Shown: positions 1 to 64,000 of the stretch, in pieces | Numbering within the stretch: the first letter of the stretch is position 1 | Layout of the letters: each line of letters opens with the position of its first letter | Assembly: GCF_000819565.1 (NCBI RefSeq) | Contig: NZ_CP004393.1 | Location: forward strand, 2,108,001-2,172,000 | Direction of reading: 5' to 3' | Source of the DNA: Celeribacter indicus | GTDB lineage: Bacteria; Pseudomonadota; Alphaproteobacteria; Rhodobacterales; Rhodobacteraceae | Length of the DNA: 64,000 nt | Notes under the pieces: generated by a model | Seen by the model: the letters and a program-made list of their open reading frames with translations, nothing else | Databases searched by the model: none | What the model was told of the DNA's origin: nothing | Translations under genes and position numbers: made by a program

Positions 1-415
1 CGAGCTGCGCCAGCGGCACCTGCATCTGCGGGTCTTCCGCGTCGATCAGCGAGAGGATGACGAGATCGGGGGCGAGCGCGATGGTGCTCTCGACCGAAAG
101 CTGCCGGTTGCCGGCGCCGACGGAGGCGATCCGCGCGATCTCCGGGAAGGCGTCGGTATAGGCCGTGAGCCGTGCCGGATCGAGCGCCTTCGCCTCGCGC
201 CAGCCGACGATGCGGTGGACCGGGTCGTCCTCGAGCATGCCGAGCACCACGAGATGCCGCCCGTCGCCCAGGACGATGCGTTCCGCCGGCGCCTCGAGCG
301 TCACCTCCCGCCCGGTGATGTCGGTCACCGCAATCTCGGCCAGGGCCTCCTGCGCGCCCGTCAGGGCGGCGGCCAGCATCAGGGCGAAGCGCATCGGGCG
401 GGGGAGGCGGAACAT
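1..415 (-). CDS. FepB-like periplasmic ferric-siderophore binding protein (3' part outside window)
   Basis: The visible 138 codons encode the N-terminal part of a periplasmic ABC substrate-binding protein of the FepB/FhuD class. A signal peptide of about 26 residues ends near EALA. It is followed by the family opening, a DITGREVTLEAPAERIV-like strand and then the conserved region around VVLGMLEDDP and IALAPDLVILS. Such proteins deliver ferric siderophore to an inner-membrane FecCD-type permease. The start was chosen because GAGAG lies 7 nt upstream; the next Met (codon 8) has no ribosome binding site. It diverges from the esterase gene and lies beside siderophore synthetase genes, which supports a ferric-catecholate role. 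The C-terminal half lies beyond the window edge, so ligand specificity cannot be judged. Confidence 0.8.
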   Translation of the reverse strand, partial: MFRLPRPMRFALMLAAALTGAQEALAEIAVTDITGREVTLEAPAERIVLGDGRHLVVLGMLEDDPVHRIVGWREAKALDPARLTAYTDAFPEIARIASVGAGNRQLSVESTIALAPDLVILSLIDAEDPQMQVPLAQL

Positions 416-438
416 GTCGAAACTCTCGCGACTGCCGG

Positions 439-453
439 CGGTCGTGACGACCG
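439..453. promoter_or_regulatory. Inverted repeat between divergent siderophore genes
   Basis: CGGTCGT-G-ACGACCG is a perfect 7-bp inverted repeat in the 90-bp gap between the binding-protein gene and the esterase gene. It is followed by GATTTTT on the + strand. It could be an operator for both genes or a short stem-loop in the leader. No Fur, Irr or RirA consensus was recognised in this gap. Confidence 0.3.
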
Positions 454-505
454 GATTTTTCGGTTTGCGGCACCTAACCAATTCCGACTAAACAGATCAA
501 GTAAA

Positions 506-1456
506 ATGCCCATGAGCCTGACGCCCGCGATGCCGAGACCCGAGCCGAGATCCGATGCGCCCCGCCTTGCCCTGCCGCCGGTGATCCCCGCCGCGGAGCT
601 GGACCTGCCGCCGCACAAGGGGCGGCAGGCGCGGCATCTGGTGCTGTCGCAGCCCTGCGCGAGCCACCGGTTCGACCTGCTCGACCTGCCGCAGATCCGT
701 CACCCTCTGGCCGCGCCGGAGGCCGCGCCCTACCGGCTGTTCCGCGCCCTGCCGACGGGGCGGGCGCCCGAGCGCGGCTGGCCTGTGCTCTACATGCTCG
801 ACGGCAACGCGGCCTTCGATTTCCTCGACGCCGACATGCTTGCCACCGTGCCGGATCTCGTCGTGATCGGCATCGGCCAGCGCACCGACGCGCAGTTCGA
901 GCGCCTGTCGCGTGCCCGCGATCTCACCTTTCCCGCCGAGGGGCAGGTCGGGCTCGTGCCAGATGCGGGCTATGGCGACCGTCCTGCCGGCGGCGCGACG
1001 GGCTTCGTGCCGCTGCTGACCGGGGCGCTGCGCGCGGCGGCGGAGGCGGGCCTCGCCGTCGATCCGGCGCGGCGCACGCTCTGGGGGCATTCGCTGGGCG
1101 GGCTCTTCGTGCTCAACCTGATGCTGCGCCGGCCCGACAGCTTCGCGCGCTATGCCGCGATCAGCCCCTCGCTCTGGTGGCATCCCGAACGTTTCGCGCC
1201 GGTGCTGGAGGCCGCGCTCGCCGCGCCGCGGACGGCAGGGCCGATCCCGCTCTACATGGGCGTCGGCACGCGGGAGAAACGCACGGGATTCGGCGGCCCC
1301 GTGCCGGACGCGCCGCCGGAGAGCTTCGTCGAGCTTGCCGACCGGCTCGCAGCCTCGGGGCGGGTCGATCTCCTGCGCCAGGTCTATGACGGGGCGGTGC
1401 ATATCGCGAGCCTGCCGACCTCGCTGCCCGCGACGCTGCGCTTCGCCGCCGTCTAG
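506..1456 (+). CDS. Alpha/beta hydrolase, siderophore esterase (IroE/Fes-like)
   Basis: A 316-residue esterase-D-family alpha/beta hydrolase. It has the nucleophile elbow GHSLGG in its middle, the preceding strand RTLWGHS, the oxyanion-side segment PVLYMLDGNAAFD, and a C-terminal DGAVHIAS that supplies the likely catalytic His. This family includes IroE and Fes, which cut the ester backbone of tri-serine catecholate siderophores to release iron. The adjoining EntF-type synthetase makes that role likely here. No clear signal peptide was seen, so a cytoplasmic, Fes-like location is favoured. The start at 506 has a weak ribosome binding site and codon 512 is an alternative. Its stop codon overlaps the stop codon of the convergent synthetase within the tetranucleotide CTAG. 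Confidence 0.8.
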   Translation: MPMSLTPAMPRPEPRSDAPRLALPPVIPAAELDLPPHKGRQARHLVLSQPCASHRFDLLDLPQIRHPLAAPEAAPYRLFRALPTGRAPERGWPVLYMLDGNAAFDFLDADMLATVPDLVVIGIGQRTDAQFERLSRARDLTFPAEGQVGLVPDAGYGDRPAGGATGFVPLLTGALRAAAEAGLAVDPARRTLWGHSLGGLFVLNLMLRRPDSFARYAAISPSLWWHPERFAPVLEAALAAPRTAGPIPLYMGVGTREKRTGFGGPVPDAPPESFVELADRLAASGRVDLLRQVYDGAVHIASLPTSLPATLRFAAV

Positions 1457-4400
1457 ATCCGCGCCGCCAGCAGCGCGGCGATCTCCTGCGCGTGATCCGG
1501 CGCGACCATGTCCTTGTGCAGGCAGGGCAGGGAGAGGCTTTCCACCCGTGCCGCATGCGGCGCCCACATCCGGGCGTCGAGATCCCGCTCCCGATGGTCG
1601 AGCCCGGCGCGCAGATGCAGGAGCGTGCCGTCGTAGACCCGATGCTCGTGGCGCCGCATCAGCCCGTTCGTCCCGGTGACGAGGCGCACCACCGCGTCGA
1701 GCACCTCCGTCGGCAGCGCCCCCAGCAGGCTTTCGCGTGCCTTGAGAAACGCCACGACCTTCGCGCGGGTGTCGAGGTCGGGATGGGCCTCGGGATCGTG
1801 CCCCGCGATGGCCAGAAGCGCGCGCAACGCGGCCACCGGATCGGGCTCCGGCTCCGCTCGCCAGGCTTCGGACGGATAGGCATCGAGCGCGGCGAGCAGC
1901 CCGACATCGCGCCCGCGTGCGGTGAGTTCGACGGCGATCTCCTGGGCGAGGATTCCGCCGAGCGACCAGCCCGTGAGGTGGAGCCGGGGGCTGTCGGTCG
2001 CTGCCTCTATCAGGTCGGCATAGTGTCGGCAAAGCGTCGGAAGGCTGTCGGGCATCTCCGCACCCGAGAGCACGGGCGACTGCACGCCGAGGACCGGCAG
2101 GCCGGTGCGGGCGTGAAACGCCTCCGCCAGCGCGCGATAGCCCCAGGCGAGGCCACCCGCCGGATGCAGCAGGACGAGAGGCGCGCCTTGGCCCGTTGCG
2201 AGCGGGAAGATGGGGGAGAGACCCGCGAGCGCGTTCTCCCCCTGTTGCAGCGCGTGGGCAAGCCCCGCGACCGTCGGCGTCTCGAAGAGCTGGCCGAGCG
2301 GCACGGCGCGCCCGGCGATCTCCTCGAAGGCGAGCAGCAGGTTCAGCGCCGACAGAGAATCGCCGCCCAGGGTGAAGAAATCGGCCTCCCGCACCGGCAC
2401 CTCCGGCAGGCCCAGCGTGGTACGGAACAGCTCCGCCACGCGCGCCTCGGTCGCGTTCTGCGGCGGCGTGCCGCGGGCGGCGGCGATCTGCGGCTTCGGC
2501 AGGGCCTTGCGGTCGAGCTTGCCGTTGGCGGTGACCGGGAAGGCGGGCAGGGTCACGATATGCTGCGGCACCATATGGGCGGGCAGCGTGACCGACAGCC
2601 GTGCGAGCATTGCCTCCTCGTTGAGGCAGGGTGCGCCCGCGACATAGCCCACGAGCCGCATCGGCCCGCCGAGATCCTCGCGCGCCAGCACAGCCGCCTC
2701 GCGCACGCCGTCGAGCCCGGCGAGCGCATGTTCGATCTCGCCGGGTTCGACGCGCATCCCGCGGATCTTGATCTGGTGATCGTTGCGCCCGAGGTAGAGG
2801 ATCGCCCCGTCCGCGCGCCGGCGCACGAGATCGCCCGTCGCATAGATCCGCGCGTCCGCGACGAAGGGATCGGGCCGGAACCGTTCGTCGGTGAGATCGG
2901 GCCGCCCGAGATAGCCCCGCGCCAGTTGCCGTCCGCCGAGGAACAGCTCTCCCGCGACCCCTTCGGGCACCGGATGGCCGAGCGGATCGAGCACGTAGCA
3001 GCGCGTGTTCCAGACCGGCCAGCCGATCGGCAGCGGGTGCGCGGTGTCGGTGTGCGACGCCTCCCAATGGGTGACATCGACCGCGGCTTCGGTCGGGCCG
3101 TAGAGATTGTGCAGTTCGGAGGCGATACGGGCGTGGAACCGGTCGCGCAACTCGGCGGGAAGGGCCTCGCCCGAGCAGAAGACCTGCCGCATCGCGATCC
3201 CCGCGCTCGCAGGATGGTCGAGAAAGCCTGCGAGCATCGAGGGGACGAAATGGCAGACGGTGACCGCGTGCTCCCGGATCGTGGCGGCGATCGCGGCCGG
3301 GTCGCGATGCGCGCCGGGGGCGGCGAAGACCAGCGTGCCGCCGCAGAGGAAGGGCAGGAACAGCTCCCACACGGAGACGTCGAAGGTCGTCGGGGTCTTT
3401 TGCAGGATGCGGTCGGTGGCGGAGAACCCGTAGTGCTCGCGCATCCAGAGCAGCCGGTTCACGATGGCCCGATGTTCGATCATCACGCCTTTCGGCGCCC
3501 CGGTGGATCCGGATGTGAAGAGAACATAGGCGAGATCGTCCGGCGCGGGGCAGGGCCGGGCCCTGCCCTCGGGCCGTTCGGGCCAGTCGGCGGGCGGCAG
3601 CGGGGTCATCGCGCCGCAGGTGTCGAGCGTGGCGGCGGCAAGGAGCGCGAGCGGCTGCGTCTGTCCGATCAGCCCGGCGAGCCGTTCGGGCGGCTGCGAC
3701 GGATCGAGCGGGACATAGGCCGCGCCCGCGCGCAGGATCGCGACGAGGGCGACGGACAGCTCGGCGGAGCGCTCGAGCGCGACGGCGACGCAGCGGTCGC
3801 GCCCCGCGCCCATGTCCACAAGCCGCTCGGCCAGCGCGGTGGAGCGGCGGTCGAGTTCGGCATAGCTCAGCCGGTCCTCCCCCGCGATCACCGCAAGCGC
3901 CTCCGGCGCCGCGCGCATCTGCGCCTCGATCAGGGCGGCGAGCGTGGTGTCGGGCAGGGCATGGTCCGTGGCGTTCAGCCCGTGGATGAGGCGGCGGTGT
4001 TCCTCCTCCGTCACGGTCGGCACGGGGGCGAGGCTGTCGGCCCCGACCACGCGGTCGAGGAAGGCGGCGAGGCGGTGGAGATGCGCCTCGATCTCCGCCC
4101 CGCCGTAGAGGTCGGGATTGGCGTCGATCTCGACGGTGAGGGCGGCCTTGCCGTCGCCGCGGTAGCTCACCGTCAGATCGTCGACCGGCCCCGCGCCCAG
4201 GATGTGCAACCGGCTGTCGAGACCGTGGAACTGCGGCGCGATGTCATAGGGCTGCACGTTGATGAGCGGGCCGTAGAGCGCGTCCCCGACATGGGTGCGG
4301 CCGAGGTCGCGGCGCAGCATTTCCGAGCGGTAGCGCCCCGCCTTGCGCAGCCGCGCGAGCATTGCCGCCTCGCGCAGGAGCGCGGGGTCGAGCGCCTCCT

Positions 4401-5292
4401 CCTCGTCGATCGCGAAGCGGTAGGGCAGCACGTTCATCCACATGCAGGGCACGCGCGCGGCCTTCGTGCCGAAACGCGCCATGAAGGGCAGGCCATGGAC
4501 CGGGTCGCCGTCGGGGGAGACACGGCGCAGATAGGCCGCGGTGAACAGGGTCAGCAGGTCCGGCCAGCCGATCCGAAGATCCGTCGCGCGGGTTTGCAGG
4601 CGCGCGAATGTGGCGGGATCGACGTCGATCTGCCGCCGCAGGAAGCGCGGGGCGGAGCGGCGTGGCGCCGCCTGCGCGGAGGGCGAGGCGGGCGTTCCGA
4701 GCGTCGCGCCGTAGTCGCGCCAGAAGGCGGCGTCGGCGGCGCGCTGGTCGCTGTCGCGATAGGCGCGGTCGGCGGCGAGCGCGTCGGCGAAGGGGGCGAG
4801 CGGCGACGGCGCCTTCCGCCCGAGCTCCGCGCCGTAGAGCGCGCCGACGCGATTGGTCACGAGCACCATGCCGAAGCCGTCGATGGCGAGGTGGTGGATG
4901 CGCTCGTACCAGAGGTGATGTGTGTCGGAGAGGCGGAACAGGATGAAGGCGGCAAGCGGATCGCGCGCCGGATCGAGGGGCGTGGCGCTGTCGCGCTCCA
5001 TCCTCTCCCGCGCCCGGTCGAAGGCGTCGGGCGCCCCGCGCAGATCGACGATCTCGAGCCGGGGCGCGTCCCCGCCGAGGCTCTGGCGCGGCCGGCCCCG
5101 CTCCACCCGCAGGCGCAGCCGAAGCGCCTCCGCCTCCGCCATCGCGGCCGCATGGGCGCGCGCGAAGGCGGAGGCGTCGAGCGGCCCGGTCAATTCGATA
5201 TACTGGCCGGTGTTGAACAGCGGATTGTCGGGATCGAGCGCCTGGGCATACCACAGCCCCTCCTGCGCCTCGCAAAGGTCGAAATCCGCCAT
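1453..5292 (-). CDS. entF: EntF-type non-ribosomal peptide synthetase (C-A-T-TE), serine-activating
   Basis: A 1279-residue single-module NRPS with the same domain order and length as enterobactin synthetase component F. The condensation domain spans about 1-430, with HHLAIDG at 133-139. The adenylation domain spans about 450-900, with the TSGSTGAPKG loop near 594. The carrier domain has LGGDSL near 979. The thioesterase has GWSLGG near 1113 and a C-terminal His at 1267. The specificity-pocket segments FDVSVWE, CHFVPS, FCSGEAL and TEAAVDV are those of EntF, so L-serine is the predicted substrate. Together with EntE and the carrier protein it should join DHB to Ser and release a cyclised ester product in the cytoplasm. 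It starts 6 nt after the carrier-protein stop, so the three genes form one operon. Confidence 0.92.
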   Translation of the reverse strand: MADFDLCEAQEGLWYAQALDPDNPLFNTGQYIELTGPLDASAFARAHAAAMAEAEALRLRLRVERGRPRQSLGGDAPRLEIVDLRGAPDAFDRARERMERDSATPLDPARDPLAAFILFRLSDTHHLWYERIHHLAIDGFGMVLVTNRVGALYGAELGRKAPSPLAPFADALAADRAYRDSDQRAADAAFWRDYGATLGTPASPSAQAAPRRSAPRFLRRQIDVDPATFARLQTRATDLRIGWPDLLTLFTAAYLRRVSPDGDPVHGLPFMARFGTKAARVPCMWMNVLPYRFAIDEEEALDPALLREAAMLARLRKAGRYRSEMLRRDLGRTHVGDALYGPLINVQPYDIAPQFHGLDSRLHILGAGPVDDLTVSYRGDGKAALTVEIDANPDLYGGAEIEAHLHRLAAFLDRVVGADSLAPVPTVTEEEHRRLIHGLNATDHALPDTTLAALIEAQMRAAPEALAVIAGEDRLSYAELDRRSTALAERLVDMGAGRDRCVAVALERSAELSVALVAILRAGAAYVPLDPSQPPERLAGLIGQTQPLALLAAATLDTCGAMTPLPPADWPERPEGRARPCPAPDDLAYVLFTSGSTGAPKGVMIEHRAIVNRLLWMREHYGFSATDRILQKTPTTFDVSVWELFLPFLCGGTLVFAAPGAHRDPAAIAATIREHAVTVCHFVPSMLAGFLDHPASAGIAMRQVFCSGEALPAELRDRFHARIASELHNLYGPTEAAVDVTHWEASHTDTAHPLPIGWPVWNTRCYVLDPLGHPVPEGVAGELFLGGRQLARGYLGRPDLTDERFRPDPFVADARIYATGDLVRRRADGAILYLGRNDHQIKIRGMRVEPGEIEHALAGLDGVREAAVLAREDLGGPMRLVGYVAGAPCLNEEAMLARLSVTLPAHMVPQHIVTLPAFPVTANGKLDRKALPKPQIAAARGTPPQNATEARVAELFRTTLGLPEVPVREADFFTLGGDSLSALNLLLAFEEIAGRAVPLGQLFETPTVAGLAHALQQGENALAGLSPIFPLATGQGAPLVLLHPAGGLAWGYRALAEAFHARTGLPVLGVQSPVLSGAEMPDSLPTLCRHYADLIEAATDSPRLHLTGWSLGGILAQEIAVELTARGRDVGLLAALDAYPSEAWRAEPEPDPVAALRALLAIAGHDPEAHPDLDTRAKVVAFLKARESLLGALPTEVLDAVVRLVTGTNGLMRRHEHRVYDGTLLHLRAGLDHRERDLDARMWAPHAARVESLSLPCLHKDMVAPDHAQEIAALLAARI

Positions 5293-5298
5293 GCCGTG

Positions 5299-5529
5299 TC
5301 AGTCCTGATGTGCCTCGAGGGCCGCCTGCCAGGCCCGCAGCGTCGGTTCCTCCGCGAAGGACAGGAAGTCCATGTCCATGCCGCGCTCCTGCCAGCCCAT
5401 CACGAGCGTCATGATGAGCATGGAATCGAGCCCCATATCGGCCAGATTGTCCTCCATCCCGATCTCCTCGGGCGTGGTGTAGAGGGCTCCGGCCACATCG
5501 GCCCGGATGATGTCGAAATCTATCGCCAT
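5299..5529 (-). CDS. Stand-alone aryl carrier protein
   Basis: A 76-residue acyl/aryl carrier protein. MGLDSMLIM holds the phosphopantetheine-accepting Ser, and the sequence resembles the C-terminal carrier domain of EntB, DhbB and VibB. It should carry 2,3-dihydroxybenzoate as a thioester from the EntE-like ligase to the EntF-like condensation domain. In the classic systems this domain is fused to an isochorismatase; here it is a separate gene with no isochorismatase part. It lies between entE (10-nt gap) and the synthetase (6-nt gap) on the same strand. AAGGT precedes the ATG. A phosphopantetheinyl transferase must be encoded elsewhere. Confidence 0.85.
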   Translation of the reverse strand: MAIDFDIIRADVAGALYTTPEEIGMEDNLADMGLDSMLIMTLVMGWQERGMDMDFLSFAEEPTLRAWQAALEAHQD

Positions 5530-5538
5530 GGTTGACCT

Positions 5539-7155
5539 TCAGGCAAAATGCTTCTCTTTCAATTGCGCCCGGAGCTTCCTGCGGTCGGTCTTGCCGACCG
5601 CCGTGGTCTCCAGCGCGTCGATGAACACGATCTGGTCCGGCACCTTGAAGGCAGCGATGCCGCGGGCGCGGATAAAGGCCTTGAGCGCGGGCGGCTTCAC
5701 CTCCGCCCCGTCCTCGAGCACGACGAAGGCGCAGGACCGCTCGCCGAGGAAGCGGTCCTCGACCGCGACGACGACCGCGTCGAACACCGCCTCATGGGCC
5801 AGCAGGTGATCCTCGATCTCCTCGGCGGAGACCTTTTCGCCGGCGCGGTTGATATGGTCGCCGGCGCGTCCCTGCACCTCGAGATAGCCGCCCGGACGCA
5901 GCCGCACGATATCGCCGGTGCAGTAGTACCCGCCCTCGATGAAGGCGCGCCGGTTCGCCTCCGGCGCGTTGTAATAGGCGCGGATCGTGTAGGGCCCGCG
6001 GGTGTGCAGGACGCCCGGCTCGCCCTCTGCCACGGGCGTGCCGTCCTCGCGCAGCAGCAGGATCTCGTCGTCCGGGCTGATCGGGCGGCCCTGCGTTCCG
6101 ATCACGATCTCCTCGGGATCGTCGAGACGGGTGTAGTTGACCAGCCCCTCGCCCATGCCGAAGACCTGTTGCAGCTTGCATCCGAGCGTCGGACGCACCC
6201 GCGCGGCGGCCTCCGGCGTGAACTTCGCCCCGCCGACGCCCAGCACCTCGAGCGAGGAGAGGTCGTGCTTCGTCTTCGCGGCCGCCTGCATCCACAGCAG
6301 GGCGAGCGGCGGCACGAGGCCGGTATGGGTGATGCGCTCCGCCCCGATCAGGGGGAAACAGGCATCGGGGGCGGGAGAGAGGCTCATGACCACCTTGGCG
6401 CCCACCGACAGCGCACCGAAATAGCCGGGGCTCGACATCGGGAAGTTATGCGCGGCGGGCAGGGCGATGAGCAGCGCGCTTTCCTGCGTCAGTCCGCAGA
6501 TCGGGGCCGAGGCCTCGAAACTGTAGATATAGTCGTTATGGGTGCGGGGGATGAGTTTCGGGAAGCCCGTCGTGCCGCCGGAGATCTGGAGGAAGGCGAC
6601 GGAGGCGGGATCGACCTGGGCCGGCGCCCGCAGCGGCGCGGCGTCCCGGAGCCGGGAGAGCGGCACCAGCCCCTCGGCCTCCCCGTCGATATAGGCGGTG
6701 ACGAGATCGGGGCAGTCCGCCAGGGCCTGACGGGCGAGCGGGGCGTAGTCGAACCCCTCGTGCCGCGCCGCCACGACATAGGCGCGCGCCTGCGATCCCT
6801 GCGCGAGGTGGAGGATTTCGCGCTCCCGATGTGCGGGCAGGGCATAGACCGGGAGCAGCCCGGCGTAGAGCACGCCCAGCACCACCGGAAGGAAGCGCGC
6901 CGAATTCGGAAGCTGCACCAGCACGCGCTCTCCCGTGTTCAGCCCGGAGGCCAGGAGCCCGCCCGCGATGGCCTGTGCCTCGGCCAGAAGCTCGTCATAG
7001 GTGAGCCGCGTGTCGCCGGCGACGAGGGCGGTCCGGGGGCCGAAGGACCGCGCGAGGCGCTCGAGCCACTCCCCGAAGGTCTCGTCTTTCCAATACCCCT
7101 TGTCGCGATAGCTCTGCGCCAGATCGTCGGGCCAGGTCTGGGTCGGTGTGCGCAT
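5539..7155 (-). CDS. entE: 2,3-Dihydroxybenzoate-AMP ligase (EntE/DhbE type)
   Basis: A 538-residue ANL-superfamily ligase that adenylates 2,3-dihydroxybenzoate and loads it on the aryl carrier protein. It matches EntE along its length. The P-loop is SGGTTGFPK, followed by PRTHND near 203, then PAAHNFPMSSPG at about 227-238, the long block LQQVFGMGEGLVNYTRLDD, and the C-terminal hinge and lysine in TAVGKTDRRKL. Salicylate-activating relatives usually have Cys in place of Ser in the SSPG block, so DHB is preferred over salicylate. The ATG at 7155 was chosen because AAGGA lies 8 nt upstream and because EntE homologues begin here (TWPDDLAQSYRDKGYW). It is the first gene of the operon and is divergent from the TRAP genes. 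Confidence 0.92.
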   Translation of the reverse strand: MRTPTQTWPDDLAQSYRDKGYWKDETFGEWLERLARSFGPRTALVAGDTRLTYDELLAEAQAIAGGLLASGLNTGERVLVQLPNSARFLPVVLGVLYAGLLPVYALPAHREREILHLAQGSQARAYVVAARHEGFDYAPLARQALADCPDLVTAYIDGEAEGLVPLSRLRDAAPLRAPAQVDPASVAFLQISGGTTGFPKLIPRTHNDYIYSFEASAPICGLTQESALLIALPAAHNFPMSSPGYFGALSVGAKVVMSLSPAPDACFPLIGAERITHTGLVPPLALLWMQAAAKTKHDLSSLEVLGVGGAKFTPEAAARVRPTLGCKLQQVFGMGEGLVNYTRLDDPEEIVIGTQGRPISPDDEILLLREDGTPVAEGEPGVLHTRGPYTIRAYYNAPEANRRAFIEGGYYCTGDIVRLRPGGYLEVQGRAGDHINRAGEKVSAEEIEDHLLAHEAVFDAVVVAVEDRFLGERSCAFVVLEDGAEVKPPALKAFIRARGIAAFKVPDQIVFIDALETTAVGKTDRRKLRAQLKEKHFA

Positions 7156-7490
7156 GCGCGGTATCCTTGGACGGCGTTCGCGGCTGCCGGCCGCGATGCG
7201 GTTGGGGACCACCTGGCGTGGCGCGGCGCCCGCAGTCGCGGGCGCGTCACCGGCTCGGGATCAGTTCGAGACGGAAATATGGGAAAGATCCGGCTTCTGC
7301 AAGGGCGGGGTTTCGGGGCGGGAGGGCCTGCGTCCGGCCGTCCGGCGGGGCCCGGATGCGGCGGGGGGAGGGCATGGCCGCACATTCCCGACAAAAATTC
7401 TTTGCCTTTGCGCTCCGATCTTTTATGTCTCCGCTGAATTTGCGCAAGGCCGCCCGCAGGGGAAGGCGGCGCGGCAAGACCAGAAGCGAG
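7156..7490. other. Intergenic region between entE and dctQ
   Basis: 335 bp between divergent operons, with no convincing gene. It must hold the promoters of both the siderophore and the TRAP operon. The one clear structure is an 8-bp perfect stem (GCGCCCGC/GCGGGCGC, 4-nt loop) at 7226-7245, in the leader of the siderophore operon. Around 7395-7430 the base composition becomes more AT-rich, which suits a promoter for dctQ, but no convincing -35/-10 pair was found. Confidence 0.5.
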
Positions 7491-8057
7491 ATGCTCGAGC
7501 ACGGATCCGAACTCCCAGTCCTCGCGCGGATGGACCGCGCGATCCTGCGCCTCGAGGGCGCGGTGGCGGCCCTGCTCCTCGGCGCGCTCGCGCTCCTGAT
7601 GCTCGCCAATGTCGGGCTGCGCGCCTTCGGCCGGCCCCTGCTCTGGGGCGACGAACTCGCGGTCTACCTGATGGTCTGGACCGCCTTTCTCGGCGCCTCC
7701 ATCGCGATCGCGACGCGGATGCAGGTGGCGGTGGACCTGCTGGCCGAACGCCTCGGCGCGCGGGGCCGGGACCGGCTCGCGCTCCTCGTGGATGCCGTCG
7801 TGCTCGCCGCGCTCCTGATCCTGAGCTGGCTCGTCTGGCGCTGGTTCGATCCCGTCGGTCTTTTGCGCACAGGCTCCGGCGCGGCGCTGGCGGCGGAGAC
7901 CTTCAACTTCATCTATCAGAACCCGACGCTGACGCTCGGACTGCCGAAGACGCTGTTCTGGGCGGTGCTGCCGGTCTTCTGCCTCTGCGCGGCCTTCCAT
8001 GCGCTCGCCGCGCTCTGCGACGATATCGCGCGCCTCTCCGCGGGGCGCCGGACATGA
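7491..8057 (+). CDS. TRAP transporter small membrane subunit (DctQ family)
   Basis: A 188-residue membrane protein with four predicted helices, around residues 20-42, 50-72, 90-113 and 145-170. The DctQ signature GDELAVYLMVWTAFLGA lies between the first two helices. DctQ forms the membrane complex with the large DctM subunit and takes solute from the periplasmic DctP protein, driven by the sodium or proton gradient. The ATG at 7491 follows GAAGCGAG; an in-frame ATG at 7425 would add 22 basic residues and is less likely. Its TGA overlaps the dctM ATG, so the two are translationally coupled. The substrate is unknown. Confidence 0.82.
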   Translation: MLEHGSELPVLARMDRAILRLEGAVAALLLGALALLMLANVGLRAFGRPLLWGDELAVYLMVWTAFLGASIAIATRMQVAVDLLAERLGARGRDRLALLVDAVVLAALLILSWLVWRWFDPVGLLRTGSGAALAAETFNFIYQNPTLTLGLPKTLFWAVLPVFCLCAAFHALAALCDDIARLSAGRRT

Positions 8058-9313
8058 TCGCCGCCGTCGCCTTCGTCGCGCTGATCGCGCTCGGCGTGCC
8101 GATCGCCTGGGTGCTGGTGCTGACCTCGCTGGCGCTGATCGCGCAGGGCGGCGACTGGATCCTGCTCGAAAGCCTGCCGCAACAGCTCTTCGGCGGGATC
8201 GAGACCTATGCGCTGCTCGCGCTGCCGCTCTTCACCCTGCTGGGCGAGCTGATGGGGGCGGGCGGGATCGGGCGGCGGCTCCTCGCGCTCGCGGGCGCGC
8301 TGCTGCCGCCGCTCAAGGGCGGGCTCGCCTATGTCAACCTGCTGGCCAATGTGCTGATGGCGTCCGTGCTCGGCTCCACCACCGCTCAGATCACGGTGAT
8401 GTCGCGGCTCGCCGTGCCGGAGATGGAGCGCGCCGGGCATCCGCGCGAGCTGTCCGCGACGATCACCGCGGCGGGCGGGCTGCTCGCGCCGATCCTGCCG
8501 CCCTCGATGAACCTCATCGTCTTCGCCGCCATCGCGCAGCTTCCGGTCGCGGAGCTCTTCGTCGCGGGCGTCGTGCCGGGGCTCGTGATGGCGGGGCTCT
8601 TCGTCGTGGTGATCGCACGGCTCGCGCGCCGCCACGACCTGCCGCCCGTCGCGCCCGCGCCGATGGCCGAACGCGGCCGCGTGATCATTGCGGCCCTGCC
8701 GGCGCTCTGCGTGCCGCTGATCGCCGTCGGCTCCATCCTCACGGGCCTCGCGACCCCGACCGAGGCCGCCGCGGTCTCCGCCTGCGCCGCGGTGCTGGTC
8801 GGCATGGGCGTCTATCGCGAACTGCGCCTGCGCGACATTCCCGGCGCGCTCCTGCGAGCGGCGAAGGGGGCGGGGCAGGTGCTCTTCCTCGTGGCCTGCG
8901 CCCAGCTCCTCGGCTGGGTGCTGACCTATTCCAACCTCCCCGCGATGACGGCGCGGCTGCTCCAGGACCTCACGCAGTCGCCGCTCGTCTTCCTGCTGCT
9001 CCTGAACCTGATGCTGCTTGCGCTCGGCATGATCATGGAGCCGATCCCGGCCATCATCCTGACCGCGCCGGTGCTGCTGCCGGTGGCGACGGATGTCTAC
9101 GGCATCGACCCGGTGGCCTTCGGCATCGTCACCTGCGTCAACCTCACGCTCGGCCTGCTCACGCCGCCGGTGGGCGCGGGGCTCTATACCGCCGCGCTGC
9201 TGACCGGCACCCGGCCGCTCGGGCTCGCGCGGCGGCTGATCCCGTTCTTTCTCGCGGTGCTCGTCACGCTTCTGGGCCTGACGGTCGCCGCCGCCAACCC
9301 CTTTGCATCCTGA
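8054..9313 (+). CDS. TRAP transporter large permease (DctM family)
   Basis: A 419-residue, strongly hydrophobic protein with about 12 membrane segments, the normal size for DctM. Recognisable family blocks are PLFTLLGELMGAGGIG, a small-residue helix with MASVLGSTTAQITVMSRL, the segment LLAPILPPSMNLIVFA, and the C-terminal NLTLGLLTPPVGAGLYTA. It forms the ion-coupled translocation path. It overlaps dctQ by 4 nt (ATGA) and is followed after 9 nt by dctP, so the order is Q-M-P, with the binding protein last. Many TRAP operons place dctP first. The substrate, probably an organic acid, cannot be read from the sequence. Confidence 0.88.
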   Translation: MIAAVAFVALIALGVPIAWVLVLTSLALIAQGGDWILLESLPQQLFGGIETYALLALPLFTLLGELMGAGGIGRRLLALAGALLPPLKGGLAYVNLLANVLMASVLGSTTAQITVMSRLAVPEMERAGHPRELSATITAAGGLLAPILPPSMNLIVFAAIAQLPVAELFVAGVVPGLVMAGLFVVVIARLARRHDLPPVAPAPMAERGRVIIAALPALCVPLIAVGSILTGLATPTEAAAVSACAAVLVGMGVYRELRLRDIPGALLRAAKGAGQVLFLVACAQLLGWVLTYSNLPAMTARLLQDLTQSPLVFLLLLNLMLLALGMIMEPIPAIILTAPVLLPVATDVYGIDPVAFGIVTCVNLTLGLLTPPVGAGLYTAALLTGTRPLGLARRLIPFFLAVLVTLLGLTVAAANPFAS

Positions 9314-9322
9314 GGAGATACC

Positions 9323-10294
9323 ATGAGACTTTCCACGTTCCTCGCGCCGCTCGCGCTCGCTCTGGCGATCGCGGGCGGGGCCTCCGCCGAGACGCTCAAG
9401 ATGGGGCTGATCACGCCGCCGTCGCATCAATGGACGAAATCCGCGGCCACGCTGGCCGATGCCCTGTCCGGGGAGACCGGCGGGCGGCTGACGCTCGAGG
9501 TCTTTCCCGCCGGCCAGCTCGGCAACGAGGCGCAGATGCTCCAGCAGCTCCAGAGCGGGGCGCTCGACCTCGCCTTTCTCACCGTGGGCGAACTGACCAA
9601 CCGCGACCCGGAATTCGGCGTGCTCACCGCGCCCTATCTCGTCGAAACCGGGGAAGAGGCCGCACGGCTGCTCGAGGGCGAGGTGGCCGCGGGCCTGCTC
9701 GACCGGCTCACGCCGCTCGGGCTGCACGGCCTCGGCTACGGGCAGGCGGGGATGCGCATCGTGCTCCTGTCGAAATCCGGGCCTCTCGAGGAGGGCGGCA
9801 CCGTCGCCGGGCGCAAGATCCGCACCGTCCCGCTCGCCCAGGAGCTCGATTTCTGGCGCCTCGCCGGCACCACGCCGACGCCGCTGCCGCTCACCGAGCT
9901 CTACGACGCCTATGCCAACGGCCAGATCGACGGGATGCAGATCGACTATGAAGGCGCCGTCAACATGGGCTTTGCCGATCTCTCCTCCGCCGTGCTGGCG
10001 ACCGAGCACATGATCTTCCCGATGGTGGCCGTCGCCTCCGCGCGCAAGTGGCAGGGCTTTTCCGAGGAGGACCGCGCCCTCATCGAACGCCTCGTGGGCG
10101 AGGAAGCGGCGCGGATCCGGGCGCTCTATCCCGAAATCGACGCCGGCTATCGCGCGCAGCTCGAGGCGGCGGGCGTGCCGGTCCTCACACCGGGGCCGGA
10201 GGTCTTCGGCCCCGCGGTCGAAGAGTGGAACGCGCTCTGGGGGCAGAAAACGCCGGTGCTCGAACAGCTCCGCGCGGAAGCGGACGCGCTCTGA
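9323..10294 (+). CDS. TRAP transporter solute-binding protein (DctP family)
   Basis: A 323-residue periplasmic protein with a typical signal peptide (about 1-22, ending at GGASA). DctP-family features are the strand TLKMGLITPPSHQWTKSA, the block LTLEVFPAGQLGNEAQMLQQLQSG, and the central VAGRKIRTVPLAQELDFWRLAGTTPTPLPLTELYDAY. The usual carboxylate-binding Arg should lie in the KIRTVP stretch. GAGGAGATACC places a strong ribosome binding site before the ATG. It is the last gene of the Q-M-P operon and is followed by a hairpin shared with the convergent cytochrome gene. The substrate class is not known; TRAP binding proteins usually bind organic acids. Confidence 0.88.
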   Translation: MRLSTFLAPLALALAIAGGASAETLKMGLITPPSHQWTKSAATLADALSGETGGRLTLEVFPAGQLGNEAQMLQQLQSGALDLAFLTVGELTNRDPEFGVLTAPYLVETGEEAARLLEGEVAAGLLDRLTPLGLHGLGYGQAGMRIVLLSKSGPLEEGGTVAGRKIRTVPLAQELDFWRLAGTTPTPLPLTELYDAYANGQIDGMQIDYEGAVNMGFADLSSAVLATEHMIFPMVAVASARKWQGFSEEDRALIERLVGEEAARIRALYPEIDAGYRAQLEAAGVPVLTPGPEVFGPAVEEWNALWGQKTPVLEQLRAEADAL

Positions 10295-10304
10295 CCGGCG
10301 GCGC

Positions 10305-10326
10305 GGGGGCGGGCGACCGCCCCCTT
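10305..10326. terminator. Bidirectional hairpin between dctP and cytochrome b561
   Basis: A perfect 8-bp stem, GGGGGCGG/CCGCCCCC, with the 4-nt loop GCGA. It sits in the 37-bp gap between two convergent genes and is followed by TTG on the + strand. It fits a terminator for the TRAP operon and perhaps for the opposite gene, although the T run is very short. Confidence 0.6.
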
Positions 10327-10331
10327 GTCGC

Positions 10332-10886
10332 TCACCCGCGGCCGGCCATCCGGCGCAGCGTGCCGTCGCGCCACAGCGCCTCGTGCAGCGCGACCATCGC
10401 GACATGGCCGCCGATCAGCACGGCGAGGATCCATCCCATCTCGCCGTGCAAACTCTCCCCGACCTGCGCCGTCCAGCCGAGTTCGGTCTCGCGCGGCGGG
10501 AAGATCGTGACGCCGAAGGGCGCGAAGCCGCGGGTTGATCCCGCCGCCCGGATCAGCGCGCTGAGCGGCACCAGCAGCATGACGACGTAGAGCAGGGCGT
10601 GGCCCGCCTTTGCCGCAGCCCCCAGAAGCCCGTCGGCATGGGTCGGCCGGCGCCGGCGCATCGCGAACATCCACAGGATGCGCAGCACGACGAGCAGGAA
10701 GATCACCGTGCCGATCTGCTGATGCAGGCCGACGAAGAAGGCGACAAGGGGCTGGCGCCCGAGAGCGAGTTTCAGCGCCATGCCGGTGAGCTGCCACAGC
10801 AGGAGCGCGGCGAGCGCCCAGTGCAATATGCGGCTGACGAGACCATAGGCGGCCGGGGTGTCGAGAAGTACGTCGTTGATCTTCAT
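10332..10886 (-). CDS. Cytochrome b561 (CybB-like)
   Basis: A 184-residue four-helix membrane cytochrome of the bacterial b561 family. Histidines in the expected membrane positions are H22 (SRILHWA), H55 (GLHQQIG), H96 (KAGHALLY) and H161 (GGHVAMVALHEALW), with H147 and H168 nearby; four of these should ligate two b hemes. In E. coli, CybB moves electrons from superoxide or quinol to quinone. It stands alone, convergent with the TRAP operon and divergent from the TonB receptor. No specific functional partner is adjacent. Confidence 0.88.
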   Translation of the reverse strand: MKINDVLLDTPAAYGLVSRILHWALAALLLWQLTGMALKLALGRQPLVAFFVGLHQQIGTVIFLLVVLRILWMFAMRRRRPTHADGLLGAAAKAGHALLYVVMLLVPLSALIRAAGSTRGFAPFGVTIFPPRETELGWTAQVGESLHGEMGWILAVLIGGHVAMVALHEALWRDGTLRRMAGRG

Positions 10887-11029
10887 CTGGTTCCGTAAGA
10901 TTTCTAAATGCGTTCCAAGGGACTCTGCGGCGCCGTGAGGGCAGGTGGGCCGTCCGTGGGAAAGTTTACCGTTTTCATCTGACTTTGTCTTCCCATCGTT
11001 GTCCCGTGATTTTCCGCCGTCTTCCTCTC

Positions 11030-11053
11030 CTGCGCCTGCGCCTGCGCCTGCGC
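11030..11053. repeat. Four tandem copies of CTGCGC
   Basis: The hexamer CTGCGC occurs four times in perfect tandem. It lies in non-coding DNA about 195 bp upstream of the TonB-receptor start. It may be a length-variable microsatellite, but no function can be shown. Confidence 0.85.
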
Positions 11054-11147
11054 CAGGGGCACGGCCCCGGATGATCGCGGGTGCCGCCGCGCCACCGGCC
11101 GAGTTAGGACCTGCCCGGAGCGGCCGCGGGTTTTTCGCCTCCGTTCC

Positions 11148-11169
11148 ATTTCATGCACTTGCATGAAAT
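11148..11169. promoter_or_regulatory. Perfect 9-bp palindrome upstream of the TonB receptor
   Basis: ATTTCATGC-ACTT-GCATGAAAT is a perfect 9-bp inverted repeat with a 4-bp centre, 79 bp before the receptor start and much more AT-rich than its surroundings. It is a good operator candidate. It overlaps a possible TTGCAT -35 element, which would suit a repressor site. It does not match the Fur, RirA or Irr consensus as I know them. The MarR-type gene at the other end of the receptor gene is one possible binder. Confidence 0.55.
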
Positions 11170-11248
11170 CGGATTCCCCTCTACTGAGGTGCCAAGCCAG
11201 GCCTCCCCCCAGCATCCGAATTGCGACATCAACGGATCGGGGGCACAT

Positions 11249-13186
11249 ATGATCAGGCGTCACTCAGGCCGGACGCGGCTTTATTCCACCACCATTCTGG
11301 CTGTTACCATGACCGGCGGCCTTCACGCGCAGGAGGCGGGGTTCTCGCTCGATCCCATCATCGTGGAGGCGCGTGACGAACTGTCCGACGCGGCCGACCG
11401 CGCGACCTCGATGTATGTCTCGGATGCGGAGCTCGAGCGGGCGCGGACCGGCGATCTGAGGGACGTCTTTTCCGGCATCGCTTCGGTCTCGGTCGGGGGC
11501 GGGATCCCGCTGACCCAGAAGATCTATGTGAACGGGGTCGACATGCTGAACCTCGGCGTGACGATCGACGGCGCGGCGCAGAACAACCGCGCCTTCCACC
11601 ATGTCTCCGCCAATGCGATAGATCCGGGGCTGCTCAGGCAGGTGCGCGCCGATGCGACGGTCTCGCCCGCCGATGCGGGGCCCTATGCGCTCGCGGGCTC
11701 GGTCGTCTTCGAGACCGTGGACGCCTCCGACATCCTTGCGCCGGGTGACCGCTTCGGCGGCGACCTGCGGCTGAGCTATGCCGACAATGGCGAGACCTTC
11801 CAGCGCGCCCTGACCCTCGCGGGGCAGGAGGGCGGCTTCGAATGGCTGGGCTATGTCAAGCGCGCCACCGGCGACGATTACGAGAGCGGCGCGGGCGACA
11901 CCATGACCGGCACCTCGGCCAATCTCGAAAGCTATCTCGGCAAGCTCGCCTACGAGAGCGCCGGGGGCCACCGGATCGAGCTTTCGGGCCAGAGCCTGAC
12001 GGATAACGAGATCCGGCAATACCGCCCGAACTTCGGGGACTCCCTTGCGGGCTTCAATCCCGGTCCGACGCTCTATGAAACCGAGCGCCAGAGCTATTCG
12101 CTGAGCTACGGGAACACGCTGGCCGAGGGGATGTGGGATCCGGAATTCACCCTTGGCTATTCGCGCAGCGACATCGACCGGCCGCTCATCGAGGCGAGCT
12201 ACGGCACGTCGGAGACATGGTCCGCGAGCCTGTCCAACACCTTCCACCTGAACGGCAGCGACACGGTCACGGCGGGGATCGACTGGCAGGAGCGGCGGGG
12301 CAATTACACCTCTCCGGCCAGCGGCGACGACGACACGGAGAAATCGCGGATCTTCGGCCTCTTCGCCCAGGCGCGGCTCGTGCCCGACGACCGCTGGACC
12401 CTGTCCTTCGGCGCGCGCTTCGACCGGCAGGAGTTCACCGGCGTCACCGGCACCACGATCGAGACCGAGGGCGCCTCGCTCAACGGGTCGGCAAGCTATG
12501 CGGTCACGGACGGTTTCGTGCTGCGCGGCGGTCTGTCCACGGTCTTCGGCGGGATCGACATCGAGGACAATTACACCTTCTTCCGCATGACGGATTACAG
12601 CGGGCTGGAGTCCTCGCGCGCCAACAATGCCACGCTCGGCTTCGACTGGGAGATCGGCGCGCTGACGCTGGGCGGCGAGCTCTTCGTGACGGAGATCGGG
12701 AATGCCCGCAGCTCGGCGGAGAATTTCGACTTCGAAAGCCGGGGGTTCAACCTCGGCGCGACCTACGGCTGGGCCACCGGCTTTGCCCGCGCGACCCTGT
12801 CGCACAGCGATGTCGAGGTGGACGGCGAAGCCGCCGCCGGCTATGAGGCGCTCGACTTCGGCGCGCCGCTCGGCACGGTGATCGCGCTCGAGGTGGAACA
12901 GCAGACCGGCATCGAGGGGCTGGAGATCGGCGGCGGGCTCGATATCGCCTTCGACTACGACATGCCCGACAGCGCCGACAGGGATCTCGAGGGCTACGAG
13001 GTGGTGAATGTCTTCGCCGAATACGTGCCGCCCCGCTTCGAGGCCGTGACGCTGCGGCTCGAGGTCGAGAACCTGTTCGATGCGAGCTATGCCGACCGTG
13101 CCACCTATGGCGGCGAATACGATACGGTCGTGACGATGAAGGAGCCGGGGCGCACCGTCTCGCTGACCGCCGTCACCCGGTTCTGA
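11249..13186 (+). CDS. TonB-dependent outer-membrane receptor
   Basis: A 645-residue outer-membrane receptor. A signal peptide (about 1-27) is followed by a TonB-box-like DPIIVEA at 35-41. The plug domain contains the segments IYVNGVDMLNLGVTIDG and DAGPYALAGSVVFETVDA. A long beta-barrel follows, with the C-terminal motif LRLEVENLFDASYADRATYG and a terminal Phe, as needed for barrel assembly. Such receptors take up ferric siderophores, heme or other scarce ligands with energy from TonB. Its closeness to the catecholate locus (4 kb) makes a siderophore ligand plausible, but a TRAP operon lies between them, so this is inference. It diverges from cytochrome b561 and converges with a MarR regulator. 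Confidence 0.88.
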   Translation: MIRRHSGRTRLYSTTILAVTMTGGLHAQEAGFSLDPIIVEARDELSDAADRATSMYVSDAELERARTGDLRDVFSGIASVSVGGGIPLTQKIYVNGVDMLNLGVTIDGAAQNNRAFHHVSANAIDPGLLRQVRADATVSPADAGPYALAGSVVFETVDASDILAPGDRFGGDLRLSYADNGETFQRALTLAGQEGGFEWLGYVKRATGDDYESGAGDTMTGTSANLESYLGKLAYESAGGHRIELSGQSLTDNEIRQYRPNFGDSLAGFNPGPTLYETERQSYSLSYGNTLAEGMWDPEFTLGYSRSDIDRPLIEASYGTSETWSASLSNTFHLNGSDTVTAGIDWQERRGNYTSPASGDDDTEKSRIFGLFAQARLVPDDRWTLSFGARFDRQEFTGVTGTTIETEGASLNGSASYAVTDGFVLRGGLSTVFGGIDIEDNYTFFRMTDYSGLESSRANNATLGFDWEIGALTLGGELFVTEIGNARSSAENFDFESRGFNLGATYGWATGFARATLSHSDVEVDGEAAAGYEALDFGAPLGTVIALEVEQQTGIEGLEIGGGLDIAFDYDMPDSADRDLEGYEVVNVFAEYVPPRFEAVTLRLEVENLFDASYADRATYGGEYDTVVTMKEPGRTVSLTAVTRF

Positions 13187-13200
13187 CACCGGTGCGGATC

Positions 13201-13234
13201 GCGCGGCGGCGGCGCTCCGGCCCCGCCGCCGCGC
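13201..13234. terminator. Strong GC hairpin between TonB receptor and marR
   Basis: A perfect 12-bp stem, GCGCGGCGGCGG/CCGCCGCCGCGC, with a 10-nt loop. It fills the gap between two convergent stop codons and abuts the marR stop codon. There is no T tract. It is a likely bidirectional terminator or mRNA 3'-end stabiliser. Confidence 0.6.
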
Positions 13235-13714
13235 TTACGGATAAAGCCGGATCAGCAGCCGCGCGAGGCCGTAGGCCTCCGCGGTCGACAGGCGCGGCAT
13301 CAGCTCCTCGTGGATCGCCGCCTGATAGAGCGGCCAGATCCGCTCATGTTTCCCCACCCCCTCCGGCGTCAGCGTCAGGATGCGGCTGCGGCCGCGTCCG
13401 GGCTTTGGCGTGCGGTGGATGAGTCCCGCCAGTTCCATGCGGCGCGTGTGCCGCGAGAGGGCGTATTGCGGGACGTAGAGGCGGCTTTCGAGCTCCGCCA
13501 TCCCCACACCCTCCGGTCCGGCCCGCTCGATCTCCAGAAGGATCTCGTACCAGATCGGATCCTCCACCCCGGCCTCGCGGAGAATGCGGGAAATCCGGGG
13601 GACGAGGGATCTCTGGACCCTCAGGAGGTTGAACCAGACACGGTTGTAGCCGATCAGCGGGTCTTCGTCGGCGGGAAACGGATTGTCCGATCGTCGCGTG
13701 TCTGCCTCTGTCAC
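13235..13714 (-). CDS. MarR-family transcriptional regulator
   Basis: A 159-residue winged-helix regulator. N-terminal helix FNLLRVQRSLVPRISRIL leads into the HTH region (PIWYEILLEIERAGPEGVGMAELESRLYVPQYALSRHTRRMELAGLI), and the wing is PGRGRSRILTLT. The start is a GTG at 13714, chosen because GGAG lies 7 nt upstream; an open frame continues upstream without a better start. MarR proteins are small-molecule- or redox-responsive dimeric repressors. It points away from the thioredoxin-like gene (379-bp gap) and toward the TonB receptor, so either could be its target. Confidence 0.85.
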   Translation of the reverse strand: MTEADTRRSDNPFPADEDPLIGYNRVWFNLLRVQRSLVPRISRILREAGVEDPIWYEILLEIERAGPEGVGMAELESRLYVPQYALSRHTRRMELAGLIHRTPKPGRGRSRILTLTPEGVGKHERIWPLYQAAIHEELMPRLSTAEAYGLARLLIRLYP

Positions 13715-14093
13715 GGTGGCGCTCCATCTGAGGGTCAGGATTGGACTGTGGAGATCTTTTCGGAACTTCCACGCCGATTTGCAACGGTCTTCGGCGCTCT
13801 CGGCCTGCGGGCGGAGCGAGACCCGCCGCCCGCGCGAAACACCGGCCACCGTCGCGCCTGAGCCGGCGCCGGGAGAGCGGGTCGGGAGAAGCGTGCTGTC
13901 GCGCGGAGGGAAGGGGGCGGGGCATCCGTTCTCCTTGCGGAGCGATATTCGAAATCTTCGTTCCCTTTACGCCGCGAGGTCTCAGGCTGTAATCTCGATC
14001 GTGTTGGACGTGATTCATAAGTCACTCTGACATAACGATTTTTATCGACGCGCGGCGCGTTTCCGCCGCCCTTTTCCTATGGGAGCAAAGAGG
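13715..14093. other. Intergenic region between marR and the peroxiredoxin-like gene
   Basis: 379 bp upstream of two divergent genes. Short open frames here show no recognisable protein. The part nearest the peroxiredoxin-like gene (about 13950-14060) is AT-richer and probably holds its promoter. GTGATT-CATA-AGTCAC at 14010-14025 is a near-perfect 16-bp palindrome (one mismatch per arm) and a candidate operator. Confidence 0.45.
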
Positions 14094-14681
14094 ATGCCGA
14101 AAACAGAATCGCGGCCGGTCGAGCTTGGAACAGTCGCGCCAGAGTTCCGCCTCCCGGACGCCAGCGGCCGGCTGCATGCCCTCTCGGACTACGCGCAGAG
14201 CCCGGCTCTTCTGGTGGCCTTCATCTCGAACAGATGCCCCTATGTCCTTGGAATCCGGGAGGCCTTTGCCGCTTTCGCGCGTGCGAACGCGCCCCGCGGG
14301 CTTCAGGTGATCGCGATCAATTCGAACGACCCCGAGCACTATCCGGAAGAAGCGCTCGACCGCCTCGGCCAGGAGGCGGAGGCCGTAGGCTACGGCTTCC
14401 CCTATCTCAAGGATTACGATCAGGAGGTCGCACGCGCCTATGACGCCGCCTGCACGCCGGATTTCTTCCTTTTCGATGCCGGCCGCCGGCTCGCCTACCA
14501 CGGGCAGTTCGACGGTTTCCGGCCCGGAAACGACGTTCCCGTGACCGGTTCGGACCTCCAGGCCGCCGTCGATGCCGTCCTGTCCGGGGCCGCGCCGACC
14601 GCGCGCCAGATCCCGTCCATCGGCTGCAACATCAAGTGGCGCGAGACGGCGCATCCCGCAACCGTCGCCGCGGCGGAGTGA
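14094..14681 (+). CDS. Thioredoxin-fold, peroxiredoxin-like protein (PRX_like1 type)
   Basis: A 195-residue cytoplasmic thioredoxin-fold protein. ISNRCPYV puts the reactive Cys at 48, in the position of the FICNHCPYV motif of the AhpC/TSA-related PRX_like1 group. Further conserved blocks are VIAINSNDPEHYPE, CTPDFFLFD (Cys119), FRPGNDVPVTG and the C-terminal SIGCNIKW (Cys177). The exact reaction of this group is not established; thiol-peroxidase or disulfide chemistry is likely. GGGAG lies 8 nt before the ATG; another in-frame ATG at 14079 lacks such a site. It precedes the flavoprotein operon by 62 bp, which contain a strong hairpin, so it may be co-transcribed or separately controlled. Confidence 0.82.
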   Translation: MPKTESRPVELGTVAPEFRLPDASGRLHALSDYAQSPALLVAFISNRCPYVLGIREAFAAFARANAPRGLQVIAINSNDPEHYPEEALDRLGQEAEAVGYGFPYLKDYDQEVARAYDAACTPDFFLFDAGRRLAYHGQFDGFRPGNDVPVTGSDLQAAVDAVLSGAAPTARQIPSIGCNIKWRETAHPATVAAAE

Positions 14682-14699
14682 TCGCCCGGCGATCCAGCC

Positions 14700-14720
14700 G
14701 GCGCGCCCCGAGGGCGCGCC
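14700..14720. terminator. Hairpin between the peroxiredoxin-like and flavoprotein genes
   Basis: A perfect 9-bp stem, GGCGCGCCC/GGGCGCGCC, with a 3-nt CGA loop. It sits in the 62-bp gap between two genes on the same strand and has no T run. It could be a terminator, a processing site or an attenuator that sets different expression levels of the two genes. Confidence 0.4.
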
Positions 14721-14743
14721 GCCAGAGCTGAACGGAAGATGCG

Positions 14744-16396
14744 ATGACAGATTTCGCGAAGGACAATGGACATCCGGCGCCTGACCGGCTCTTGCTCCAG
14801 GCCGATGTGCTGGTGCTCGGCGGCGGCCCTGCCGGAGCCTGGGCGGCCATTGCCGCGTCCGAAGCCGGCGCGCGGGTCGTGCTGGCCGACAAGGGGTATT
14901 TCGGCACGAGCGGCGCGACGGCCCCGTCCAATACCGGAACATGGTGCGTGCCGCCGTCCGAGGACCGCGCCGAAGCGGTGGAGCGGCGGATGCCCCGCAC
15001 CCTCGGGCTCGGGGACCGGCGCTGGATGCTGCGGACGGTCGACCAGTCCTATGCCGGGCTGACGCGGCTGGTCGAATGGGGTTACCCGTTTCCCTCCGAT
15101 GCCGAGGGCAATCTCTATATCGCCAACCTGCGCGGGCCGGATTACATGCGCTTCATGCGAGCCCGCGTGCGGGCGGCGGGCGTCAGGGTGCTCGACCACC
15201 ATCCGGCGCTGGAACTGCTCTCCGACGGGGAGGCGATCACCGGCTGCGCCGGGCTCGACCGCCGCACCGGCAGGGACTGGCAGGTGGACGCCGGCGCGGT
15301 GGTGCTGGCCACCGGCGGCTGCGCCTTCTTCGAACGCAACATGGGAGCGGCCGGCCTGACCGGCGACGGCCTGCTGATGGCGGCAGAGGCGGGCGCGCTC
15401 CTGTCGGGCATGGAGTTCACCGGCAAATACACGATGGCGCCCTATGGCAGCTCGCTCAACAAGGGCCTGCCCTTCCGCTGGGCGTCCTTCCATGCCGAGG
15501 ACGGCTCGCCGCTCAGGAATGCCAAGGGGGAGCCGCTCGTCAACGGCATCGGCGGCGCTTCCGAAAGGGACATCGTGGCGGCGATGATCGCCGGGCCGGT
15601 CCATGCCCGGCTGGATCTCGCGCAGGGGGCCCTGCGGGAGTGGCTGCGCCGGGGCCAGCCGAATGTGATGCAGCCCTACGACCGCAAGGGCATCGACCCG
15701 TTCACGGAGCTTTTCCGTGTCGAGCTCAAGCCCGAGGGCACCGTGCGCGGCACGGGCGGCATCCGGGTGGCCACGCATGACTGCGGCACGGGCATTCCGG
15801 GCCTCTATGTCGCCGGCGATGCCGCCAGCCGCGAGGATGTCGCGGGGGCGATGTCGGGCGGCGGCTCCACGAATGCCTCCTGGGCGATCGCCAGCGGCTG
15901 GTGGTCGGGGACGGGGGCGGCCGGCCATGCCGCGCGCCGGTCCGCGCCGCGGCGTTTCCGCAGGACCTCGGCGCCGCTGGGCACGGCGGGGCTGCGGCCG
16001 CGGCACCGGGCCGAGCCGCTCGACACCAAGATGCTCGCCGCCGCGATCCGAAGCGAAATGGCGCCGCTGTCGAAGAACTACACCCGCAGCGGCGACCGGC
16101 TTGCCGAAAGCCTCGGCACGCTCGACAGGCTGTGGACGGCGGTCGCCGATCATCTCGGCGGCGAGGGGAAAGGCCGGCTGCGCCACCGGGAGATCGCCGG
16201 GGCGATGGCCGCGGCGCGATGGACGCTGACGGCGGCCGCGGCGCGGCGGGAAAGCCGGGGCATCCACCGCAGGACGGATTTCCCCGACGCCGCGCCGGGA
16301 CCGGTGCGCCGCTACCTCCTGTCGGGCCTCGACCGCATCGAGGTGCAGGTCGAGGCGGAGGAGCCCGCCGCACGTGAAAGGGAGCAGGCGTCATGA
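14744..16396 (+). CDS. FAD-dependent oxidoreductase, fumarate reductase/AprA-like flavoprotein
   Basis: A 550-residue flavoprotein of the fumarate reductase/succinate dehydrogenase superfamily. The N-terminal FAD site is VLVLGGGPAGAWAA (23-36). DKGYFGTSGATAPSNTGTW follows, then AVVLATGGCAFF, the capping region with GLTGDGLLMAAEAGALLSGMEFTGKYT, and the C-terminal GLYVAGDAASREDVAGAMSGGGSTNASWA. It is coupled by a 4-nt overlap to a two-cluster ferredoxin. This pairing resembles APS reductase (AprA/AprB). An import operon of the sulfonate/nitrate type follows directly, so it probably reduces or oxidises the imported compound in the cytoplasm. The substrate is unknown, and I could not verify the APS-reductase active-site residues. 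Confidence 0.8.
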   Translation: MTDFAKDNGHPAPDRLLLQADVLVLGGGPAGAWAAIAASEAGARVVLADKGYFGTSGATAPSNTGTWCVPPSEDRAEAVERRMPRTLGLGDRRWMLRTVDQSYAGLTRLVEWGYPFPSDAEGNLYIANLRGPDYMRFMRARVRAAGVRVLDHHPALELLSDGEAITGCAGLDRRTGRDWQVDAGAVVLATGGCAFFERNMGAAGLTGDGLLMAAEAGALLSGMEFTGKYTMAPYGSSLNKGLPFRWASFHAEDGSPLRNAKGEPLVNGIGGASERDIVAAMIAGPVHARLDLAQGALREWLRRGQPNVMQPYDRKGIDPFTELFRVELKPEGTVRGTGGIRVATHDCGTGIPGLYVAGDAASREDVAGAMSGGGSTNASWAIASGWWSGTGAAGHAARRSAPRRFRRTSAPLGTAGLRPRHRAEPLDTKMLAAAIRSEMAPLSKNYTRSGDRLAESLGTLDRLWTAVADHLGGEGKGRLRHREIAGAMAAARWTLTAAAARRESRGIHRRTDFPDAAPGPVRRYLLSGLDRIEVQVEAEEPAAREREQAS

Positions 16397-16722
16397 TCGA
16401 GGTGGTTTCCGCGAGCCGGTGTATCCGGTGCGACATCTGCGTGCGCGTCTGCCCGGCCGATGTTTTCGGGAAGGACGGGGAGGGCCTGCCGGTGATCCTC
16501 CGGCAGGACGACTGCCAGACCTGCTTCCTGTGCGAGATCTACTGTCCGACCGATGCGCTGTTCGTCGCGGAGGTGGCGGATGAGGTGACGGGGATCACAG
16601 AGTCTGTCGTGGAGGCGTCCGGCCTGTTCGGCGCCTACGCCCGGTCGCTGGGCTGGGCGAAGGGCCGCGCGGGCGGCTCGCAATTCGACACGACGCAACA
16701 CCTGCGCGCCGCGCAGACGTAA
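16393..16722 (+). CDS. Two-[4Fe-4S] ferredoxin (AprB-like partner)
   Basis: A 109-residue ferredoxin with two complete CxxCxxCxxxCP motifs: Cys 10, 13, 16, 20 and Cys 41, 44, 47, 51. A C-terminal tail of about 50 residues follows (VTGITESVVEASGLFGAYARSLG...). The short cysteine domain plus a tail resembles AprB, which docks on its flavoprotein. Its ATG overlaps the flavoprotein stop (ATGA), which supports a tight two-subunit complex in which the ferredoxin carries electrons to or from FAD. The ABC transporter ATPase begins 17 nt downstream. Confidence 0.88.
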   Translation: MIEVVSASRCIRCDICVRVCPADVFGKDGEGLPVILRQDDCQTCFLCEIYCPTDALFVAEVADEVTGITESVVEASGLFGAYARSLGWAKGRAGGSQFDTTQHLRAAQT

Positions 16723-16739
16723 TTCATGGAGAGCGCCAG

Positions 16740-17573
16740 ATGGATCGCATCGTCGCAACCAATGTCTCGAAGACCTTTCAGCTCAAGCCGGGCCAGTCGG
16801 TTCTGGTGGACGGGGTCGAAACCAACGCCATCACCGTTCTGGACGGGCTCGACCTGACCATCCGGAAGGGCGAGTTCATCACGCTCGTGGGGCCCTCGGG
16901 CAGCGGCAAATCCGTGCTTCTGGACATCATCGCCGGCCTCACCGCGGCGACAGAGGGCGATGCGCGGATCGACGGCCAGCTCATCCAGGCGCCCGATCCG
17001 CGCATGGCCTATGTCTTTCAGCAATATGCCCTGTTCCCGTGGCGCACCGCACTCGAGAATGTCGAATATGCGCTCGAGGTGCGCGGGGCCGGTCGCACCG
17101 AACGTCGGCAGAAGGCGCGTCACTTCCTCAACATCTTCGGCCTGGGCGGGTTCGAGGACAGGTATCCGGCGCAGCTCTCCGGCGGCATGCAGCAGCGGGT
17201 GGCGATCGCGCGGGCGCTGACGACGGATCCGGAGGTCCTGCTGATGGACGAACCCTTTGCCGCGCTCGACGCCCAGACCCGCGACATTCTCCAGGGCGAG
17301 CTCCTGCGGATCTGGGAAGAGATCAAGACCACCGTGGTTTTCGTGACCCATTCGATCGACGAGGCCGTGTTCCTGGCCGACCGCGTGGTCGCGATGACCG
17401 CGCGTCCCGGTCTCGTCAAGGAGATCATCGACATCGACCTGCCGCGACCGCGCGCGCCGGAAATCCGCAACACGCCGGAATTTTCCGTCCTGCGCGGGCG
17501 GGTCTGGGAGGTGCTGCGCGACGAAGTCACCAAGGCGCAGAAAGACTGGGCGCTGGCGTCGGCCACCCATTAG
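16740..17573 (+). CDS. ABC importer ATPase, NitT/TauT/SsuB type
   Basis: A 277-residue ATPase. The Walker A is GPSGSGKS, the Q-loop is in [11 protein letters not shown], the signature is LSGGMQQRVAIARA, the Walker B is [12 protein letters not shown], and the switch His is in VFVTHSIDEAVFLADR. The LFPWRTALENVEY block and the C-terminal VKEIIDIDLPRPR are typical of the TauB/SsuB/NrtD family. It energises the adjacent permease. GGAGAG lies 6 nt before the ATG. It is placed between the ferredoxin (17-nt gap) and the permease (11-nt gap), so redox pair and importer are in one operon. Confidence 0.9.
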   Translation: MDRIVATNVSKTFQLKPGQSVLVDGVETNAITVLDGLDLTIRKGEFITLVGPSGSGKSVLLDIIAGLTAATEGDARIDGQLIQAPDPRMAYVFQQYALFPWRTALENVEYALEVRGAGRTERRQKARHFLNIFGLGGFEDRYPAQLSGGMQQRVAIARALTTDPEVLLMDEPFAALDAQTRDILQGELLRIWEEIKTTVVFVTHSIDEAVFLADRVVAMTARPGLVKEIIDIDLPRPRAPEIRNTPEFSVLRGRVWEVLRDEVTKAQKDWALASATH

Positions 17574-17584
17574 GAGATCCGAAA

Positions 17585-18442
17585 ATGACCTATGTTCTGG
17601 AAAAACATGCCGACAAGCCGCCGCTCTCCGCGGTGCTGAGGCGGGGCGCGGCGATATTGGTGCCGCGCACGCGCGGCATTTCGAACCTCCTGCTCGGCCT
17701 GCCGCTCATGCTCGCGCTCTGCGCGCTCTGGGAAATCGCGCCCCGCGTCGGGTGGATGAACCCGATCTTCTTCCCGCCGCTCTCGGCGGTGCTCGCGGCG
17801 CTCGGCGATCTGATCGGCTCGGGAACGATGGGTCGGCACATCGGCATCAGCCTGCAACGCGCGGCCTACGGTTTCGCCCTGGCGGTCGTGGTGGCGATCC
17901 CGCTGGGATTCCTGATGGGGCGCTATTCCCTGTTCGAGAAGATCACCGATCTTCTGGCCCAGACGCTGCGGAACACCTCGCAATTCGCCCTCCTGCCGGT
18001 CTTCGTGCTGCTGCTCGGCATCGGCGAGGCGTCGAAGATCGCGATCACCTTCTACGCGGCCGTCTTCTTCCTGCTGATCAACACGATCGTGGGCGTCAAA
18101 TCCGTGGACCCGCTTCTGCTCAAGGCCGCGAAGTCGATGGGAACCTCCGATCTGCACCTGTTCCGCAAGGTCATCTTTCCCTCCGCCATCCCCTCGATCG
18201 TGGCCGGTGCGCGGCTCGGGATCAAGACGGCGCTGTTCTCCGTCATCGCGGCGGAGATGCTGGCCGGGAGGTCGGGCATCGGCTACCTGATCTACAATTC
18301 GCAACTGATGCTGAAATCGGCGGACATGTATGCCGGGATCATCACCCTGACGGTCGTCGGGCTGGTCCTGAACTACGTCCTCGTCGCGATCGAGCGGCGG
18401 GCGACGCACTGGCGGCCGAACCCGGACGACACGCCGCACTGA
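17585..18442 (+). CDS. ABC importer permease, SsuC/TauC type
   Basis: A 285-residue inner-membrane permease with about six helices and the binding-protein-dependent EAA loop (KAAKSMGTSDLHLFRKVIFPSAIPSIVAGARLGIKTALFSVIAAEML). SsuC-like features are the loop NPIFFPPLSAVLAAL and the helix TLRNTSQFALLPVFVLLLGIGEASKI. It should form a homodimer with the ATPase. The ATG at 17585 is 11 nt after the ATPase stop and is preceded by GGAGATCCGAAA. The family carries sulfonates, taurine, nitrate or aromatic heterocycles, so the ligand cannot be assigned. Confidence 0.9.
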   Translation: MTYVLEKHADKPPLSAVLRRGAAILVPRTRGISNLLLGLPLMLALCALWEIAPRVGWMNPIFFPPLSAVLAALGDLIGSGTMGRHIGISLQRAAYGFALAVVVAIPLGFLMGRYSLFEKITDLLAQTLRNTSQFALLPVFVLLLGIGEASKIAITFYAAVFFLLINTIVGVKSVDPLLLKAAKSMGTSDLHLFRKVIFPSAIPSIVAGARLGIKTALFSVIAAEMLAGRSGIGYLIYNSQLMLKSADMYAGIITLTVVGLVLNYVLVAIERRATHWRPNPDDTPH

Positions 18443-18556
18443 GCGGCGGTTCCCTGCACGAGCCCGCCCGCCCCCCGGCGCGGACGGGCGGCGGCGGGGC
18501 CCGGCGCATCCGGGACCGCCGCGACCCATCTGCACTGCAAATCGAGGATCCATTCC

Positions 18557-19582
18557 ATGTCGAACGTCTTCACACGACGGGGCGTCAGCCTCTCCCTTGC
18601 CGCGGCGCTTGCGGCCGCTGTCCTGCCCGTATCCGGTGCCCTCGCCCAGGAGGCCGCCGCACCCGAGGTGATCCGGATCGGATCGACCGCACCGGGCCAT
18701 CTCAAGTTCGTGCTGTTCCGCACCAACGGCTGGCTGGAACGGGAATTCGCCGCGGAGGGAACGCGGATCGAGTTCTCGACCTTCGACGGCGGTTCCGCGG
18801 CGAGCGTGGCGCTCGGGTCGGGTGAGCTCGATCTCATGTATACCGGCAACAATCCCGCGCTGCGCCTCGCCGCGACGGGGGCCGACGTGATCGCCGCCGG
18901 CCTGTCGTCCTGGGTGCCCAACAACGAGACGGTCGTCATCGTGCGGGCCGATTCCGACATCCACTCGCTCGAGGATCTCAAGGGCGAAAGCGTCGCCTAT
19001 CTTCTTGGGACCGTCCGCCATTCGACCCTCTCCAAGGCGCTCGAGACCGTGGGGCTGAGCACATCGGATGTCGACACGCTGAATTTCGGGATCGAGGTCT
19101 CCGGCCCCGCGCTCGACCGTGGCGATGTCAGCGCGATCGTCGAGACGCGGGCCACCGTCCAGTCGCTGATCGACAGCGGCTTCGCAAGGGTGATCTTCGA
19201 CGCCGGCGAATATCCGGAATGGTCCGTGCCTTTCCCGATCACGGTGAGCGGCACCTTCGCGCGCAATCATCCGGAGATCCTGACCCGTCTGCTCGCCCAG
19301 GATATCCGCCTGTCCCGCTGGGTCGACGAGAATCCCGAAGAGACCATCCGCCTCTTCGTCGAGGGGACGGGCCGCGACGAGGCGGCCACGCGCGAGACCT
19401 ATCCGGACGGTGTCTTCCATCAGTCCCCCGAGTTCACGCCCGAGGCGGTCGAGGCGCTGCGGTCCGAGGCGACGTTCATGACCGAGAACGATCTTCTCCA
19501 GGGAACCATCGACTATGACAGCTGGATCGACACCAGCTATTACGAGGCGGCCCTGAAACTGCTGGACAGCCAGACCAACTGA
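18557..19582 (+). CDS. ABC importer substrate-binding protein, SsuA/NMT1 type
   Basis: A 341-residue periplasmic binding protein with a signal peptide of about 30 residues ending at GALAQ. It has the two-lobed SsuA/NrtA-like pattern: IRIGSTAPGHLKFVLFRTNGWLEREFAAEG, FDGGSAASVALGSGELDLMYTGNNPAL and LKGESVAYLLGTVRHSTLSKALETVGL. The GSGELD segment and the GTVRHSTL loop line the ligand cleft in relatives that bind aliphatic sulfonates. A 114-nt gap separates it from the permease, and a strong terminator follows. It most likely defines the substrate that the upstream flavoprotein pair acts on. Confidence 0.88.
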   Translation: MSNVFTRRGVSLSLAAALAAAVLPVSGALAQEAAAPEVIRIGSTAPGHLKFVLFRTNGWLEREFAAEGTRIEFSTFDGGSAASVALGSGELDLMYTGNNPALRLAATGADVIAAGLSSWVPNNETVVIVRADSDIHSLEDLKGESVAYLLGTVRHSTLSKALETVGLSTSDVDTLNFGIEVSGPALDRGDVSAIVETRATVQSLIDSGFARVIFDAGEYPEWSVPFPITVSGTFARNHPEILTRLLAQDIRLSRWVDENPEETIRLFVEGTGRDEAATRETYPDGVFHQSPEFTPEAVEALRSEATFMTENDLLQGTIDYDSWIDTSYYEAALKLLDSQTN

Positions 19583-19609
19583 GATCAGAGACAGAACAGC
19601 ACCACGCGG

Positions 19610-19635
19610 AGAGGCCGGCCGATGCCGGCCTCTTT
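19610..19635 (+). terminator. Rho-independent-type terminator after the importer operon
   Basis: A perfect 10-bp stem, AGAGGCCGGC/GCCGGCCTCT, with the 4-nt loop CGAT, running into TTT (the last base pairs are A-T). It is placed 27 bp after the binding-protein stop and 25 bp before the MFS gene start, so the exporter is either read through or has its own weak promoter. Confidence 0.75.
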
Positions 19636-19659
19636 CAACCGACATCTGGAACGGTCTTC

Positions 19660-21102
19660 ATGTCATCGGACGTACACGGGACGCCATCGTCTTCGCGCAT
19701 CGCGCAGCTCGTCGCACTGGCCTTCTTCATCCAGCTGCTCGACAGCACCATCATCGCCACCTCGCTGCCGCATATGGCGCTCGACTTCGGGGTGGACGCC
19801 GTCGCGATGAGCATCGGCATCACCACCTTTCTGCTGGCGATGGCCCTGGTCATCCCGGCCTCGGGCTGGCTGGCGGAGCGATGGGGGTCGAAGCGGGTCC
19901 TGATCTTTTCCGTCAGCCTGTTCACGCTCGCCTCGCTTGTCTGCGGCGTGTCCGGGGGGCTCGAAAGCTTCATCCCGGCGCGGATGGCACAGGGGGCGGC
20001 GGCCGGGCTGATGGCGCCGGTGGGCCGGTTGCTCGTCCTGCGACATGCGCCGAAATCCGAGCTGATGCGCGCCATCGCGACGATCACCTGGCCCGCGCTG
20101 TTCGCCCCCGTCATCGGGCCCGTCCTGGGCGGCTGGATCACAGAAACCGTGGGCTGGCAGTGGAATTTCTACATCAACCTGCCGCTGGGCTTGCTGTCCG
20201 CGCTGCTGTTCTGGAAGATCGTGCCGCAGGACCGGCCCGGCGAAGGGCGGCGGTTCGACGGGCGGGGCTTCGTCCTCTGCGGCCTGTCGATGGTGCTCGT
20301 GCTCGGCGGGCTGGAGGCGCTGGTCGGAGGCTTCACCGCGCTGCCCGTCCTGCTGATGCTGCCCGCCGGTCTCGGCCTTGCGGTGCTGACCGTCCTGCAT
20401 CTCCGGCGGGCTCCCGTGCCGCTGCTCGATCTGTCGGTCTGCGGCGTGACCTCGTTCCGGATGGCGACGATCACGGCGGGCATGTTCGGTCGCATCACGA
20501 TCAATGCCACGCCCTTCCTGCTGCCGCTCCTGTGTCAGGTGGGCTTCGGCCTGACGGCGGTCGAGGCGGGACAGCTTCTGCTGGTCTATTTCCTCGGCAA
20601 CCTCGTGATGAAATCGGTGACCACACCGCTGTTGCGGCACTTCGGCTTCCGCCAGGTGCTGGTGGTGAACGGGTTGGGCTCCGCCCTCTGTGTCGGCGCC
20701 CTGGGGTTCGTCGATCCGACGGCGTCGGTCCTCTCCCTCTATCCGATGCTCTTCACGGCGGGGGCGACGCGGTCGCTGCATTTCACGGCGCTGAACACCT
20801 TCGCCTTCGCGGATATTCCTCCAGAAGCGCGCACCACCTCGACCACGCTCGCCGCGATGGCCCAGCAGTTCGCGATGCTGCTCGGCGTCGCCCTGCCGGT
20901 CCTGCTGATCCGACTTGTCACCCTGACCGGCGGTGCCGGCCGGGAGGCGGCCTTTCCCTTCCAGATCGCCTTTGCGGGCATGTCTCTCCTCGGCGTCCTG
21001 TCGGCGCTGGCCTTCACGGGGCTCGCGCAGGATGCCGGACGGGAGGTGACGGCGCGCCACGATGTCCGCGCCGACAAGGGCAAGACGCCGGGGCGGGCGT
21101 AA
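19660..21102 (+). CDS. MFS exporter, DHA2 (EmrB/QacA-like) family, 14 TM
   Basis: A 480-residue membrane protein. FFIQLLDSTIIATSLPHMALDFG is the classic first helix of the DHA2 drug:H+ antiporter group, followed by the motif-A-like GWLAERWGSKRVLIFSVSLFTLASLVCG and the motif-C-like helix ALFAPVIGPVLGGWITETVGWQWNFYINLP. Fourteen segments are expected from the hydrophobic pattern. It should export a toxic or end-product compound with proton coupling. It lies after the sulfonate-type importer but beyond a terminator, so a joint role (expelling a by-product) is only inferred. The ribosome binding site is weak. Confidence 0.85.
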   Translation: MSSDVHGTPSSSRIAQLVALAFFIQLLDSTIIATSLPHMALDFGVDAVAMSIGITTFLLAMALVIPASGWLAERWGSKRVLIFSVSLFTLASLVCGVSGGLESFIPARMAQGAAAGLMAPVGRLLVLRHAPKSELMRAIATITWPALFAPVIGPVLGGWITETVGWQWNFYINLPLGLLSALLFWKIVPQDRPGEGRRFDGRGFVLCGLSMVLVLGGLEALVGGFTALPVLLMLPAGLGLAVLTVLHLRRAPVPLLDLSVCGVTSFRMATITAGMFGRITINATPFLLPLLCQVGFGLTAVEAGQLLLVYFLGNLVMKSVTTPLLRHFGFRQVLVVNGLGSALCVGALGFVDPTASVLSLYPMLFTAGATRSLHFTALNTFAFADIPPEARTTSTTLAAMAQQFAMLLGVALPVLLIRLVTLTGGAGREAAFPFQIAFAGMSLLGVLSALAFTGLAQDAGREVTARHDVRADKGKTPGRA

Positions 21103-21212
21103 GCGGCAGGCATCCCGTGATCCGGTGACCCCGGACCGGGCCGCTGCGCGCGCGGGCGCCGCCGGTCCAGCCCGGCGCCGGCACAGCCTCCGCGGGGCCG
21201 GCCGCCGGGGCA

Positions 21213-21232
21213 GGGGGCGCCGTTCCGCCCCC
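21213..21232. terminator. GC hairpin between convergent MFS and shikimate-DH-like genes
   Basis: A 7-bp perfect stem, GGGGGCG/CGCCCCC, with a 6-nt loop, in the 138-bp gap between two convergent genes and 9 bp from the minus-strand gene's stop. There is no T run. It may act as a terminator on either strand. Confidence 0.4.
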
Positions 21233-21240
21233 CGCGGGAT

Positions 21241-22041
21241 CTATGTCCAGGCGTCCTCGAGGAAATCGCACATGACGTCCAGGACCGCGACCACCATCGC
21301 GTCGCCATCGGCGGTCCTGCAACCGGCCTCGCGGGCGGCCTTGATGAGCGGTGTCTGGCCATGGCCCGCGACGACGTCGCCGACGAAGGTCGCGGCGTCG
21401 AGCTTTGCCGGGTCCAGCGGCAGCGGGTCGCCCTCGGCCATGCCCATGGGGGTCGCGTTGCTGACGAGGTCGAACCCGGTGGGATCGCTGGTCCCGGTCC
21501 TGACGCGGTCGCCGGCCTTCTCCTTCAGCAGTCGGACGATCTTCTGCGCGCGGCTGTCGTCGGCATCATGCACGACCACCTCCCTCGCGCCGTGGTCGAG
21601 CATCGAGATGACGATGGCGCTGCCCGCGCCGCCGGCGCCCAGCACCAGCACCCGCGCGCCCTCCACCCTGGCGCCGTTGTCGATCTGCGCCTTGACGAAG
21701 GCATCGCCATCCGTCGTGTGGCCATGCCAGGAGCCGTCGCTGTTGCGGCGCAGGGCGCTGACCACGCCGATCAGGCGCGAGGTCTCCGAGACGGTCGCGC
21801 AATACTGGCGGCCGGTGACCTTGTGCGGCATGGTCAGGCAGATGCCGTCCACATTGCCGGTGGCCGCGAGGCCGTCCATCACCACCTTGAGCTTTCCATC
21901 CGGCACTTCCATCGGCAGCGAGATGCAGTTCATCCCGCGCTCGGCCATGTGCTTGCTCAGCCAGTCGGGTGAGCGGGCGTAGATGATCGGGTCTCCGAGA
22001 AGCGGGAAAAGCCGGGTCCGGCCGTTGAGGTTGATCGTCAT
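21241..22041 (-). CDS. Shikimate dehydrogenase-like NAD(P)-dependent oxidoreductase
   Basis: A 266-residue protein of the AroE fold. An N-terminal substrate domain has the catalytic Lys74 (LTMPHKV) and Asp111 (TTDGDAF). The Rossmann domain has VLVLGAGGAGSA at 131-142, and the C-terminal part has NATPMGM. The AroE substrate motif HSxSP is YARSP here, so the first shikimate-binding Ser is Ala22, and the usual NTDG is TTDG. The substrate is therefore probably not plain shikimate; a related hydroxy acid or amino acid is possible. It is the last gene of a TRAP operon on the minus strand (120-nt gap after dctM), which suggests that it oxidises the imported compound. It is unlikely to be the biosynthetic AroE. 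Confidence 0.8.
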   Translation of the reverse strand: MTINLNGRTRLFPLLGDPIIYARSPDWLSKHMAERGMNCISLPMEVPDGKLKVVMDGLAATGNVDGICLTMPHKVTGRQYCATVSETSRLIGVVSALRRNSDGSWHGHTTDGDAFVKAQIDNGARVEGARVLVLGAGGAGSAIVISMLDHGAREVVVHDADDSRAQKIVRLLKEKAGDRVRTGTSDPTGFDLVSNATPMGMAEGDPLPLDPAKLDAATFVGDVVAGHGQTPLIKAAREAGCRTADGDAMVVAVLDVMCDFLEDAWT

Positions 22042-22161
22042 GGGGGCACTCCTTTCGGGATCGGGTCCGCAATCCGCGTGCCATCGGCGCTGGCGCGCGG
22101 CCGGCCGGTGGTTCTTTTCGTGCTCTGTCCGGCCCCGGTGGCCGGTCCCGTCCGCAGGGCG

Positions 22162-23409
22162 TCAGAGGGCGAGCGGCAGGAAGGCGATCAGCAGGTAGAC
22201 GAGCAGCAGCACCGCGAGATAGGGCAGCACCGCCCGCGTGATCCGCTCGATCGGCAGCCCCGCCGTGGTCGAGGCGACGAAGAGGTTGATCGCGACCGGC
22301 GGGGTGACCATGCCGATGGCCAGACCGACGACGATGATGATCCCGAAATGCACCGTGCCGAGGCCGAGCTGGGCGGCGAGCGGCAGGAGCATCGGCGTCA
22401 GGATGATGAGCGCGGAGGCGGTCTCGAGGAACACGCCGGCCAGAAGGATCACCGCCATGACGAGCAGGAGCAGCACATAGGTGTTGGAGGACAGCGACAG
22501 CGCCGCGGTGGCGATCTGGTTCGGCACCTGCCAGCTCGAAAGCGTCCAGCTCAGCACCGAGGAGGCGGCGATCACGAACATGATCACGGCGGTGGTCACA
22601 CCGGCGCGGACCATGACGTGATAGAGCTGTCTCAGGCTCATGTCGCGATAGACGAAGAGCGAGACGAGGATCGCGTAATTCACCGCGACCACGGCCGCTT
22701 CCGAGGGGGTGAAGACGCCGGAGAAGATGCCGCCGAGGATGATGAGCGGGGCGAACAGGCCCCAGCTCGCCGAGATGAGCGTCCGGCCGATGGTCCGCAG
22801 GCTGAAGGCGGTGCCGCGCGGATAGGCGCGGCGGTGGCCCTGCACCAGGGCGACGGCGATCAGGCCGGCCCCCATGGCGATGCCGGGGATGAAGCCGTTG
22901 AGGAACAGCTCGCGCACGGATTCCTGTGCGATCACCGCATAGATGATCATCGGCACCGAAGGCGGGATGACCACCCCGATGGTGCCGGAGGCGGCGATGA
23001 GCGAGGCGGCGGAGGCGGGATCGTAGCCCTTGCGCTTCAGCTCGGGCACGAGGCTCGCGCCGACGGCGGCGGTCGTGGCCGCGCCGGAGCCGGAGATCGC
23101 GGCAAAGAACATGCCCGCGAGCACCGAGACGATCGACAGCCCGCCCTTGATGAAGCCGAACATCGAATCCGCGAAGGCCACGAGCCGTTTCGAGATCTCT
23201 CCCTGCGCCATGATGTCGCCCGCGAGGACGAACATCGGCACGGCGACGAGGGCGAAGGAGTTGATGCCGGAGAACATCTGCTGCGGCACGACCATGAGCG
23301 GCATGCCCGACATGTCGAGCGCGGTCATCGTCGCCGCGCCGATCACGATCGCGACGGGAATGCCCATCAGAAGGAAGAGGACGAAGAAACCGGCGAGAAC
23401 GAGGCTCAT
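22162..23409 (-). CDS. TRAP transporter large permease (DctM family)
   Basis: A 415-residue membrane protein with about 12 helices. Family blocks are MFSGINSFALVAVPMFVLAGDIM, the small-residue motif FFAAISGSGAATTAAVGASLVPEL, AASGTIGVVIPPSVPMIIYAV, FTPSEAAVVAVNYAI and the C-terminal IGMVTPPVAINLFVAS. These are classic DctM motifs, and the protein is closer to the dicarboxylate-type systems than the DctM at 8-9.3 kb. Its start overlaps the dctQ stop by 4 nt. The gene order is P-Q-M followed by the dehydrogenase. Confidence 0.9.
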   Translation of the reverse strand: MSLVLAGFFVLFLLMGIPVAIVIGAATMTALDMSGMPLMVVPQQMFSGINSFALVAVPMFVLAGDIMAQGEISKRLVAFADSMFGFIKGGLSIVSVLAGMFFAAISGSGAATTAAVGASLVPELKRKGYDPASAASLIAASGTIGVVIPPSVPMIIYAVIAQESVRELFLNGFIPGIAMGAGLIAVALVQGHRRAYPRGTAFSLRTIGRTLISASWGLFAPLIILGGIFSGVFTPSEAAVVAVNYAILVSLFVYRDMSLRQLYHVMVRAGVTTAVIMFVIAASSVLSWTLSSWQVPNQIATAALSLSSNTYVLLLLVMAVILLAGVFLETASALIILTPMLLPLAAQLGLGTVHFGIIIVVGLAIGMVTPPVAINLFVASTTAGLPIERITRAVLPYLAVLLLVYLLIAFLPLAL

Positions 23410-23960
23410 GGCCGTGTCTCCCCCGCATCCGGCGGCAGGACGGAGACCTCGGGATCGACATCGAGCTCCGTATGCGCCGCGCGGATCGGCTGCCCGGCGA
23501 GCAGGCGCAGCAGGTCGATGACGGACAGCCCCGCCATCAGCGCGGCAGAGATCGGCATGACGGCATAGACATAGCTCATCGAGAGGCGCATCGAGGGCGA
23601 TTTCTGGAAGCTCTGCATGCCGGTATAGGTCCAGCCGATCCGCGCCAGCGCGACGAGGAAGGTGATCGCGACGAGCACGGCCGCCCCCGTCACGATCCGG
23701 TTCAGGGCGGGCGGCAAGGCGTCACGCAGGACCGTGACCGCGATATGCCGCCCCTGCTGCCAGGCCAGCGTGGCACCGAGAAAGGTGATCCAGATCAGCA
23801 GGAAGCGCGCGACCTCCTCGGTCCAGCTCACGGAGGTGAAGAACACCCGCGAGACGATCTGGAGCGTGATCACCGCCGTCAGCCCGGCCATCCCCGCGAA
23901 GACCACGGGTTTGAGCACGGCGCCCAGAAGGCGGTCGATCCACGCCAGCGCGGTCAGCAT
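23406..23960 (-). CDS. TRAP transporter small membrane subunit (DctQ family)
   Basis: A 184-residue membrane protein with four helices. The DctQ signature is SWTEEVARFLLIWITFLGATLAWQQGRHIAV. The middle region carries the two short helices, and the C-terminal helix is followed by a polar tail of about 30 residues. It forms the membrane complex with the downstream DctM. It starts 1 nt after the dctP stop codon and overlaps dctM by 4 nt, so all three subunits are translationally linked. Confidence 0.87.
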   Translation of the reverse strand: MLTALAWIDRLLGAVLKPVVFAGMAGLTAVITLQIVSRVFFTSVSWTEEVARFLLIWITFLGATLAWQQGRHIAVTVLRDALPPALNRIVTGAAVLVAITFLVALARIGWTYTGMQSFQKSPSMRLSMSYVYAVMPISAALMAGLSVIDLLRLLAGQPIRAAHTELDVDPEVSVLPPDAGETRP

Positions 23961-23961
23961 G

Positions 23962-24948
23962 TCACTTCAGCGCCTCGCGGATGCGCGGCAGGTAATCGCC
24001 GAATTTCTCGCCGTATTCCTCGTAGACCGGCTGGATCGCGGCGGCGAAGGCGGAGAGGTCCGCATCCTCGACCACGGTCATGCCCGCGTCCTTGAGCGCC
24101 TGGAGCTGTTCGGCCTCGAGTTCGGCGTTGAGCGCGCGCTCGTATTCGGCGGCCTCCTGCGCGGCCTCGGAGACGATCTCCTGCGCCTCGCCGGAGAGCT
24201 GGTTCCATTTCGGCATGCCCATGACGAAGATCGCCGGCGCATAGGTGTGGCGCGTCATGGTCATGTTGGTCTGAGTCTCGTTCAGCTTGAAGGAATAGAC
24301 CACGCCGACCGGGTTCTCCTGGCCGTCGATCGTGCCCTGCTGCATCGCGGTCAGCGCCTCGGTCCAGGCCATCGGGATCGCGTCGGCGCCGAGTTCGCGG
24401 AAGGTGTCGATATAGACCGGGTTCTCCATCACGCGGATGCGCAGCCCGTCGAGATCCTCGGGCGCGGTGACCGGACGTTCCGAATTGGTGAGGTTGCGGA
24501 AGCCGCGCTCGGCATAGGCGAGGCCCTTGAGGTTGACCTCGGAGAGGCGGTCGAGGAGTTCCTGGCCGATCTCGCCGTCGAGCACGCTGTAGGCGGCTTC
24601 GGGGGAGGGGAAGAGGAACGGCAGTTCGAACACAGCCATCTCCTCGAGGAAGTTCGACACCGGGCCGTTGGTGATCACGCCCATGTCCACGGTGCCGATC
24701 TGCATCCCCTCGAGCAGCGTGCGCTCGTCGCCCAGCGTGGCGTTGGGGAAGATCTCGACGGAGATCGCGCCGTCAGAGCGCTCGGCGACGAGTTCCTGAA
24801 ATTTCGTCGCGGCGGCGTGAAACCCGTCCTGTTCGTTCACCACATGGGCGAGGCGCAGGGTCACCGGTTCGATCTCTGCAAACAGCGGCGCGGACATTGC
24901 GCCGAGGGACACGGTGGCAAGGGCCGCAGCCTTGAATAGGGTCGTCAT
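23962..24948 (-). CDS. TRAP transporter solute-binding protein (DctP family)
   Basis: A 328-residue periplasmic protein. A signal peptide of about 25 residues ends at APLFA, then comes VTLRLAHVVNEQDGFHAAATKFQELVAERS. The DctP core has ISVEIFPNATLGDERTLLEGMQIGTVDMGV. The conserved ligand-carboxylate Arg is in LDGLRIRVMENPVYIDTFRELGADAIPMAWTEALTAMQQGTIDGQENP. The ATG at 24948 has GGAGG 6 nt upstream; the frame stays open further upstream, but without a signal peptide. It is the first gene of the P-Q-M-dehydrogenase operon, downstream of a LysR gene on the same strand. Confidence 0.9.
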   Translation of the reverse strand: MTTLFKAAALATVSLGAMSAPLFAEIEPVTLRLAHVVNEQDGFHAAATKFQELVAERSDGAISVEIFPNATLGDERTLLEGMQIGTVDMGVITNGPVSNFLEEMAVFELPFLFPSPEAAYSVLDGEIGQELLDRLSEVNLKGLAYAERGFRNLTNSERPVTAPEDLDGLRIRVMENPVYIDTFRELGADAIPMAWTEALTAMQQGTIDGQENPVGVVYSFKLNETQTNMTMTRHTYAPAIFVMGMPKWNQLSGEAQEIVSEAAQEAAEYERALNAELEAEQLQALKDAGMTVVEDADLSAFAAAIQPVYEEYGEKFGDYLPRIREALK

Positions 24949-25034
24949 GTTGTCCTCCCAGACAGTTGAAAGAGGGGCGGCGAAAGCGGCCCGTGAAAAA
25001 CCGCTGCGTGCGGAGCGGGGGTTTCGTTCCCAAA

Positions 25035-25053
25035 TTGCCGAAAACCGCGGCAA
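25035..25053. promoter_or_regulatory. Inverted repeat upstream of the TRAP operon
   Basis: TTGCCG-AAAACCG-CGGCAA, a 6-bp perfect inverted repeat, lies about 87 bp before the dctP start inside the 287-bp gap between lysR and dctP. It has the shape of a LysR-type site, so the adjacent LysR protein is the obvious candidate. No other gene-like structure was seen in this gap. Confidence 0.4.
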
Positions 25054-25235
25054 AACGCAGGTTAATTCCGCGTATCGCAAAAAGGCGGCACGGGATGCAA
25101 GGCGGGGCGGAGGGCGAATCCCTTCAAATTTCCTCACCCCCTGTGCGTTTTCCGATCACGCCACGCCCACCGCAGGCCGCAGCGCGGCGGCTCCGCCCGT
25201 GCCCGCGCCTCCGGGATGGCGCTTCGGGTTACGGT

Positions 25236-26114
25236 CTACGCCGCGGCCTCCACGCCGAATTCCGACAGGATCCACGCCACGGTCTGCCGCAGCGGCGTCT
25301 CGCGCGCATGGTGCCGGGACCAGGACAGGAAGAGGTGGTCCGCCGAGGGCGCCGGGCCGCGCCAGATCCCGACGAGGCGCCCGGCGCGCAGATCCGCCTC
25401 GGCCATGTAGGTCGGGGCGATGGCGACCCCGTGGCCCTGGACGGCCGCATCCAGCGCCAGCGCCGAGCGGTCGAAGTTCAGGAGGGTGTGCGGACCGGCA
25501 TGACCGCTGTCCTCGATCAGGCGCTCCCACCTGCGATGGGAGTCCTGAAGCAGGGGAAAGGACAGGAGCGTCGCGGTCTCGACGGGCCCCTCTGGGCGCG
25601 GAAAATCCGGGCTGCACAGGGCCACGAGCCGTATCCGGCACAGGCGCCGCAGGTGATGCGCGGGGTTCGGCGCGGGCGTCCTTTCCGGCCAGAGCGCGAT
25701 CTCGTTCCGGCCGAGGTTGCGCCGCAGCGGGGTGTGGTGAACCTCGGTCGTCAGCGCAATCTCGGGGAAGCGGGCATTGAAGGCGCCCAGCCGCGGCATC
25801 AGCCATTTCGCGGCGAAGGACGGGCCGAGATGCAGCGTGACCCGATGGCCCGAGCGGCTCAGATCGGCGGTGGCCGCGGTGAGGACCGCCAGCGCCTCCT
25901 CGACCGCCGCGTGATAGGTCCGGCCCTTCGGGGTCAGGGAAACACCGCGCGGCGTGCGGTCGAACAGCACGACGCCGAGATCGGCCTCGAGCTGCCGGAT
26001 GCGTTGCGACACCGCGCCGTGCGAGACGTGCAGCGCCTCGGCGGCGCGCAGAAAGCTGCCGTGGCGTGCGGCCATGGCGAAGACGCGCAGGGCGTTGAGA
26101 TTCAGTTTCTCCAT
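25236..26114 (-). CDS. LysR-family regulator, GcvA type
   Basis: A 292-residue LysR regulator. The HTH is at about 5-65 (LNALRVFAMAARHGSFLRAAEALHVSHGAVSQRIRQLE..LGVVLFDRTPRGVSLT). A GcvA-like effector domain follows, with VTLHLGPSFAAKWLMPRLGAFNARFPEI. It lies upstream of the TRAP/dehydrogenase operon on the same strand and is divergent from the GNAT gene, with a perfect palindrome in between. It therefore may control either side. The effector is unknown but is probably the TRAP substrate or a related metabolite. Confidence 0.88.
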   Translation of the reverse strand: MEKLNLNALRVFAMAARHGSFLRAAEALHVSHGAVSQRIRQLEADLGVVLFDRTPRGVSLTPKGRTYHAAVEEALAVLTAATADLSRSGHRVTLHLGPSFAAKWLMPRLGAFNARFPEIALTTEVHHTPLRRNLGRNEIALWPERTPAPNPAHHLRRLCRIRLVALCSPDFPRPEGPVETATLLSFPLLQDSHRRWERLIEDSGHAGPHTLLNFDRSALALDAAVQGHGVAIAPTYMAEADLRAGRLVGIWRGPAPSADHLFLSWSRHHARETPLRQTVAWILSEFGVEAAA

Positions 26115-26125
26115 CAGGCGACCGG

Positions 26126-26142
26126 TGTCAGATTTTCTGACA
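26126..26142. promoter_or_regulatory. Palindromic operator between lysR and the GNAT gene
   Basis: TGTCAGA-TTT-TCTGACA is a perfect 7-bp inverted repeat, 12 bp before the lysR start in the 123-bp divergent gap. Placement and size fit a LysR autoregulatory site that also reaches the GNAT promoter. Confidence 0.6.
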
Positions 26143-26237
26143 GCGTCGGCAGAATTGCTGCTTTGTCAATTCATTCCGGTTCTGCCATCGGTAGGGCAAT
26201 GCAGAACATCCGATGACCGGCGACGAAAGGGACCGCC

Positions 26238-27242
26238 ATGACCTTCACGATCCGACCTGCCGGGCGCGATGATCTCGACGCGCTCGCGGAGCTGCTGCTG
26301 GCCGATGCCGAAGACCGTCATGCCGCCGATCCCGGCCTGTGGCACCTGGACCGGGAGGCGCGGGACAAGGCACGTTCGGCCGTGGCGGCGGCGATGACGG
26401 ACGAAAGGCCGCCCTTTCGCCAGCACTGGCTGATCGCCGAGGCCGGGGGGCGCGCGGTCGGGGTGGCGCATTCCATCCTGCTGCCGGTTCCGCCGATCTA
26501 TGCGGGGGAATTCGGCCCGCCCGGCCTGATCATGGAGGACAGCTTCGTCGCGCCCGATGCCCCGGCCGGTGTACGGCACGCTCTGCTCGAGGCCGCGGAG
26601 GCGGATCTGACCGGCGCCGGCGCGCGGATCCTTCTGGGCTCGAGCGTGGCGGGGGGCGCGTGGGAGGGGCATCTTGCGGATCAAGGCTATGAGCCCCTGA
26701 CCCTGTATTTCGCCAGGACCGGGCTCAGCCGGGACGCCGAAGGGGCAGGGGTGCGGCCGGCCCGTGCGGCGGATGTGCCGGGGATCGTCGCGGCGAGCGC
26801 GGTGCACAGGCGCATCCTGCACGCGCTGCATCCGCGGTTCTGGGCGCCGCACGAGGCGGCCGACAGCCGCTTCGGCGCCTGGATGACGCGCAGCCTCACC
26901 CTTGCGGACCGCGACATGGTCGTGTCGGAGGACGGCGGCCGCCTCCGGGGCTATGCGATCTCCCAGCCGGCGACCCCGCTGCATTTCCCACCGCCGCATG
27001 ACATCTCGGGCGTGGGCATGATCGACGATTTCTTCCATGAGGCCACGGAAGATCCCCTGAGGCTCGGCCCGGCCGGGTCCGAAGCCGCAGCCCTGCTTGC
27101 CGCGGCAGAGGCCGCGCGCGAGCGGCGCGGGGCCCATTCCGTGCTGGTCGTCTGCCCGGCGGCCTGGCACTCGAAGATCGCGCTTCTGGAGCGGCAGGGC
27201 TACCGCAAGGCGATCACCTGGCACATCAGGATGGCCGGATAG
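26238..27242 (+). CDS. Tandem GNAT-family acetyltransferase-like protein
   Basis: A 334-residue protein with two GNAT-like halves. The first (about 1-165) begins FTIRPAGRDDLDALAELLLADAEDRHA and includes GLIMEDSFVAPDAPAGVRHALLEAAE, which corresponds to the acetyl-CoA-binding region. The second (about 170-334) restarts with GVRPARAADVPGIVAAS and ends with RRGAHSVLVVCPAAWHSKIALLERQGYRKAITWHIRM. Tandem GNATs often have one active and one degenerate half. The acceptor is unknown; an amine or amino acid is possible because an amino acid ABC importer follows 195 bp downstream. It is divergent from the GcvA-type regulator. Confidence 0.75.
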   Translation: MTFTIRPAGRDDLDALAELLLADAEDRHAADPGLWHLDREARDKARSAVAAAMTDERPPFRQHWLIAEAGGRAVGVAHSILLPVPPIYAGEFGPPGLIMEDSFVAPDAPAGVRHALLEAAEADLTGAGARILLGSSVAGGAWEGHLADQGYEPLTLYFARTGLSRDAEGAGVRPARAADVPGIVAASAVHRRILHALHPRFWAPHEAADSRFGAWMTRSLTLADRDMVVSEDGGRLRGYAISQPATPLHFPPPHDISGVGMIDDFFHEATEDPLRLGPAGSEAAALLAAAEAARERRGAHSVLVVCPAAWHSKIALLERQGYRKAITWHIRMAG

Positions 27243-27371
27243 CCCCCCACAGCTTGCGCGGCACCGGCCCGCCGCAGCGCGCAGCCGCGCGGCGAGACAC
27301 TCGGGGTGCCGATCCGGCCGTCCCCGCGCCGGTGATCGACAGCGCGGCGGGGCGCGCTATCTGGGGAGTCA

Positions 27372-27401
27372 CCTGCCGGCGGGATGGTCCCTCCCGGCAG
27401 G
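27372..27401. promoter_or_regulatory. Large stem-loop upstream of the amino acid ABC operon
   Basis: CCTGCCGG/CCGGCAGG forms a perfect 8-bp outer stem, with an inner GGGA/TCCC stem and a 3-nt TGG top. It lies in the 195-bp gap between the GNAT gene and the binding-protein gene, ending 36 bp before the latter. It could end the GNAT transcript or act as a leader structure. Confidence 0.5.
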
Positions 27402-27437
27402 CGGCCACATCGCCCACACCGTCAAGGGAGTCCGGAC

Positions 27438-28193
27438 ATGCTCAGATCCATGATCGCCGCCGTCGTCACGCTCGTGCTCGGAAGTGCCGCCGTCGCTCAG
27501 GACGCGCCGACGCTGCGCGTGGGCATGTCGGGCGGCTACTTTCCCTTTACCTTCGTCCGGCAGGGCGTGCTCCAGGGATTCGAGGTCGACGTGATGAATG
27601 CCGTCGGCGAGCGGGCGGGGCTCGGGATCGAATTCGCCACCATGTCCTTTTCCGGCCTGATCGGCGCGCTGGAATCCGGCCGGATCGACACCATCGCCAA
27701 CCAGATCACGATCACGCCCGAACGCGAGGCGCGCTTCGCCTTCACCCAGCCCTATGTCTATGACGGCGCGCAGGTGGTGGTGCGCGAGGGCAATGCCGGG
27801 ATCGGCGGGGTCGAGGACCTGCGCGGGCGCACCGTGGCGGTCAATCTCGGCTCCAATTTCGAGGAGCTGCTGCGCGAGCTGCCCTATGCCGACGAGATCG
27901 ACATCCGGACCTATGAATCGAATATCGCCCAGGACACCGCCCTTGGCCGGGTCGATGCCTTCGTGATGGACCGCGTCTCCTCGGCACAGCTCATTCAGGA
28001 AAGCCCGCTGCCATTGGCGCTTGCCGGGGCGCCCTTTTCCGAAATCCGCAACGCGCTGCCGTTCCGCAGCGACAAGCGCGGCATGGCGCTGCGCGATGAG
28101 GTCGATGCCGCGCTCACCGCGCTGCGCGAGGACGGCACGCTCGCGGAGATCTCGCAGAAGTGGTTCGGCACCGACATCACCAGCCCGGACTGA
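27438..28193 (+). CDS. Polar amino acid ABC importer, periplasmic binding protein
   Basis: A 251-residue binding protein of the HisJ/GlnH family (SBP_bac_3). A signal peptide of about 20 residues ends at AVAQ. Then follow LRVGMSGGYFPFTFV, LQGFEVDVMNAVGERAGLGIEF, FSGLIGALESGRIDTIANQITITPEREARFAFTQPYVYDGAQVVV and GRTVAVNLGSNFEELLREL. The usual Arg and Asp residues that hold the amino acid backbone appear as ERE.ARF and the late VDAFVMDR. AAGGGAG lies 7 nt before the ATG. It forms an operon with the permease and ATPase. The ligand is probably a polar or cyclic amino acid. Confidence 0.9.
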   Translation: MLRSMIAAVVTLVLGSAAVAQDAPTLRVGMSGGYFPFTFVRQGVLQGFEVDVMNAVGERAGLGIEFATMSFSGLIGALESGRIDTIANQITITPEREARFAFTQPYVYDGAQVVVREGNAGIGGVEDLRGRTVAVNLGSNFEELLRELPYADEIDIRTYESNIAQDTALGRVDAFVMDRVSSAQLIQESPLPLALAGAPFSEIRNALPFRSDKRGMALRDEVDAALTALREDGTLAEISQKWFGTDITSPD

Positions 28194-28196
28194 GCC

Positions 28197-28871
28197 ATGC
28201 GGGGACTGGACCTCGACTACATGCTGGGGCTGGTCCCCGTGATCCTCGGATATGTGCCGCTGACCCTCGCCATGGCGGGGGCGGGGATGGTGCTGGCGCT
28301 CCTCCTCGCCTCGCTCCTGGCGGTCGAGCGGGTGTTTCCCCTCCGCTGGCTCGACTGGCTGGTGGTGCTGTTCATCAGCTTCTTTCGCGGCACCCCGCTG
28401 CTGGTGCAGCTCTTCCTGTTCTATTACGGGCTGCCGCAGGTGGTCAGCGTCCTGACCAATATCGACGGGGTGACCGCGGCGATCATGGGGCTGACGCTGC
28501 ATTTCGCCGCCTATATGGCCGAAACCATCCGCGCCGCGATCCTCGGCGTCGACCGCAGCCAGTGGGAGGCGGCGCGGTCGATCGGCATGACGCAATGGCA
28601 GATGATGCGCCGGATCATCCTGCCGCAGGCCGCGCGGGTGGCCGCGCCGACGCTCGTCAACTACTTCATCGACATGATCAAGGGCACCTCGCTCGCCTTC
28701 ACTCTCGGCGTCACCGAGATGATGGGCGCAGCCCAGAAGGAGGCGGCGGGCAGCTTCCTCTATTTCGAGGCCTTCCTCGTGGTGGCGATCATCTACTGGG
28801 GCATGGTCGAACTGCTGAACCAGGGCCAGAAGCGGCTCGAGACCTATCTCAACAGGGCCTATGCACGATGA
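28197..28871 (+). CDS. Polar amino acid ABC importer, permease
   Basis: A 224-residue permease of the HisM/GlnP family with about five helices. It has the GxxxTLxxxxxG-type start (GYVPLTLAMAGAGMVLAL), the signature FFRGTPLLVQLFLFYYGLPQ, the loop HFAAYMAETIRAAILGVDRSQWEAARSIGMTQWQMMRRIILPQAARVAAPTLVN, and KGTSLAFTLGVTEMM. It starts 3 nt after the binding-protein stop and overlaps the ATPase start by 4 nt. A single permease gene suggests a homodimer. Confidence 0.92.
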   Translation: MRGLDLDYMLGLVPVILGYVPLTLAMAGAGMVLALLLASLLAVERVFPLRWLDWLVVLFISFFRGTPLLVQLFLFYYGLPQVVSVLTNIDGVTAAIMGLTLHFAAYMAETIRAAILGVDRSQWEAARSIGMTQWQMMRRIILPQAARVAAPTLVNYFIDMIKGTSLAFTLGVTEMMGAAQKEAAGSFLYFEAFLVVAIIYWGMVELLNQGQKRLETYLNRAYAR

Positions 28872-29602
28872 TCTCCGTCCGTGACCTGCACAAGCGTTTC
28901 GGGCCGACCACGGTGCTCGACGGGATCGACCTCGATATCGGGCATGGCGAGCGTGTTGTGGTGATCGGCCCGTCGGGGACCGGCAAGTCGACCCTGCTGC
29001 GCTGCCTCAACTTCCTCGACACGCCCGACGCGGGACGGATCACGATGGGGGACGTGACCGTCGACGCGGCACATGCGACGCGCGCGGAGATCCTCGCGCT
29101 GCGCCGGCGCACGGCCTTCGTCTTCCAGAACTACGCGCTCTTCGCCAACCGGACGGCGAAGGAGAACATCATGGAGGCGCTCGTCACCGTGCAGGGCCGC
29201 CCGAAGGAGGAGGCCGAACGCCGCGCCCTCGCGGTGCTGGCGGAGACCGGGCTGTCGGACAAGGCGGACAGCTATCCCGCCAGCCTCTCGGGCGGCCAGC
29301 AGCAGCGGGTGGGGATCGGCCGGGCGATGGCGATCGGCGCGGAGCTGATCCTGTTCGACGAGCCGACCTCCTCGCTCGACCCGGAATGGGTGGGCGAGGT
29401 GCTCGACCTGATGCGCAGCGTCGCGGAACAGAAGCAGACCATGCTGATCGTCACCCACGAGATGCAGTTCGCGCGCGAGATCGCGGACCGGATCATCTTC
29501 ATGCAGGGCGGCCGGATCGTCGAGCAGGGGCCGCCGGAACAGATCTTCGACGCGCCGCGGGACGAGCGGCTGAGGCGGTTCCTGCGGCGGGTGACGCAAT
29601 GA
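28868..29602 (+). CDS. Polar amino acid ABC importer, ATPase
   Basis: A 244-residue ATPase of the HisP/GlnQ family: Walker A GPSGTGKST, Q-loop FVFQNYALFANRTAKEN, signature LSGGQQQRVGIGRAM, Walker B LILFDEPTSSLDPEWVGEVL, and H-loop IVTHEMQFAREIADR. FMQGGRIVEQGPPEQIFDAP is the usual C-terminal block. It completes a three-gene operon. It converges with the GST-like gene, only 15 bp away, so there is little room for a terminator. Confidence 0.92.
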   Translation: MISVRDLHKRFGPTTVLDGIDLDIGHGERVVVIGPSGTGKSTLLRCLNFLDTPDAGRITMGDVTVDAAHATRAEILALRRRTAFVFQNYALFANRTAKENIMEALVTVQGRPKEEAERRALAVLAETGLSDKADSYPASLSGGQQQRVGIGRAMAIGAELILFDEPTSSLDPEWVGEVLDLMRSVAEQKQTMLIVTHEMQFAREIADRIIFMQGGRIVEQGPPEQIFDAPRDERLRRFLRRVTQ

Positions 29603-29617
29603 CGGCCCGCCGCCGGT

Positions 29618-30217
29618 TCAGGCGGTGAGCGGCTGCCAGCGCGGCCGGGCGCGGATGCGGTCGAGCCAGGCGCGGACCGCGGGATAGGGGGCGATGTCGG
29701 TCCCGCCTTCGCCCGCGAGCGCGACATAGCAATGCAGGCCGAGATCCGCGACGGTGAACCCGTCCCCCGCCAGCCAGTCGCGGGCGGACAGCCACCCGTC
29801 GAGAAAGGCGAGGCCGGCATGGGCCTCCTGCCGAAGCCGCGCGATCTCCTCCGCGCGAGCGCCGCTCTGGCCCGTCCGGGCGTAGTGGCGGGGCAGGGCG
29901 AGAGGCTTTGACAGCTCCGCCTGGTCCCAGATCAGCCAGGAAAGGACGACATCGCCGAACCGCTCCGGCAACAGATCCGTGCCGCGCGCGAGGCGCAGGA
30001 GGATCGCCGCGGATTCCTCCAGCGGCGGGCGCCCCTCCTCGAGCAGCACCGGAATCCTCCGCCGCCGGGAGAACCGGGAAAACGCCGCCTCCGGCAGGTC
30101 TTCCGGAGCGACCGTGCGATAGGGCCTCTGCACCTCGGCGAGGCAAAGCCGCACCTTCCAGCAATTGCCCGAGAGCGGGCGCTGAATCACCGTGAGGCGG
30201 GCGTCCGGCGCGGTCAT
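29618..30217 (-). CDS. Glutathione S-transferase-like protein
   Basis: A 199-residue two-domain GST-fold protein. The N-terminal thioredoxin-like domain has GNCWKVRLCLAEVQRPY, the cis-Pro strand RIPVLLEEG and EESAAILLRLA. The helical domain has DGWLSARDWLAGDGFTVADLGLHCYVALA, the usual GST N-capping region. Ser17 and Cys19 are near the usual catalytic position. The ATG at 30217 overlaps the adenine-deaminase stop (ATGA), so the two are co-translated. It may protect against or process a reactive intermediate, but no substrate is known. Confidence 0.82.
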   Translation of the reverse strand: MTAPDARLTVIQRPLSGNCWKVRLCLAEVQRPYRTVAPEDLPEAAFSRFSRRRRIPVLLEEGRPPLEESAAILLRLARGTDLLPERFGDVVLSWLIWDQAELSKPLALPRHYARTGQSGARAEEIARLRQEAHAGLAFLDGWLSARDWLAGDGFTVADLGLHCYVALAGEGGTDIAPYPAVRAWLDRIRARPRWQPLTA

Positions 30218-31230
30218 CTCGCCCCCGCGCGCGCCGCGGCCACCGCCCCGTCCAACTCCGACAGATAGGCCGAGATCTGCGCCTCGGGGAGGAAACATCC
30301 GGTGAAGCTGTTGCGCAGGAGCTGGACGGTCTCCGCGTCGGTGAGGGACAGCGCCTCCTGGCAGGCGCGGTAATTCTCGTTCACATAGCCGCCGAAATAG
30401 GGCGGATCGTCCGAATTCACCGTGACCCTGACCCCTGCGCGCAGCAGCGCGGCAACCGGGTGATCCTCCATCCGGTCGTAGACGCGCAGGCGGACGTTCG
30501 ACAGCGGACAGACGGTCAGGCAGGTGCCGCGCGCCGCGAGCTCGGCCACGAGCGCGGGATCTTCCCAGGCACGCACCCCGTGGTCGATCCGGTCCACATC
30601 CAGCAGCTCCAGCGCCTCGCGGATATAGGCGGGCGGACCTTCCTCGCCGGCGTGGATCGAGGTCTTCCAGCCGCGGGCCTTCGCCTCCGCATAGACGCGC
30701 CGGAATTTCGAAGGCGGGTTCCCGACCTCCGGCCCGCCCATCCCGAGCGCGACGATCCGGTCCTCGTATCCCCGCGCCAGATCGAGGGTCTGCAACGCCT
30801 CCTCTTCGGAATATTGCCGTTGCAGGCCCCAGACCAGGGCGCTGTCGATGCCGAAATCGCGCTTGCCCGCGTCGAAGGCCGCGGCGATCCCGGCCATCAT
30901 CGTCGGCACGGGGATCTCCCGGCGGACATGGGCCTGCGGGCTGAAATAAAGCTCGACCCGGCGCACCGCATCCTCATGCGCCTTTTTCAGATAGGCATGG
31001 GTCACCTCGAAGTAATCCTCTTCGGTCCGCATCACCGTCAGCCCGGCATAATAGAGGTCGAGGAAGGTCTGGAGATTGTCGAATTCGCAGGCGGCGGCGA
31101 CCTCCTCCGGCGTGTCGAAGCGGATCTTCACGCCGTTGCGCCGCGCCAGCGCGATCATCATCTCGGGCTCGAGCGAGCCTTCGATATGCATGTGAAGCTC
31201 TGCCTTGGGCAGGGTTGAAACGTCGATCAT
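30214..31230 (-). CDS. Adenine deaminase (adenosine deaminase superfamily, Aah1/PA0148 type)
   Basis: A 338-residue amidohydrolase. The metal- and substrate-binding residues are all present: His13 and His15 (ELHMHIEGSLEPE), His193 and Glu196 (HAGEE), His217 (DHG), and Asp274/Asp275 (NSDDP). The downstream block PPYFGGYVNENY is characteristic of the adenine-deaminase branch; adenosine deaminases differ here. It should convert adenine to hypoxanthine plus ammonia in the cytoplasm. The ATG at 31230 follows GAAGGAGAG. It forms an operon with a GST-like gene and is divergent from a NitT/TauT-type importer. That leaves open a joint role in purine-like compound use. Confidence 0.87.
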   Translation of the reverse strand: MIDVSTLPKAELHMHIEGSLEPEMMIALARRNGVKIRFDTPEEVAAACEFDNLQTFLDLYYAGLTVMRTEEDYFEVTHAYLKKAHEDAVRRVELYFSPQAHVRREIPVPTMMAGIAAAFDAGKRDFGIDSALVWGLQRQYSEEEALQTLDLARGYEDRIVALGMGGPEVGNPPSKFRRVYAEAKARGWKTSIHAGEEGPPAYIREALELLDVDRIDHGVRAWEDPALVAELAARGTCLTVCPLSNVRLRVYDRMEDHPVAALLRAGVRVTVNSDDPPYFGGYVNENYRACQEALSLTDAETVQLLRNSFTGCFLPEAQISAYLSELDGAVAAARAGAR

Positions 31231-31421
31231 CTTCTCTCCTTCGATTCGGGCGCGTTCACATCGCGCCCAGTTTCTGACCATTCCCGCCCGCAGCCTGACG
31301 CATTCTCCGGCGCTTCGTTTTTGCCTCGGTTTCGCAAACGACCACGGATTGTGCGCTTTTCCGATTAACATATTGAAAATGTATATTTCATCGGGAAATC
31401 CTCGGCATTTTTCCGGGTTTG

Positions 31422-31445
31422 GCAACGTTTGCAGAAAGCGTTTTC
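31422..31445. promoter_or_regulatory. Paired LacI-type operator half-palindromes
   Basis: Two imperfect palindromes with a central CG, GCAACGTTTGC (31422-31432) and GAAAGCGTTTTC (31434-31445), lie in the 292-bp divergent region between the adenine deaminase and importer genes. They have the pattern of LacI-family sites. The LacI gene at the end of the importer cluster (35365) is the likely binder. The region around 31360-31420 is AT-rich and probably contains the promoters; no riboswitch was recognised. Confidence 0.5.
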
Positions 31446-31522
31446 AGAGGGAAGGGTGAATCTCACACAGAGGGTCGCGGATGCCAGACGACCCCGTTCG
31501 CACACAGCCCCAGGAGAATGTC

Positions 31523-32605
31523 ATGAAGCCAAGCGCCGTCCTCGTTTTCGCCCTCGCCACCACGGGACTGACCGCTCCGGCCGTCGCGCAGGACCCGCAG
31601 CCGCTCACCATCGCGGTCGGCACCTCGGTCCTCAATGTCGGCTATCCGATGCTGACGCTGCCGGTGACGCTCGGCTATTGGGAGGAGGAGGGCTACGAGG
31701 TCAGCGTGGAGCCGGTCGGCGCCTCGCTCCAGGCGCTTCAGCAGATGGTGGCGGGGAATGCCGCCTTCGCCCAGGTCAACGCGAGCGTCATCGTGCAGGG
31801 CAACGTGGTGAACGATCTGCCGGTGAAGGTCGCGATGGCGAATGGCGTGATCGACTGGTCGGTCTCGGTCCCCGCCGACAGCGACATCGCCGCGCCGCAG
31901 GACCTGAAGGGCAAGACGATCGGGGTGTTCTCGCTCGCGACGGGTGGGATTCCGCTGATGAACAGTTGGCTCGCCTCCGAGGGGCTGGATCCGCAGACCG
32001 ATCTCGAACTCATTCCCCTGGGTCTCGGCGCCGCGCCGGTCGAGGCGCTGAGGACCGGGGACGTGGACGCCTTGCTCTACTGGGCCTCGGCCACCGCCGG
32101 GTTCGAGAATGCGGGGCTGGAGCTGCGCCAGCTCGCCTCCGACACCTGGGCGGAATATCCCGATTACTCGCTGGCGGTGATGGCCGATACCGTCGAGTCC
32201 GATCCCGACATGGTGGTCGGCATCGCCCGCGGCATCGCCAAGGCGACGGTCTTCGCGCTGGAAAACCCGGAATGCGCGGTGAAGCTGCACTGGCAGAACT
32301 ATCCCGAGACAAAGCCCACGGGCGCCGACGAGGAGACGCTCCTCGCGTGGGATCTGAACAACATCAACGCCCAGCTTGCCACCCTGAAGGCCGGTTTCGA
32401 ACTGAACGGCGGCGAGATCTGGGGCACGGTGGATCCCGACGGCTTCGACCGGCTCCAGAGCTTCCTTCAGGAGACGGGGGTGATCGACGGCACCGTGGAT
32501 CCCGCGTCCTATCTCGTGGAGATCGAAGACTATGCCGCGCAGGTGAACGATTTCGACGCAGAGGCGATCCGGGCGGCGGCGCGCGACTGCGCCATGGTGA
32601 ACTGA
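31523..32605 (+). CDS. NitT/TauT-type ABC substrate-binding protein
   Basis: A 360-residue periplasmic binding protein of the NMT1/SsuA superfamily. A signal peptide of about 22 residues ends at AVAQD. It is followed by LTIAVGTSVLNVGYPMLTLPVTLGYWEEEGYEVSVEPVGASLQALQQMVAGNAAFAQVNASV and a second-lobe DLKGKTIGVFSLATGGIPLMNSWLASEGLDP. CAGGAG lies 6 nt before the ATG at 31523; an upstream ATG at 31481 lacks a signal peptide. It overlaps the ATPase gene (TGATG). The family binds pyrimidines, sulfonates, riboflavin or nitrate, so the ligand is open. Confidence 0.87.
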   Translation: MKPSAVLVFALATTGLTAPAVAQDPQPLTIAVGTSVLNVGYPMLTLPVTLGYWEEEGYEVSVEPVGASLQALQQMVAGNAAFAQVNASVIVQGNVVNDLPVKVAMANGVIDWSVSVPADSDIAAPQDLKGKTIGVFSLATGGIPLMNSWLASEGLDPQTDLELIPLGLGAAPVEALRTGDVDALLYWASATAGFENAGLELRQLASDTWAEYPDYSLAVMADTVESDPDMVVGIARGIAKATVFALENPECAVKLHWQNYPETKPTGADEETLLAWDLNNINAQLATLKAGFELNGGEIWGTVDPDGFDRLQSFLQETGVIDGTVDPASYLVEIEDYAAQVNDFDAEAIRAAARDCAMVN

Positions 32606-33411
32606 TGCCGGATGCGACCGGTCTCCCCGCTGCGGCCTCCGGCCCGCTCGTCCGCATCTCCGCGCTGGAGAAGATCTATGCGACGCGCGACAAGGGCAAC
32701 GTCCACGCGCTGCACGATATCCGGCTCGACGTGGCCGACGGCGAATTCATCACCATCGTCGGCCCCTCGGGCTGCGGGAAATCGACGCTCCTGAAGATCC
32801 TCGCCGGCATCCTCGACAAGAGCGCGGGACAGGTCGAGATCGCCGGCCGCGCGGTGGAGGGGCCGAACCGTGATCTGGGCGTGGTGTTCCAGGCGCCGGT
32901 CCTGCTGCCGTGGCGGTCGGTGATCGAGAATGTCATGGTGCCGGCCATCGTCCAGAAGAGCGATCTCGGCGCGGCGCGGCAGCGGGCGCAGCGGCTTTTG
33001 ACGATGGTCGGGCTCGACGGGTTCGAGGACAAGTATCCGCGGGAACTCTCCGGCGGCATGCAGCAGCGGGTGGGCATCTGCCGGGCGCTGGTGCAGGACC
33101 CTGCCTTCCTGCTGATGGACGAACCCTTCGGCGCGCTCGACGCGATGACGCGCGAGACCATGAACATGGAACTGCTGCGCCTCTGGAAGAGCCTCGGGGC
33201 CACGATCCTGCTCGTCACCCATTCGATCCCCGAGGCGGTCTTCCTCGCGGACCGGGTGGTGGTGATGTCGCCGCGGCCCGGCCGCATCGCCGAGGTGATC
33301 GAGGTCGACCTGCCGCGGCCGCGCCGGATGGACATGTTCAACACGCCGGAATTCGGCGCCCATGTGGGCCGCATCCGGCGGCATTTCGACAGCACGATGG
33401 AGCTGGACTGA
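32605..33411 (+). CDS. NitT/TauT-type ABC importer ATPase
   Basis: A 268-residue ATPase: Walker [11 protein letters not shown]-loop VVFQAPVLLPWRSVIENV, signature LSGGMQQRVGICRAL, Walker [19 protein letters not shown], and H-loop LVTHSIPEAVFLADR. The end has IAEVIEVDLPRPRRMDMFNTPEF, typical of the TauB/SsuB/ThiZ-like family. Both its start and its stop overlap neighbouring genes by 1 nt (TGATG), so binding protein, ATPase and permease are made together. Confidence 0.92.
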   Translation: MPDATGLPAAASGPLVRISALEKIYATRDKGNVHALHDIRLDVADGEFITIVGPSGCGKSTLLKILAGILDKSAGQVEIAGRAVEGPNRDLGVVFQAPVLLPWRSVIENVMVPAIVQKSDLGAARQRAQRLLTMVGLDGFEDKYPRELSGGMQQRVGICRALVQDPAFLLMDEPFGALDAMTRETMNMELLRLWKSLGATILLVTHSIPEAVFLADRVVVMSPRPGRIAEVIEVDLPRPRRMDMFNTPEFGAHVGRIRRHFDSTMELD

Positions 33412-34253
33412 TGACCGATCTCGACGTTGCGGCCCCCGCCGCGCCCCACGCCGCGGCCGACCCCGCCCCCGCGCCGCGCTCCTGGAAGGAGAGCCGACTG
33501 CTGCCGCTGTCGCTTCTCGTCGTGGTGCTGGTTGCCTGGGAAGGGCTCGTGATCCTGCTCGACGTGCCCAGGATCGTCCTGCCGCGCCCCTCGGCCGTGG
33601 CCGTCGCGATGTGGGACGGCTTCGCCTCCGGCCTGTTCTGGCCGCATCTGCTGGTGACGCTGTGGGAAATCCTCGCAGGCTTCGCCATCGGCGCGGGCGT
33701 GGGCATCGTGCTCGGCGTGCTCATCGGCCTGTCGCCCTTCATGGAACGCCTCGTCTATCCCTATGTCGTCGCCTTCCAGACCCTCCCCAAGGTGGCGATC
33801 GCGCCGATCATGGTGATCTGGTTCGGCTACGGGCTGACCTCCAAGATCATCATCACCGCGACCATCGCCTTCTTCCCGCTGCTCGCCAACACCATCGTCG
33901 GCCTGCGTTCGGCGCCGCGCGACCAGATCGACATGCTGCGCGCCTGCACCGCGAGCGAATGGCAGATCTTCCGCATGGCGCGGCTGCCGCAGGCTCTGCC
34001 CTATATCTTCGTCGGGCTCGACGTGGCCGCCGTCCTCTCGGTGATCGGCGCCATCGTCGGCGAATTCGTCGGCGCGCGCGCCGGGCTCGGCTACCTCATC
34101 CTGCAAATGAACTTCAACTTCAACATGGCAGGGGTCTTCGCGATCCTGATCCTGCTGTCCCTGATCGGCGTCGGACTTCACCTTCTGGTCGTCGCGATCC
34201 AGAGGCGCCTGCTGTTCTGGTCCGAAACCCATGCCGAGGTGACGGGCGCCTGA
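33411..34253 (+). CDS. NitT/TauT-type ABC importer permease
   Basis: A 280-residue permease with about six helices after a cytoplasmic, Ala/Pro-rich N-terminus of about 30 residues. Family features are VPRIVLPRPSAVAVAMW, YVVAFQTLPKVAIAPIMVIWFGYGLTSKI, the EAA loop RACTASEWQIFRMARLPQALPYIFVGLDVAAVLSVIGAIVGEFVGA, and the last helix with IQRRLLFW. It completes the importer. The 2OG oxygenase gene follows after 31 nt. Confidence 0.92.
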   Translation: MTDLDVAAPAAPHAAADPAPAPRSWKESRLLPLSLLVVVLVAWEGLVILLDVPRIVLPRPSAVAVAMWDGFASGLFWPHLLVTLWEILAGFAIGAGVGIVLGVLIGLSPFMERLVYPYVVAFQTLPKVAIAPIMVIWFGYGLTSKIIITATIAFFPLLANTIVGLRSAPRDQIDMLRACTASEWQIFRMARLPQALPYIFVGLDVAAVLSVIGAIVGEFVGARAGLGYLILQMNFNFNMAGVFAILILLSLIGVGLHLLVVAIQRRLLFWSETHAEVTGA

Positions 34254-34284
34254 CCCGCCCGCAAACTGACGAAAGGAAACCCCA

Positions 34285-35268
34285 ATGACCGATCTTCCCC
34301 GTGTGGCCAGCCCCGACGAGGTGCCCGTGCTCGACCTCACCCCGCTGACGCAGGGCGGCGACATCCGCGAGCTTGCCCGCCAGCTCGACGAGGCCTGCCG
34401 CAACACCGGCTTCTTCTACATCTCGAACCACGGCGTGCCCGAGCGCCTCACCAACGAGATCTTCGGCGCGACGCGCCGGTATTTCGCCCTGCCGGCCGAG
34501 GCGCGGGAGGCGCATGTCATGGATCCGGTCTACCGGCGCGGCTTCATGAAACAGGGGATCAACCAGCATCCCGGCTTCCAGCCCGACCTGAAGGAAAGCT
34601 ACGAGATCGGCGTCGACCTGCCCGCGGACGATCCCGACGTGACCGCGCGCCTGCCGCTGCATGCGCCGAACCAGTGGCCCGAGGAGCTGCCGTGGCTGCG
34701 CGAGGCCTCCGAGGCCTATTTCGCCGCCACCAGGGCGCTGGGCGAGCGGATGCTGAGGCTGATCGCCGTGGCGCTCGACCTGCCGGAGGATCATTTCCTC
34801 CAGTATACGCAGAAGCCCATGGTCCAGATGCGCCTGTTCCACTATCCGCCGCAGCCGCCGGCCTCGCCGGAGAACGCCTTCGGCGTGGCGCCCCATACCG
34901 ATTACGGCATGATCACCCTGCTGAACCAGGATCCGATCGGCGGGCTCGAGCTCCAGAAGCGCGACGGCGAATGGATCCGGGCGCCCTATGTCGACGGCAC
35001 GCTCGTGGTGAATATCGGCGACCTGTTCCAGCGCTGGACCAACGATCTCTATGTCTCCAATCCGCACCGGGTCGTGAACCGCACCGGAAAGGAGCGCTAT
35101 TCGATCCCGATGTTCTACAACCTCGACTACCACGCGCCGGTCGAATGCCTGCCGGGCTGCTGTTCGGCGGAGAACCCGCCGCGCCACGCGCCGATCTCCT
35201 CCGGGGACTATCTCGTGAGCCGGTTCAGGACGGTCCAGAAATACGGGGCCGAGACCGAACCGGCATGA
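34285..35268 (+). CDS. Isopenicillin-N-synthase-like 2-oxoglutarate/Fe(II) oxygenase
   Basis: A 327-residue oxygenase of the IPNS/plant-type 2OG-Fe(II) superfamily. The N-terminal DIOX_N part has VLDLTPL and TGFFYISNHGVPE. The jelly-roll core has the iron triad His204, Asp206 (APHTDYG) and His261 (NPHRVVNR), and the 2-oxoglutarate-binding Arg271-x-Ser273 (RYSIPMF). It is therefore a complete, probably active hydroxylase or demethylase in the cytoplasm. GAAAGGAAACCCC precedes the ATG. It lies in an importer operon, so the imported compound is the likely substrate. It is a paralogue of the oxygenase at 42.7-43.6 kb, which shares the ending SAENPP followed by a GDY motif. Confidence 0.9.
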   Translation: MTDLPRVASPDEVPVLDLTPLTQGGDIRELARQLDEACRNTGFFYISNHGVPERLTNEIFGATRRYFALPAEAREAHVMDPVYRRGFMKQGINQHPGFQPDLKESYEIGVDLPADDPDVTARLPLHAPNQWPEELPWLREASEAYFAATRALGERMLRLIAVALDLPEDHFLQYTQKPMVQMRLFHYPPQPPASPENAFGVAPHTDYGMITLLNQDPIGGLELQKRDGEWIRAPYVDGTLVVNIGDLFQRWTNDLYVSNPHRVVNRTGKERYSIPMFYNLDYHAPVECLPGCCSAENPPRHAPISSGDYLVSRFRTVQKYGAETEPA

Positions 35269-35364
35269 TCCTCCGCGCGCGCGCCCCGGAGAAGGGAGTT
35301 GTCCGGCGGGCGATTTCCGGTCAGAACGAAACGAGACGGGCAAGGTACGGGACGGGGAACGCGG

Positions 35365-36438
35365 ATGAGTGAACAGGCGCGGGTGCGAAAGCCGTCCGGT
35401 CGGACCCGCGCGGCCGAGGTCACGATCAAGGACATCGCCCGCATGGCGGGCGTGTCCGTCTCCACCGTGTCGCGCGTCATCAACCGCACCGGGCTGGTGA
35501 CGCCGGCAAAGCTCAACGCGGTGCAGGACGTGCTCGACCGCGTCAACTACATCCCCAACATCGCGGCGCGGTCGCTGGTGAGCCGGCGGTCGATGACCGT
35601 GGGGCTGATCGTGCCGGCGCTCGGCAACCCGATCTTCGCGCCGACCATCGCGGGGGTGGAGGAGGTTCTGAACGCGGCGGGCTACGGCCTGTTGATCTCC
35701 TGTTCCTACCGCAGCCCGGAGAAGGAACTCGAGCAGGCGCGGATGATGATGGAGCGCGGCGTCGAGGGCATCATCCTCACCGGCTCCTATCGCCACCCCG
35801 ACCTTCTGCCGCTCATGGCGCAGCGCGAGATCGCCGTGGTCAGCCAGGACGACCCGGAAGGCGGCGCGGGGCTTGTCTCCATCGCCATGCCCGATGCCGC
35901 CGCGATGGCCTGCGCCATCGACAGGCTGGTGGAGAGCGGCCACAGGCGGATCGGCATCGTCACCGGGCCGACGCGCAACACCCGCCCCGTCGCCGACCGG
36001 CTGGCGGGCGCGCGGGCGCGGCTGTCCGAACTCGGCCTGCCGCTGCCCGAGGTGGCGGTGGCCGAAACGGCGGGCTATGACGCGCAGGACGCGCGGCAGG
36101 CGACGCTGCGGCTGCTGGCGGCGATGCCCGATCTCACCGCCATCGCCTGCACCGGCGACATCCTCGCCCTCGGCGTCATCGCGCAATGCCAGCGCGCCGG
36201 GCGCTCCGTGCCCCGCGACATCTCGGTCACCGGCTGCGGCGACACGATCATGGCACAATATGTCGACCCGAAACTCTCCACCGTCCGCCTCGAATTCCGC
36301 CGCCTCGGCGAGATCGCGGCGGCGCGGCTGCTCGTGATGCTCGGCGCGGCCGGGACCGCCGGCGCGGAGATCCCGGTCGACCTCGGATATTCCTTCATCG
36401 AAGGGGAGACGATCGCCTCGCCGGCCGCCCCCGCGTGA
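35365..36438 (+). CDS. LacI-family transcriptional repressor
   Basis: A 357-residue regulator. The HTH is at about 20-42 (VTIKDIARMAGVSVSTVSRVINRTG) and the hinge contains IAARSLVSRRSMTVGLIVP. The sugar-binding-like core has NPIFAPTIAGVEEVLNAAGYGLLI, VEGIILTG and the late segment DISVTGCGDTIMAQYVDPKLSTVR. It should bind a palindrome with a central CG. Two such sites occur upstream of the importer operon (31422-31445). It lies 96 bp after the oxygenase on the same strand and may be co-transcribed, giving a self-contained regulated cassette. Confidence 0.9.
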   Translation: MSEQARVRKPSGRTRAAEVTIKDIARMAGVSVSTVSRVINRTGLVTPAKLNAVQDVLDRVNYIPNIAARSLVSRRSMTVGLIVPALGNPIFAPTIAGVEEVLNAAGYGLLISCSYRSPEKELEQARMMMERGVEGIILTGSYRHPDLLPLMAQREIAVVSQDDPEGGAGLVSIAMPDAAAMACAIDRLVESGHRRIGIVTGPTRNTRPVADRLAGARARLSELGLPLPEVAVAETAGYDAQDARQATLRLLAAMPDLTAIACTGDILALGVIAQCQRAGRSVPRDISVTGCGDTIMAQYVDPKLSTVRLEFRRLGEIAAARLLVMLGAAGTAGAEIPVDLGYSFIEGETIASPAAPA

Positions 36439-36639
36439 GCGCCGCGACGGAGCGGGCGAGGGCGCCGGTCTGCGGATGCCGGACCGTTCCGGGTCCGCCC
36501 GGCCCGGAGAAAGACGCCCCGCCGCCCTGCGCGGCGAGGCCGGCGCAGCGCGGTGGAGCCATCAGATCCGAACGTGGGAGGGAGATCCGGCGGCGGGCAG
36601 GCGGTCGCGCCGCCAGCCCTGCCCATGCCCATGCGGGGG

Positions 36640-36663
36640 GCGCCCGGCCGCGGGACCGGGCGC
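36640..36663. terminator. GC hairpin between lacI and the second NitT/TauT operon
   Basis: A perfect 8-bp stem, GCGCCCGG/CCGGGCGC, with an 8-nt loop, 10 bp beyond the stop of the minus-strand binding protein. It lies in the 234-bp gap between convergent transcription units. No T run is present. The rest of this gap shows nothing gene-like. Confidence 0.4.
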
Positions 36664-36672
36664 GCCACCAAG

Positions 36673-37620
36673 TTATCGGGTCGCCTTCTCCAGCGACTGC
36701 GGCGCCATGATCGCCTCCACCGCGGCGCGGCTCAGCGGCTCGGCGCGCACCACGCCCTGCGCGAGGATCCATTCGGCCTCGGCAAGGATCAGGTCGGTGA
36801 GCCCGTCGTCGAGCGTCAGCCCGATCTCCACATCCTGCCACATCGCCGCCAGCGCCTCGGGGCTCATCGCGCCGTTCATCGAGGCGGAGACGGCCGCCAT
36901 CGCGGCCTCGGGGTCGGCGGCGACATCCGCATCGGCCTTTGCGAGCGCGCCCATGAAGGCGTCGAGCGTCGCGGCGCGGTCTCCGACCATCTCCGGCGTC
37001 GCGGCGAGGATGTAATGGACCTGGTAGCTCTCCGGGCGCAGTTCGGTGTATTTCTCCCCGAGCGTCTCCTGCGCGGCGCTGTAGAAGGTGGGGAAGGGCA
37101 CGATCGCCTCCACATCCCCGCGGGTGACCGCAGGCACCAGATCCGGCGGCGCGGCGGAGACGATCTCCGCCTCAACCCCGGCCTCCGAGAGCAGCGTGTC
37201 GAGGAAGAAATGCACGTTGGTGCCGATGGTCGTGCCGATCCTGCGGCCGGCCAGATCCGCCGGACTGTCGAGCGGGCCGGCGTCGGAATTGCCGATGAGC
37301 CGCGAGCCGGTGAAGCGCGCGAGATCGCCGACGATGGCGAACTCCTGTCCCGTCAGCGCGCCGGTCGCGGCCGGGAATTCGGCCATGAAGGCGACGTCGA
37401 CCTGCCCGCCGAGCAGCGCCTCGAAGGCGGCGCGCCCGCTGTCGAAGGGGACGATTTCGACCTCGACCCCGGCCTCGGTGAAATAGTCCTTCTCAAGTGC
37501 GACGTCGACCTGCGGCGTCTGCGGGTTCGGGCTCCAGCCGAAGACGAGCGTGTCGGCCTGTGCGGCGATCGGGCCGAGGGCAAGGGCCGTGCCCAGTGCG
37601 AGGGTGCGGAAATATGTCAT
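36673..37620 (-). CDS. NitT/TauT-type ABC substrate-binding protein
   Basis: A 315-residue periplasmic protein with a signal peptide of about 22 residues (ending at AAQA). SsuA/NMT1-like blocks are LVFGWSPNPQTPQVDVALEKDYFTEAGVEVEIVPFDSGRAAFEALLGGQVDVAFMAEFPAA and DLAGRRIGTTIGTNVHFFLDTLLSEAGV. The GGQVDVAFMAE stretch and the GTNVHFFLDTLL loop should line the ligand cleft. It is the last gene of a four-gene minus-strand operon, after the arylsulfotransferase-family gene, permease and ATPase. Confidence 0.88.
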   Translation of the reverse strand: MTYFRTLALGTALALGPIAAQADTLVFGWSPNPQTPQVDVALEKDYFTEAGVEVEIVPFDSGRAAFEALLGGQVDVAFMAEFPAATGALTGQEFAIVGDLARFTGSRLIGNSDAGPLDSPADLAGRRIGTTIGTNVHFFLDTLLSEAGVEAEIVSAAPPDLVPAVTRGDVEAIVPFPTFYSAAQETLGEKYTELRPESYQVHYILAATPEMVGDRAATLDAFMGALAKADADVAADPEAAMAAVSASMNGAMSPEALAAMWQDVEIGLTLDDGLTDLILAEAEWILAQGVVRAEPLSRAAVEAIMAPQSLEKATR

Positions 37621-37637
37621 GGTCTCTCCTGTCGGTT

Positions 37638-38429
37638 TCAGGGGGTTGTGGCATGTGCGGGATTGGGACGCAGAAGCGCGAGGATGTCCTCGCGGATCTC
37701 GAGGAGGTCGGCGCCCGAGCGGCTGAAGGCGCGCGGGCGCGGGTGATGCAGCGGATAGTGGCGGATGAGCCGCCCCGGCGCCTGGCTCATCACCCGGACG
37801 TCATCGGCCAGCAGCAGCGCCTCGTCGACGTCATGGGTCACGAAAAGCACCGTCGCGCGGTGTTTCTGCCAGACCCGCAGGAGAAGCTCGTGCATCCCCA
37901 GCCGGGTCTGCGCGTCGAGCGCGCCAAAGGGCTCGTCCATCAGCAGCACGCTCGGCTCGCAGGCGAAGGTGCGGGCGATGGCCACGCGCTGCTTCATCCC
38001 GCCCGACAATTGCTGCGGGTATTTGTCGGCATGGCTCTCCAGCCCGACCTCCGCGAGCGCCGCGCGGGCGCGCTCGGTCTCCTCGCGCTTCGGCAGGCCG
38101 AACCGGCGCAGGGCGAAGCGGACGTTGCCGAGCGCGGTGAACCACGGGAAGAGCGCGTATTGCTGGAAGATCACCCCGACCTTGTCGGAGGGGCCGGTGA
38201 CCTCGGCCCCGTCGATGGTGATCGCGCCGGTGGCGGGGGCGACGAACCCGCCGATCGCGTTCATCAGCGTGGACTTGCCGCAGCCCGACGGGCCGATGAG
38301 GGCCGTGAACGTGCCGGGGCGCAGCCGGAGCGTGGTGGGGTCGAGTGCTGTGACCGGGCCTTTCCGGCCCTTGAAGCGGATCGACACGTTGTCGATGCGG
38401 ACGTCGCCTTGCGGAACTGCGGTGCTCAT
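37638..38429 (-). CDS. NitT/TauT-type ABC importer ATPase
   Basis: A 263-residue ATPase: Walker [11 protein letters not shown]-loop [18 protein letters not shown], signature [15 protein letters not shown], Walker [19 protein letters not shown], and H-loop [16 protein letters not shown]. The end has [20 protein letters not shown]. It lies 4 nt after the permease stop and 17 nt before the binding-protein start, all on the minus strand. Confidence 0.92.
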
Positions 38430-38433
38430 GTCC

Positions 38434-39264
38434 CTATCCCTGTTCCCAGTGAACGATCCTGCGGCCGATCCGGTGCACCGCGAGATCCACGATTGCGCCG
38501 AGCGCGCCGAGCAGGACGAGCAGGGCGAACATCCGGTCCGTGCGGATATACTGGCGCGCCTCCTGGAGCCTGTAGCCGATCCCGGAGGAGGCCCCCGACA
38601 GCTCCGCCGCGACGAGGCTCAGGAAGGCGAGGGCGACGCCCAGCCGCAGCCCGGCAAAGATATAGGGGGCCGCGGCCGGCACGATCACCGTCAGGAATTC
38701 GCGGCGCCGCGACGCCCCGAGCGAGCGCGAGGCGCGCAGGTAGACCTCGGGCACGTATTCCATGCCGTGATGGGTGTTGAACCAGACGGTGAGGAAGACG
38801 GTGTAGGAGATCACGAAATACTTGGACCCCTCGCCGATGCCGAACCAGACGATCGCCACCGGCACGAGCGCGATCGCCGGGATCGGCCGCAGGAGCGAGA
38901 GGAACGGCCCGAGCAGCGTGCGGATCAGCGCCACGCGCCCGGTCAGCAGCCCGAGCGCGATGCCGAGGCTCGCGCCGATGACGAAACCGATGGCGGCCCG
39001 GCTCAGCGAGACCGACAGGTCCTTCGGCAAGGTGCCGTTGCGCCACATCTCCACCGCCGCCGCCCAGACCGACCAGGGCGCGGGAAAGATCGCCTCGGGC
39101 ACAATGCGGAAGGCACCCGCGAGCGCCCAGAGGGCGAGCACGAAGGCGAAGGACACGAGCGGCCGGCCGAGGCTCGCCGTCGCCTCCAGCGCGCGGACCG
39201 CGACGCCGGAGGGCGGCAGGCGCGATCCCTTGCGGTCGCCGGGGGCCGGGTCGCTCAAAGCCAT
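38434..39264 (-). CDS. NitT/TauT-type ABC importer permease
   Basis: A 276-residue permease with six or so helices. Family features are [50 protein letters not shown], the EAA loop [49 protein letters not shown], and the C-terminal RRIVHWEQG. The ATG at 39264 overlaps the last 10 nt of the arylsulfotransferase-family gene, which suggests coupled translation. The open frame continues upstream but only inside that other gene. Confidence 0.9.
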
Positions 39265-40394
39265 GGCAGTTGCTCCGCACGATAGCGGTGGGCACGGAAG
39301 CAGGAGTTGTGCGCGCCGATGATGAACTCGTTGAGCGGGGTGGGATATTCCGCGAAATCCGGGATCACGTATTCCCAGACGGTCTCCCCCTCCGGCGTCA
39401 CCTCGAAGAGCCGTCCGAAGGCGCTTTCGCAGATGAAGGTGTTGCCGTTCCACAGCCGCTGGCAGCCGCCCATGTAGGGCGAGAAGAAGGAGCCCGGCAT
39501 CGGATCGGCATAGGACCAGACGACCGCCCCGGTCGCCGGATCGAATTCCAGCGCGCGGGAGAAGGGGGAGGTGGAGCCCTGCCGCAGGTTGCCGTTGTCG
39601 AAACACAGCACCGTGCCGCCCTCCATCTCCACCGGCGTGTGCTGCTGGGCGACGGTGTCGGGGCCGACATGCCAGACCACCTTGCCGGTCGACCGCTCGA
39701 CCGCGATCACGCCCGAAGTGGTGCGCAGGCTCATCAGCACGAGCCCGCCCCTGGTGACCGAAAGCCCGTTGATCATCGGCCAGTGGCGCCGGTCGAAAAT
39801 CGCGTGCACGGGAAAATCCGCGGGATCGAGATGGTCCCAGATCCGCCATTCCCAGACCGTTTCCCCGGCCCGGTTCACCTCCCGCACGATATCGGACTGC
39901 ACGATCCCGTCGGCCCCGTCCTTGCGCGGGTCGCCGCCGGTGACGCGCGCCGCCTTGTCGGCGGGCAGGGGGGCCGCGACGGTATAGAGCAGGTTGCCGT
40001 TCGCAAGCCATTGCGCGTCGTGGTGGTGATAGATGTCCTCGTGGCGCCAGACGATGTCCCCCTCGGGCGTCGCCTCGTAGAAATCCCCGCCGTGCCAGAG
40101 ATCCCAGGCCGGGTAGAGCGCGGCGGAGGTGGCGTGGCTGCCGTTGTAGCCGAGATTGCCGTTCGGCAGGATCACCGCGTCCCGGCCCGCGCGCACGGGC
40201 ATCTGCCAGCGATGCGCCGTCGCGCCGCCGATATCCACGAGGTCCACCCGCCCCCCGGCGGTCTGCCCGGCATAGAGCGTATAGCCCCCCGCCGTGCGGC
40301 GCGGATCGGCGGCGGTCAGGCCGGTGCGCCGGCGGCGCAGGGTGACCTGGTCGACGGCGGGGGCCATGTCCTTGGAAAGAGTCTGCGTCGTCAT
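39255..40394 (-). CDS. Arylsulfotransferase (ASST)-family beta-propeller protein
   Basis: A 379-residue protein of the arylsulfotransferase superfamily. Repeated beta-propeller blades carry motifs such as DAVILPNGNLGYNG, HHDAQWLANGNLLY, INGLSVTRGGLVLMSLR, HTPVEMEGGTVLCFDNG and LWNGNTFICESAFGRLFEV. ASST moves sulfate between phenols by a phospho-like His intermediate; several conserved-looking His are present (in NGSH, the HHH run, AQQHTP and GAHNS), but I could not align the catalytic one with certainty. There is no signal peptide, unlike periplasmic ASST, so a cytoplasmic role on the imported compound is likely. It is the first gene of a NitT/TauT operon, and GGAG lies 7 nt before its ATG. 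Confidence 0.78.
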   Translation of the reverse strand: MTTQTLSKDMAPAVDQVTLRRRRTGLTAADPRRTAGGYTLYAGQTAGGRVDLVDIGGATAHRWQMPVRAGRDAVILPNGNLGYNGSHATSAALYPAWDLWHGGDFYEATPEGDIVWRHEDIYHHHDAQWLANGNLLYTVAAPLPADKAARVTGGDPRKDGADGIVQSDIVREVNRAGETVWEWRIWDHLDPADFPVHAIFDRRHWPMINGLSVTRGGLVLMSLRTTSGVIAVERSTGKVVWHVGPDTVAQQHTPVEMEGGTVLCFDNGNLRQGSTSPFSRALEFDPATGAVVWSYADPMPGSFFSPYMGGCQRLWNGNTFICESAFGRLFEVTPEGETVWEYVIPDFAEYPTPLNEFIIGAHNSCFRAHRYRAEQLPWL

Positions 40395-40405
40395 CGTCGT
40401 CTCCG

Positions 40406-40424
40406 GTTCATTAAAACGTTTTAA
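40406..40424. promoter_or_regulatory. LacI-type operator, copy 1
   Basis: GTTCATTAAAACGTTTTAA contains the perfect 14-bp palindrome TTAAAACGTTTTAA at 40411-40424. It lies 12 bp before the start of the arylsulfotransferase-family gene. The same 19 bp recur 41 bp away. The strong AT content in a GC-rich genome makes chance unlikely. Confidence 0.85.
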
Positions 40425-40446
40425 AGCTCTTATGCACTTGCGGCGC

Positions 40447-40465
40447 GTTCATTAAAACGTTTTAA
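40447..40465. promoter_or_regulatory. LacI-type operator, copy 2
   Basis: The second identical 19-bp copy; here the palindrome extends to 16 bp (ATTAAAACGTTTTAAT, 40451-40466). The centre-to-centre spacing to copy 1 is 41 bp, close to four helical turns, so both sites face the same side. It lies between the two divergent start codons and immediately precedes a TTGACG that could be a -35 for the lacI gene. Confidence 0.85.
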
Positions 40466-40534
40466 TTGACGCGGGGCCGAATATTTCCTGCATGATCGCC
40501 GTTTCCGCTTTCGCAGGGCCGGTCTGCACAGAAA

Positions 40535-41572
40535 ATGGACAGGATGCGGATGAAAGAGCATGGACTCCCCCCGAAACGGCGCGCGACCGTCATCGACGTG
40601 GCCCGCCTCGCCGGGGTGTCGCCCGGCACGGTCTCCAACGCCATCAACGGCAAGCGCCGGGTCGATGCCGAGACGCGCGCGCGCATCGACGCGGCGATCC
40701 GCGAACTCGGATACCGGCCGAACATGGCCGCCCGTGGCATGCGGACCGGGCGGGCGAACACCATCGCGCTCTTCTCCTCCATGTCGACGGCGGTTTCCGC
40801 CGGCCCCTCGAGGCTCGGCTTCATGATGGAGATCGCGGCCTCCGCCTCCCTGACCGCGCTCACCCGCAACGTCGCGCTGGTGCTGGTCCCGCCGATCCCC
40901 GACCCGGAGGCGGCGCTGGGGGCGGTGCCGCTCGACGGCGCCCTGCTGGTGGAACCGGCGCGCGACGATCCCTTCCTGCCGATCCTCGCCGCGCGCGCCA
41001 TCCCGACCGTGGCGATCGGAGGCGCCCATGACGCCGCCTCGGCCCATGTCGACCTGCGCTATGCGGACACGGCGGACCTGCTGATCGGCCACCTCCACGC
41101 GCGGGGCGCGCGCCACGTCCCGCTCGTGATCGGGTCGAGCGCGCGGCGGTATTACGAGGTCTTCGAGGCGCGCTATCTCGACCACGCCGCGCGCACCGGC
41201 ATGACCCCCCGGATCCTGCGCATCGACGAGAGCCGCGGCGAGGCGGCGGCGGAGGCCGGGCTCTCCGCGCTCCTCGCACAGGGGCACCGGGTCGACGGGC
41301 TGCTCGTGCCGGTCGACGCGCTGGCGACCGGCGCCCTCGCGGCGCTGCGCCGGGCGGGGCTGCGCGTGCCCGAGGACGTGCGGGTCGCCACCCGCTACAA
41401 CGGTCTGCGCGCCCAGGCCGCCACCCCGCCGCTGACGGCGGTCGAACTCCACTTCGACGCGGTGGCGAGCGCGGCGACGCTGGCGCTGCTCGACCTGATC
41501 GACGGCCTCGACGTTCCGCAGGTTCTCACCGCGGAGTCCCCCGCGCTCATCGAACGCGCCTCGACCCGCTGA
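40535..41572 (+). CDS. LacI-family transcriptional repressor
   Basis: A 345-residue regulator. The HTH is at about 17-40 (ATVIDVARLAGVSPGTVSNAINGKR), and the hinge has LGYRPNMAARGMRTGRANTIALFSS. The effector domain has DGALLVEPAR, IPTVAIGG, VDGLLVPVDALATGALAALRRAGLRVPEDVRVATR and a late PPLTAVELHFD. It diverges from the arylsulfotransferase-family/ABC operon, with two identical operators between them, so it very probably represses that operon and itself. Start codons at 40544 and 40550 are alternatives. Confidence 0.9.
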   Translation: MDRMRMKEHGLPPKRRATVIDVARLAGVSPGTVSNAINGKRRVDAETRARIDAAIRELGYRPNMAARGMRTGRANTIALFSSMSTAVSAGPSRLGFMMEIAASASLTALTRNVALVLVPPIPDPEAALGAVPLDGALLVEPARDDPFLPILAARAIPTVAIGGAHDAASAHVDLRYADTADLLIGHLHARGARHVPLVIGSSARRYYEVFEARYLDHAARTGMTPRILRIDESRGEAAAEAGLSALLAQGHRVDGLLVPVDALATGALAALRRAGLRVPEDVRVATRYNGLRAQAATPPLTAVELHFDAVASAATLALLDLIDGLDVPQVLTAESPALIERASTR

Positions 41573-41611
41573 GGGCGGACAGGCCGGGGCGGACAGGGGG
41601 CCGCGTCCGGC

Positions 41612-42526
41612 TCAGTCGACCCAGGGCGTCTCGATCCTCGAGATGTGCTGGCGCAGGGATTCCTCGAACAGCGTCACCGCCGGCGCCAGGGTGCTGTCGA
41701 TCCTGCGGCCGAGGCGCAGCTCGTGGCTCTTCAGCTCGCGCCCGAGGATGGGGATATAGGCGAGCTGTCCGGTGCGCAGGTCCTCGTCCACGTCAATCCG
41801 GCTGAGGAAGGAGATCGCCTCCCCCGCCCGCACCATGGATTTCAGGAGCTCGATGGAATTCGACTTGTAGGTCGGGCGGATCCGCAGCCCGGCCCTCGCG
41901 AAGGCGTCGCTGACGAGATGGTTGATCGTCATCGTCTCGTCGGCGATCGCGAGCGGGTGGTCCGCAAGCTCCATCAGGCGCAGGTCGGAGCGCGCCGCCA
42001 GCGGGTGCGCCGCCGCGACGATGACGCCGAGCCGCGTGGGAAAGACGGCGGTCGCCTCGATCCCGTGCCCCTGCGGATAGGCATAGGACAGGCCCAGGTC
42101 CGCCGCGCCCATGGCGAGATCGGCATCGACGCCGGCGGTGGTCTGCGCCCGGACGGTCACATGGATCTCCGGGTGCGCGGCGCGGAATTCGCGGATCAGC
42201 CGCGGCAGGATTCCCGCCGCGAGCCCGTGCATCGCGGAAATCCGCACCTGCGTCCCCTCGGTCCCGCGCAATTCCCTCAGGCGCAGATGCAGCCGCTCGT
42301 GGTCGCGGAGCGTTTCGCGGATATGGGCGATCACGATCTCCCCGGCCGCGGTCAGGGTCATCCCCCGCCGGTGCCGGTGAAAGAGCTGGAGGCCGAGTTC
42401 CTCCTCCAGTTGCAGCAGGCGCCGGTTTATAGAAGACGCCGAAACATTGAGCGTTTCCGCCGCACTTCTGATCGACCCGCTGCGGGCGATTTCGTCGAGC
42501 TGCCTGAGGAGGCTGGAATGAAGCAT
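41612..42526 (-). CDS. LysR-family regulator
   Basis: A 304-residue LysR regulator. The HTH is at about 5-62 (LLRQLDEIARSGSIRSAAETLNVSASSINRRLLQLEEELGLQLFHRHRRGMTLT). The effector domain contains VRISAMHGLAAGILPRLIREFRAAHPEIHV and DLAMGAADLGLSYAYPQGHGI. It is divergent from the oxygenase island, with a perfect palindrome in between, and so is the likely regulator of genes from 42680 on. The ATG at 42526 was chosen; a GTG at 42535 with AGGA upstream is possible and would add three residues. Confidence 0.88.
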   Translation of the reverse strand: MLHSSLLRQLDEIARSGSIRSAAETLNVSASSINRRLLQLEEELGLQLFHRHRRGMTLTAAGEIVIAHIRETLRDHERLHLRLRELRGTEGTQVRISAMHGLAAGILPRLIREFRAAHPEIHVTVRAQTTAGVDADLAMGAADLGLSYAYPQGHGIEATAVFPTRLGVIVAAAHPLAARSDLRLMELADHPLAIADETMTINHLVSDAFARAGLRIRPTYKSNSIELLKSMVRAGEAISFLSRIDVDEDLRTGQLAYIPILGRELKSHELRLGRRIDSTLAPAVTLFEESLRQHISRIETPWVD

Positions 42527-42571
42527 CCTTCCCACCTGTTTTTCCTGGCTTTTCGGCCATGACCCCCGTCA

Positions 42572-42592
42572 GCGTGCGCTTTTTGCGCACGC
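42572..42592. promoter_or_regulatory. Perfect palindrome between lysR and the oxygenase island
   Basis: GCGTGCGC-TTTTT-GCGCACGC, an 8-bp perfect inverted repeat in the 153-bp divergent gap, 45 bp from the lysR start and 87 bp from the oxygenase start. It has a LysR-type site shape and location. As RNA it could also fold into a hairpin. Confidence 0.6.
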
Positions 42593-42679
42593 CACGGTAG
42601 GAAAAAGACGCTCGCTGCCGCCGTTTTCCCCTTTCTACGCTCGGGGAGACCAGGATTTGAGCAACAGCGGAGCCCCGAC

Positions 42680-43648
42680 ATGAGTGAGTTCGATCTGCCG
42701 ATCGTCGACATCGCCCCCTTCCTGGACGGCGATCCCCAAGCCAGGGCGCAGGTCGCGCGCGCCTTCGGAGCCGCCTTCGAGACGACCGGCTTCGCGATCG
42801 TCACCGGCCATGGCGTGCCGGAGGATCTGGCGCGCCGGCTCTACGACACGATGACCGCCTTCTTCGATCAGCCGATGGAGCGCAAGACCGTCTTCACCCC
42901 GCCGGAAAAGGCCAAGGGGCGGGGCTACCTGCCGATCGGCATCGAAAGCGTGGCGAAGACCCTGAGCGGCGAGACGCCGCCGGACCTGTGCGAGGCGCTC
43001 GTCTATGCCGCGCCGCACCGGCCGGAAAACGATGCCACGAACTACTGGCCGGACGATCCGCCGGCGCTCGCCGGGCTGGTGCGCGCGTGGACCGGAGAGA
43101 TCAACACCCTGAGCCGCCACCTGGCGCGGCTCTCCGCGCTCGCGCTCGATCTGCCGGAGGAATATTTCGACGCCGATTATGCCGACCCGTCGCTGACCCT
43201 GCGCTTCGTGAACTATCCCGACCAGCCCGAGGCGCCGAAACCGGGGCAGTTGCGCTATGGCGAACACCACGACTACGGCGCGCTCACGATCCTGCGCCAG
43301 GACGCGGCGCCGGGCGGGCTCGAGATCCGCGACGACACCGGCGTCTGGCGCGAGGCCCCCGTGGTCCCTGACAGCTTCGTCATCAACGTGGGCGACCTGC
43401 TCGCGCGCTGGACGAACAACCGCTGGCGTTCGACGCTCCACCGCGTCTCCAACCCGCCGCGCGATCTCACCGGCTCGACCCGGCGCCTGTCGATGGTGGC
43501 CTTCACCGGACCGAACGAGCGCACGCAGATCTCCTGCCTGCCGTCCTGCCAGTCGGCGGAGAACCCGCCGCTCTACCAGCCGGTCGCCTGCGGCGATTAC
43601 GTGCTGTCGAAGATCCGTGCCTCGCACGAACTGTCGGAGGCGGACTGA
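42680..43648 (+). CDS. Isopenicillin-N-synthase-like 2-oxoglutarate/Fe(II) oxygenase
   Basis: A 322-residue oxygenase. The N-terminal region has LPIVDIAPFLDG and TTGFAIVTGHGVPE. The catalytic core has His196-x-Asp198 (GEHHDYG), His254 (STLHRVSN) and Arg269-x-Ser271 (RRLSMVAF), so iron and 2OG sites are complete. It is related to the oxygenase at 34.3-35.3 kb and shares the SAENPP and CGDY-type ending. It starts the oxygenase island and overlaps the first binding-protein gene by 1 nt (TGATG). It likely hydroxylates or demethylates the imported substrate. Confidence 0.9.
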   Translation: MSEFDLPIVDIAPFLDGDPQARAQVARAFGAAFETTGFAIVTGHGVPEDLARRLYDTMTAFFDQPMERKTVFTPPEKAKGRGYLPIGIESVAKTLSGETPPDLCEALVYAAPHRPENDATNYWPDDPPALAGLVRAWTGEINTLSRHLARLSALALDLPEEYFDADYADPSLTLRFVNYPDQPEAPKPGQLRYGEHHDYGALTILRQDAAPGGLEIRDDTGVWREAPVVPDSFVINVGDLLARWTNNRWRSTLHRVSNPPRDLTGSTRRLSMVAFTGPNERTQISCLPSCQSAENPPLYQPVACGDYVLSKIRASHELSEAD

Positions 43649-44601
43649 TGCGCCGGCTCCTTCCCGTCCTCCTGCTCGGCTCTCCGGCGGCGGCCCAGGA
43701 TCTCGTGCCACTGAGCTACCATCTCAACTGGCTGCCCCAGGCGGAGCATTGCGGCTTCTTCCAGGCGGAGGCGAACGGTCTCTACGAGGCGGCCGGGCTC
43801 GACGTCACGCTGCTCGCCGGCGGGCCGGAAACCAATGTCCCGATGCTCGTCGCGGGCGGGGCCGCCGATCTCGGCATGGGCTCCTCCTTCACCACGATGA
43901 ACATGGCGCTCGAGGGGATCGAGGGGGTGACGGTCGCCGCCTTCCTCCAGAAATCGCCCCAGACCCTCGTTGCCCATCCGGGGCAGGGGGTCGAGACGCT
44001 CGAGGACCTGAAGGATCGCGACATCATGGTCGCCAATTTCTCGCGCATGGAATTCTGGCAGTTCCTCAAGGCCGAATACGGCTTCTCCGACGACCAGCTG
44101 CGCCCCTATGCCTATTCCTCCGCGCCCTTCCTCGCCGACGCGCGCGCCGTGCAGCAGGGCTATGTCACCGAGGACGCCTTCCTCCTCGGGCAGGAGATGG
44201 ACGCGCCCCCGGTCTCCATCCTGCTCGCGGATTACGGCTATCGCGACTACGCCGCCACCGTCTTCGGCATGTCCGACTGGCTCGAGGCGCACCGCGACGC
44301 GGTCGAAGCCTTCCTCGCCGCCTCGGCCGAAGGCTGGCAACAGTGCATCGCGGGCGACTACGAGCCGGCGAAACGCGCGGTGATGGCGGCCAATCCCGAC
44401 CATTCCGCGGGCCTCTTCGATTTCAAGATGTCGCAACTGATCGACCGCGACATGGTGACCGGAGAGGAGGACGTGCCGATCGGCAGCATGGACGCCGGCC
44501 GCTGGTCCGCCTTCGCCGACACGATGAAGGCGGCGGGGGTCTATCCCGAGACGCTCGACCCCGCGCGGGCTTACGATCTCAGCTTCCTGCCCGCGCCCTG
44601 A
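43648..44601 (+). CDS. NMT1/THI5-like ABC substrate-binding protein 1
   Basis: A 317-residue binding protein with a short signal peptide (about 1-16, ending PAAAQ). The NMT1/THI5 pattern is plain: VPLSYHLNWLPQAEHCGFFQAEANGLYEAAGLDVTLLAGGPETNVPMLVAGGAADLGMGSSF, then QQGYVTEDAFLLGQE. THI5-like proteins bind formyl-aminopyrimidine or other heterocycles. It is followed 44 nt later by a second binding protein of the same class, so this importer appears to have two. Fusion of its start to the oxygenase stop points to joint expression. Confidence 0.88.
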   Translation: MRRLLPVLLLGSPAAAQDLVPLSYHLNWLPQAEHCGFFQAEANGLYEAAGLDVTLLAGGPETNVPMLVAGGAADLGMGSSFTTMNMALEGIEGVTVAAFLQKSPQTLVAHPGQGVETLEDLKDRDIMVANFSRMEFWQFLKAEYGFSDDQLRPYAYSSAPFLADARAVQQGYVTEDAFLLGQEMDAPPVSILLADYGYRDYAATVFGMSDWLEAHRDAVEAFLAASAEGWQQCIAGDYEPAKRAVMAANPDHSAGLFDFKMSQLIDRDMVTGEEDVPIGSMDAGRWSAFADTMKAAGVYPETLDPARAYDLSFLPAP

Positions 44602-44645
44602 TCCCGATCCCCACCCCAGCCCAGATGTCACCCGGAGACCTCCCC

Positions 44646-45638
44646 ATGACGCAGCTCCTCCTCCCCAGACGCCGCTTCCTCCAGGGCACCGCCGCGCTCG
44701 GCGGCCTCGCCCTCGCGGGCCCGCTCCGCGCGCAGACGCCGGTGAACTTCCAGCTCTCCTGGCTGCCCTCGGTGCAGTTCGGCGGCAGCTATATCGCGCT
44801 CGACAGGGGCTACTGGACGGAGGAGGGGCTCGACGTGTCGCTCCAGCCCGGCGGCCCGAACGCGCCGGTGGAGCCGCCGGTCGTCTCCGGCACCGCGCTC
44901 ATGGGCATCTCCGCGGCCGATTACACCGCCGCCGCGGTGGAACAGGGCGCGCCCTTCCGCATCGTCGCGGTCGCGATGCAGAAGAACCCCTTCGCCATCG
45001 CCTCCCTGACGGACAACCCGGTGAGTGAACCCGCCGATCTCGTCGGCCGGTCCATCGGCATGGCCACCGCCAACATGCCGGTGCTGCGGGCGCTCTGCGA
45101 GATCAACGGCGTCGATCCCGACGGGATCGAGGTGGTGCCGACGCAATACGATGCCGCGCCGCTGGTGAACGGACAGGTCGATTGCCTGCTCTGCTGGAAG
45201 ACCGACCTGCCCGTCGCCATGACCGTGGCGGGGGTGGACAACACCGTGATGCTCCTCGCCGATCACGGCTATGCCGTGCATTCCCAGACCTATATCGTCA
45301 CCGAGGACAGCCTCGCCAACGACCGCGCCACCCTCGTCTCGCTGCTGCGCGGCGAGATCCGCGGCTGGCAGGACTACCGCGCCGACACGGAGGCGGCGGC
45401 GGCGCTCACCGTCGCGATGTTCCCCGATCTCGGCCTCGATCCCGAGACGCAGAGGGTGCAGGCCGCCGCCCAGGTGGAGCTCATGTATTCCGACCTCACC
45501 GAGGAGCAGGGCTTCGGCTGGTTCACCGAGGAGACGGTCGCGGCCAATATCGAGACGCTCGGCCTGCTCGGCCGAAAGGTGAGCCCGGAGATGTGGGACC
45601 GCTCGCTGCTCGAGGAGGTGCACGCCGATGGCCTCTGA
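44646..45638 (+). CDS. NMT1/THI5-like ABC substrate-binding protein 2 (Tat-type signal)
   Basis: A 330-residue binding protein whose N-terminus, PRRRFLQGTAALGGLALAGPLRA, looks like a twin-arginine signal, so it may be exported folded. The NMT1 pattern follows: VNFQLSWLPSVQFGGSYIALDRGYWTEEGLDVSLQPGGPNAPVEPPVVSGTALMGIS, then LVNGQVDCLLCWKTDLP. It overlaps the ATPase gene by 11 nt. It is only distantly similar to binding protein 1, so the two may bind different ligands or substrate forms for one permease. Confidence 0.87.
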   Translation: MTQLLLPRRRFLQGTAALGGLALAGPLRAQTPVNFQLSWLPSVQFGGSYIALDRGYWTEEGLDVSLQPGGPNAPVEPPVVSGTALMGISAADYTAAAVEQGAPFRIVAVAMQKNPFAIASLTDNPVSEPADLVGRSIGMATANMPVLRALCEINGVDPDGIEVVPTQYDAAPLVNGQVDCLLCWKTDLPVAMTVAGVDNTVMLLADHGYAVHSQTYIVTEDSLANDRATLVSLLRGEIRGWQDYRADTEAAAALTVAMFPDLGLDPETQRVQAAAQVELMYSDLTEEQGFGWFTEETVAANIETLGLLGRKVSPEMWDRSLLEEVHADGL

Positions 45639-46446
45639 ACCGGCCCGCCCGCCGGAGGTCGTCTGCCGCGGCCTCACCAAGGTCTTCGGCACCGGTCCCC
45701 GCAGGGTCGAGGCCGTGGCGCCGACCGACCTGCGCTTCGCCCCCGGCTCGACCACCGCGCTGGTGGGCCCCTCGGGCTGCGGGAAATCGACGCTGCTGCG
45801 GATCGTCGCCGGGCTCGAGGCGCCCACCGAAGGCTCCGTGCTGATCGCGGGGGAGACGCCGCGCACGGTCAGCCGGCGCGGCGCGCTGTCCATCGCCTTC
45901 CAGGATCCCTCGCTCCTGCCCTGGCGCAGCCTGCGCAGCAATGTCGCCCTGGCGCGCCGGCTGGCCCGGCAACCCGCCGATCCCGCCGCGGTGGACGACC
46001 TGATCCGGCGCGTCGGGCTCGCCGGTTTCGAGGACAGGCGCCCGGCGGCGCTGTCGGGCGGCATGCGCCAGAGGGCTGCCATCGCCCGCTGCCTCGTCAC
46101 CCTGCCGCGGCTCCTGCTGCTCGACGAACCCTTCGGTGCGGTCGACGAGCTGACCCGCCGCCGCCTGAACCTCGAACTGCCGCGGCTGTGGGAAAAACCC
46201 GGCGCCACCACCGTGCTCGTCACCCATTCGATCAGCGAGGCGGTGCTGCTCTCCGACCGCATCCTCGTGCTCTCCGCCCGCCCGGCCGCCGTCGTCGCCG
46301 ACATCCCTGTGCCGCTGCCGCGCCCCCGCCGGGCGGACATGACCGACAGCGACGCCTTCCGCGCGCTCGAGCGCAGGGTCGCGGGCGTGCTCTTCGGAAA
46401 CGGCGGCGCGGGACATTCCCCGTCGGACAGGCTGGCGGCGGAATGA
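45628..46446 (+). CDS. NitT/TauT-type ABC importer ATPase
   Basis: A 272-residue ATPase: Walker [11 protein letters not shown]-loop IAFQDPSLLPWRSLRSNV, signature LSGGMRQRAAIARCL, Walker B LLLLDEPFGAVDELTRRRL, and H-loop LVTHSISEAVLLSDR. It overlaps the upstream binding protein by 11 nt and the permease by 4 nt (ATGA). The permease below has two fused domains, so two ATPase copies would serve one permease chain. Confidence 0.9.
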   Translation: MASEPARPPEVVCRGLTKVFGTGPRRVEAVAPTDLRFAPGSTTALVGPSGCGKSTLLRIVAGLEAPTEGSVLIAGETPRTVSRRGALSIAFQDPSLLPWRSLRSNVALARRLARQPADPAAVDDLIRRVGLAGFEDRRPAALSGGMRQRAAIARCLVTLPRLLLLDEPFGAVDELTRRRLNLELPRLWEKPGATTVLVTHSISEAVLLSDRILVLSARPAAVVADIPVPLPRPRRADMTDSDAFRALERRVAGVLFGNGGAGHSPSDRLAAE

Positions 46447-48041
46447 CCGGCGCGCTCCGCCATCCGCTGCTGATCGCCGCGCCGCGGGCGACCTCGGCCG
46501 TCCTGTCGCTCCTCGCGGTGCTGCTGGGATGGGAACTCCTCGCCCGCGCCCTTGCCGGAAGCTACCTGCTCGCCGGGCCGGTCGAGGTGCTGGCCTACCT
46601 GCGCGACCACGCGGGCCTCATGTCCCGCGCCCTCTCCGTGACGCTGCGCGAGGCGATGCTGGGCTATCTCTGGGGCAATCTCGCCGGGATCGCGCTCGCC
46701 GCCCTCGCGCTGCTGGTACCGCGGCTCGAACGGCTCGTCCAGTCGCTCGCCCTCGTCACCTTCTGCCTGCCGCTGGTCGCCACCGGGCCGATCCTGCGGG
46801 TGCTCTACGGGCCCGGCATCGGGCCGCAGGTGACCCTCGCGGCGCTCGCCGTCTACTACACCACCTTCGTGCCGGTCCTCGTCGGGCTGCGCGCCACACC
46901 CGCGGCCTGGCTCGATCTCGTGGCGAGCTACGGGCGCGGCCGCGGCTCCGAACTCGTCACGATCCGGGCGATGGCCTCCGTGCCCTACCTCGTCACCGGG
47001 CTCCGGATCGCCGCCCCCGCCGCCTTCCTCGGCGCCATGGTCGGGGAGTTCACCGGGGCGGAACGCGGCATGGGCGTGCTCGCGATCCAGGCGATGCGCA
47101 GCCTCGATGTCGAGGCGACATGGGCGCTGGCCACGGTCGCCTCGGCCGTCTCCATCGCCGCCTATCTCGCGGTCGGCGCGCTCGGCCGCCTGCTGTGGTC
47201 CGACCGGCCCCCGGTGATCCTCTCCGCCGTGCCGCAGGACGGCCCGGACCCAGCGGCCCACCGCCGGCTCGGGCGCGCGGGCCTGCCGCTTCTGACCGTG
47301 CTCGTCGTGCTGGCGCTCTGGTGGGGCAGCATGGAGGCCTTCGGCCTCAACCGCTTCTTCGCGCGGCGCCCGGCCGATGTCTGGGCCTTCCTCGTCACCT
47401 CCGACGCGGCGGCAGAGCATCGCGCGGTGCTGCTGCACGCGCTGGGCGAGACGCTGGCCTTCGTCCTCCCCGGCTATCTCGCCGGGCTCGGCCTCGGCGC
47501 CGTCCTCGCCGCGCTCTTCGTCCTGCTGCCCGCGCTGGCCCGCGTCGCCCTGCCGGTCGCCATCGCCCTGCGCTCCGTTCCGATCGTGGCCACCGCGCCG
47601 CTCATCGTCCTCGGGCTCGGACGCGGGGCCGCGGGCACGATCACCATCGTCGCGGTGATGATCTTCTTCCCGACCCTCATCGCCTGCCTCCAGGGGCTGC
47701 GCCAGGCGCCGGGGCAGGTGATGGACGTGTTCCGCAGCTATGCCACGCCGCCGCTGCGCACGCTGCTGCTCGCCCGCGTCCCGGCCATGCTGCCGGCCTT
47801 CTTCGCCTCGGCCCGCATGGCCGTCCCCGCCGCCGTCCTCGCCGTCACCGTCGCCGAATGGCTCGCCACCGGCACCGGGATCGGCAACCTCATGGCGCTC
47901 ACGACCTCCACATCGGACTACAACATGCTCTATGCCTCCATCGCCGCCGTCACCCTGCTCTCGGCCGCCGCCTATGCGGGCGTCGGCGCGCTCGAACGCC
48001 GCGTCCTCGCGGTCTACGCCCCCGAACAGGTGCGCACATGA
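46443..48041 (+). CDS. Fused two-domain NitT/TauT-type ABC permease
   Basis: A 532-residue membrane protein made of two permease modules in tandem. Module 1 (about 15-255) has its EAA-like loop at VASYGRGRGSELVTIRAMASVPYLVTGLRIAAPAAFLGAMVGEFTGA. Module 2 (about 275-530) has FRSYATPPLRTLLLARVPAMLPAFFASARMAVPAAVLAVTVAEWLATGTGIGNLM. A polar linker of about 20 residues (SAVPQDGPDPAAHRRLGRAG) joins them. NitT/TauT permeases are normally one-module homodimers of about 260-290 residues, so this chain is a natural heterodimer equivalent. There is no frameshift or stop between the halves. It overlaps the ATPase and Rieske beta-subunit genes by 4 nt each. Confidence 0.88.
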   Translation: MTGALRHPLLIAAPRATSAVLSLLAVLLGWELLARALAGSYLLAGPVEVLAYLRDHAGLMSRALSVTLREAMLGYLWGNLAGIALAALALLVPRLERLVQSLALVTFCLPLVATGPILRVLYGPGIGPQVTLAALAVYYTTFVPVLVGLRATPAAWLDLVASYGRGRGSELVTIRAMASVPYLVTGLRIAAPAAFLGAMVGEFTGAERGMGVLAIQAMRSLDVEATWALATVASAVSIAAYLAVGALGRLLWSDRPPVILSAVPQDGPDPAAHRRLGRAGLPLLTVLVVLALWWGSMEAFGLNRFFARRPADVWAFLVTSDAAAEHRAVLLHALGETLAFVLPGYLAGLGLGAVLAALFVLLPALARVALPVAIALRSVPIVATAPLIVLGLGRGAAGTITIVAVMIFFPTLIACLQGLRQAPGQVMDVFRSYATPPLRTLLLARVPAMLPAFFASARMAVPAAVLAVTVAEWLATGTGIGNLMALTTSTSDYNMLYASIAAVTLLSAAAYAGVGALERRVLAVYAPEQVRT

Positions 48042-48604
48042 CCGCCGCGGCCCCGCTCGGGCGCGTCCATGCCCGCTATGACGCCATGGCCCGCCGCCTC
48101 GCGCATCTGCGCGTCGCCCCGGCCGCCGATCCCGCGCTCTGCGCGCAGGCGGCGAGCTGGCTCGCGGCGGAGGCCCGGTTGCTCGACGCGCGCGCCTTCG
48201 ACGCCTGGCAGGAGATGCTGTCGGAGGACATGGTCCTCTGGGTGCCGGTCCATCCCGAGGACCACCCGGCGCGGGACCAGGCGCTCCTCTTCGACGACCG
48301 CCGCCGGATCGCGGAGCGCATCGCGCATTTCTCCGACCGCCAGGCCTGGGCCGTCACCGCCCCCGATCCGCTGATCATCCGCCATCTCGGCACGGTTGAG
48401 GCCTGGGACACCGGCGCGGAACTCCTCGCCACCGCACCGATCGAGATCCTGCATGTGCGCCGCGGCGCCCCGCTCAGGCTCTCCGGGCGCGAAGTGCTCT
48501 CCCTCTCCCACGACCCCGCCGCGGGGCGGGGGCTCATCACCTCCAAGACGCTCATCCTGCCGGAGCTCGTCCTGTCGACGCCCCATCTCGGCTGGATCAT
48601 CTGA
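48038..48604 (+). CDS. Ring-hydroxylating (Rieske) oxygenase, small (beta) subunit
   Basis: A 188-residue protein of the aromatic-ring-hydroxylating dioxygenase beta family (SnoaL-like fold). It has the opening ASWLAAEARLLDARAFDAWQEMLSEDMVLWVPV, then LLFDDRRRIAERIAHFSDRQAWAVTAPDPLIIRHLGTVEAWD and the ending ITSKTLILPELVLSTPHLGWII. It should form an alpha3beta3 complex with the next gene product. Here the beta gene precedes the alpha gene, the reverse of most dioxygenase operons. It overlaps the permease gene by 4 nt. Confidence 0.85.
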   Translation: MTAAAPLGRVHARYDAMARRLAHLRVAPAADPALCAQAASWLAAEARLLDARAFDAWQEMLSEDMVLWVPVHPEDHPARDQALLFDDRRRIAERIAHFSDRQAWAVTAPDPLIIRHLGTVEAWDTGAELLATAPIEILHVRRGAPLRLSGREVLSLSHDPAAGRGLITSKTLILPELVLSTPHLGWII

Positions 48605-48614
48605 AAGGTTTCCC

Positions 48615-50009
48615 ATGACCGCACGCACATCCGACCCGACACGCCCCGACGCCGTCATCGCCCGCGGCCCGGATCTGACCGACCGCCTCGCCTATCTCGT
48701 GCAGGACGACCTGCTGCACCGGACCGTCTACACCGACCCGGAGCTTTTCGACCTGGAAATGCAGCGCGTCTTCGGCGGCTCCTGGGTCTTCCTCGCCCAT
48801 GAGAGCGAGATCCCGGAGGCCGGCGACTATGTCCGGCGCCAGATGGGCAAGCGGCAGATCCTGATCGTGCGGACCGAACACGGCGAGGTCAAGGGCCTGC
48901 TGAACCGCTGCACCCACCGCGGCACCACGCTCGTGCCCTCGGAGGCGGGCTGCGCCAAACGCTTCGTCTGCCCCTATCACGGCTGGGCCTTCGACCTCGA
49001 CGGGCGGATCGCGAACCTGCCGGTCTCCGACAGCTACGACAGGCTCCACGAACGGCCCTTCGACCTCGGCCAGGTCGCCATCGGGATCCGCGCCGGGTTC
49101 ATCTTCGGCACGCTGGCGGCGGATCCGATGCCGGTGGACGACTGGCTCGGCGCGGCCGGTCCCTGGCTCGACCTGCATGTCGCGCGCTATCCTGGCGGCA
49201 GGCTGAAGGTCCAGCGCCGCAGGATCGTGCAGGAGTTCGCCGCCAACTGGAAGATGTCCTGGGACAATGCCGCCGACGGGATCCATGCGACCTTCGCCCA
49301 TGCCTCCTACAATACGCTCGGCAAATCCGCCGACACGAAAACCGTCCTCGCGCGCAACCCCGCCGTGACCCCGATGGTCTCGCGCACGCTCGGCCATGGC
49401 CATTGCGTCGTCGACCAGCGCCCCGGCATCCCCGACGGTCCCTGGTCGACGATGCGGCCGCTCCCGACCCGCGCGGAGATCGAGGCGAGCCTGCGGGAGC
49501 GGGGCGAGACGCGGCGGGAGATGTTCGACCTGATGACCGGCGACATGATCAACCTGTCGATCTTTCCCAACCTCATCTTCGTCGGCAATCAGATCATGGT
49601 GCCCGAACCCGTCGCCCCGGACCGCACCAGGGTCGCCTTCTACCTCACCATGGCGCCCGAGGCCCCCGAGGAGGTCGATCTCATGCGCCTGCGCGTCGAC
49701 GAGGATTTCCTCTCCTTCGGCACGCCCGACGATTTCGAGATGTTCGAGCGCGTGCAGGAGGGGCTGCGCGTCGACGAGGAGGAATGGATCGACATCTCCC
49801 GCGGCACGGGCGCCGGCGACGTGACCGGCGAGGACGGGCTCGTGACCGGCACCGTGGCCTCCGAGGCGCCGATGCGCGCCTATCTCGCGGAATGGAAGCG
49901 GCTCATGTCGAAACCCGTCCCGACCACCGTGCGCCGCGCCCGGATCGAGGAGAGCCGCTTCATGCAGACCATCCGCCAACGCCAGATGAAAAGGGAACAG
50001 AACTCATGA
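48615..50009 (+). CDS. Ring-hydroxylating (Rieske) oxygenase, large (alpha) subunit
   Basis: A 464-residue catalytic subunit. The Rieske [2Fe-2S] site is Cys99-x-His101 (NRCTHRG) and Cys119-x2-His122 (CPYHGW), with the standard 17-residue spacer. The mononuclear iron site fits the motif Asp217-x3-Asp221-x2-His224-x4-His229 in DNAADGIHATFAHAS; a late Asp completes the triad in relatives. It should hydroxylate an aromatic or heteroaromatic ring or demethylate a substrate with O2. It pairs with the upstream beta subunit. No reductase or ferredoxin gene is next to it, so electrons must come from elsewhere. The start at 48615 is supported by AAAGG 8 nt upstream. Confidence 0.92.
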   Translation: MTARTSDPTRPDAVIARGPDLTDRLAYLVQDDLLHRTVYTDPELFDLEMQRVFGGSWVFLAHESEIPEAGDYVRRQMGKRQILIVRTEHGEVKGLLNRCTHRGTTLVPSEAGCAKRFVCPYHGWAFDLDGRIANLPVSDSYDRLHERPFDLGQVAIGIRAGFIFGTLAADPMPVDDWLGAAGPWLDLHVARYPGGRLKVQRRRIVQEFAANWKMSWDNAADGIHATFAHASYNTLGKSADTKTVLARNPAVTPMVSRTLGHGHCVVDQRPGIPDGPWSTMRPLPTRAEIEASLRERGETRREMFDLMTGDMINLSIFPNLIFVGNQIMVPEPVAPDRTRVAFYLTMAPEAPEEVDLMRLRVDEDFLSFGTPDDFEMFERVQEGLRVDEEEWIDISRGTGAGDVTGEDGLVTGTVASEAPMRAYLAEWKRLMSKPVPTTVRRARIEESRFMQTIRQRQMKREQNS

Positions 50010-50443
50010 CCGCCGCACAGACGATCACCCCCGAGGAGCGGAACAAGCGGATCGTCCGCACCTATCACCGGAGCCTCTGGGGCGAGGGCGACACCGCCGT
50101 CATCGACCTCTACTGGTCGCCCGAAGCCGAGGTCCACATGACCGATTTCGACGGCACCGCGGTCGATGTCGTGCGCGAGGATGTCGAACGCTATTTCACC
50201 GCCTTCACCGACCAGCGCACCACCATCCATCACCTCGTGGCCGAAGGCGACAGCGTCGTGCTGCACTGGTCCACCACGGGCCGGCACGTCGGCCCCTATG
50301 GCGGGATCGCCGCGACGGGAAAGCAGATCACCATGGCCGGCATGGACCTGCTGCGGCTCGCGGACGGCAAGATCGTCGAATGCTGGTCGATGTGGGACGG
50401 GCTCGCCGTCTACGACCAGCTCGGCGCGCTGAAGATCGGGTGA
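50006..50443 (+). CDS. SnoaL-like (NTF2-fold) protein
   Basis: A 145-residue protein of the SnoaL/NTF2-like superfamily: IVRTYHRSLWGEGDTAVIDLYWSPEAEVHMTDFDGTAVDVVREDVERYFTAF, VVLHWSTTGRHVGPYGGIAATGKQITMAGMDLLRLADGKIVECWSMWDGL. This fold includes polyketide cyclases, ketosteroid-isomerase-like enzymes and dehydratases, so it probably acts on the product of an oxygenase in this operon, for example by cyclisation, isomerisation or dehydration. It overlaps the Rieske alpha gene by 4 nt. The reaction cannot be set from sequence. Confidence 0.82.
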   Translation: MTAAQTITPEERNKRIVRTYHRSLWGEGDTAVIDLYWSPEAEVHMTDFDGTAVDVVREDVERYFTAFTDQRTTIHHLVAEGDSVVLHWSTTGRHVGPYGGIAATGKQITMAGMDLLRLADGKIVECWSMWDGLAVYDQLGALKIG

Positions 50444-50447
50444 CGCC

Positions 50448-51242
50448 ATGGCCGCGCTGAAGACCCGGCTCGCCGAAGACGGCTATGCGCTCGTGCCCGG
50501 CGTGCTCGACGCGGCGGCCTGCGACGCGCTCACCGCGGCGATCGCGGCCTGCCGCGCGGCGCCGGGGGAGACCTTCCGCACGCTCTCGCCCGAAGGCGCG
50601 CCGCTGGTGCAGTCCGAACTCTTCCGCTGGACCGACACGCCCGCGATCCGCGCCCTGACCCACACGGGCGCGCTGCCGGCGCTCGCGGCCGAAGCCTTCG
50701 GCACGCCCGAGGTCATCCTGATGGAGGACCAGTGGTTCTGGTCGGAGGCCGGCGCGTCCACGCCCTCGCCCTGGCACCAGGACCACCCCTATCACCCGCT
50801 GGACCCCTGGTTCCTGACGATCTGGATCCCGCTCGACGATCCGCCCGGCCCGGTGGGGCTGCGCGTCGCGGCCGGCAGCCACGGCCGCAGGATGTACGGA
50901 CCCGTGGAATTCTCCGCCGGCGCGGCGACGCTGGGCGACAGCGGGCAGGCGCTCGAACCGGTCCCGGACATCGGCGGCGATCCGCAGGGCTGGCGGGTGA
51001 TCACCCCGCCAGCCGCGCGCGGCGATGCCGTGCTGATGGACAGCCGCACCCTGCACGCCGCCGGCGGCCCCTGTCACGGCACCTTCCGCCGGATCTCGAT
51101 CCGCTACGCCCATCCCGACACGACGGTGACGCCCCGGCCCTGGCCGGTGGCGCAGTTCTGGGACCACCATCCGGTCGCGACGCGGGCAGGGGCCTCCATC
51201 GCCGGTCCCGCCTTTCCGAAACTATGTCCGGCGGCGGGCTGA
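50448..51242 (+). CDS. Phytanoyl-CoA dioxygenase (PhyH)-family 2OG/Fe(II) oxygenase
   Basis: A 264-residue oxygenase of the PhyH family. It opens with LAEDGYALVPGVLDAAACDALTAAI. The iron triad is His110, Asp112 (WHQDHPYH) and His203 (DSRTLHAAGG), and the 2OG-binding Arg lies in RRISIRY. It is the third iron oxygenase family in this cluster. It lies 4 nt after the SnoaL-like gene and converges with the next LysR gene (11-bp gap). The substrate is unknown; PhyH members act on fatty acyl-CoA, halogenated or small-molecule substrates. Confidence 0.87.
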   Translation: MAALKTRLAEDGYALVPGVLDAAACDALTAAIAACRAAPGETFRTLSPEGAPLVQSELFRWTDTPAIRALTHTGALPALAAEAFGTPEVILMEDQWFWSEAGASTPSPWHQDHPYHPLDPWFLTIWIPLDDPPGPVGLRVAAGSHGRRMYGPVEFSAGAATLGDSGQALEPVPDIGGDPQGWRVITPPAARGDAVLMDSRTLHAAGGPCHGTFRRISIRYAHPDTTVTPRPWPVAQFWDHHPVATRAGASIAGPAFPKLCPAAG

Positions 51243-51253
51243 GCCTGCCGCCC

Positions 51254-52147
51254 TCACCGTTCCGGGGCCAGCTCCTCCGCGAGCCAGGCGAGGAAGCGGG
51301 ACGTCTCGGGATGCGGCAACCTGCTCTCGGGGCGCAGCGCCCAGAAACTCTCCGGCGTGGCCGGCCGGTGCGCGAAGGGCTCCCGCACCAGCCCTTGCTT
51401 CACCGCGTCGGCGACGTAGAGCCGCGGGACGACCGCAAGCCCCAGACCGGCGCCGACCGCGGCGATCAGCAGGGCGCTCGTGTCGAAACGCGGACCCCGG
51501 ATCGCGCCGGAATGCTTCACCCCCGACCCGCGCAGCCAGGTCATCCAGAGATCGGGACGGGCGGCGTTCTGGAGCGTCGGCACGCGCCCGAAATCGAGCG
51601 GTCCGGGCGACAGATCCTCCGCCGGCATCCCCGGCGGGGCGATGACGGTCAGCACCTCCGGGCAGAGCGGATCGGCGCGGGCCTCCGCCCAGGCGCCGCG
51701 GCCGCGGCGGATCGCCAGGTCGACGCGCTCCGGCACCCGCTCCGCGCCGCCCGCGGCGCCGACGATCTCGACCAGCAGGTCGGGACGGGCGGCCGTGAAC
51801 CGCGCGAGCCGCGGGACCAGCCAGTGCGCGGCGAAGGAGACCGGCGCCTCGATCACCAGCGCATCCCTGAGGCTCCGCCCGCGCACCGTGTCGATCGCCG
51901 AGGTCTCGAGCTCCCCCAGCAGGCGGTGCGTCTCCCGCAGGTAGCCCTCGCCCGCCTCGGTGAGCACGAGCCGCGATCCGATCCGCCGGAACAGCGGCAG
52001 GCCGAGAAAGGCCTCGAGCGCCGCGATCTGGCGGCTGACCCCGCTCTGGGTGAGGCCGAGATCCTCCGCCGCGCGGGTGAAGCTGCGGTGACGCGCCGCG
52101 GCGTCGAAACATTCGAGGGCGGAGAGCGAGGGGATGAAGCGGCGCAT
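51254..52147 (-). CDS. LysR-family regulator, GcvA type
   Basis: A 297-residue LysR regulator. The HTH region is FIPSLSALECFDAAARHRSFTRAAEDLGLTQSGVSRQIAALE, followed by FRRIGSRLVLTEAGEGYL. The GcvA-like effector domain has LVIEAPVSFAAHWLVPRLARFTAARPDLLVEI. The start at MRRFIPSLSAL matches the family's usual N-terminus; an ATG at 52171 would add 8 residues and overlap the putative operator. It is convergent with the oxygenase island and divergent from the DadA-like gene, so it may control the latter. Confidence 0.85.
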   Translation of the reverse strand: MRRFIPSLSALECFDAAARHRSFTRAAEDLGLTQSGVSRQIAALEAFLGLPLFRRIGSRLVLTEAGEGYLRETHRLLGELETSAIDTVRGRSLRDALVIEAPVSFAAHWLVPRLARFTAARPDLLVEIVGAAGGAERVPERVDLAIRRGRGAWAEARADPLCPEVLTVIAPPGMPAEDLSPGPLDFGRVPTLQNAARPDLWMTWLRGSGVKHSGAIRGPRFDTSALLIAAVGAGLGLAVVPRLYVADAVKQGLVREPFAHRPATPESFWALRPESRLPHPETSRFLAWLAEELAPER

Positions 52148-52168
52148 GGCGGGATCCGGGGACAGTGC

Positions 52169-52185
52169 CATGAATAAAAGTCATG
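52169..52185. promoter_or_regulatory. Short palindrome upstream of lysR and the DadA-like gene
   Basis: CATGA-ATAAAAG-TCATG, 5-bp arms around an AT-rich centre, fits a LysR T-N11-A-type site. It is 22 bp before the chosen lysR start and about 155 bp before the DadA-like gene. Confidence 0.4.
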
Positions 52186-52340
52186 CCGGACCGCGGATTT
52201 CAACCCTTCCCTTCGCCGGCGGCTCTGCCATCCTGAGGCAGCGGGTGCGCCGAATGCGGCGAAACGCCCGCAATCTTTCACGAACTCTCCCGCCCGCCGG
52301 TCCGACGGGGCGGGCGGTGCGGTCAGGAGGAGCCCGGCCC

Positions 52341-53687
52341 ATGAGCATATCGCATCCCCGGCATGTCGCGGTCATCGGCGCCGGCATCGTCGGCCTCGCG
52401 GTGGCCGAACGGCTGGTCGCGGAGGGGCATCGCGTCACGGTCCTGGCCCCGGATCCGCCCGGCTCGGACCGGTGCGCGAGCTATGGCAACGGCGCCTTCA
52501 TCAGTCCCGCCTCGGTCCTGCCGCTCTCCGCGCCGGGGCTCTGGCGCCGGGTGCCGGCGATGCTGCTCGACCCGGCGGGGCCGGTGTCGATCCGGCTGCG
52601 CGACCTGCCGCGGCTGGCCCCCTGGCTCCTCGCCTTCCTGCGCGCAGGATCGCGCCCCGACCGCGTCGCCCGGATCGCGCAGGCGCTGCGCCTGCTGCTC
52701 CACGACGCACCGGCGCGGCATGCGGCGCTGTCCGCGCGGGCGGGGGCGGCGGATCTGATCCGCGCCACGGGCCTGCTCTATGCCTTCCGCGATCGCGCCG
52801 CCTTCGAGGCGGAGCGCGCCGGCTGGCGTCTTCGCGCGGAGTGCGGTGTGGCCTGGCGCGCCTGCGAGGGGGCCGAGCTGCGGGCGCTGGCGCCGGACCT
52901 CTCGCCCGCCTGCCGTTTTGCGATCCTCGTCACCGGGGGCGCCTGGTGCGCCGATCCCGGCGGCTATCTTGCCGCACTCGCCCGGTTCCTCGGCGCGGCG
53001 GGGGCGGAGGTCCGGTGCGACCGGGTGGAGGCGATCGGGATCTCCGGCGGGCAGCTTCGCGGCCTGTCCTGTGCCGGCGGCTTCCTTGCCTGCGACGCGG
53101 CCGTGATCGCGGCGGGGATCGCCTCCGCTCCGCTGGCCGCCCAGGCGGGCGACCGCGTCCCGCTCGCGGCGGAGCGCGGCTATCACGTCGAGATCGCGGA
53201 TGCGCCCGTGAGCCTCGCCGTCCCGATCATGCCGCAGGACGGCAAGATGGCCAATGTCTCGATCCGGGGCGCGCTGCGGGCCGCGGGGCAGGTGGAGATC
53301 GCCGCCCCCGAGGCGCCGCCGAACTGGGCGCGGGCGGAGGTGCTTCTGTCCCATCTGGAACGCACCTATCCCGTCCTTTCTGGCAGGTCTCACGACCTGC
53401 GGCGCTGGATGGGATGCCGCCCCTCGCTGCCGGACGGAAAGCCGGTGATCGGCCGGGCCTCCGGCTGCGCCGCCGTGATCCATGCCTTCGGGCACGGCCA
53501 TGTCGGCCTCGCCTCCGCGCCGGCGACGGCGGAGATCGTCGCGGACCTGCTCGCGGGTCGGCCTCCCGCCCGCGATCCGGCGCCCTTCTCGCCGCGGCGG
53601 TTCCGCCGCTTCTCTGCCCGACAGAAGTCCGACGCATGTCCGACGCAAATCCGACAGCTCCCCGGCCCCCGGAAAGACCGCCCATGA
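52341..53687 (+). CDS. DadA-like FAD-dependent D-amino acid dehydrogenase
   Basis: A 448-residue flavoprotein of the DAO superfamily. It has the dinucleotide-binding start HVAVIGAGIVGLAVAERLVAEGHRVTVL. DadA-like SYGNGAFISPASVLPLSAPGLWRRVPAMLLDPAGPVSIRL follows, then a late VIHAFGHGHVGLASAPATAEIVADLL. It should oxidise a D-amino acid or another small amine to the oxo acid and pass electrons to the membrane. AGGAGG lies 10 nt before the ATG. The last 45 residues are Arg/Pro-rich and unlike the family. It overlaps the next flavoenzyme by 4 nt (ATGA), so they act as a pair. Confidence 0.87.
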   Translation: MSISHPRHVAVIGAGIVGLAVAERLVAEGHRVTVLAPDPPGSDRCASYGNGAFISPASVLPLSAPGLWRRVPAMLLDPAGPVSIRLRDLPRLAPWLLAFLRAGSRPDRVARIAQALRLLLHDAPARHAALSARAGAADLIRATGLLYAFRDRAAFEAERAGWRLRAECGVAWRACEGAELRALAPDLSPACRFAILVTGGAWCADPGGYLAALARFLGAAGAEVRCDRVEAIGISGGQLRGLSCAGGFLACDAAVIAAGIASAPLAAQAGDRVPLAAERGYHVEIADAPVSLAVPIMPQDGKMANVSIRGALRAAGQVEIAAPEAPPNWARAEVLLSHLERTYPVLSGRSHDLRRWMGCRPSLPDGKPVIGRASGCAAVIHAFGHGHVGLASAPATAEIVADLLAGRPPARDPAPFSPRRFRRFSARQKSDACPTQIRQLPGPRKDRP

Positions 53688-55393
53688 CCGCCCGTCCCCT
53701 GACCGCCTTCGGCCCCGATTTTCCCTTCGCCCATGACGACTGGCTCGCCCATCCCGCGGGTCTCGGTGCCGTGCCCCGCGACATGCTGGGCACGCCCGTC
53801 GCGGTGATCGGAGCGGGCGCGGCGGGCGTGGTCGCCGCCTATGAGCTGATGAAAATCGGTCTGAAACCCGTGGTGTACGAGGCATCCCGGTTCGGCGGGC
53901 GGCTGCGCTCCGAGCCGTTCGACGGCACCGCGAACGTGGTCGCGGAACTGGGCGCGATGCGCTTCCCGGCCTCCGCCGCCTGTTTCAACCACTATCTCGA
54001 CCTCACCGGGCTGAAGACCGCACCCTTCCCGAATCCGCTCACCCCCGCCGCCGGCTCGACCGTGATCGACCTCGAGGGAGAGACGGTTTTCGCCAGGGAT
54101 ATCAGCGAGTTGCCGAAGGTGTATCGCGACATCGCCGCAGCCTATGCCCGCGCCCTCGACGAGGGCGCCGCCTTCCGCGACCTGCGGCAGGCCATCCGCG
54201 ACAAGGACGCGGCCCGCGTCCGGGCGCTGTGGTCGCCGCTCGTCGCCGCCTGGGACGAACGCACCTTCTACGACTTCGTCACCACCTCCGACGCCTTCCG
54301 CACGCTGAGCTTCCGGCACCGCGAGCTTTTCGGCCAGGTCGGCTTCGGCACCGGCGGGTGGGATTCCGATTTCCCGAACTCCATGCTGGAGATCCTGCGC
54401 GTCAACCTGCTCGGGTTCGACGAGGACCAGCGCCTCGTGATCGGCGGCGCGGAGGCGGTCCTGCGGCGCCTCTGGCAGGCCGCGCCGGACTGCGCCCACT
54501 GGCCGGCGGGAACCTCGCTCGCCAGCCTGAACGGCGGCGCAACCCGTTCCCGCGTCTGCGAAATTTCCCGGCCGGGCGGGGCGGGACCGCTCCGCGTCAC
54601 GGACCGCTGGGGCAATGAGGACCGTTTCGAGGCGGTGCTCGTCACCTGCCAGAGCCATCTCCTCACCACCGCGATGGATGTGGACGAAGACCTCCTGTCC
54701 CAGCCGCTCTGGATGGCGCTCGACCGCACGCGCTACATGCAGGCGGCGAAGACCTTCGTCATGGTCGACCGGCCCTTCTGGACCGATCCCCATCCGCAGA
54801 CTGGGCGTCCGCTGATGTCGATGACGCTGACCGACCGCATCACCCGCGGCACCTATCTCTTCGACAATGGTGCGGATCGACCCGCCGTCATCTGCCTGTC
54901 CTATGCCTGGATGACCGACGCGCTCAAGATCCTGCCGCTTGCGGATGAAAAACGGGTGGACCTGGCGCTGAAGGCGCTGCGGCGCATCTATCCCGATGTC
55001 GACATCGCCGCGCATATCCGGGGCGCGCCGAAATGCGTGAGCTGGGAGGCGGACGAGAATTTCCTCGGCGCGTTCAAGGGCGCCTTGCCCGGCCATTACC
55101 GTTATAACCACCGCGTTTACGGCCATTTCATGCAGGCGGACCTGCCCGAGGCGCAGCGCGGCCTCTTCCTCGCCGGCGACAGCGTGAGCTGGACCCCGGC
55201 CTGGGTTGAGGGGGCGGTGCAGACCGCGCTGAACGCGGTCTGGGGCGTCGTCGCCCATCTCGGCGGCGCGGCGCATCCGGCCAATCCGGGACCGGGAGAC
55301 CGCTATCCCGAGGCGGGGCCGGTCGCGCTGACGGACCAGGGCGGCCATTGCCCGGAGACCGGGCAGGAATGCCCTGAATCAGGGCGAATGTAA
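53684..55393 (+). CDS. Flavin monooxygenase/amine oxidase, tryptophan 2-monooxygenase (IaaM)-like
   Basis: A 569-residue flavoenzyme whose length and pattern resemble bacterial tryptophan 2-monooxygenase. The FAD site is GTPVAVIGAGAAGVVAAYELMKIGLKPVVYEA, followed by GGRL and the MAO-family AELGAMRFPASAACFNHYLDLTGL. Later blocks are GFGTGGWDSDFPNSMLEILRVNLLGFDEDQRLVIGGAE, CLSYAWMTDALKILPL and LFLAGDSVSWTPAWVEGAVQTALNAVWGV. IaaM makes indole-3-acetamide from Trp; other relatives act on Phe or other amino acids. No IaaH-type amidase is in the window, so the reaction is not fixed. It overlaps the DadA-like gene by 4 nt. Confidence 0.82.
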   Translation: MTARPLTAFGPDFPFAHDDWLAHPAGLGAVPRDMLGTPVAVIGAGAAGVVAAYELMKIGLKPVVYEASRFGGRLRSEPFDGTANVVAELGAMRFPASAACFNHYLDLTGLKTAPFPNPLTPAAGSTVIDLEGETVFARDISELPKVYRDIAAAYARALDEGAAFRDLRQAIRDKDAARVRALWSPLVAAWDERTFYDFVTTSDAFRTLSFRHRELFGQVGFGTGGWDSDFPNSMLEILRVNLLGFDEDQRLVIGGAEAVLRRLWQAAPDCAHWPAGTSLASLNGGATRSRVCEISRPGGAGPLRVTDRWGNEDRFEAVLVTCQSHLLTTAMDVDEDLLSQPLWMALDRTRYMQAAKTFVMVDRPFWTDPHPQTGRPLMSMTLTDRITRGTYLFDNGADRPAVICLSYAWMTDALKILPLADEKRVDLALKALRRIYPDVDIAAHIRGAPKCVSWEADENFLGAFKGALPGHYRYNHRVYGHFMQADLPEAQRGLFLAGDSVSWTPAWVEGAVQTALNAVWGVVAHLGGAAHPANPGPGDRYPEAGPVALTDQGGHCPETGQECPESGRM

Positions 55394-55409
55394 AACATTA
55401 GAGTCGGTC

Positions 55410-55440
55410 TGTAATTTATTGACAAAAATCAATATTTACA
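55410..55440. promoter_or_regulatory. AT-rich nested palindrome before the aspartate-DH-like gene
   Basis: A 31-bp nested inverted repeat: outer TGTAA (55410-55414) and TTACA (55436-55440), inner TATTGA-CAAAAA-TCAATA (55417-55434). Its strong AT bias in a GC-rich region suggests a protein-binding operator and promoter. It lies 43 bp before the aspartate-dehydrogenase-like start. Confidence 0.6.
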
Positions 55441-55441
55441 G

Positions 55442-55459
55442 GAAACTCCAGGGAGTTTC
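55442..55459 (+). promoter_or_regulatory. Leader stem-loop before the aspartate-DH-like gene
   Basis: GAAACTC-CAGG-GAGTTTC, a perfect 7-bp stem with a 4-nt loop, directly after the nested palindrome and 23 bp before the start codon. As RNA it would form a hairpin near the ribosome binding site. Confidence 0.45.
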
Positions 55460-55482
55460 AATTCCCGCGAAAGGCCTCTGCC

Positions 55483-56247
55483 ATGACCCTCCCTCCACGC
55501 CGGATCGGCATCCTCGGTGCCGGGAAGATCGGCTGCGCGATCCATGATGCGCTCGCGGCCACGGAGGGGGTCGAGGTCGTCTACATGCTCGCCGGGCGCC
55601 GGCGGCCGGAGGCGGTGCCTGAGGGGCGGATCCTGACCGATCCTGGTGCGGCCCTGTCGCAGGAGGTCGATCTGGTGATCGAGGCGGCGGTGCCGGAGCT
55701 GATCCGTGACCACGCAGCGGCGATCCTGGCGAAGAGCGATCTTTGCGCCTTCAGTGCGACCGCCCTCTCCCTGCCGGAAACCGAAACGGCGGTGCGCGCG
55801 GCCTGCGCCGCGCACGGCACCCGCTTCTTCGTGCCGCACGGGGCGGTGATGGCGCTCGACGGGCTGTGCGACGGGCGCGACGCGATCGGGCGGGTGGCGG
55901 TCACCACCGTCAAGAGCGGCCCGAGCCTCGGGCTGGCGGAGGATGCGGAGGGGCCGCTGTTCGAGGGGAGCGCGCGCGAGGCCTGTCGCCGGTTCCCGCG
56001 CAATGTCAACGTCCATGCCGCGGTGGCGCTGGCGGGCATCGGGTTCGACCGGACCGAGAGCCGCGTCGTGGCCGAGCCGGGCAAGGCGACGATGGAGCAT
56101 CACATCCATGTCGAGGGGCAGGGGCTCGCGTGGGACATCCGCGTGGCCTCGCACGCGCTGGGCGGCGTGAGCGGGGCCTATACGCCGCGCTCCGCGGTCG
56201 GCTCGGTCCGCCGGATCCTCGGCGGCGCGGGCGTCACCATCGCCTGA
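55483..56247 (+). CDS. L-Aspartate dehydrogenase-like (NadX-like) protein
   Basis: A 254-residue NAD(P)-dependent enzyme. The N-terminal Rossmann region is RRIGILGAGKIGCAIHDALAAT. The aspartate-dehydrogenase core is FPRNVNVHAAVALAGIGFDRTESRVVAEPGKATMEHHIHVEGQG, which holds the likely catalytic His. Classic aspartate dehydrogenases make iminoaspartate for NAD synthesis or deaminate aspartate. Here there are no nadA/nadC neighbours, and the gene follows two amino-acid-oxidising flavoenzymes, so a catabolic or imine-reducing role is plausible. The 89-bp gap before it contains palindromes that suggest separate control. It converges with the TauE-like gene 26 bp away. Confidence 0.82.
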   Translation: MTLPPRRIGILGAGKIGCAIHDALAATEGVEVVYMLAGRRRPEAVPEGRILTDPGAALSQEVDLVIEAAVPELIRDHAAAILAKSDLCAFSATALSLPETETAVRAACAAHGTRFFVPHGAVMALDGLCDGRDAIGRVAVTTVKSGPSLGLAEDAEGPLFEGSAREACRRFPRNVNVHAAVALAGIGFDRTESRVVAEPGKATMEHHIHVEGQGLAWDIRVASHALGGVSGAYTPRSAVGSVRRILGGAGVTIA

Positions 56248-56273
56248 CGCCTGCCGCCTGACACTCGGCGCGC

Positions 56274-57092
56274 TCAGCCGCCGAAGGCCTTCATCAGCAT
56301 GCGCGCGGCGGTGAGGAACAGGAAGACCGCAAAGATCCGCCGGAGCTGCCGGGCCGGCAGCCTGTGGGCGAGGGTGACGCCGAGCGGGGCGGAGATCAGG
56401 GTCATGGCGATGGTGGCGGCGAAGGCCGGGACGTTGACGAGCCCGAGCGAGAGCGGCGGTTTCGGCGTGAGCCCCCAGCCGTGCAGCGCGAAGCTGACGG
56501 TGGAGGGGATCGCGATCAGCAGGCCGAAGCCGGCCGCCGTGCCGACCGCGCGGTGCATCGACAGGCCGGAGAGCGTCAGCACCGGCACGCCGAAGGAGCC
56601 GCCGCCAATCCCCATCAGAACGGAGAGGAAGCCGATGGCCGCGCTCAGCACGGAGCGGAGCGGTTCGCCTGGCAGGCGGTGGGCCTCCGGCACCTCCTTC
56701 GGGCCGCCGAAGGCCATCTGGGCGGAGACGACCATGCCGAGCAGGCCGAAGATCGCGAGCAGGACGGTGGAGGACAGGCGGGCAGCGACGAGGGCGCCGA
56801 TGACCGCGCCGGCGACGATGCCGGGTGCCCAGCGGCGCAGGATCTCCATATCGACCGTCCCGCGCCGGCGATGGGATTGTACCGAGCGCAGGGAGGTCAC
56901 CACGATGGTCGCGAGGGAGGTCGCCACGCAGATCTGCATCAGATGCGCGCTGTCGTAGCCCAGGGCGGAGAAGAGGAAGTAGTAGGCGGGCACCAGCACG
57001 ATGCCGCCGCCAAGGCCGAGCAGCCCGGCGATGAGGCCCGCGACAAAGCCGGTGACGACGAGCAGCGCGCCGAGTTCGAGATAAAGCGTCAT
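56274..57092 (-). CDS. TauE/SafE-family anion exporter
   Basis: A 272-residue membrane protein with eight or so helices and two TauE/SafE repeats: FVAGLIAGLLGLGGGIVLVPAYYFL near the start and AAIGFLSVLMGIGGGSFGVPVLTLSGL in the middle. The GLGGG and GIGGG glycine motifs are the family's hallmark. Members export sulfite, sulfoacetate or other anions. It starts 13 nt after the SDR stop and is co-directional, so the pair forms an operon. Sulfonate-type importers elsewhere in the window fit a sulfite-export role, but this is inference. Confidence 0.88.
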   Translation of the reverse strand: MTLYLELGALLVVTGFVAGLIAGLLGLGGGIVLVPAYYFLFSALGYDSAHLMQICVATSLATIVVTSLRSVQSHRRRGTVDMEILRRWAPGIVAGAVIGALVAARLSSTVLLAIFGLLGMVVSAQMAFGGPKEVPEAHRLPGEPLRSVLSAAIGFLSVLMGIGGGSFGVPVLTLSGLSMHRAVGTAAGFGLLIAIPSTVSFALHGWGLTPKPPLSLGLVNVPAFAATIAMTLISAPLGVTLAHRLPARQLRRIFAVFLFLTAARMLMKAFGG

Positions 57093-57105
57093 GCCGTCAT
57101 CCGGG

Positions 57106-57870
57106 TCAGCCGAGCGTCAGGCCGCCGTCGACGCGCAGCGTCGTGCCGGTGATCTGGGCGGCCTCCGGCGACAGCAGGAAGGCGACGGCGGCGGCGACGT
57201 CGCCGGGTTCGGTGAGCCGTCCGGTCGGGGTCGCCGCGATGGCGGCGGACAGCGTGTCGGAGCTCACCGCGAGGTGCCCACCGCCCTGCTTGCGCGTGAA
57301 ACCGGGCATGACGGCGTTCACCGTCGTGCCATGGGGGGCGAGCTGGAGCGCGAGGGCAGCGACTAGCGCCTCGAGCGCCGCCTTGGCCGCGGAGGTGGTC
57401 GGAAACAGCGTGCCCGCCTTGCCGTGCACATGCGCGACGAAGGAGCTGATCGCGACCACGCGTCCCTGAGGCGAGGTCTCGAGATCCGGCAGCGCCGCGG
57501 TGACCAGCGCGGCGAAGGCGCCGGGCATGCTCGCGAGGTCGCGCATCAGATCGTCCTGGGTGAAGGCGCCGAACGGGGCCTTTGCGGCCTTGCCGGCGTT
57601 GCTCACGATCTGGTCGATCCGTCCGAAGCTCTTTCTGGCCTGCTCCACCAGCCCGGCGGCGGTGGAGGGCTCCGCGAGATCGCCGAGCGCGGTGATCGTG
57701 TCGGAGCCGGCGGCGCGGCAGTCGGCGGCCACCGTGTCGAGCGCGCCGGCATTCGTGCCGGTGTGCAGCAGGAGCGCCGTGCCCGGTCCGGCGCACCGTC
57801 GCGCGATCGCGGCGCCGATGCCGCTTGCCGCGCCGGTGATGAGGAGGCTGCGTGTATGGGTCTTTGTCAT
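57106..57870 (-). CDS. SDR-family oxidoreductase with a replaced catalytic Tyr
   Basis: A 254-residue short-chain dehydrogenase. It has the cofactor motif TGAASGIGAAIA (12-23), the NAG motif (91-93), a Ser pair at 142-143 and the Lys at 163. In place of the usual YxxxK the sequence is TSAAK (159-163), so the catalytic Tyr is Thr, as seen directly in the DNA. The rest is normal, with NAVMPGF and a C-terminal VDGGLTLG. It may have altered or lost redox activity, or use another residue. The ATG at 57870 was chosen over an upstream start because it fits the family N-terminus. It is the first gene of an operon with the TauE-like exporter. Confidence 0.82.
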   Translation of the reverse strand: MTKTHTRSLLITGAASGIGAAIARRCAGPGTALLLHTGTNAGALDTVAADCRAAGSDTITALGDLAEPSTAAGLVEQARKSFGRIDQIVSNAGKAAKAPFGAFTQDDLMRDLASMPGAFAALVTAALPDLETSPQGRVVAISSFVAHVHGKAGTLFPTTSAAKAALEALVAALALQLAPHGTTVNAVMPGFTRKQGGGHLAVSSDTLSAAIAATPTGRLTEPGDVAAAVAFLLSPEAAQITGTTLRVDGGLTLG

Positions 57871-58017
57871 GCGTTCCGATCCGGTTGCGCGCCGCGCCGC
57901 CGGGAGCCGGACCGCTGTCGGGGGCACCGGGCGTGGCCGGCTCTCCCGTGGCGGGTCGGCGCCTCCGGACGGCGCGGCGCGCGTGAGTTAGAGGTGGGAA
58001 TGTCTCAACTCCAGTTC

Positions 58018-58046
58018 GGTATATGGTATACTAAAATAAGATGCAA
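58018..58046 (-). promoter_or_regulatory. Promoter of the SDR/TauE operon with overlapping GntR-like site
   Basis: On the minus strand, TTGCAT, a 17-bp spacer and TATACC form a good sigma-70-type promoter. Inside the spacer lies TAGTATACCA (58024-58033), which matches TNGTATACNA, the pattern of FadR-subfamily GntR operators. A bound repressor would block the promoter. No GntR gene is in the window. Confidence 0.5.
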
Positions 58047-58112
58047 GGCGCCTTTTCGCAATTCGCACCGGGGTGGGAATCCAGCCGGAGGATCACTCGC
58101 TGCGCAGGGTTC

Positions 58113-58133
58113 AAACGCAATATATCTGCGTTT
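58113..58133. promoter_or_regulatory. Repeated element, copy 1 (also a palindrome)
   Basis: AAACGCA-ATATATC-TGCGTTT is a perfect 7-bp inverted repeat. Within it, CGCAATATATNNGCGTT (58116-58132) recurs 155 bp downstream. Probably an operator for the dipeptide or SDR operon. Confidence 0.5.
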
Positions 58134-58270
58134 ATTCTGGTTTCCTCGGGCTGTCTTCTCCGGCGGACGCGCGGTCCGCCCGGTTGCGTGACTCGCCCCA
58201 GGTGGGAGGCGGGATCAGGATTTTGGAATACCAAATTCTCGCAGGCCGCGTAATTATTGAGCGTTTCGCG

Positions 58271-58287
58271 CGCAATATATGGGCGTT
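58271..58287. promoter_or_regulatory. Repeated element, copy 2
   Basis: The second copy of CGCAATATATNNGCGTT, matching at 15 defined positions. It sits 56 bp upstream of the dipeptide-operon -35 element. The pair could bind one regulator on both sides of a loop. Confidence 0.45.
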
Positions 58288-58342
58288 CGGTGGCGCATGC
58301 GTGCCTGCGCGCGCTTAAGGGGCGAATCTCCGGGGGAAGTCG

Positions 58343-58372
58343 TTGACAGGGTTTCGCGGCCGTTCCTACGCT
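58343..58372 (+). promoter_or_regulatory. Promoter of the dipeptide ABC operon
   Basis: A consensus TTGACA -35 (58343-58348), an 18-bp spacer and a weak -10, TACGCT (58367-58372). A strong -35 with a poor -10 is common in Rhodobacterales. The start codon of the first gene is at 58451. Confidence 0.55.
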
Positions 58373-58450
58373 TCGGGAAGGGAATGTCGGCACTCGAGAA
58401 AAGACCCCGAGCCAAATCGGGACGGACCTCCTCAGCCAACGGGAAAACAC

Positions 58451-59950
58451 ATGAACGCACTCAATCGCACTGTATTACGGGCCACGCTGTCGCGTGCGCT
58501 CGTCGCGGCCCTCTTGACGGTGCCGGCCGTGCCGCTCCAGGCCGCCGGGATCACCATCGCCATCGGGTCCGAGCCGACCACCCTCGATCCGCAGCAACGC
58601 GACGACGGCGCCGAACGTGCGGTCACCGACAATATCTTCGAGACGCTGCTCGCGCGGACGCCGGAGGGCGCGCTGGAGCCGGGGCTCGCGGCGGAGATGC
58701 CGACGCAGGTGGACAATCTGACATGGGAATTCCGGCTCCGCCCGGATGTGACCTTCACCAATGGCGAACCTTTGGACGCCGCGGCCGTCGTGGCCTCGGT
58801 GGAGCGCATCATCGACCCCGAATACAACTCTGAACAGATGGCCTATCTCGGCACGATCGAGGGGGCGGAGGCGGTGGACGAGCTGACGGTCCGCGTCCGC
58901 ACGACCCAGCCCGATCCGGTGCTGCCCGCCCGGATGTACTGGATGAAGATCGTGCCCGCCACCTATTCCTCCGATCCCGGCTTCGGGACCAGTCCCGTGG
59001 GCACGGGGCCCTACATGTTCTCCGACTGGGCGCGGGGCGAGGGCATCACGCTCGTGCGCAACGAGGACTACTGGGGCGAGGCGCCGGCGATCGACGATGT
59101 CACCTATCGCTTCGTGAGCGAGGCGGGGACGCGGCTTTCGGGGCTGATGGCGGGCGAGCTCGACCTGATCCGCAACCTCTATCCGGAATTCGCCGCGGCG
59201 GTGCCCGACGCGATCACGGCGCCGGGGCTCGAGACCTCGACCCTCGTCCTGTCGACCGCGAACCCGGTCACGCAGGACCCGCGGGTGCGCAAGGCGATGA
59301 ACCTCGCCATCGACCGCAAGGCGCTGGCCGAAAGCCTGTTCGTCGGCAATGCCCTGCCCGCGAAGGGCCAGCTCGTCAATCCGCGGAGTTTCGGCTTCAA
59401 CGAGAGCCTGCCGGACTACGACTACGATCCCGAGGGGGCGAAGGCCCTGATCGAGGAGGCGGGCGCGGCCGGCAAGACCATCACGCTCGTGGGGGAATCC
59501 GGCCGCTGGCTCAAGGACCGCGAGCTGATCGAGGCGGTCGGCGCCTACTGGTCCGAAATCGGCCTGAACGTCGATATCCGCATCGAGGAATTCGGCACCT
59601 ATCTCGACCAGCTCTTCGACAAGGAGAACCGGCCGGACGCGATCTTCGTCACCAATTCCGACGAACTGCTCGACGCCGACCGCCCGCTCACCGCGGCGCT
59701 CGAATACGGCGCGAGCTATGCGTCCAACGAGGACGAGGACATGGCCACGAAGATCCGGGCGGCGCGGTCGGAGACCGACGTCGAGGCGCGCAAGGCGCTC
59801 TATGCCGAGATCACCTCGAAAGCCTTCGAGCTCGACTATCTCGCGCCGCTGCTCAACCAGGAGGACATCTACGGCCTGAGCGACCGGCTGGAGTGGACGC
59901 CGCGCATCGACGCGAAGCTCCTGGTCAAGGAGATGTCGGTCGCGGAGTGA
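58451..59950 (+). CDS. Dipeptide/oligopeptide ABC importer, binding protein (DppA-like)
   Basis: A 499-residue periplasmic protein of the SBP_bac_5 family. A signal peptide of about 31 residues ends near PLQAA. The family blocks are ITIAIGSEPTTLDPQQRDDGAERAVTDNIFETLLAR, NLTWEFRLRPDVTFTNGEPLDAAAVVASVERI, FGTSPVGTGPYMFSDW and QDPRVRKAMNLAIDRKALAESLFVGNALPAKGQL. It binds dipeptides, oligopeptides or similar molecules such as opines or oligosaccharide-like ligands. It is the first gene of a complete five-gene operon. The promoter at 58343 and palindromes upstream suggest control at transcription. Confidence 0.88.
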   Translation: MNALNRTVLRATLSRALVAALLTVPAVPLQAAGITIAIGSEPTTLDPQQRDDGAERAVTDNIFETLLARTPEGALEPGLAAEMPTQVDNLTWEFRLRPDVTFTNGEPLDAAAVVASVERIIDPEYNSEQMAYLGTIEGAEAVDELTVRVRTTQPDPVLPARMYWMKIVPATYSSDPGFGTSPVGTGPYMFSDWARGEGITLVRNEDYWGEAPAIDDVTYRFVSEAGTRLSGLMAGELDLIRNLYPEFAAAVPDAITAPGLETSTLVLSTANPVTQDPRVRKAMNLAIDRKALAESLFVGNALPAKGQLVNPRSFGFNESLPDYDYDPEGAKALIEEAGAAGKTITLVGESGRWLKDRELIEAVGAYWSEIGLNVDIRIEEFGTYLDQLFDKENRPDAIFVTNSDELLDADRPLTAALEYGASYASNEDEDMATKIRAARSETDVEARKALYAEITSKAFELDYLAPLLNQEDIYGLSDRLEWTPRIDAKLLVKEMSVAE

Positions 59951-60030
59951 TCCCGGCCGGCCCGCGAACCCGCAGGCAAAGCGGCCGGGGCCGCTCTGCC
60001 TCCCGCAATCCAGAGATATGGGACGCACTC

Positions 60031-60951
60031 ATGGGGACGTTCATTTTGAGAAGAGCTTTCCAAGGCCTTCTCGTGGTGCTCGGCGTGACGATCGTCGTGT
60101 TCGTCGCGACACGGCTGATCGGGGATCCGGCCAAGGTCATGCTGCCGCTGTCGGCGAGCGATGCGCAGCGCGCCGCCTTCGAGGCGCAGTTCGGCCTCGA
60201 CCGGCCGATGGGGGAGCAGTTCTTCAGCTTCATCGGCGATCTGCTCACCTTCGATTTCGGCGACAGCATGTGGCAGCGCCGCCCGGCGCTCGACGTGGTG
60301 ACGGGGAAACTGCCGAAGACGCTGGAGCTGATCGCGGCGGGGCTCCTGCTGGCGGCCGTGGTGGGCATTCCGCTCGGCGCGCTCGCCGCGATCCGGCCGG
60401 ACGGGATCTTCGACCGGGGGATCGTGGGGCTGAGCCTCCTCGGCCTCTCGGTGCCGCAGTTCTGGCTCGGCCTCCTGCTCATCATGGTCTTTGCCGTGAG
60501 CCTCGGCTGGCTGCCGACCTCCGGGACGGGCAGTCCCGCGCATCTCGTCCTGCCGGCGGTCACGCTCGCGGTGCCGGCGATGGCGCGGATCATGATGCTG
60601 GTGCGGTCCTCGGTGATCAACGAGCTGAACCAGCAATACGTGCGCACCGCGAAGGCGCGGGGGCTGCCCTTCCTGCGGGTGCTGTTCCGGCACGCGATGC
60701 GCAACACGCTCGTGCCCGTGCTCACCCTCACCGGCTGGGAGGTGATCAGCGCATGGGCGGGCTACACGGTGGTGGTGGAGACGGTCTTCGCCTGGCCCGG
60801 CCTCGGGCTCACGGCGATGAAGGCCATCGACCAGAGCGACCTGTTCCTGCTCCAGGCCATCGTCTTCGTCGTCGCCGTCGGCATCGTGCTCGTGAACATC
60901 GCGCTCGATGTCGTCTTCAAGCTCATCGACCCGCGCATCAGGGAGGCCTGA
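60031..60951 (+). CDS. Dipeptide-type ABC importer, permease DppB-like
   Basis: A 306-residue permease. The classic DppB/OppB start is FILRRAFQGLLVVLGVTIVVFVATRLIGDPA, with the extended periplasmic loop (FGLDRPMGEQFFSFIGDLLTFDFGDSMW) and the EAA region YVRTAKARGLPFLRVLFRHAMRNTLVPVLTLTG. About six helices are expected. The ATG at 60031 is 80 nt after the binding-protein stop. It pairs with the DppC-like subunit 3 nt downstream. Confidence 0.9.
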   Translation: MGTFILRRAFQGLLVVLGVTIVVFVATRLIGDPAKVMLPLSASDAQRAAFEAQFGLDRPMGEQFFSFIGDLLTFDFGDSMWQRRPALDVVTGKLPKTLELIAAGLLLAAVVGIPLGALAAIRPDGIFDRGIVGLSLLGLSVPQFWLGLLLIMVFAVSLGWLPTSGTGSPAHLVLPAVTLAVPAMARIMMLVRSSVINELNQQYVRTAKARGLPFLRVLFRHAMRNTLVPVLTLTGWEVISAWAGYTVVVETVFAWPGLGLTAMKAIDQSDLFLLQAIVFVVAVGIVLVNIALDVVFKLIDPRIREA

Positions 60952-60954
60952 GCC

Positions 60955-61923
60955 ATGACATCCACCCTGACGACCCCTGGCGCGGCGCCGCTCCGGCAGC
61001 GCCTCCGCACGCAGCTCGTCCCCGCGGGGCGGTTCCTTGCCGAACTCTGGCGCGACAAGGCGGGCTTTGCCGGTTTCGCCTTTCTCGTCCTGCTGACGTT
61101 CGCCGCGATCTTCGCCCCGCTCATCGCGCCGCACGATCCGGCGGCGCAATCCGTCATGGCGCGGCTGAAGCCGCCGGTCTGGATGGAGGGCGGTGTCGCG
61201 GGGCATCTGCTCGGCACGGACATGCTCGGGCGCGACATCTTCTCCCGGCTTCTCTACGGCGCGCGCTCCTCGCTGCTCGTCTCCGTCTCCGTGGTCGCGC
61301 TGGCGGGCAGTTTCGGCGTGATCGCGGGGCTCGTCGCGGGCTACAAGGGCGGCCTCACCGAGGCGGTGATCATGCGCATCGTCGACGTGCAGGTCGCCTT
61401 TCCCGGCCTGCTCCTGACGCTCCTGCTCGTGGCGGTGATCGGGCCGTCGACGCCGACCATCATCGTCGTGCTCGCCTTCTCCAACTGGATGATCTACACG
61501 CGCGTCGTGCGCGGGATCGTCCTGAGCCTGCGCCAGACCCCGTTCATCGAGGCGGCGGAGGTGGTGGGCTGCAAGAGCTCGCGCATCATCCTGCGGCATA
61601 TCCTGCCGAACCTGATCGCGCCGCTCCTGACCCTCGGCATCCTCGAATTCACCAACATCATCCTCGCGGAGGCGGCGCTGTCCTTCCTCGGCCTGGGTGT
61701 CCAGCCGCCGGCGACGAGCTGGGGCCTCGATGTGGCCGGGGGCAAGAATTACATGATGATCGCCTGGTGGCCGATCACCTTTCCCGGCCTCTGCATCGCG
61801 CTGACGGTGCTTTCCATCAACCTCTTCGCCAACTGGCTGCGGGTCACCACGGAACCCGCCGAACGCGAGAAGCGCTATGCGCGCGGCCGTGCCGCGAAGC
61901 TGCGGCGCATGAAACGGGTCTGA
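60955..61923 (+). CDS. Dipeptide-type ABC importer, permease DppC-like
   Basis: A 322-residue permease. A cytoplasmic N-terminus precedes LWRDKAGFAGFAFLVLLTFAAIFAPLIAPHDP. The diagnostic block HLLGTDMLGRDIFSRLLYGARSSLLVSV follows, then an EAA loop (EAAEVVGCKSSRIILRHILPNLIAPLLTLGILEFTNIILAEAALSFLGLGVQPPATSWG). A GGAGG site precedes the start. It forms a heterodimer with the DppB-like subunit. Confidence 0.92.
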   Translation: MTSTLTTPGAAPLRQRLRTQLVPAGRFLAELWRDKAGFAGFAFLVLLTFAAIFAPLIAPHDPAAQSVMARLKPPVWMEGGVAGHLLGTDMLGRDIFSRLLYGARSSLLVSVSVVALAGSFGVIAGLVAGYKGGLTEAVIMRIVDVQVAFPGLLLTLLLVAVIGPSTPTIIVVLAFSNWMIYTRVVRGIVLSLRQTPFIEAAEVVGCKSSRIILRHILPNLIAPLLTLGILEFTNIILAEAALSFLGLGVQPPATSWGLDVAGGKNYMMIAWWPITFPGLCIALTVLSINLFANWLRVTTEPAEREKRYARGRAAKLRRMKRV

Positions 61924-61953
61924 CCTCCGGGCAGGCCGGAAAGAGATAAAGCA

Positions 61954-62973
61954 ATGGCATACGCACATCCCACTCCGATCCTCGAACTCCGCGACCTCTG
62001 CGTGGAATTCGACACGATGGCGGGGCTCGTTCAGGGGCTCCGCGGGGTTTCGCTGTCCCTCATGCCGGGGGAGACGCTCGCGCTGGTCGGGGAAAGCGGC
62101 TCCGGCAAGAGCGTCACCGCACAGGCGATCATGGGCCTGATCGGGCTTCCGGGGCGCATCGCCTCGGGCGACATCCTGTGGAAGGGGCAGTCGCTCCTGA
62201 CCGCCGAGGGACGAAGGACCGCGCAAAGGCTGCGGGGCAAGTCGCTGTCGATGGTGTTCCAGGACCCGATGACCTCGCTCAACCCGCTGATGACGATCGG
62301 CGCCCATCTCGTCGAGGTGCTGCGCCGGCACATGAAACTGTCGAAGGCCGCCGCCTTCGCGCGCGGGGTCGAGTTGCTCGATGCCGTCGGCATCACCGAG
62401 CCGCGCCGCCGCATGGGACAGTATCCGCACGAATTCTCCGGCGGGATGCGCCAGCGGGTGATGATCGCCCTCGCCATCGCCTGCGAGCCGGAGCTGCTGA
62501 TCGCGGACGAGCCGACCACCGCGCTCGACGTGACGATCCAGGCGCAGGTGCTCGATCTTCTGGCCGATCTCCAGACATCCATGGGGCTGTCGATCCTGCT
62601 CATCACCCATGACCTCGGCATCGTCGCGGGCCTGTGCGAAAAGGTGGCGGTGATGTATGCCGGATCCATCGTCGAGGCGGGCACGGCGCGGACGGTCTTC
62701 GGACAGGCCGAACATCCCTATACCCAGGGGCTCATCCGCTCGACCCCGCGGCTCGACGACCGGCGCGAGCGGCTCGTCGCCATCGACGGGGCGCCGCCGA
62801 GCCTGCTCGACCCGCCGAAGGGCTGCGCCTTCCAGTCGCGCTGCCCGGTGGCCTCGCGCAAATGCGACACCACGCCCGTGCGGCAACGGACGCCCGAGGG
62901 CGGATCGGTCTCCTGCTGGACACCGGCGGTCCCGGCATGGTCGGAACCGGCACCGGAGGCGCGGGCGCGATGA
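61954..62973 (+). CDS. Dipeptide-type ABC importer, ATPase DppD-like
   Basis: A 339-residue ATPase of the DppD/OppD class: Walker A GESGSGKS, Q-loop MVFQDPMTSLNPLMTIG, signature FSGGMRQRVMIALAI, Walker B LLIADEPTTALDVTIQAQ, and the H-loop near LLITHDLGIVAGLCE. The C-terminal oligopeptide-ATPase extension carries the cysteine cluster CAFQSRCPVASRKC. It overlaps the next ATPase gene by 4 nt. Confidence 0.92.
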   Translation: MAYAHPTPILELRDLCVEFDTMAGLVQGLRGVSLSLMPGETLALVGESGSGKSVTAQAIMGLIGLPGRIASGDILWKGQSLLTAEGRRTAQRLRGKSLSMVFQDPMTSLNPLMTIGAHLVEVLRRHMKLSKAAAFARGVELLDAVGITEPRRRMGQYPHEFSGGMRQRVMIALAIACEPELLIADEPTTALDVTIQAQVLDLLADLQTSMGLSILLITHDLGIVAGLCEKVAVMYAGSIVEAGTARTVFGQAEHPYTQGLIRSTPRLDDRRERLVAIDGAPPSLLDPPKGCAFQSRCPVASRKCDTTPVRQRTPEGGSVSCWTPAVPAWSEPAPEARAR

Positions 62974-63998
62974 CCGACCTGTCCAACCGTTTCGCCACCG
63001 CGCGCGCCGTCGCGCCGCAGCAGCCCCTCCTGTCGGTGCGGGGGCTCGGCGTCACCTTCGAGGGCGGGCGCGAGGGGCTCTGGGGCCCGCCGCACAAGGT
63101 GCCGGCGCTCGAGAACATCACCTTCGACCTCGACCGCGGCCGGACGCTCGGGCTGGTGGGCGAATCCGGCTCCGGCAAATCGACGCTGGGCCGCGCCATC
63201 CTGCGGCGCCTGCCGCTGTCGGAGGGGCGGGTGATCTTCGACGGCAAGGATATCTCCCATGTGAAGGGCGAGGCGCTGCGCCGCCTCACCCGCGACATCC
63301 AGCTCATCTTCCAGGATCCCTATACCAGCCTCAATCCGCGCATGAAGGTGCTCGAACTCGTGGCCGAGCCGCTTCTGGTGCATGGCCTCGTGTCCTCGCT
63401 CGAGGAGGCGCGCGACCAGGTGGGCGAGCTCCTGCGCCTCGTGAACCTGCCGCCAGAGGCGCTCGACCGCTTCCCGCACGGCTTCTCCGGCGGGCAGCGG
63501 CAGCGGATCGGCATCGCCAGGGCGCTCGCGCTCCGGCCGCGGCTGATCATCGCCGACGAGCCGGTCTCCGCGCTCGACGTCTCGGTGCGCGCGCAGGTGG
63601 TCAACCTGATGCAGGATCTCCAGCAGGAGCTGGGGCTGACCTATGTCTTCATCGCCCACGACCTCTCCGTCGTGCGCCATATCTCCCACGAGATCGCGAT
63701 CCTGCACCGCGGCCGCATGGTGGAGATGGCCGGGCGGGACGCGATCTACGACGCGCCGGAGCATCCCTATACCCGGATCCTGCTATCCGCCGTGCCGGAA
63801 CCCGATCCCGCGCTGCGGCGCAACGGCGGCAACGCCCCGCAGGCGCATCGCCCGCCGGTGCTGAACGAGGAGGGGCCGGGCTGCCGCTACCGCGACTGCT
63901 GCGAAAAGGCGGGCGGCCATTGCCAGCGGGAGGCGCCCCCCTTCGCCAGGCACGGCGGCGGGCGCTGGGCCTCCTGCTGGCACGTCTCCACCGACTGA
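62970..63998 (+). CDS. Dipeptide-type ABC importer, ATPase DppF-like
   Basis: A 342-residue ATPase of the DppF/OppF class: Walker A GESGSGKST, Q-loop LIFQDPYTSLNPRMKVLE, signature FSGGQRQRIGIARAL, Walker B LIIADEPVSALDVSVRAQV, and IAHDLSVVRHISHE. The C-terminal Cys-rich end is GCRYRDCCEKAGGHC. It completes the five-gene importer and stops 2 bp before the window edge. Translational overlap with the DppD-like gene fits heterodimer formation. Confidence 0.92.
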   Translation: MTDLSNRFATARAVAPQQPLLSVRGLGVTFEGGREGLWGPPHKVPALENITFDLDRGRTLGLVGESGSGKSTLGRAILRRLPLSEGRVIFDGKDISHVKGEALRRLTRDIQLIFQDPYTSLNPRMKVLELVAEPLLVHGLVSSLEEARDQVGELLRLVNLPPEALDRFPHGFSGGQRQRIGIARALALRPRLIIADEPVSALDVSVRAQVVNLMQDLQQELGLTYVFIAHDLSVVRHISHEIAILHRGRMVEMAGRDAIYDAPEHPYTRILLSAVPEPDPALRRNGGNAPQAHRPPVLNEEGPGCRYRDCCEKAGGHCQREAPPFARHGGGRWASCWHVSTD

Positions 63999-64000
63999 GC

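Follow-up and report, generated by a model that had tools for sequence, protein, structure and literature searches.

Which compound is taken up and oxidized by a gene island of Celeribacter indicus in which three different iron oxygenases are arranged around one importer? The island lies in a window of 64,000 nucleotides (NZ_CP004393.1, positions 2,108,001 to 2,172,000), and an earlier note made from the letters of this window had proposed the import and stepwise oxidation of a heteroatom-containing ring or amine. Pterins and folate fragments are produced very widely in nature, and as far as we know little of their aerobic breakdown has been mapped. Here we present the island as a candidate system, with a probability of about 0.45 as judged from sequence comparison, that would import a pteridine (pterin or folate fragment), or else a very similar fused aminopyrimidine or N-heterocycle, for catabolism and open its ring by oxidation. 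Gene content, conserved gene order, intact metal sites, linkage in relatives and the homology of a flavin enzyme are the observed basis, from which we infer substrate, order of steps and the reaction of each enzyme.

Organization of the island

The island consists of nine open reading frames, all on the forward strand and each with the expected Pfam domain above the curated cut-off (Table 1), as the earlier note had described. Gene spacings from 5' to 3' are -1, +44, -11, -4, -4, +10, -4 and +4 nt; the reported 1-11 nt thus holds with one exception, the gap between SBP1 and SBP2, which is 44 nt long, or 23 nt if SBP2 begins at its alternative start. Of 9 alphaproteobacterial loci, 7 have a homolog (39-80%) of the divergent LysR gene upstream of the island. 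The genes for DadA-like, amine-oxidase and aspartate-dehydrogenase proteins that lie downstream gave no tblastn match in 45 loci and are not counted as parts. Elsewhere in the window, at 30217-35265, lie a gene for an adenosine deaminase and another NMT1 importer, the latter with an IPNS-type enzyme.

Table 1. Genes of the island and the adjacent regulator, in positions of the window
Feature	Position	Strand	Remarks
LysR-type regulator	41612..42535	-	divergent from island; likely its regulator
IPNS-type 2OG-Fe(II) oxygenase	42680..43648	+	Pfam DIOX_N and 2OG-FeII_Oxy
SBP1, NMT1/THI5-like binding protein	43648..44601	+	Pfam
SBP2, NMT1/THI5-like binding protein	44646..45638	+	twin-arginine-like leader by eye; start may be 44625
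ABC transporter ATPase, NitT/TauT type	45628..46446	+	Pfam, NCBIfam
Fused two-domain ABC permease	46443..48041	+	BPD_transp_1, two stretches
Rieske oxygenase beta	48038..48604	+	Pfam Ring_hydroxyl_B
Rieske oxygenase alpha	48615..50009	+	Pfam; ligands invariant in 23/23
SnoaL-like protein	50006..50443	+	Pfam
PhyH-type 2OG-Fe(II) oxygenase	50448..51242	+	Pfam

The iron-binding residues of all three oxygenases, claimed to be intact, were confirmed from the sequence. The IPNS-type protein has the HxD...H iron motif (H196-x-D198, H254) and the RxS motif for 2OG (R269-x-S271), and the PhyH-type protein has H110-x-D112 and H203. The Rieske enzyme comprises both subunit domains with a Cys2His2 Rieske site and a 2-His-1-Asp iron site; C99, H101, C119 and H122 together with D221, H224, H229 and D373 are invariant in the alignment of 23 alpha sequences. 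We take the residues listed to be the iron and 2OG ligands.

Conservation in other genomes

The island is rare but widely scattered among bacteria. A core of SBP2, ATPase, permease, Rieske beta and Rieske alpha, in this order, occurs in 22 of 44 loci from Alphaproteobacteria, Acidimicrobiia and Pseudonocardia, and because these loci span two phyla the block exceeds chance. The full nine-gene order recurs in two of the 44 (Celeribacter halophilus and Phycocomes zhengii), whereas the periphery is modular elsewhere: among 24 islands PhyH is found in 21, IPNS in 9, SnoaL in 9 and SBP1 in 3. Of the proposal in the earlier note, a linked, conserved island that probably acts on a nitrogen-bearing ring remains, but not one fixed nine-gene pathway, since only importer and Rieske enzyme are widely conserved and IPNS, SnoaL and SBP1 occur in a minority. 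The genes of the relatives were called with a codon-bias caller made for the purpose, which may overlook small genes and misplace starts.

In the 14 Acidimicrobiia islands no match was found for the SnoaL-like protein, to which the earlier note had given the putative role of handling an unstable intermediate, and enolase-type (11/14), PanB-like (10/14) and amidohydrolase genes follow downstream; these loci are syntenic across their flanks, so that the linkage of the downstream genes is not independent.

The flavin-oxygenase module

The indication of a pteridine-like substrate comes from the neighborhoods of relatives. Of the 9 alphaproteobacterial loci, 6 encode an FAD oxidoreductase close to the island, and its copy elsewhere in the C. 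indicus genome is a strong match to PDB entry 6v42, whose title reads 'flavin oxygenase ... involved in folate catabolism'; a literature search found no publication behind the entry, and the folate link is that of its title. This copy belongs to an operon at 3.09 Mb, about 0.93 Mb from the island, that has an NMT1 importer of its own and genes for a cyclic-amidine deaminase, a creatininase and RidA. Two relatives, Pacificibacter and Harenicola, have the flavin oxygenase, deaminase, creatininase and RidA genes all next to the island, and it is this module in the neighborhoods of relatives that points to cleavage of a pteridine-like ring.

In several relatives, modules of the 6v42 type, which also include NAD(P)H oxidoreductases, are physically linked to the island. 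They resemble it in two respects: SBP1 shares 37% identity with the binding protein of the C. indicus operon, and the Sulfitobacter module contains an IPNS-type oxygenase. They differ in that the module copies opened carry no Rieske or PhyH gene, while the C. indicus island lacks a flavin oxygenase and no match to the 6v42 family was found inside the window. Co-presence of flavin enzyme and island is by itself weak evidence, as the enzyme is common in the family (85 of 295 genomes); for the two island genomes in this sample the chance of co-presence is 0.08. C. halophilus and two Bauldia genomes have two copies each, one linked to the island and the other in an ordinary module. The Rieske core can run without the enzyme: there was no match in the 14 Acidimicrobiia island loci, the genome of locus L030, the single one tested from Acidimicrobiia, has a relative of only 34%, and the Pseudonocardia genome tested has none at E<=1e-40.

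The importer and its possible ligands

SBP2 is nearest to thiamin/FAMP/HMP binders (NMT1/THI5, aminopyrimidine type) by fold and sequence, and SBP1 by sequence only. Orthologs of SBP2 (68-77%) are present on 17 plasmid records. In the five that were opened the importer belongs to a lipid/glycan cluster that has no annotated oxygenase and includes CDP-alcohol phosphatidyltransferase, sulfatase-like and glycosyltransferase genes, so the ligand of the importer may differ from a pteridine. These neighbors would also suit an importer that travels as a general cassette with varied genes and has no functional relation to the oxygenases. We consider this very unlikely, given that the importer stands directly 5' of Rieske beta-alpha in 22 of 44 loci from two phyla.

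Oxidation of a purine of the hypoxanthine or xanthine type, imported by the NMT1 system and hydroxylated by the IPNS-type and Rieske enzymes, appears unlikely. It would agree with the adenosine deaminase gene and second importer of the window, with the presence of xdhA/xdhB on one of the opened plasmid records (five in all), some 5 kb away from the SBP2 importer, and with the genes under xanthine (NMT1-motif) riboswitches, which in the portion of PMC7373994 consulted include IPNS-like pcbC, NMT1/THI5-like, tauA, hcaE-type dioxygenase and amidohydrolase genes. That portion names neither PhyH nor SnoaL; no NMT1 motif reached the Rfam gathering score in 12 sources (the window, L086 and 10 relatives), for which reason membership in the xanthine riboswitch regulon was rejected, and the module linked to the island is of the flavin-oxygenase/creatininase type.

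The Rieske oxygenase and its electron supply

The Rieske alpha subunit forms a separate clade in the tree with a support of 100/100; only this clade support is used here, as one row (P0060) is labelled 'SBP2_island' without its locus. Among other rows of the tree there is a warning of long branches. The best PDB matches are 7yls/8h2t, which we take to be IadD, at only 163 bits, with 9o71 tied at 162; the best NCBIfam scores, benzoate dioxygenase (198 bits) and anthranilate dioxygenase (164 bits), are both far under the cut-off.

The term '7YLS' occurs in the Iad paper, and in the excerpt of PMC10374108 consulted the iad operon for indole-3-acetate degradation (IadD/IadE/IadC, IadK) also pairs binding proteins with an alpha/beta Rieske enzyme. 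Auxin degradation of this type is nevertheless scarcely plausible for the island and was rejected as the main reading: the alpha subunit is distant, the neighbors differ, and the island lacks a reductase, whereas the iad operon has its own, IadC, according to that excerpt.

An aromatic amine, or an aryl ring that is joined to a heterocycle (among them benzo-fused pyrimidines such as lumichrome and the p-aminobenzoyl part of folate), with dihydroxylation of the carbocycle by the Rieske enzyme, is a rather improbable substrate, although the benzoate and anthranilate scores lean in this direction. A plasmid search with the alpha subunit returned relatives of 41-44% identity only, three of them in glutamine-synthetase-like clusters and two of these with catechol 1,2-dioxygenase, presumably the aniline layout. 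These clusters, on Rhodococcus and Dietzia plasmids, share the alpha/beta pair with the island but have the order alpha-beta instead of beta-alpha and carry glutamine-synthetase-like, amidotransferase, ferredoxin, reductase and catA genes that the island lacks. No glutamine-synthetase-like, amidotransferase or catechol-dioxygenase domain was found by Pfam among the genes of window positions 36676-56244, and the alpha clade is separate; an aniline-type cluster was rejected for want of its defining neighbors.

A reductase is commonly, not universally, encoded alongside a Rieske oxygenase. None is present within the island, as had been noticed before. The search for the missing partner, which covered Fer2-containing reductases, yielded as the nearest candidate one with 2Fe-2S, FAD and NAD domains about 20 kb downstream, but it was rejected as a dedicated partner since an ortholog occurs in just one of six other Rieske-island genomes. 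When 12 loci were scanned by cysteine motif for ferredoxin-type domains, six of them had a few matches, which by eye lie out of frame.

Proposed function

For the pteridine or similar fused ring, SBP1 and SBP2 would capture the compound and the fused permease with its ATPase would bring it into the cell. The IPNS-type enzyme may oxidize a side-chain carbon, comparable to thymine 7-hydroxylase acting on the methyl group of thymine; in the PDB its best match is thymine dioxygenase (5c3p, E 5e-43), with the ethylene/succinate-forming enzyme 9ovh level with it (3e-42), and at this distance the substrate is not transferable. Hydroxylation of the ring, or of an aryl ring attached to it, would fall to the PhyH-type enzyme and to the Rieske enzyme, the latter working with a reductase whose gene lies elsewhere, and the SnoaL-like protein might help in hydrolysis or isomerization. 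The products would then pass to the flavin oxygenase, cyclic-amidine deaminase, creatininase-type and RidA hydrolases for ring opening. For PhyH the best PDB match is MysH at E 1e-6, likewise too distant for transfer of the substrate, and a mycosporine reading was dropped on account of this weak value.

The earlier note knew of no described pathway with this layout, and a word search of open-licence PMC papers likewise returned no description of the layout or of the linked module. The wider claim, somewhat unlikely in our estimate, is that of an undescribed aerobic route for pteridines or fused aminopyrimidines in which a new alpha/beta Rieske clade and two 2OG oxygenases oxidize ring and side chain, common to marine Rhodobacterales, uncultured Acidimicrobiia, Pseudonocardia and probably hot-spring cyanobacteria. 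If true, the island would supply candidate oxygenases and an importer for the breakdown of pterins and folate fragments, the alpha clade would serve as a marker gene for the trait in uncultured bacteria, and Rieske and 2OG enzymes would gain a new substrate class. If wrong, the conserved core would still be a Rieske clade of unassigned function with a dedicated importer.

Related sequences outside the island

A plasmid search with the IPNS-type protein returned one match of 44%, and viral contigs have related sequences at 15 loci, all distant (23-36%). Rieske alpha also has relatives in cyanobacteria and Microbacterium. The relatives of PhyH number 83 proteins at E<=1e-30, query included, of 7995 candidates scored. 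Pairs of importer and IPNS-type gene were also found together without any Rieske enzyme.

Island genes and conservation of the layout

All nine genes of the island were found in the window with tight spacing, and the Pfam domains assigned are DIOX_N/2OG-FeII_Oxy (IPNS-type oxygenase), NMT1 (both SBP1 and SBP2, the binding proteins), ABC_tran (ATPase), BPD_transp_1 in two stretches (permease), Ring_hydroxyl_B (Rieske beta), Rieske and Ring_hydroxyl_A (Rieske alpha), and SnoaL and PhyH on the last two genes. Gene positions and domains thus bear out the earlier note, which had described nine tightly spaced genes; as it also stated, the metal ligands of the island oxygenases are intact and no reductase gene lies within the island. 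In NCBIfam, no model listed for the nine proteins reached its curated cut-off (for the ATPase, among the best 25 of 183). The host genome comprises 4.97 Mb in six contigs.

Searching the named genome collection with a profile built from 23 Rieske alphas gave 44 loci, at which the layout was scored by tblastn. When sought in these other genomes, the exact nine-gene order recurred at only two loci, Celeribacter halophilus (L018) and Phycocomes zhengii (L019, counted with a split ATPase match), while the core SBP2-ATPase-permease-Rieske beta-alpha stood at 22 of the 44 (L018-L024, L026, L027-L039 and L043, the last counted despite split permease and alpha matches). L025 and L054 are incomplete islands, and the remaining 20 loci hold Rieske alpha relatives (30-43%) without SBP2. 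PhyH occurs in 21 of the 24 islands, being absent from L020-L022 and set apart upstream in L043. The IPNS-type oxygenase (on the reverse strand relative to the island in L025 and L026) and SnoaL each occur in 9/24, and SBP1 in 3/24. A homolog of the divergent regulator LysR1 lies upstream in seven of the nine alphaproteobacterial islands. The island is real and conserved: its Rieske clade is served by a dedicated importer, and the 2OG partners around it are modular.

Features in the window, elsewhere in the genome and on plasmids
Location	Content	Remark
30217-36435	NMT1-type importer, second IPNS-type oxygenase (34285-35265), LacI-type regulator	Pfam; adjoins adenosine deaminase gene
36676-40394 (- strand)	third importer of the NMT1 type, made up of binding protein, ATPase and permease, then arylsulfotransferase-like gene	
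51254-56247	LysR, DAO-type, FAD amine-oxidase-type, aspartate-dehydrogenase-type genes	directly downstream of island
C1:3.09 Mb	RidA (opposite strand), NMT1 binding protein, ATPase, permease, deaminase, FAD oxidoreductase, two NAD(P)H-oxidoreductase-like proteins, creatininase, aminotransferase	about 0.93 Mb from the island
L131-L134, L136	lipid/glycan cluster	plasmids of Dinoroseobacter, Paracoccus, Tateyamaria, Alloyangia, Roseicitreum

Rieske alpha and PhyH

In a maximum-likelihood tree the Rieske alphas form a separate clade of 24 rows (support 100/100), apart from aniline-like relatives; no characterised member was found in the sources searched. The top PDB match (163 bits) is 7yls/8h2t, which we take to be IadD. 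The term '7YLS' occurs in the Iad paper. Three relatives, 41-44% identical, adjoin glutamine-synthetase-like genes. A second family (41-43% identical; L040-L042, L044-L053, L057, L058), mostly from Acidimicrobiia, has a further Rieske alpha about 2.5 kb upstream at 12 of 15 loci and downstream at two, and a beta subunit often precedes the first Rieske alpha.

The closest Rieske alpha (88%) belongs to the same-genus genome G439, whose coordinates agree with those of the C. halophilus genome (L018). The gene is rare within the family: among 295 genomes an ortholog (67% or more) occurs only in G000 and G232, and the six other family genomes matching at E<=1e-60 hold relatives at 31-35% only. At E<=1e-110, 3/390 sampled genomes of the order match. 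Of the 7995 candidates scored, 83 match PhyH at E<=1e-30; for 15 of these, the window's included, the longest contig is identical in length to that of one of the 120 Rieske alpha rows listed, so PhyH and Rieske alpha are probably linked there as well. The cyanobacterium Thermostichus is named among the matches of both.

Proposed function

Among the readings considered, pteridine-like catabolism is the likeliest role of the island, with no more than moderate confidence. A FAD-linked oxidoreductase of the 6v42 type (PDB title: folate catabolism) lies near six of the nine alphaproteobacterial islands (L018, L020-L024; gene calling and tblastn), accompanied by RidA, creatininase and a PRK07583-type deaminase at L020-L022 and by RidA and creatininase at L023. 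It was not found at L019, L025 and L026, which stop downstream at contig ends. With 1-2 copies per ~4 Mb genome, a copy <=10 kb from the island is expected by chance at ~1% of loci; given this level and the differing arrangements, one inherited accident is an unlikely source of the linkage.

The window's genome carries the ortholog, at 63% to the copy of L018, together with its sole creatininase at C1:3.09 Mb, where the deaminase exceeds the NF005759 cut-off (557 vs 403 bits); SBP1 is 37% identical to the binding protein of this module. The module is also annotated in Pseudooceanicola, Rhizobium johnstonii and Sulfitobacter. A molybdenum hydroxylase and a creatininase lie close to the R. johnstonii copy, and the Sulfitobacter copy includes an IPNS-type oxygenase that shares 29% identity with that of the window along its length. 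The FAD oxidoreductase is present in 6/6 other island-bearing alphaproteobacterial genomes tested, but since 85/295 family genomes carry it, co-presence alone is weak evidence (chance 0.08 for the two genomes in that sample that carry the island).

The partners of two further loci are compatible with cleavage of a nitrogen-rich ring. A 63% copy of the IPNS-type oxygenase at C1:2.025 Mb shares its cluster with another NMT1 importer, a TauD-type oxygenase, an SDR and a PRK07583 deaminase that passes its cut-off at 580 bits. Genome G125 combines the IPNS-type oxygenase with SBP2-ATPase-permease, without Rieske genes, beside a cupin, an allophanate hydrolase that passes its cut-off at 746 bits and a biuret-hydrolase-like protein that falls short of its own.

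Word searches of open-licence PMC papers, outside which most subscription papers fall, found no description of the nine-gene layout; the earlier note likewise knew of no described pathway arranged in this way. The closest printed precedent is the list in PMC7373994 of genes under xanthine riboswitches, including IPNS-like, NMT1-like and hcaE-type genes; no xanthine riboswitch RNA was found here at the Rfam gathering score.

Several observations count against the pteridine-type reading. SBP2 orthologs (68-77%) occur on 17 plasmid records, all from genera that we take to be Rhodobacterales, and at the five loci inspected the SBP2-ATPase-fused permease genes are surrounded by CDP-alcohol phosphatidyltransferase, sulfatase-like and glycosyltransferase 4 genes, with no oxygenase annotation. 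As for the FAD oxidoreductase, none of the 14 Acidimicrobiia island loci has a match, the one Acidimicrobiia genome tested holds only a 34% relative, and the Pseudonocardia genome tested has none at E<=1e-40. On the Alloyangia plasmid, xdhA/xdhB lie ~5 kb from the SBP2 importer.

An enolase-superfamily gene, possibly a further pathway step, lies downstream in 11/14 Acidimicrobiia islands (L027-L030, L032, L033, L035, L037-L039, L054) and a PanB-like gene in 10/14, counts to be read with the synteny of these loci across their flanks; amidohydrolases also occur there. The enolase-superfamily genes are 52-55% identical to one adjoining the Bauldia island L024, i.e. across phyla.

Within the window, the DAO-type, FAD amine-oxidase-type and aspartate-dehydrogenase-type genes had no match at the 45 loci compared, and the genes with the LacI-type regulator appear to be a purine-type import cluster in their own right.
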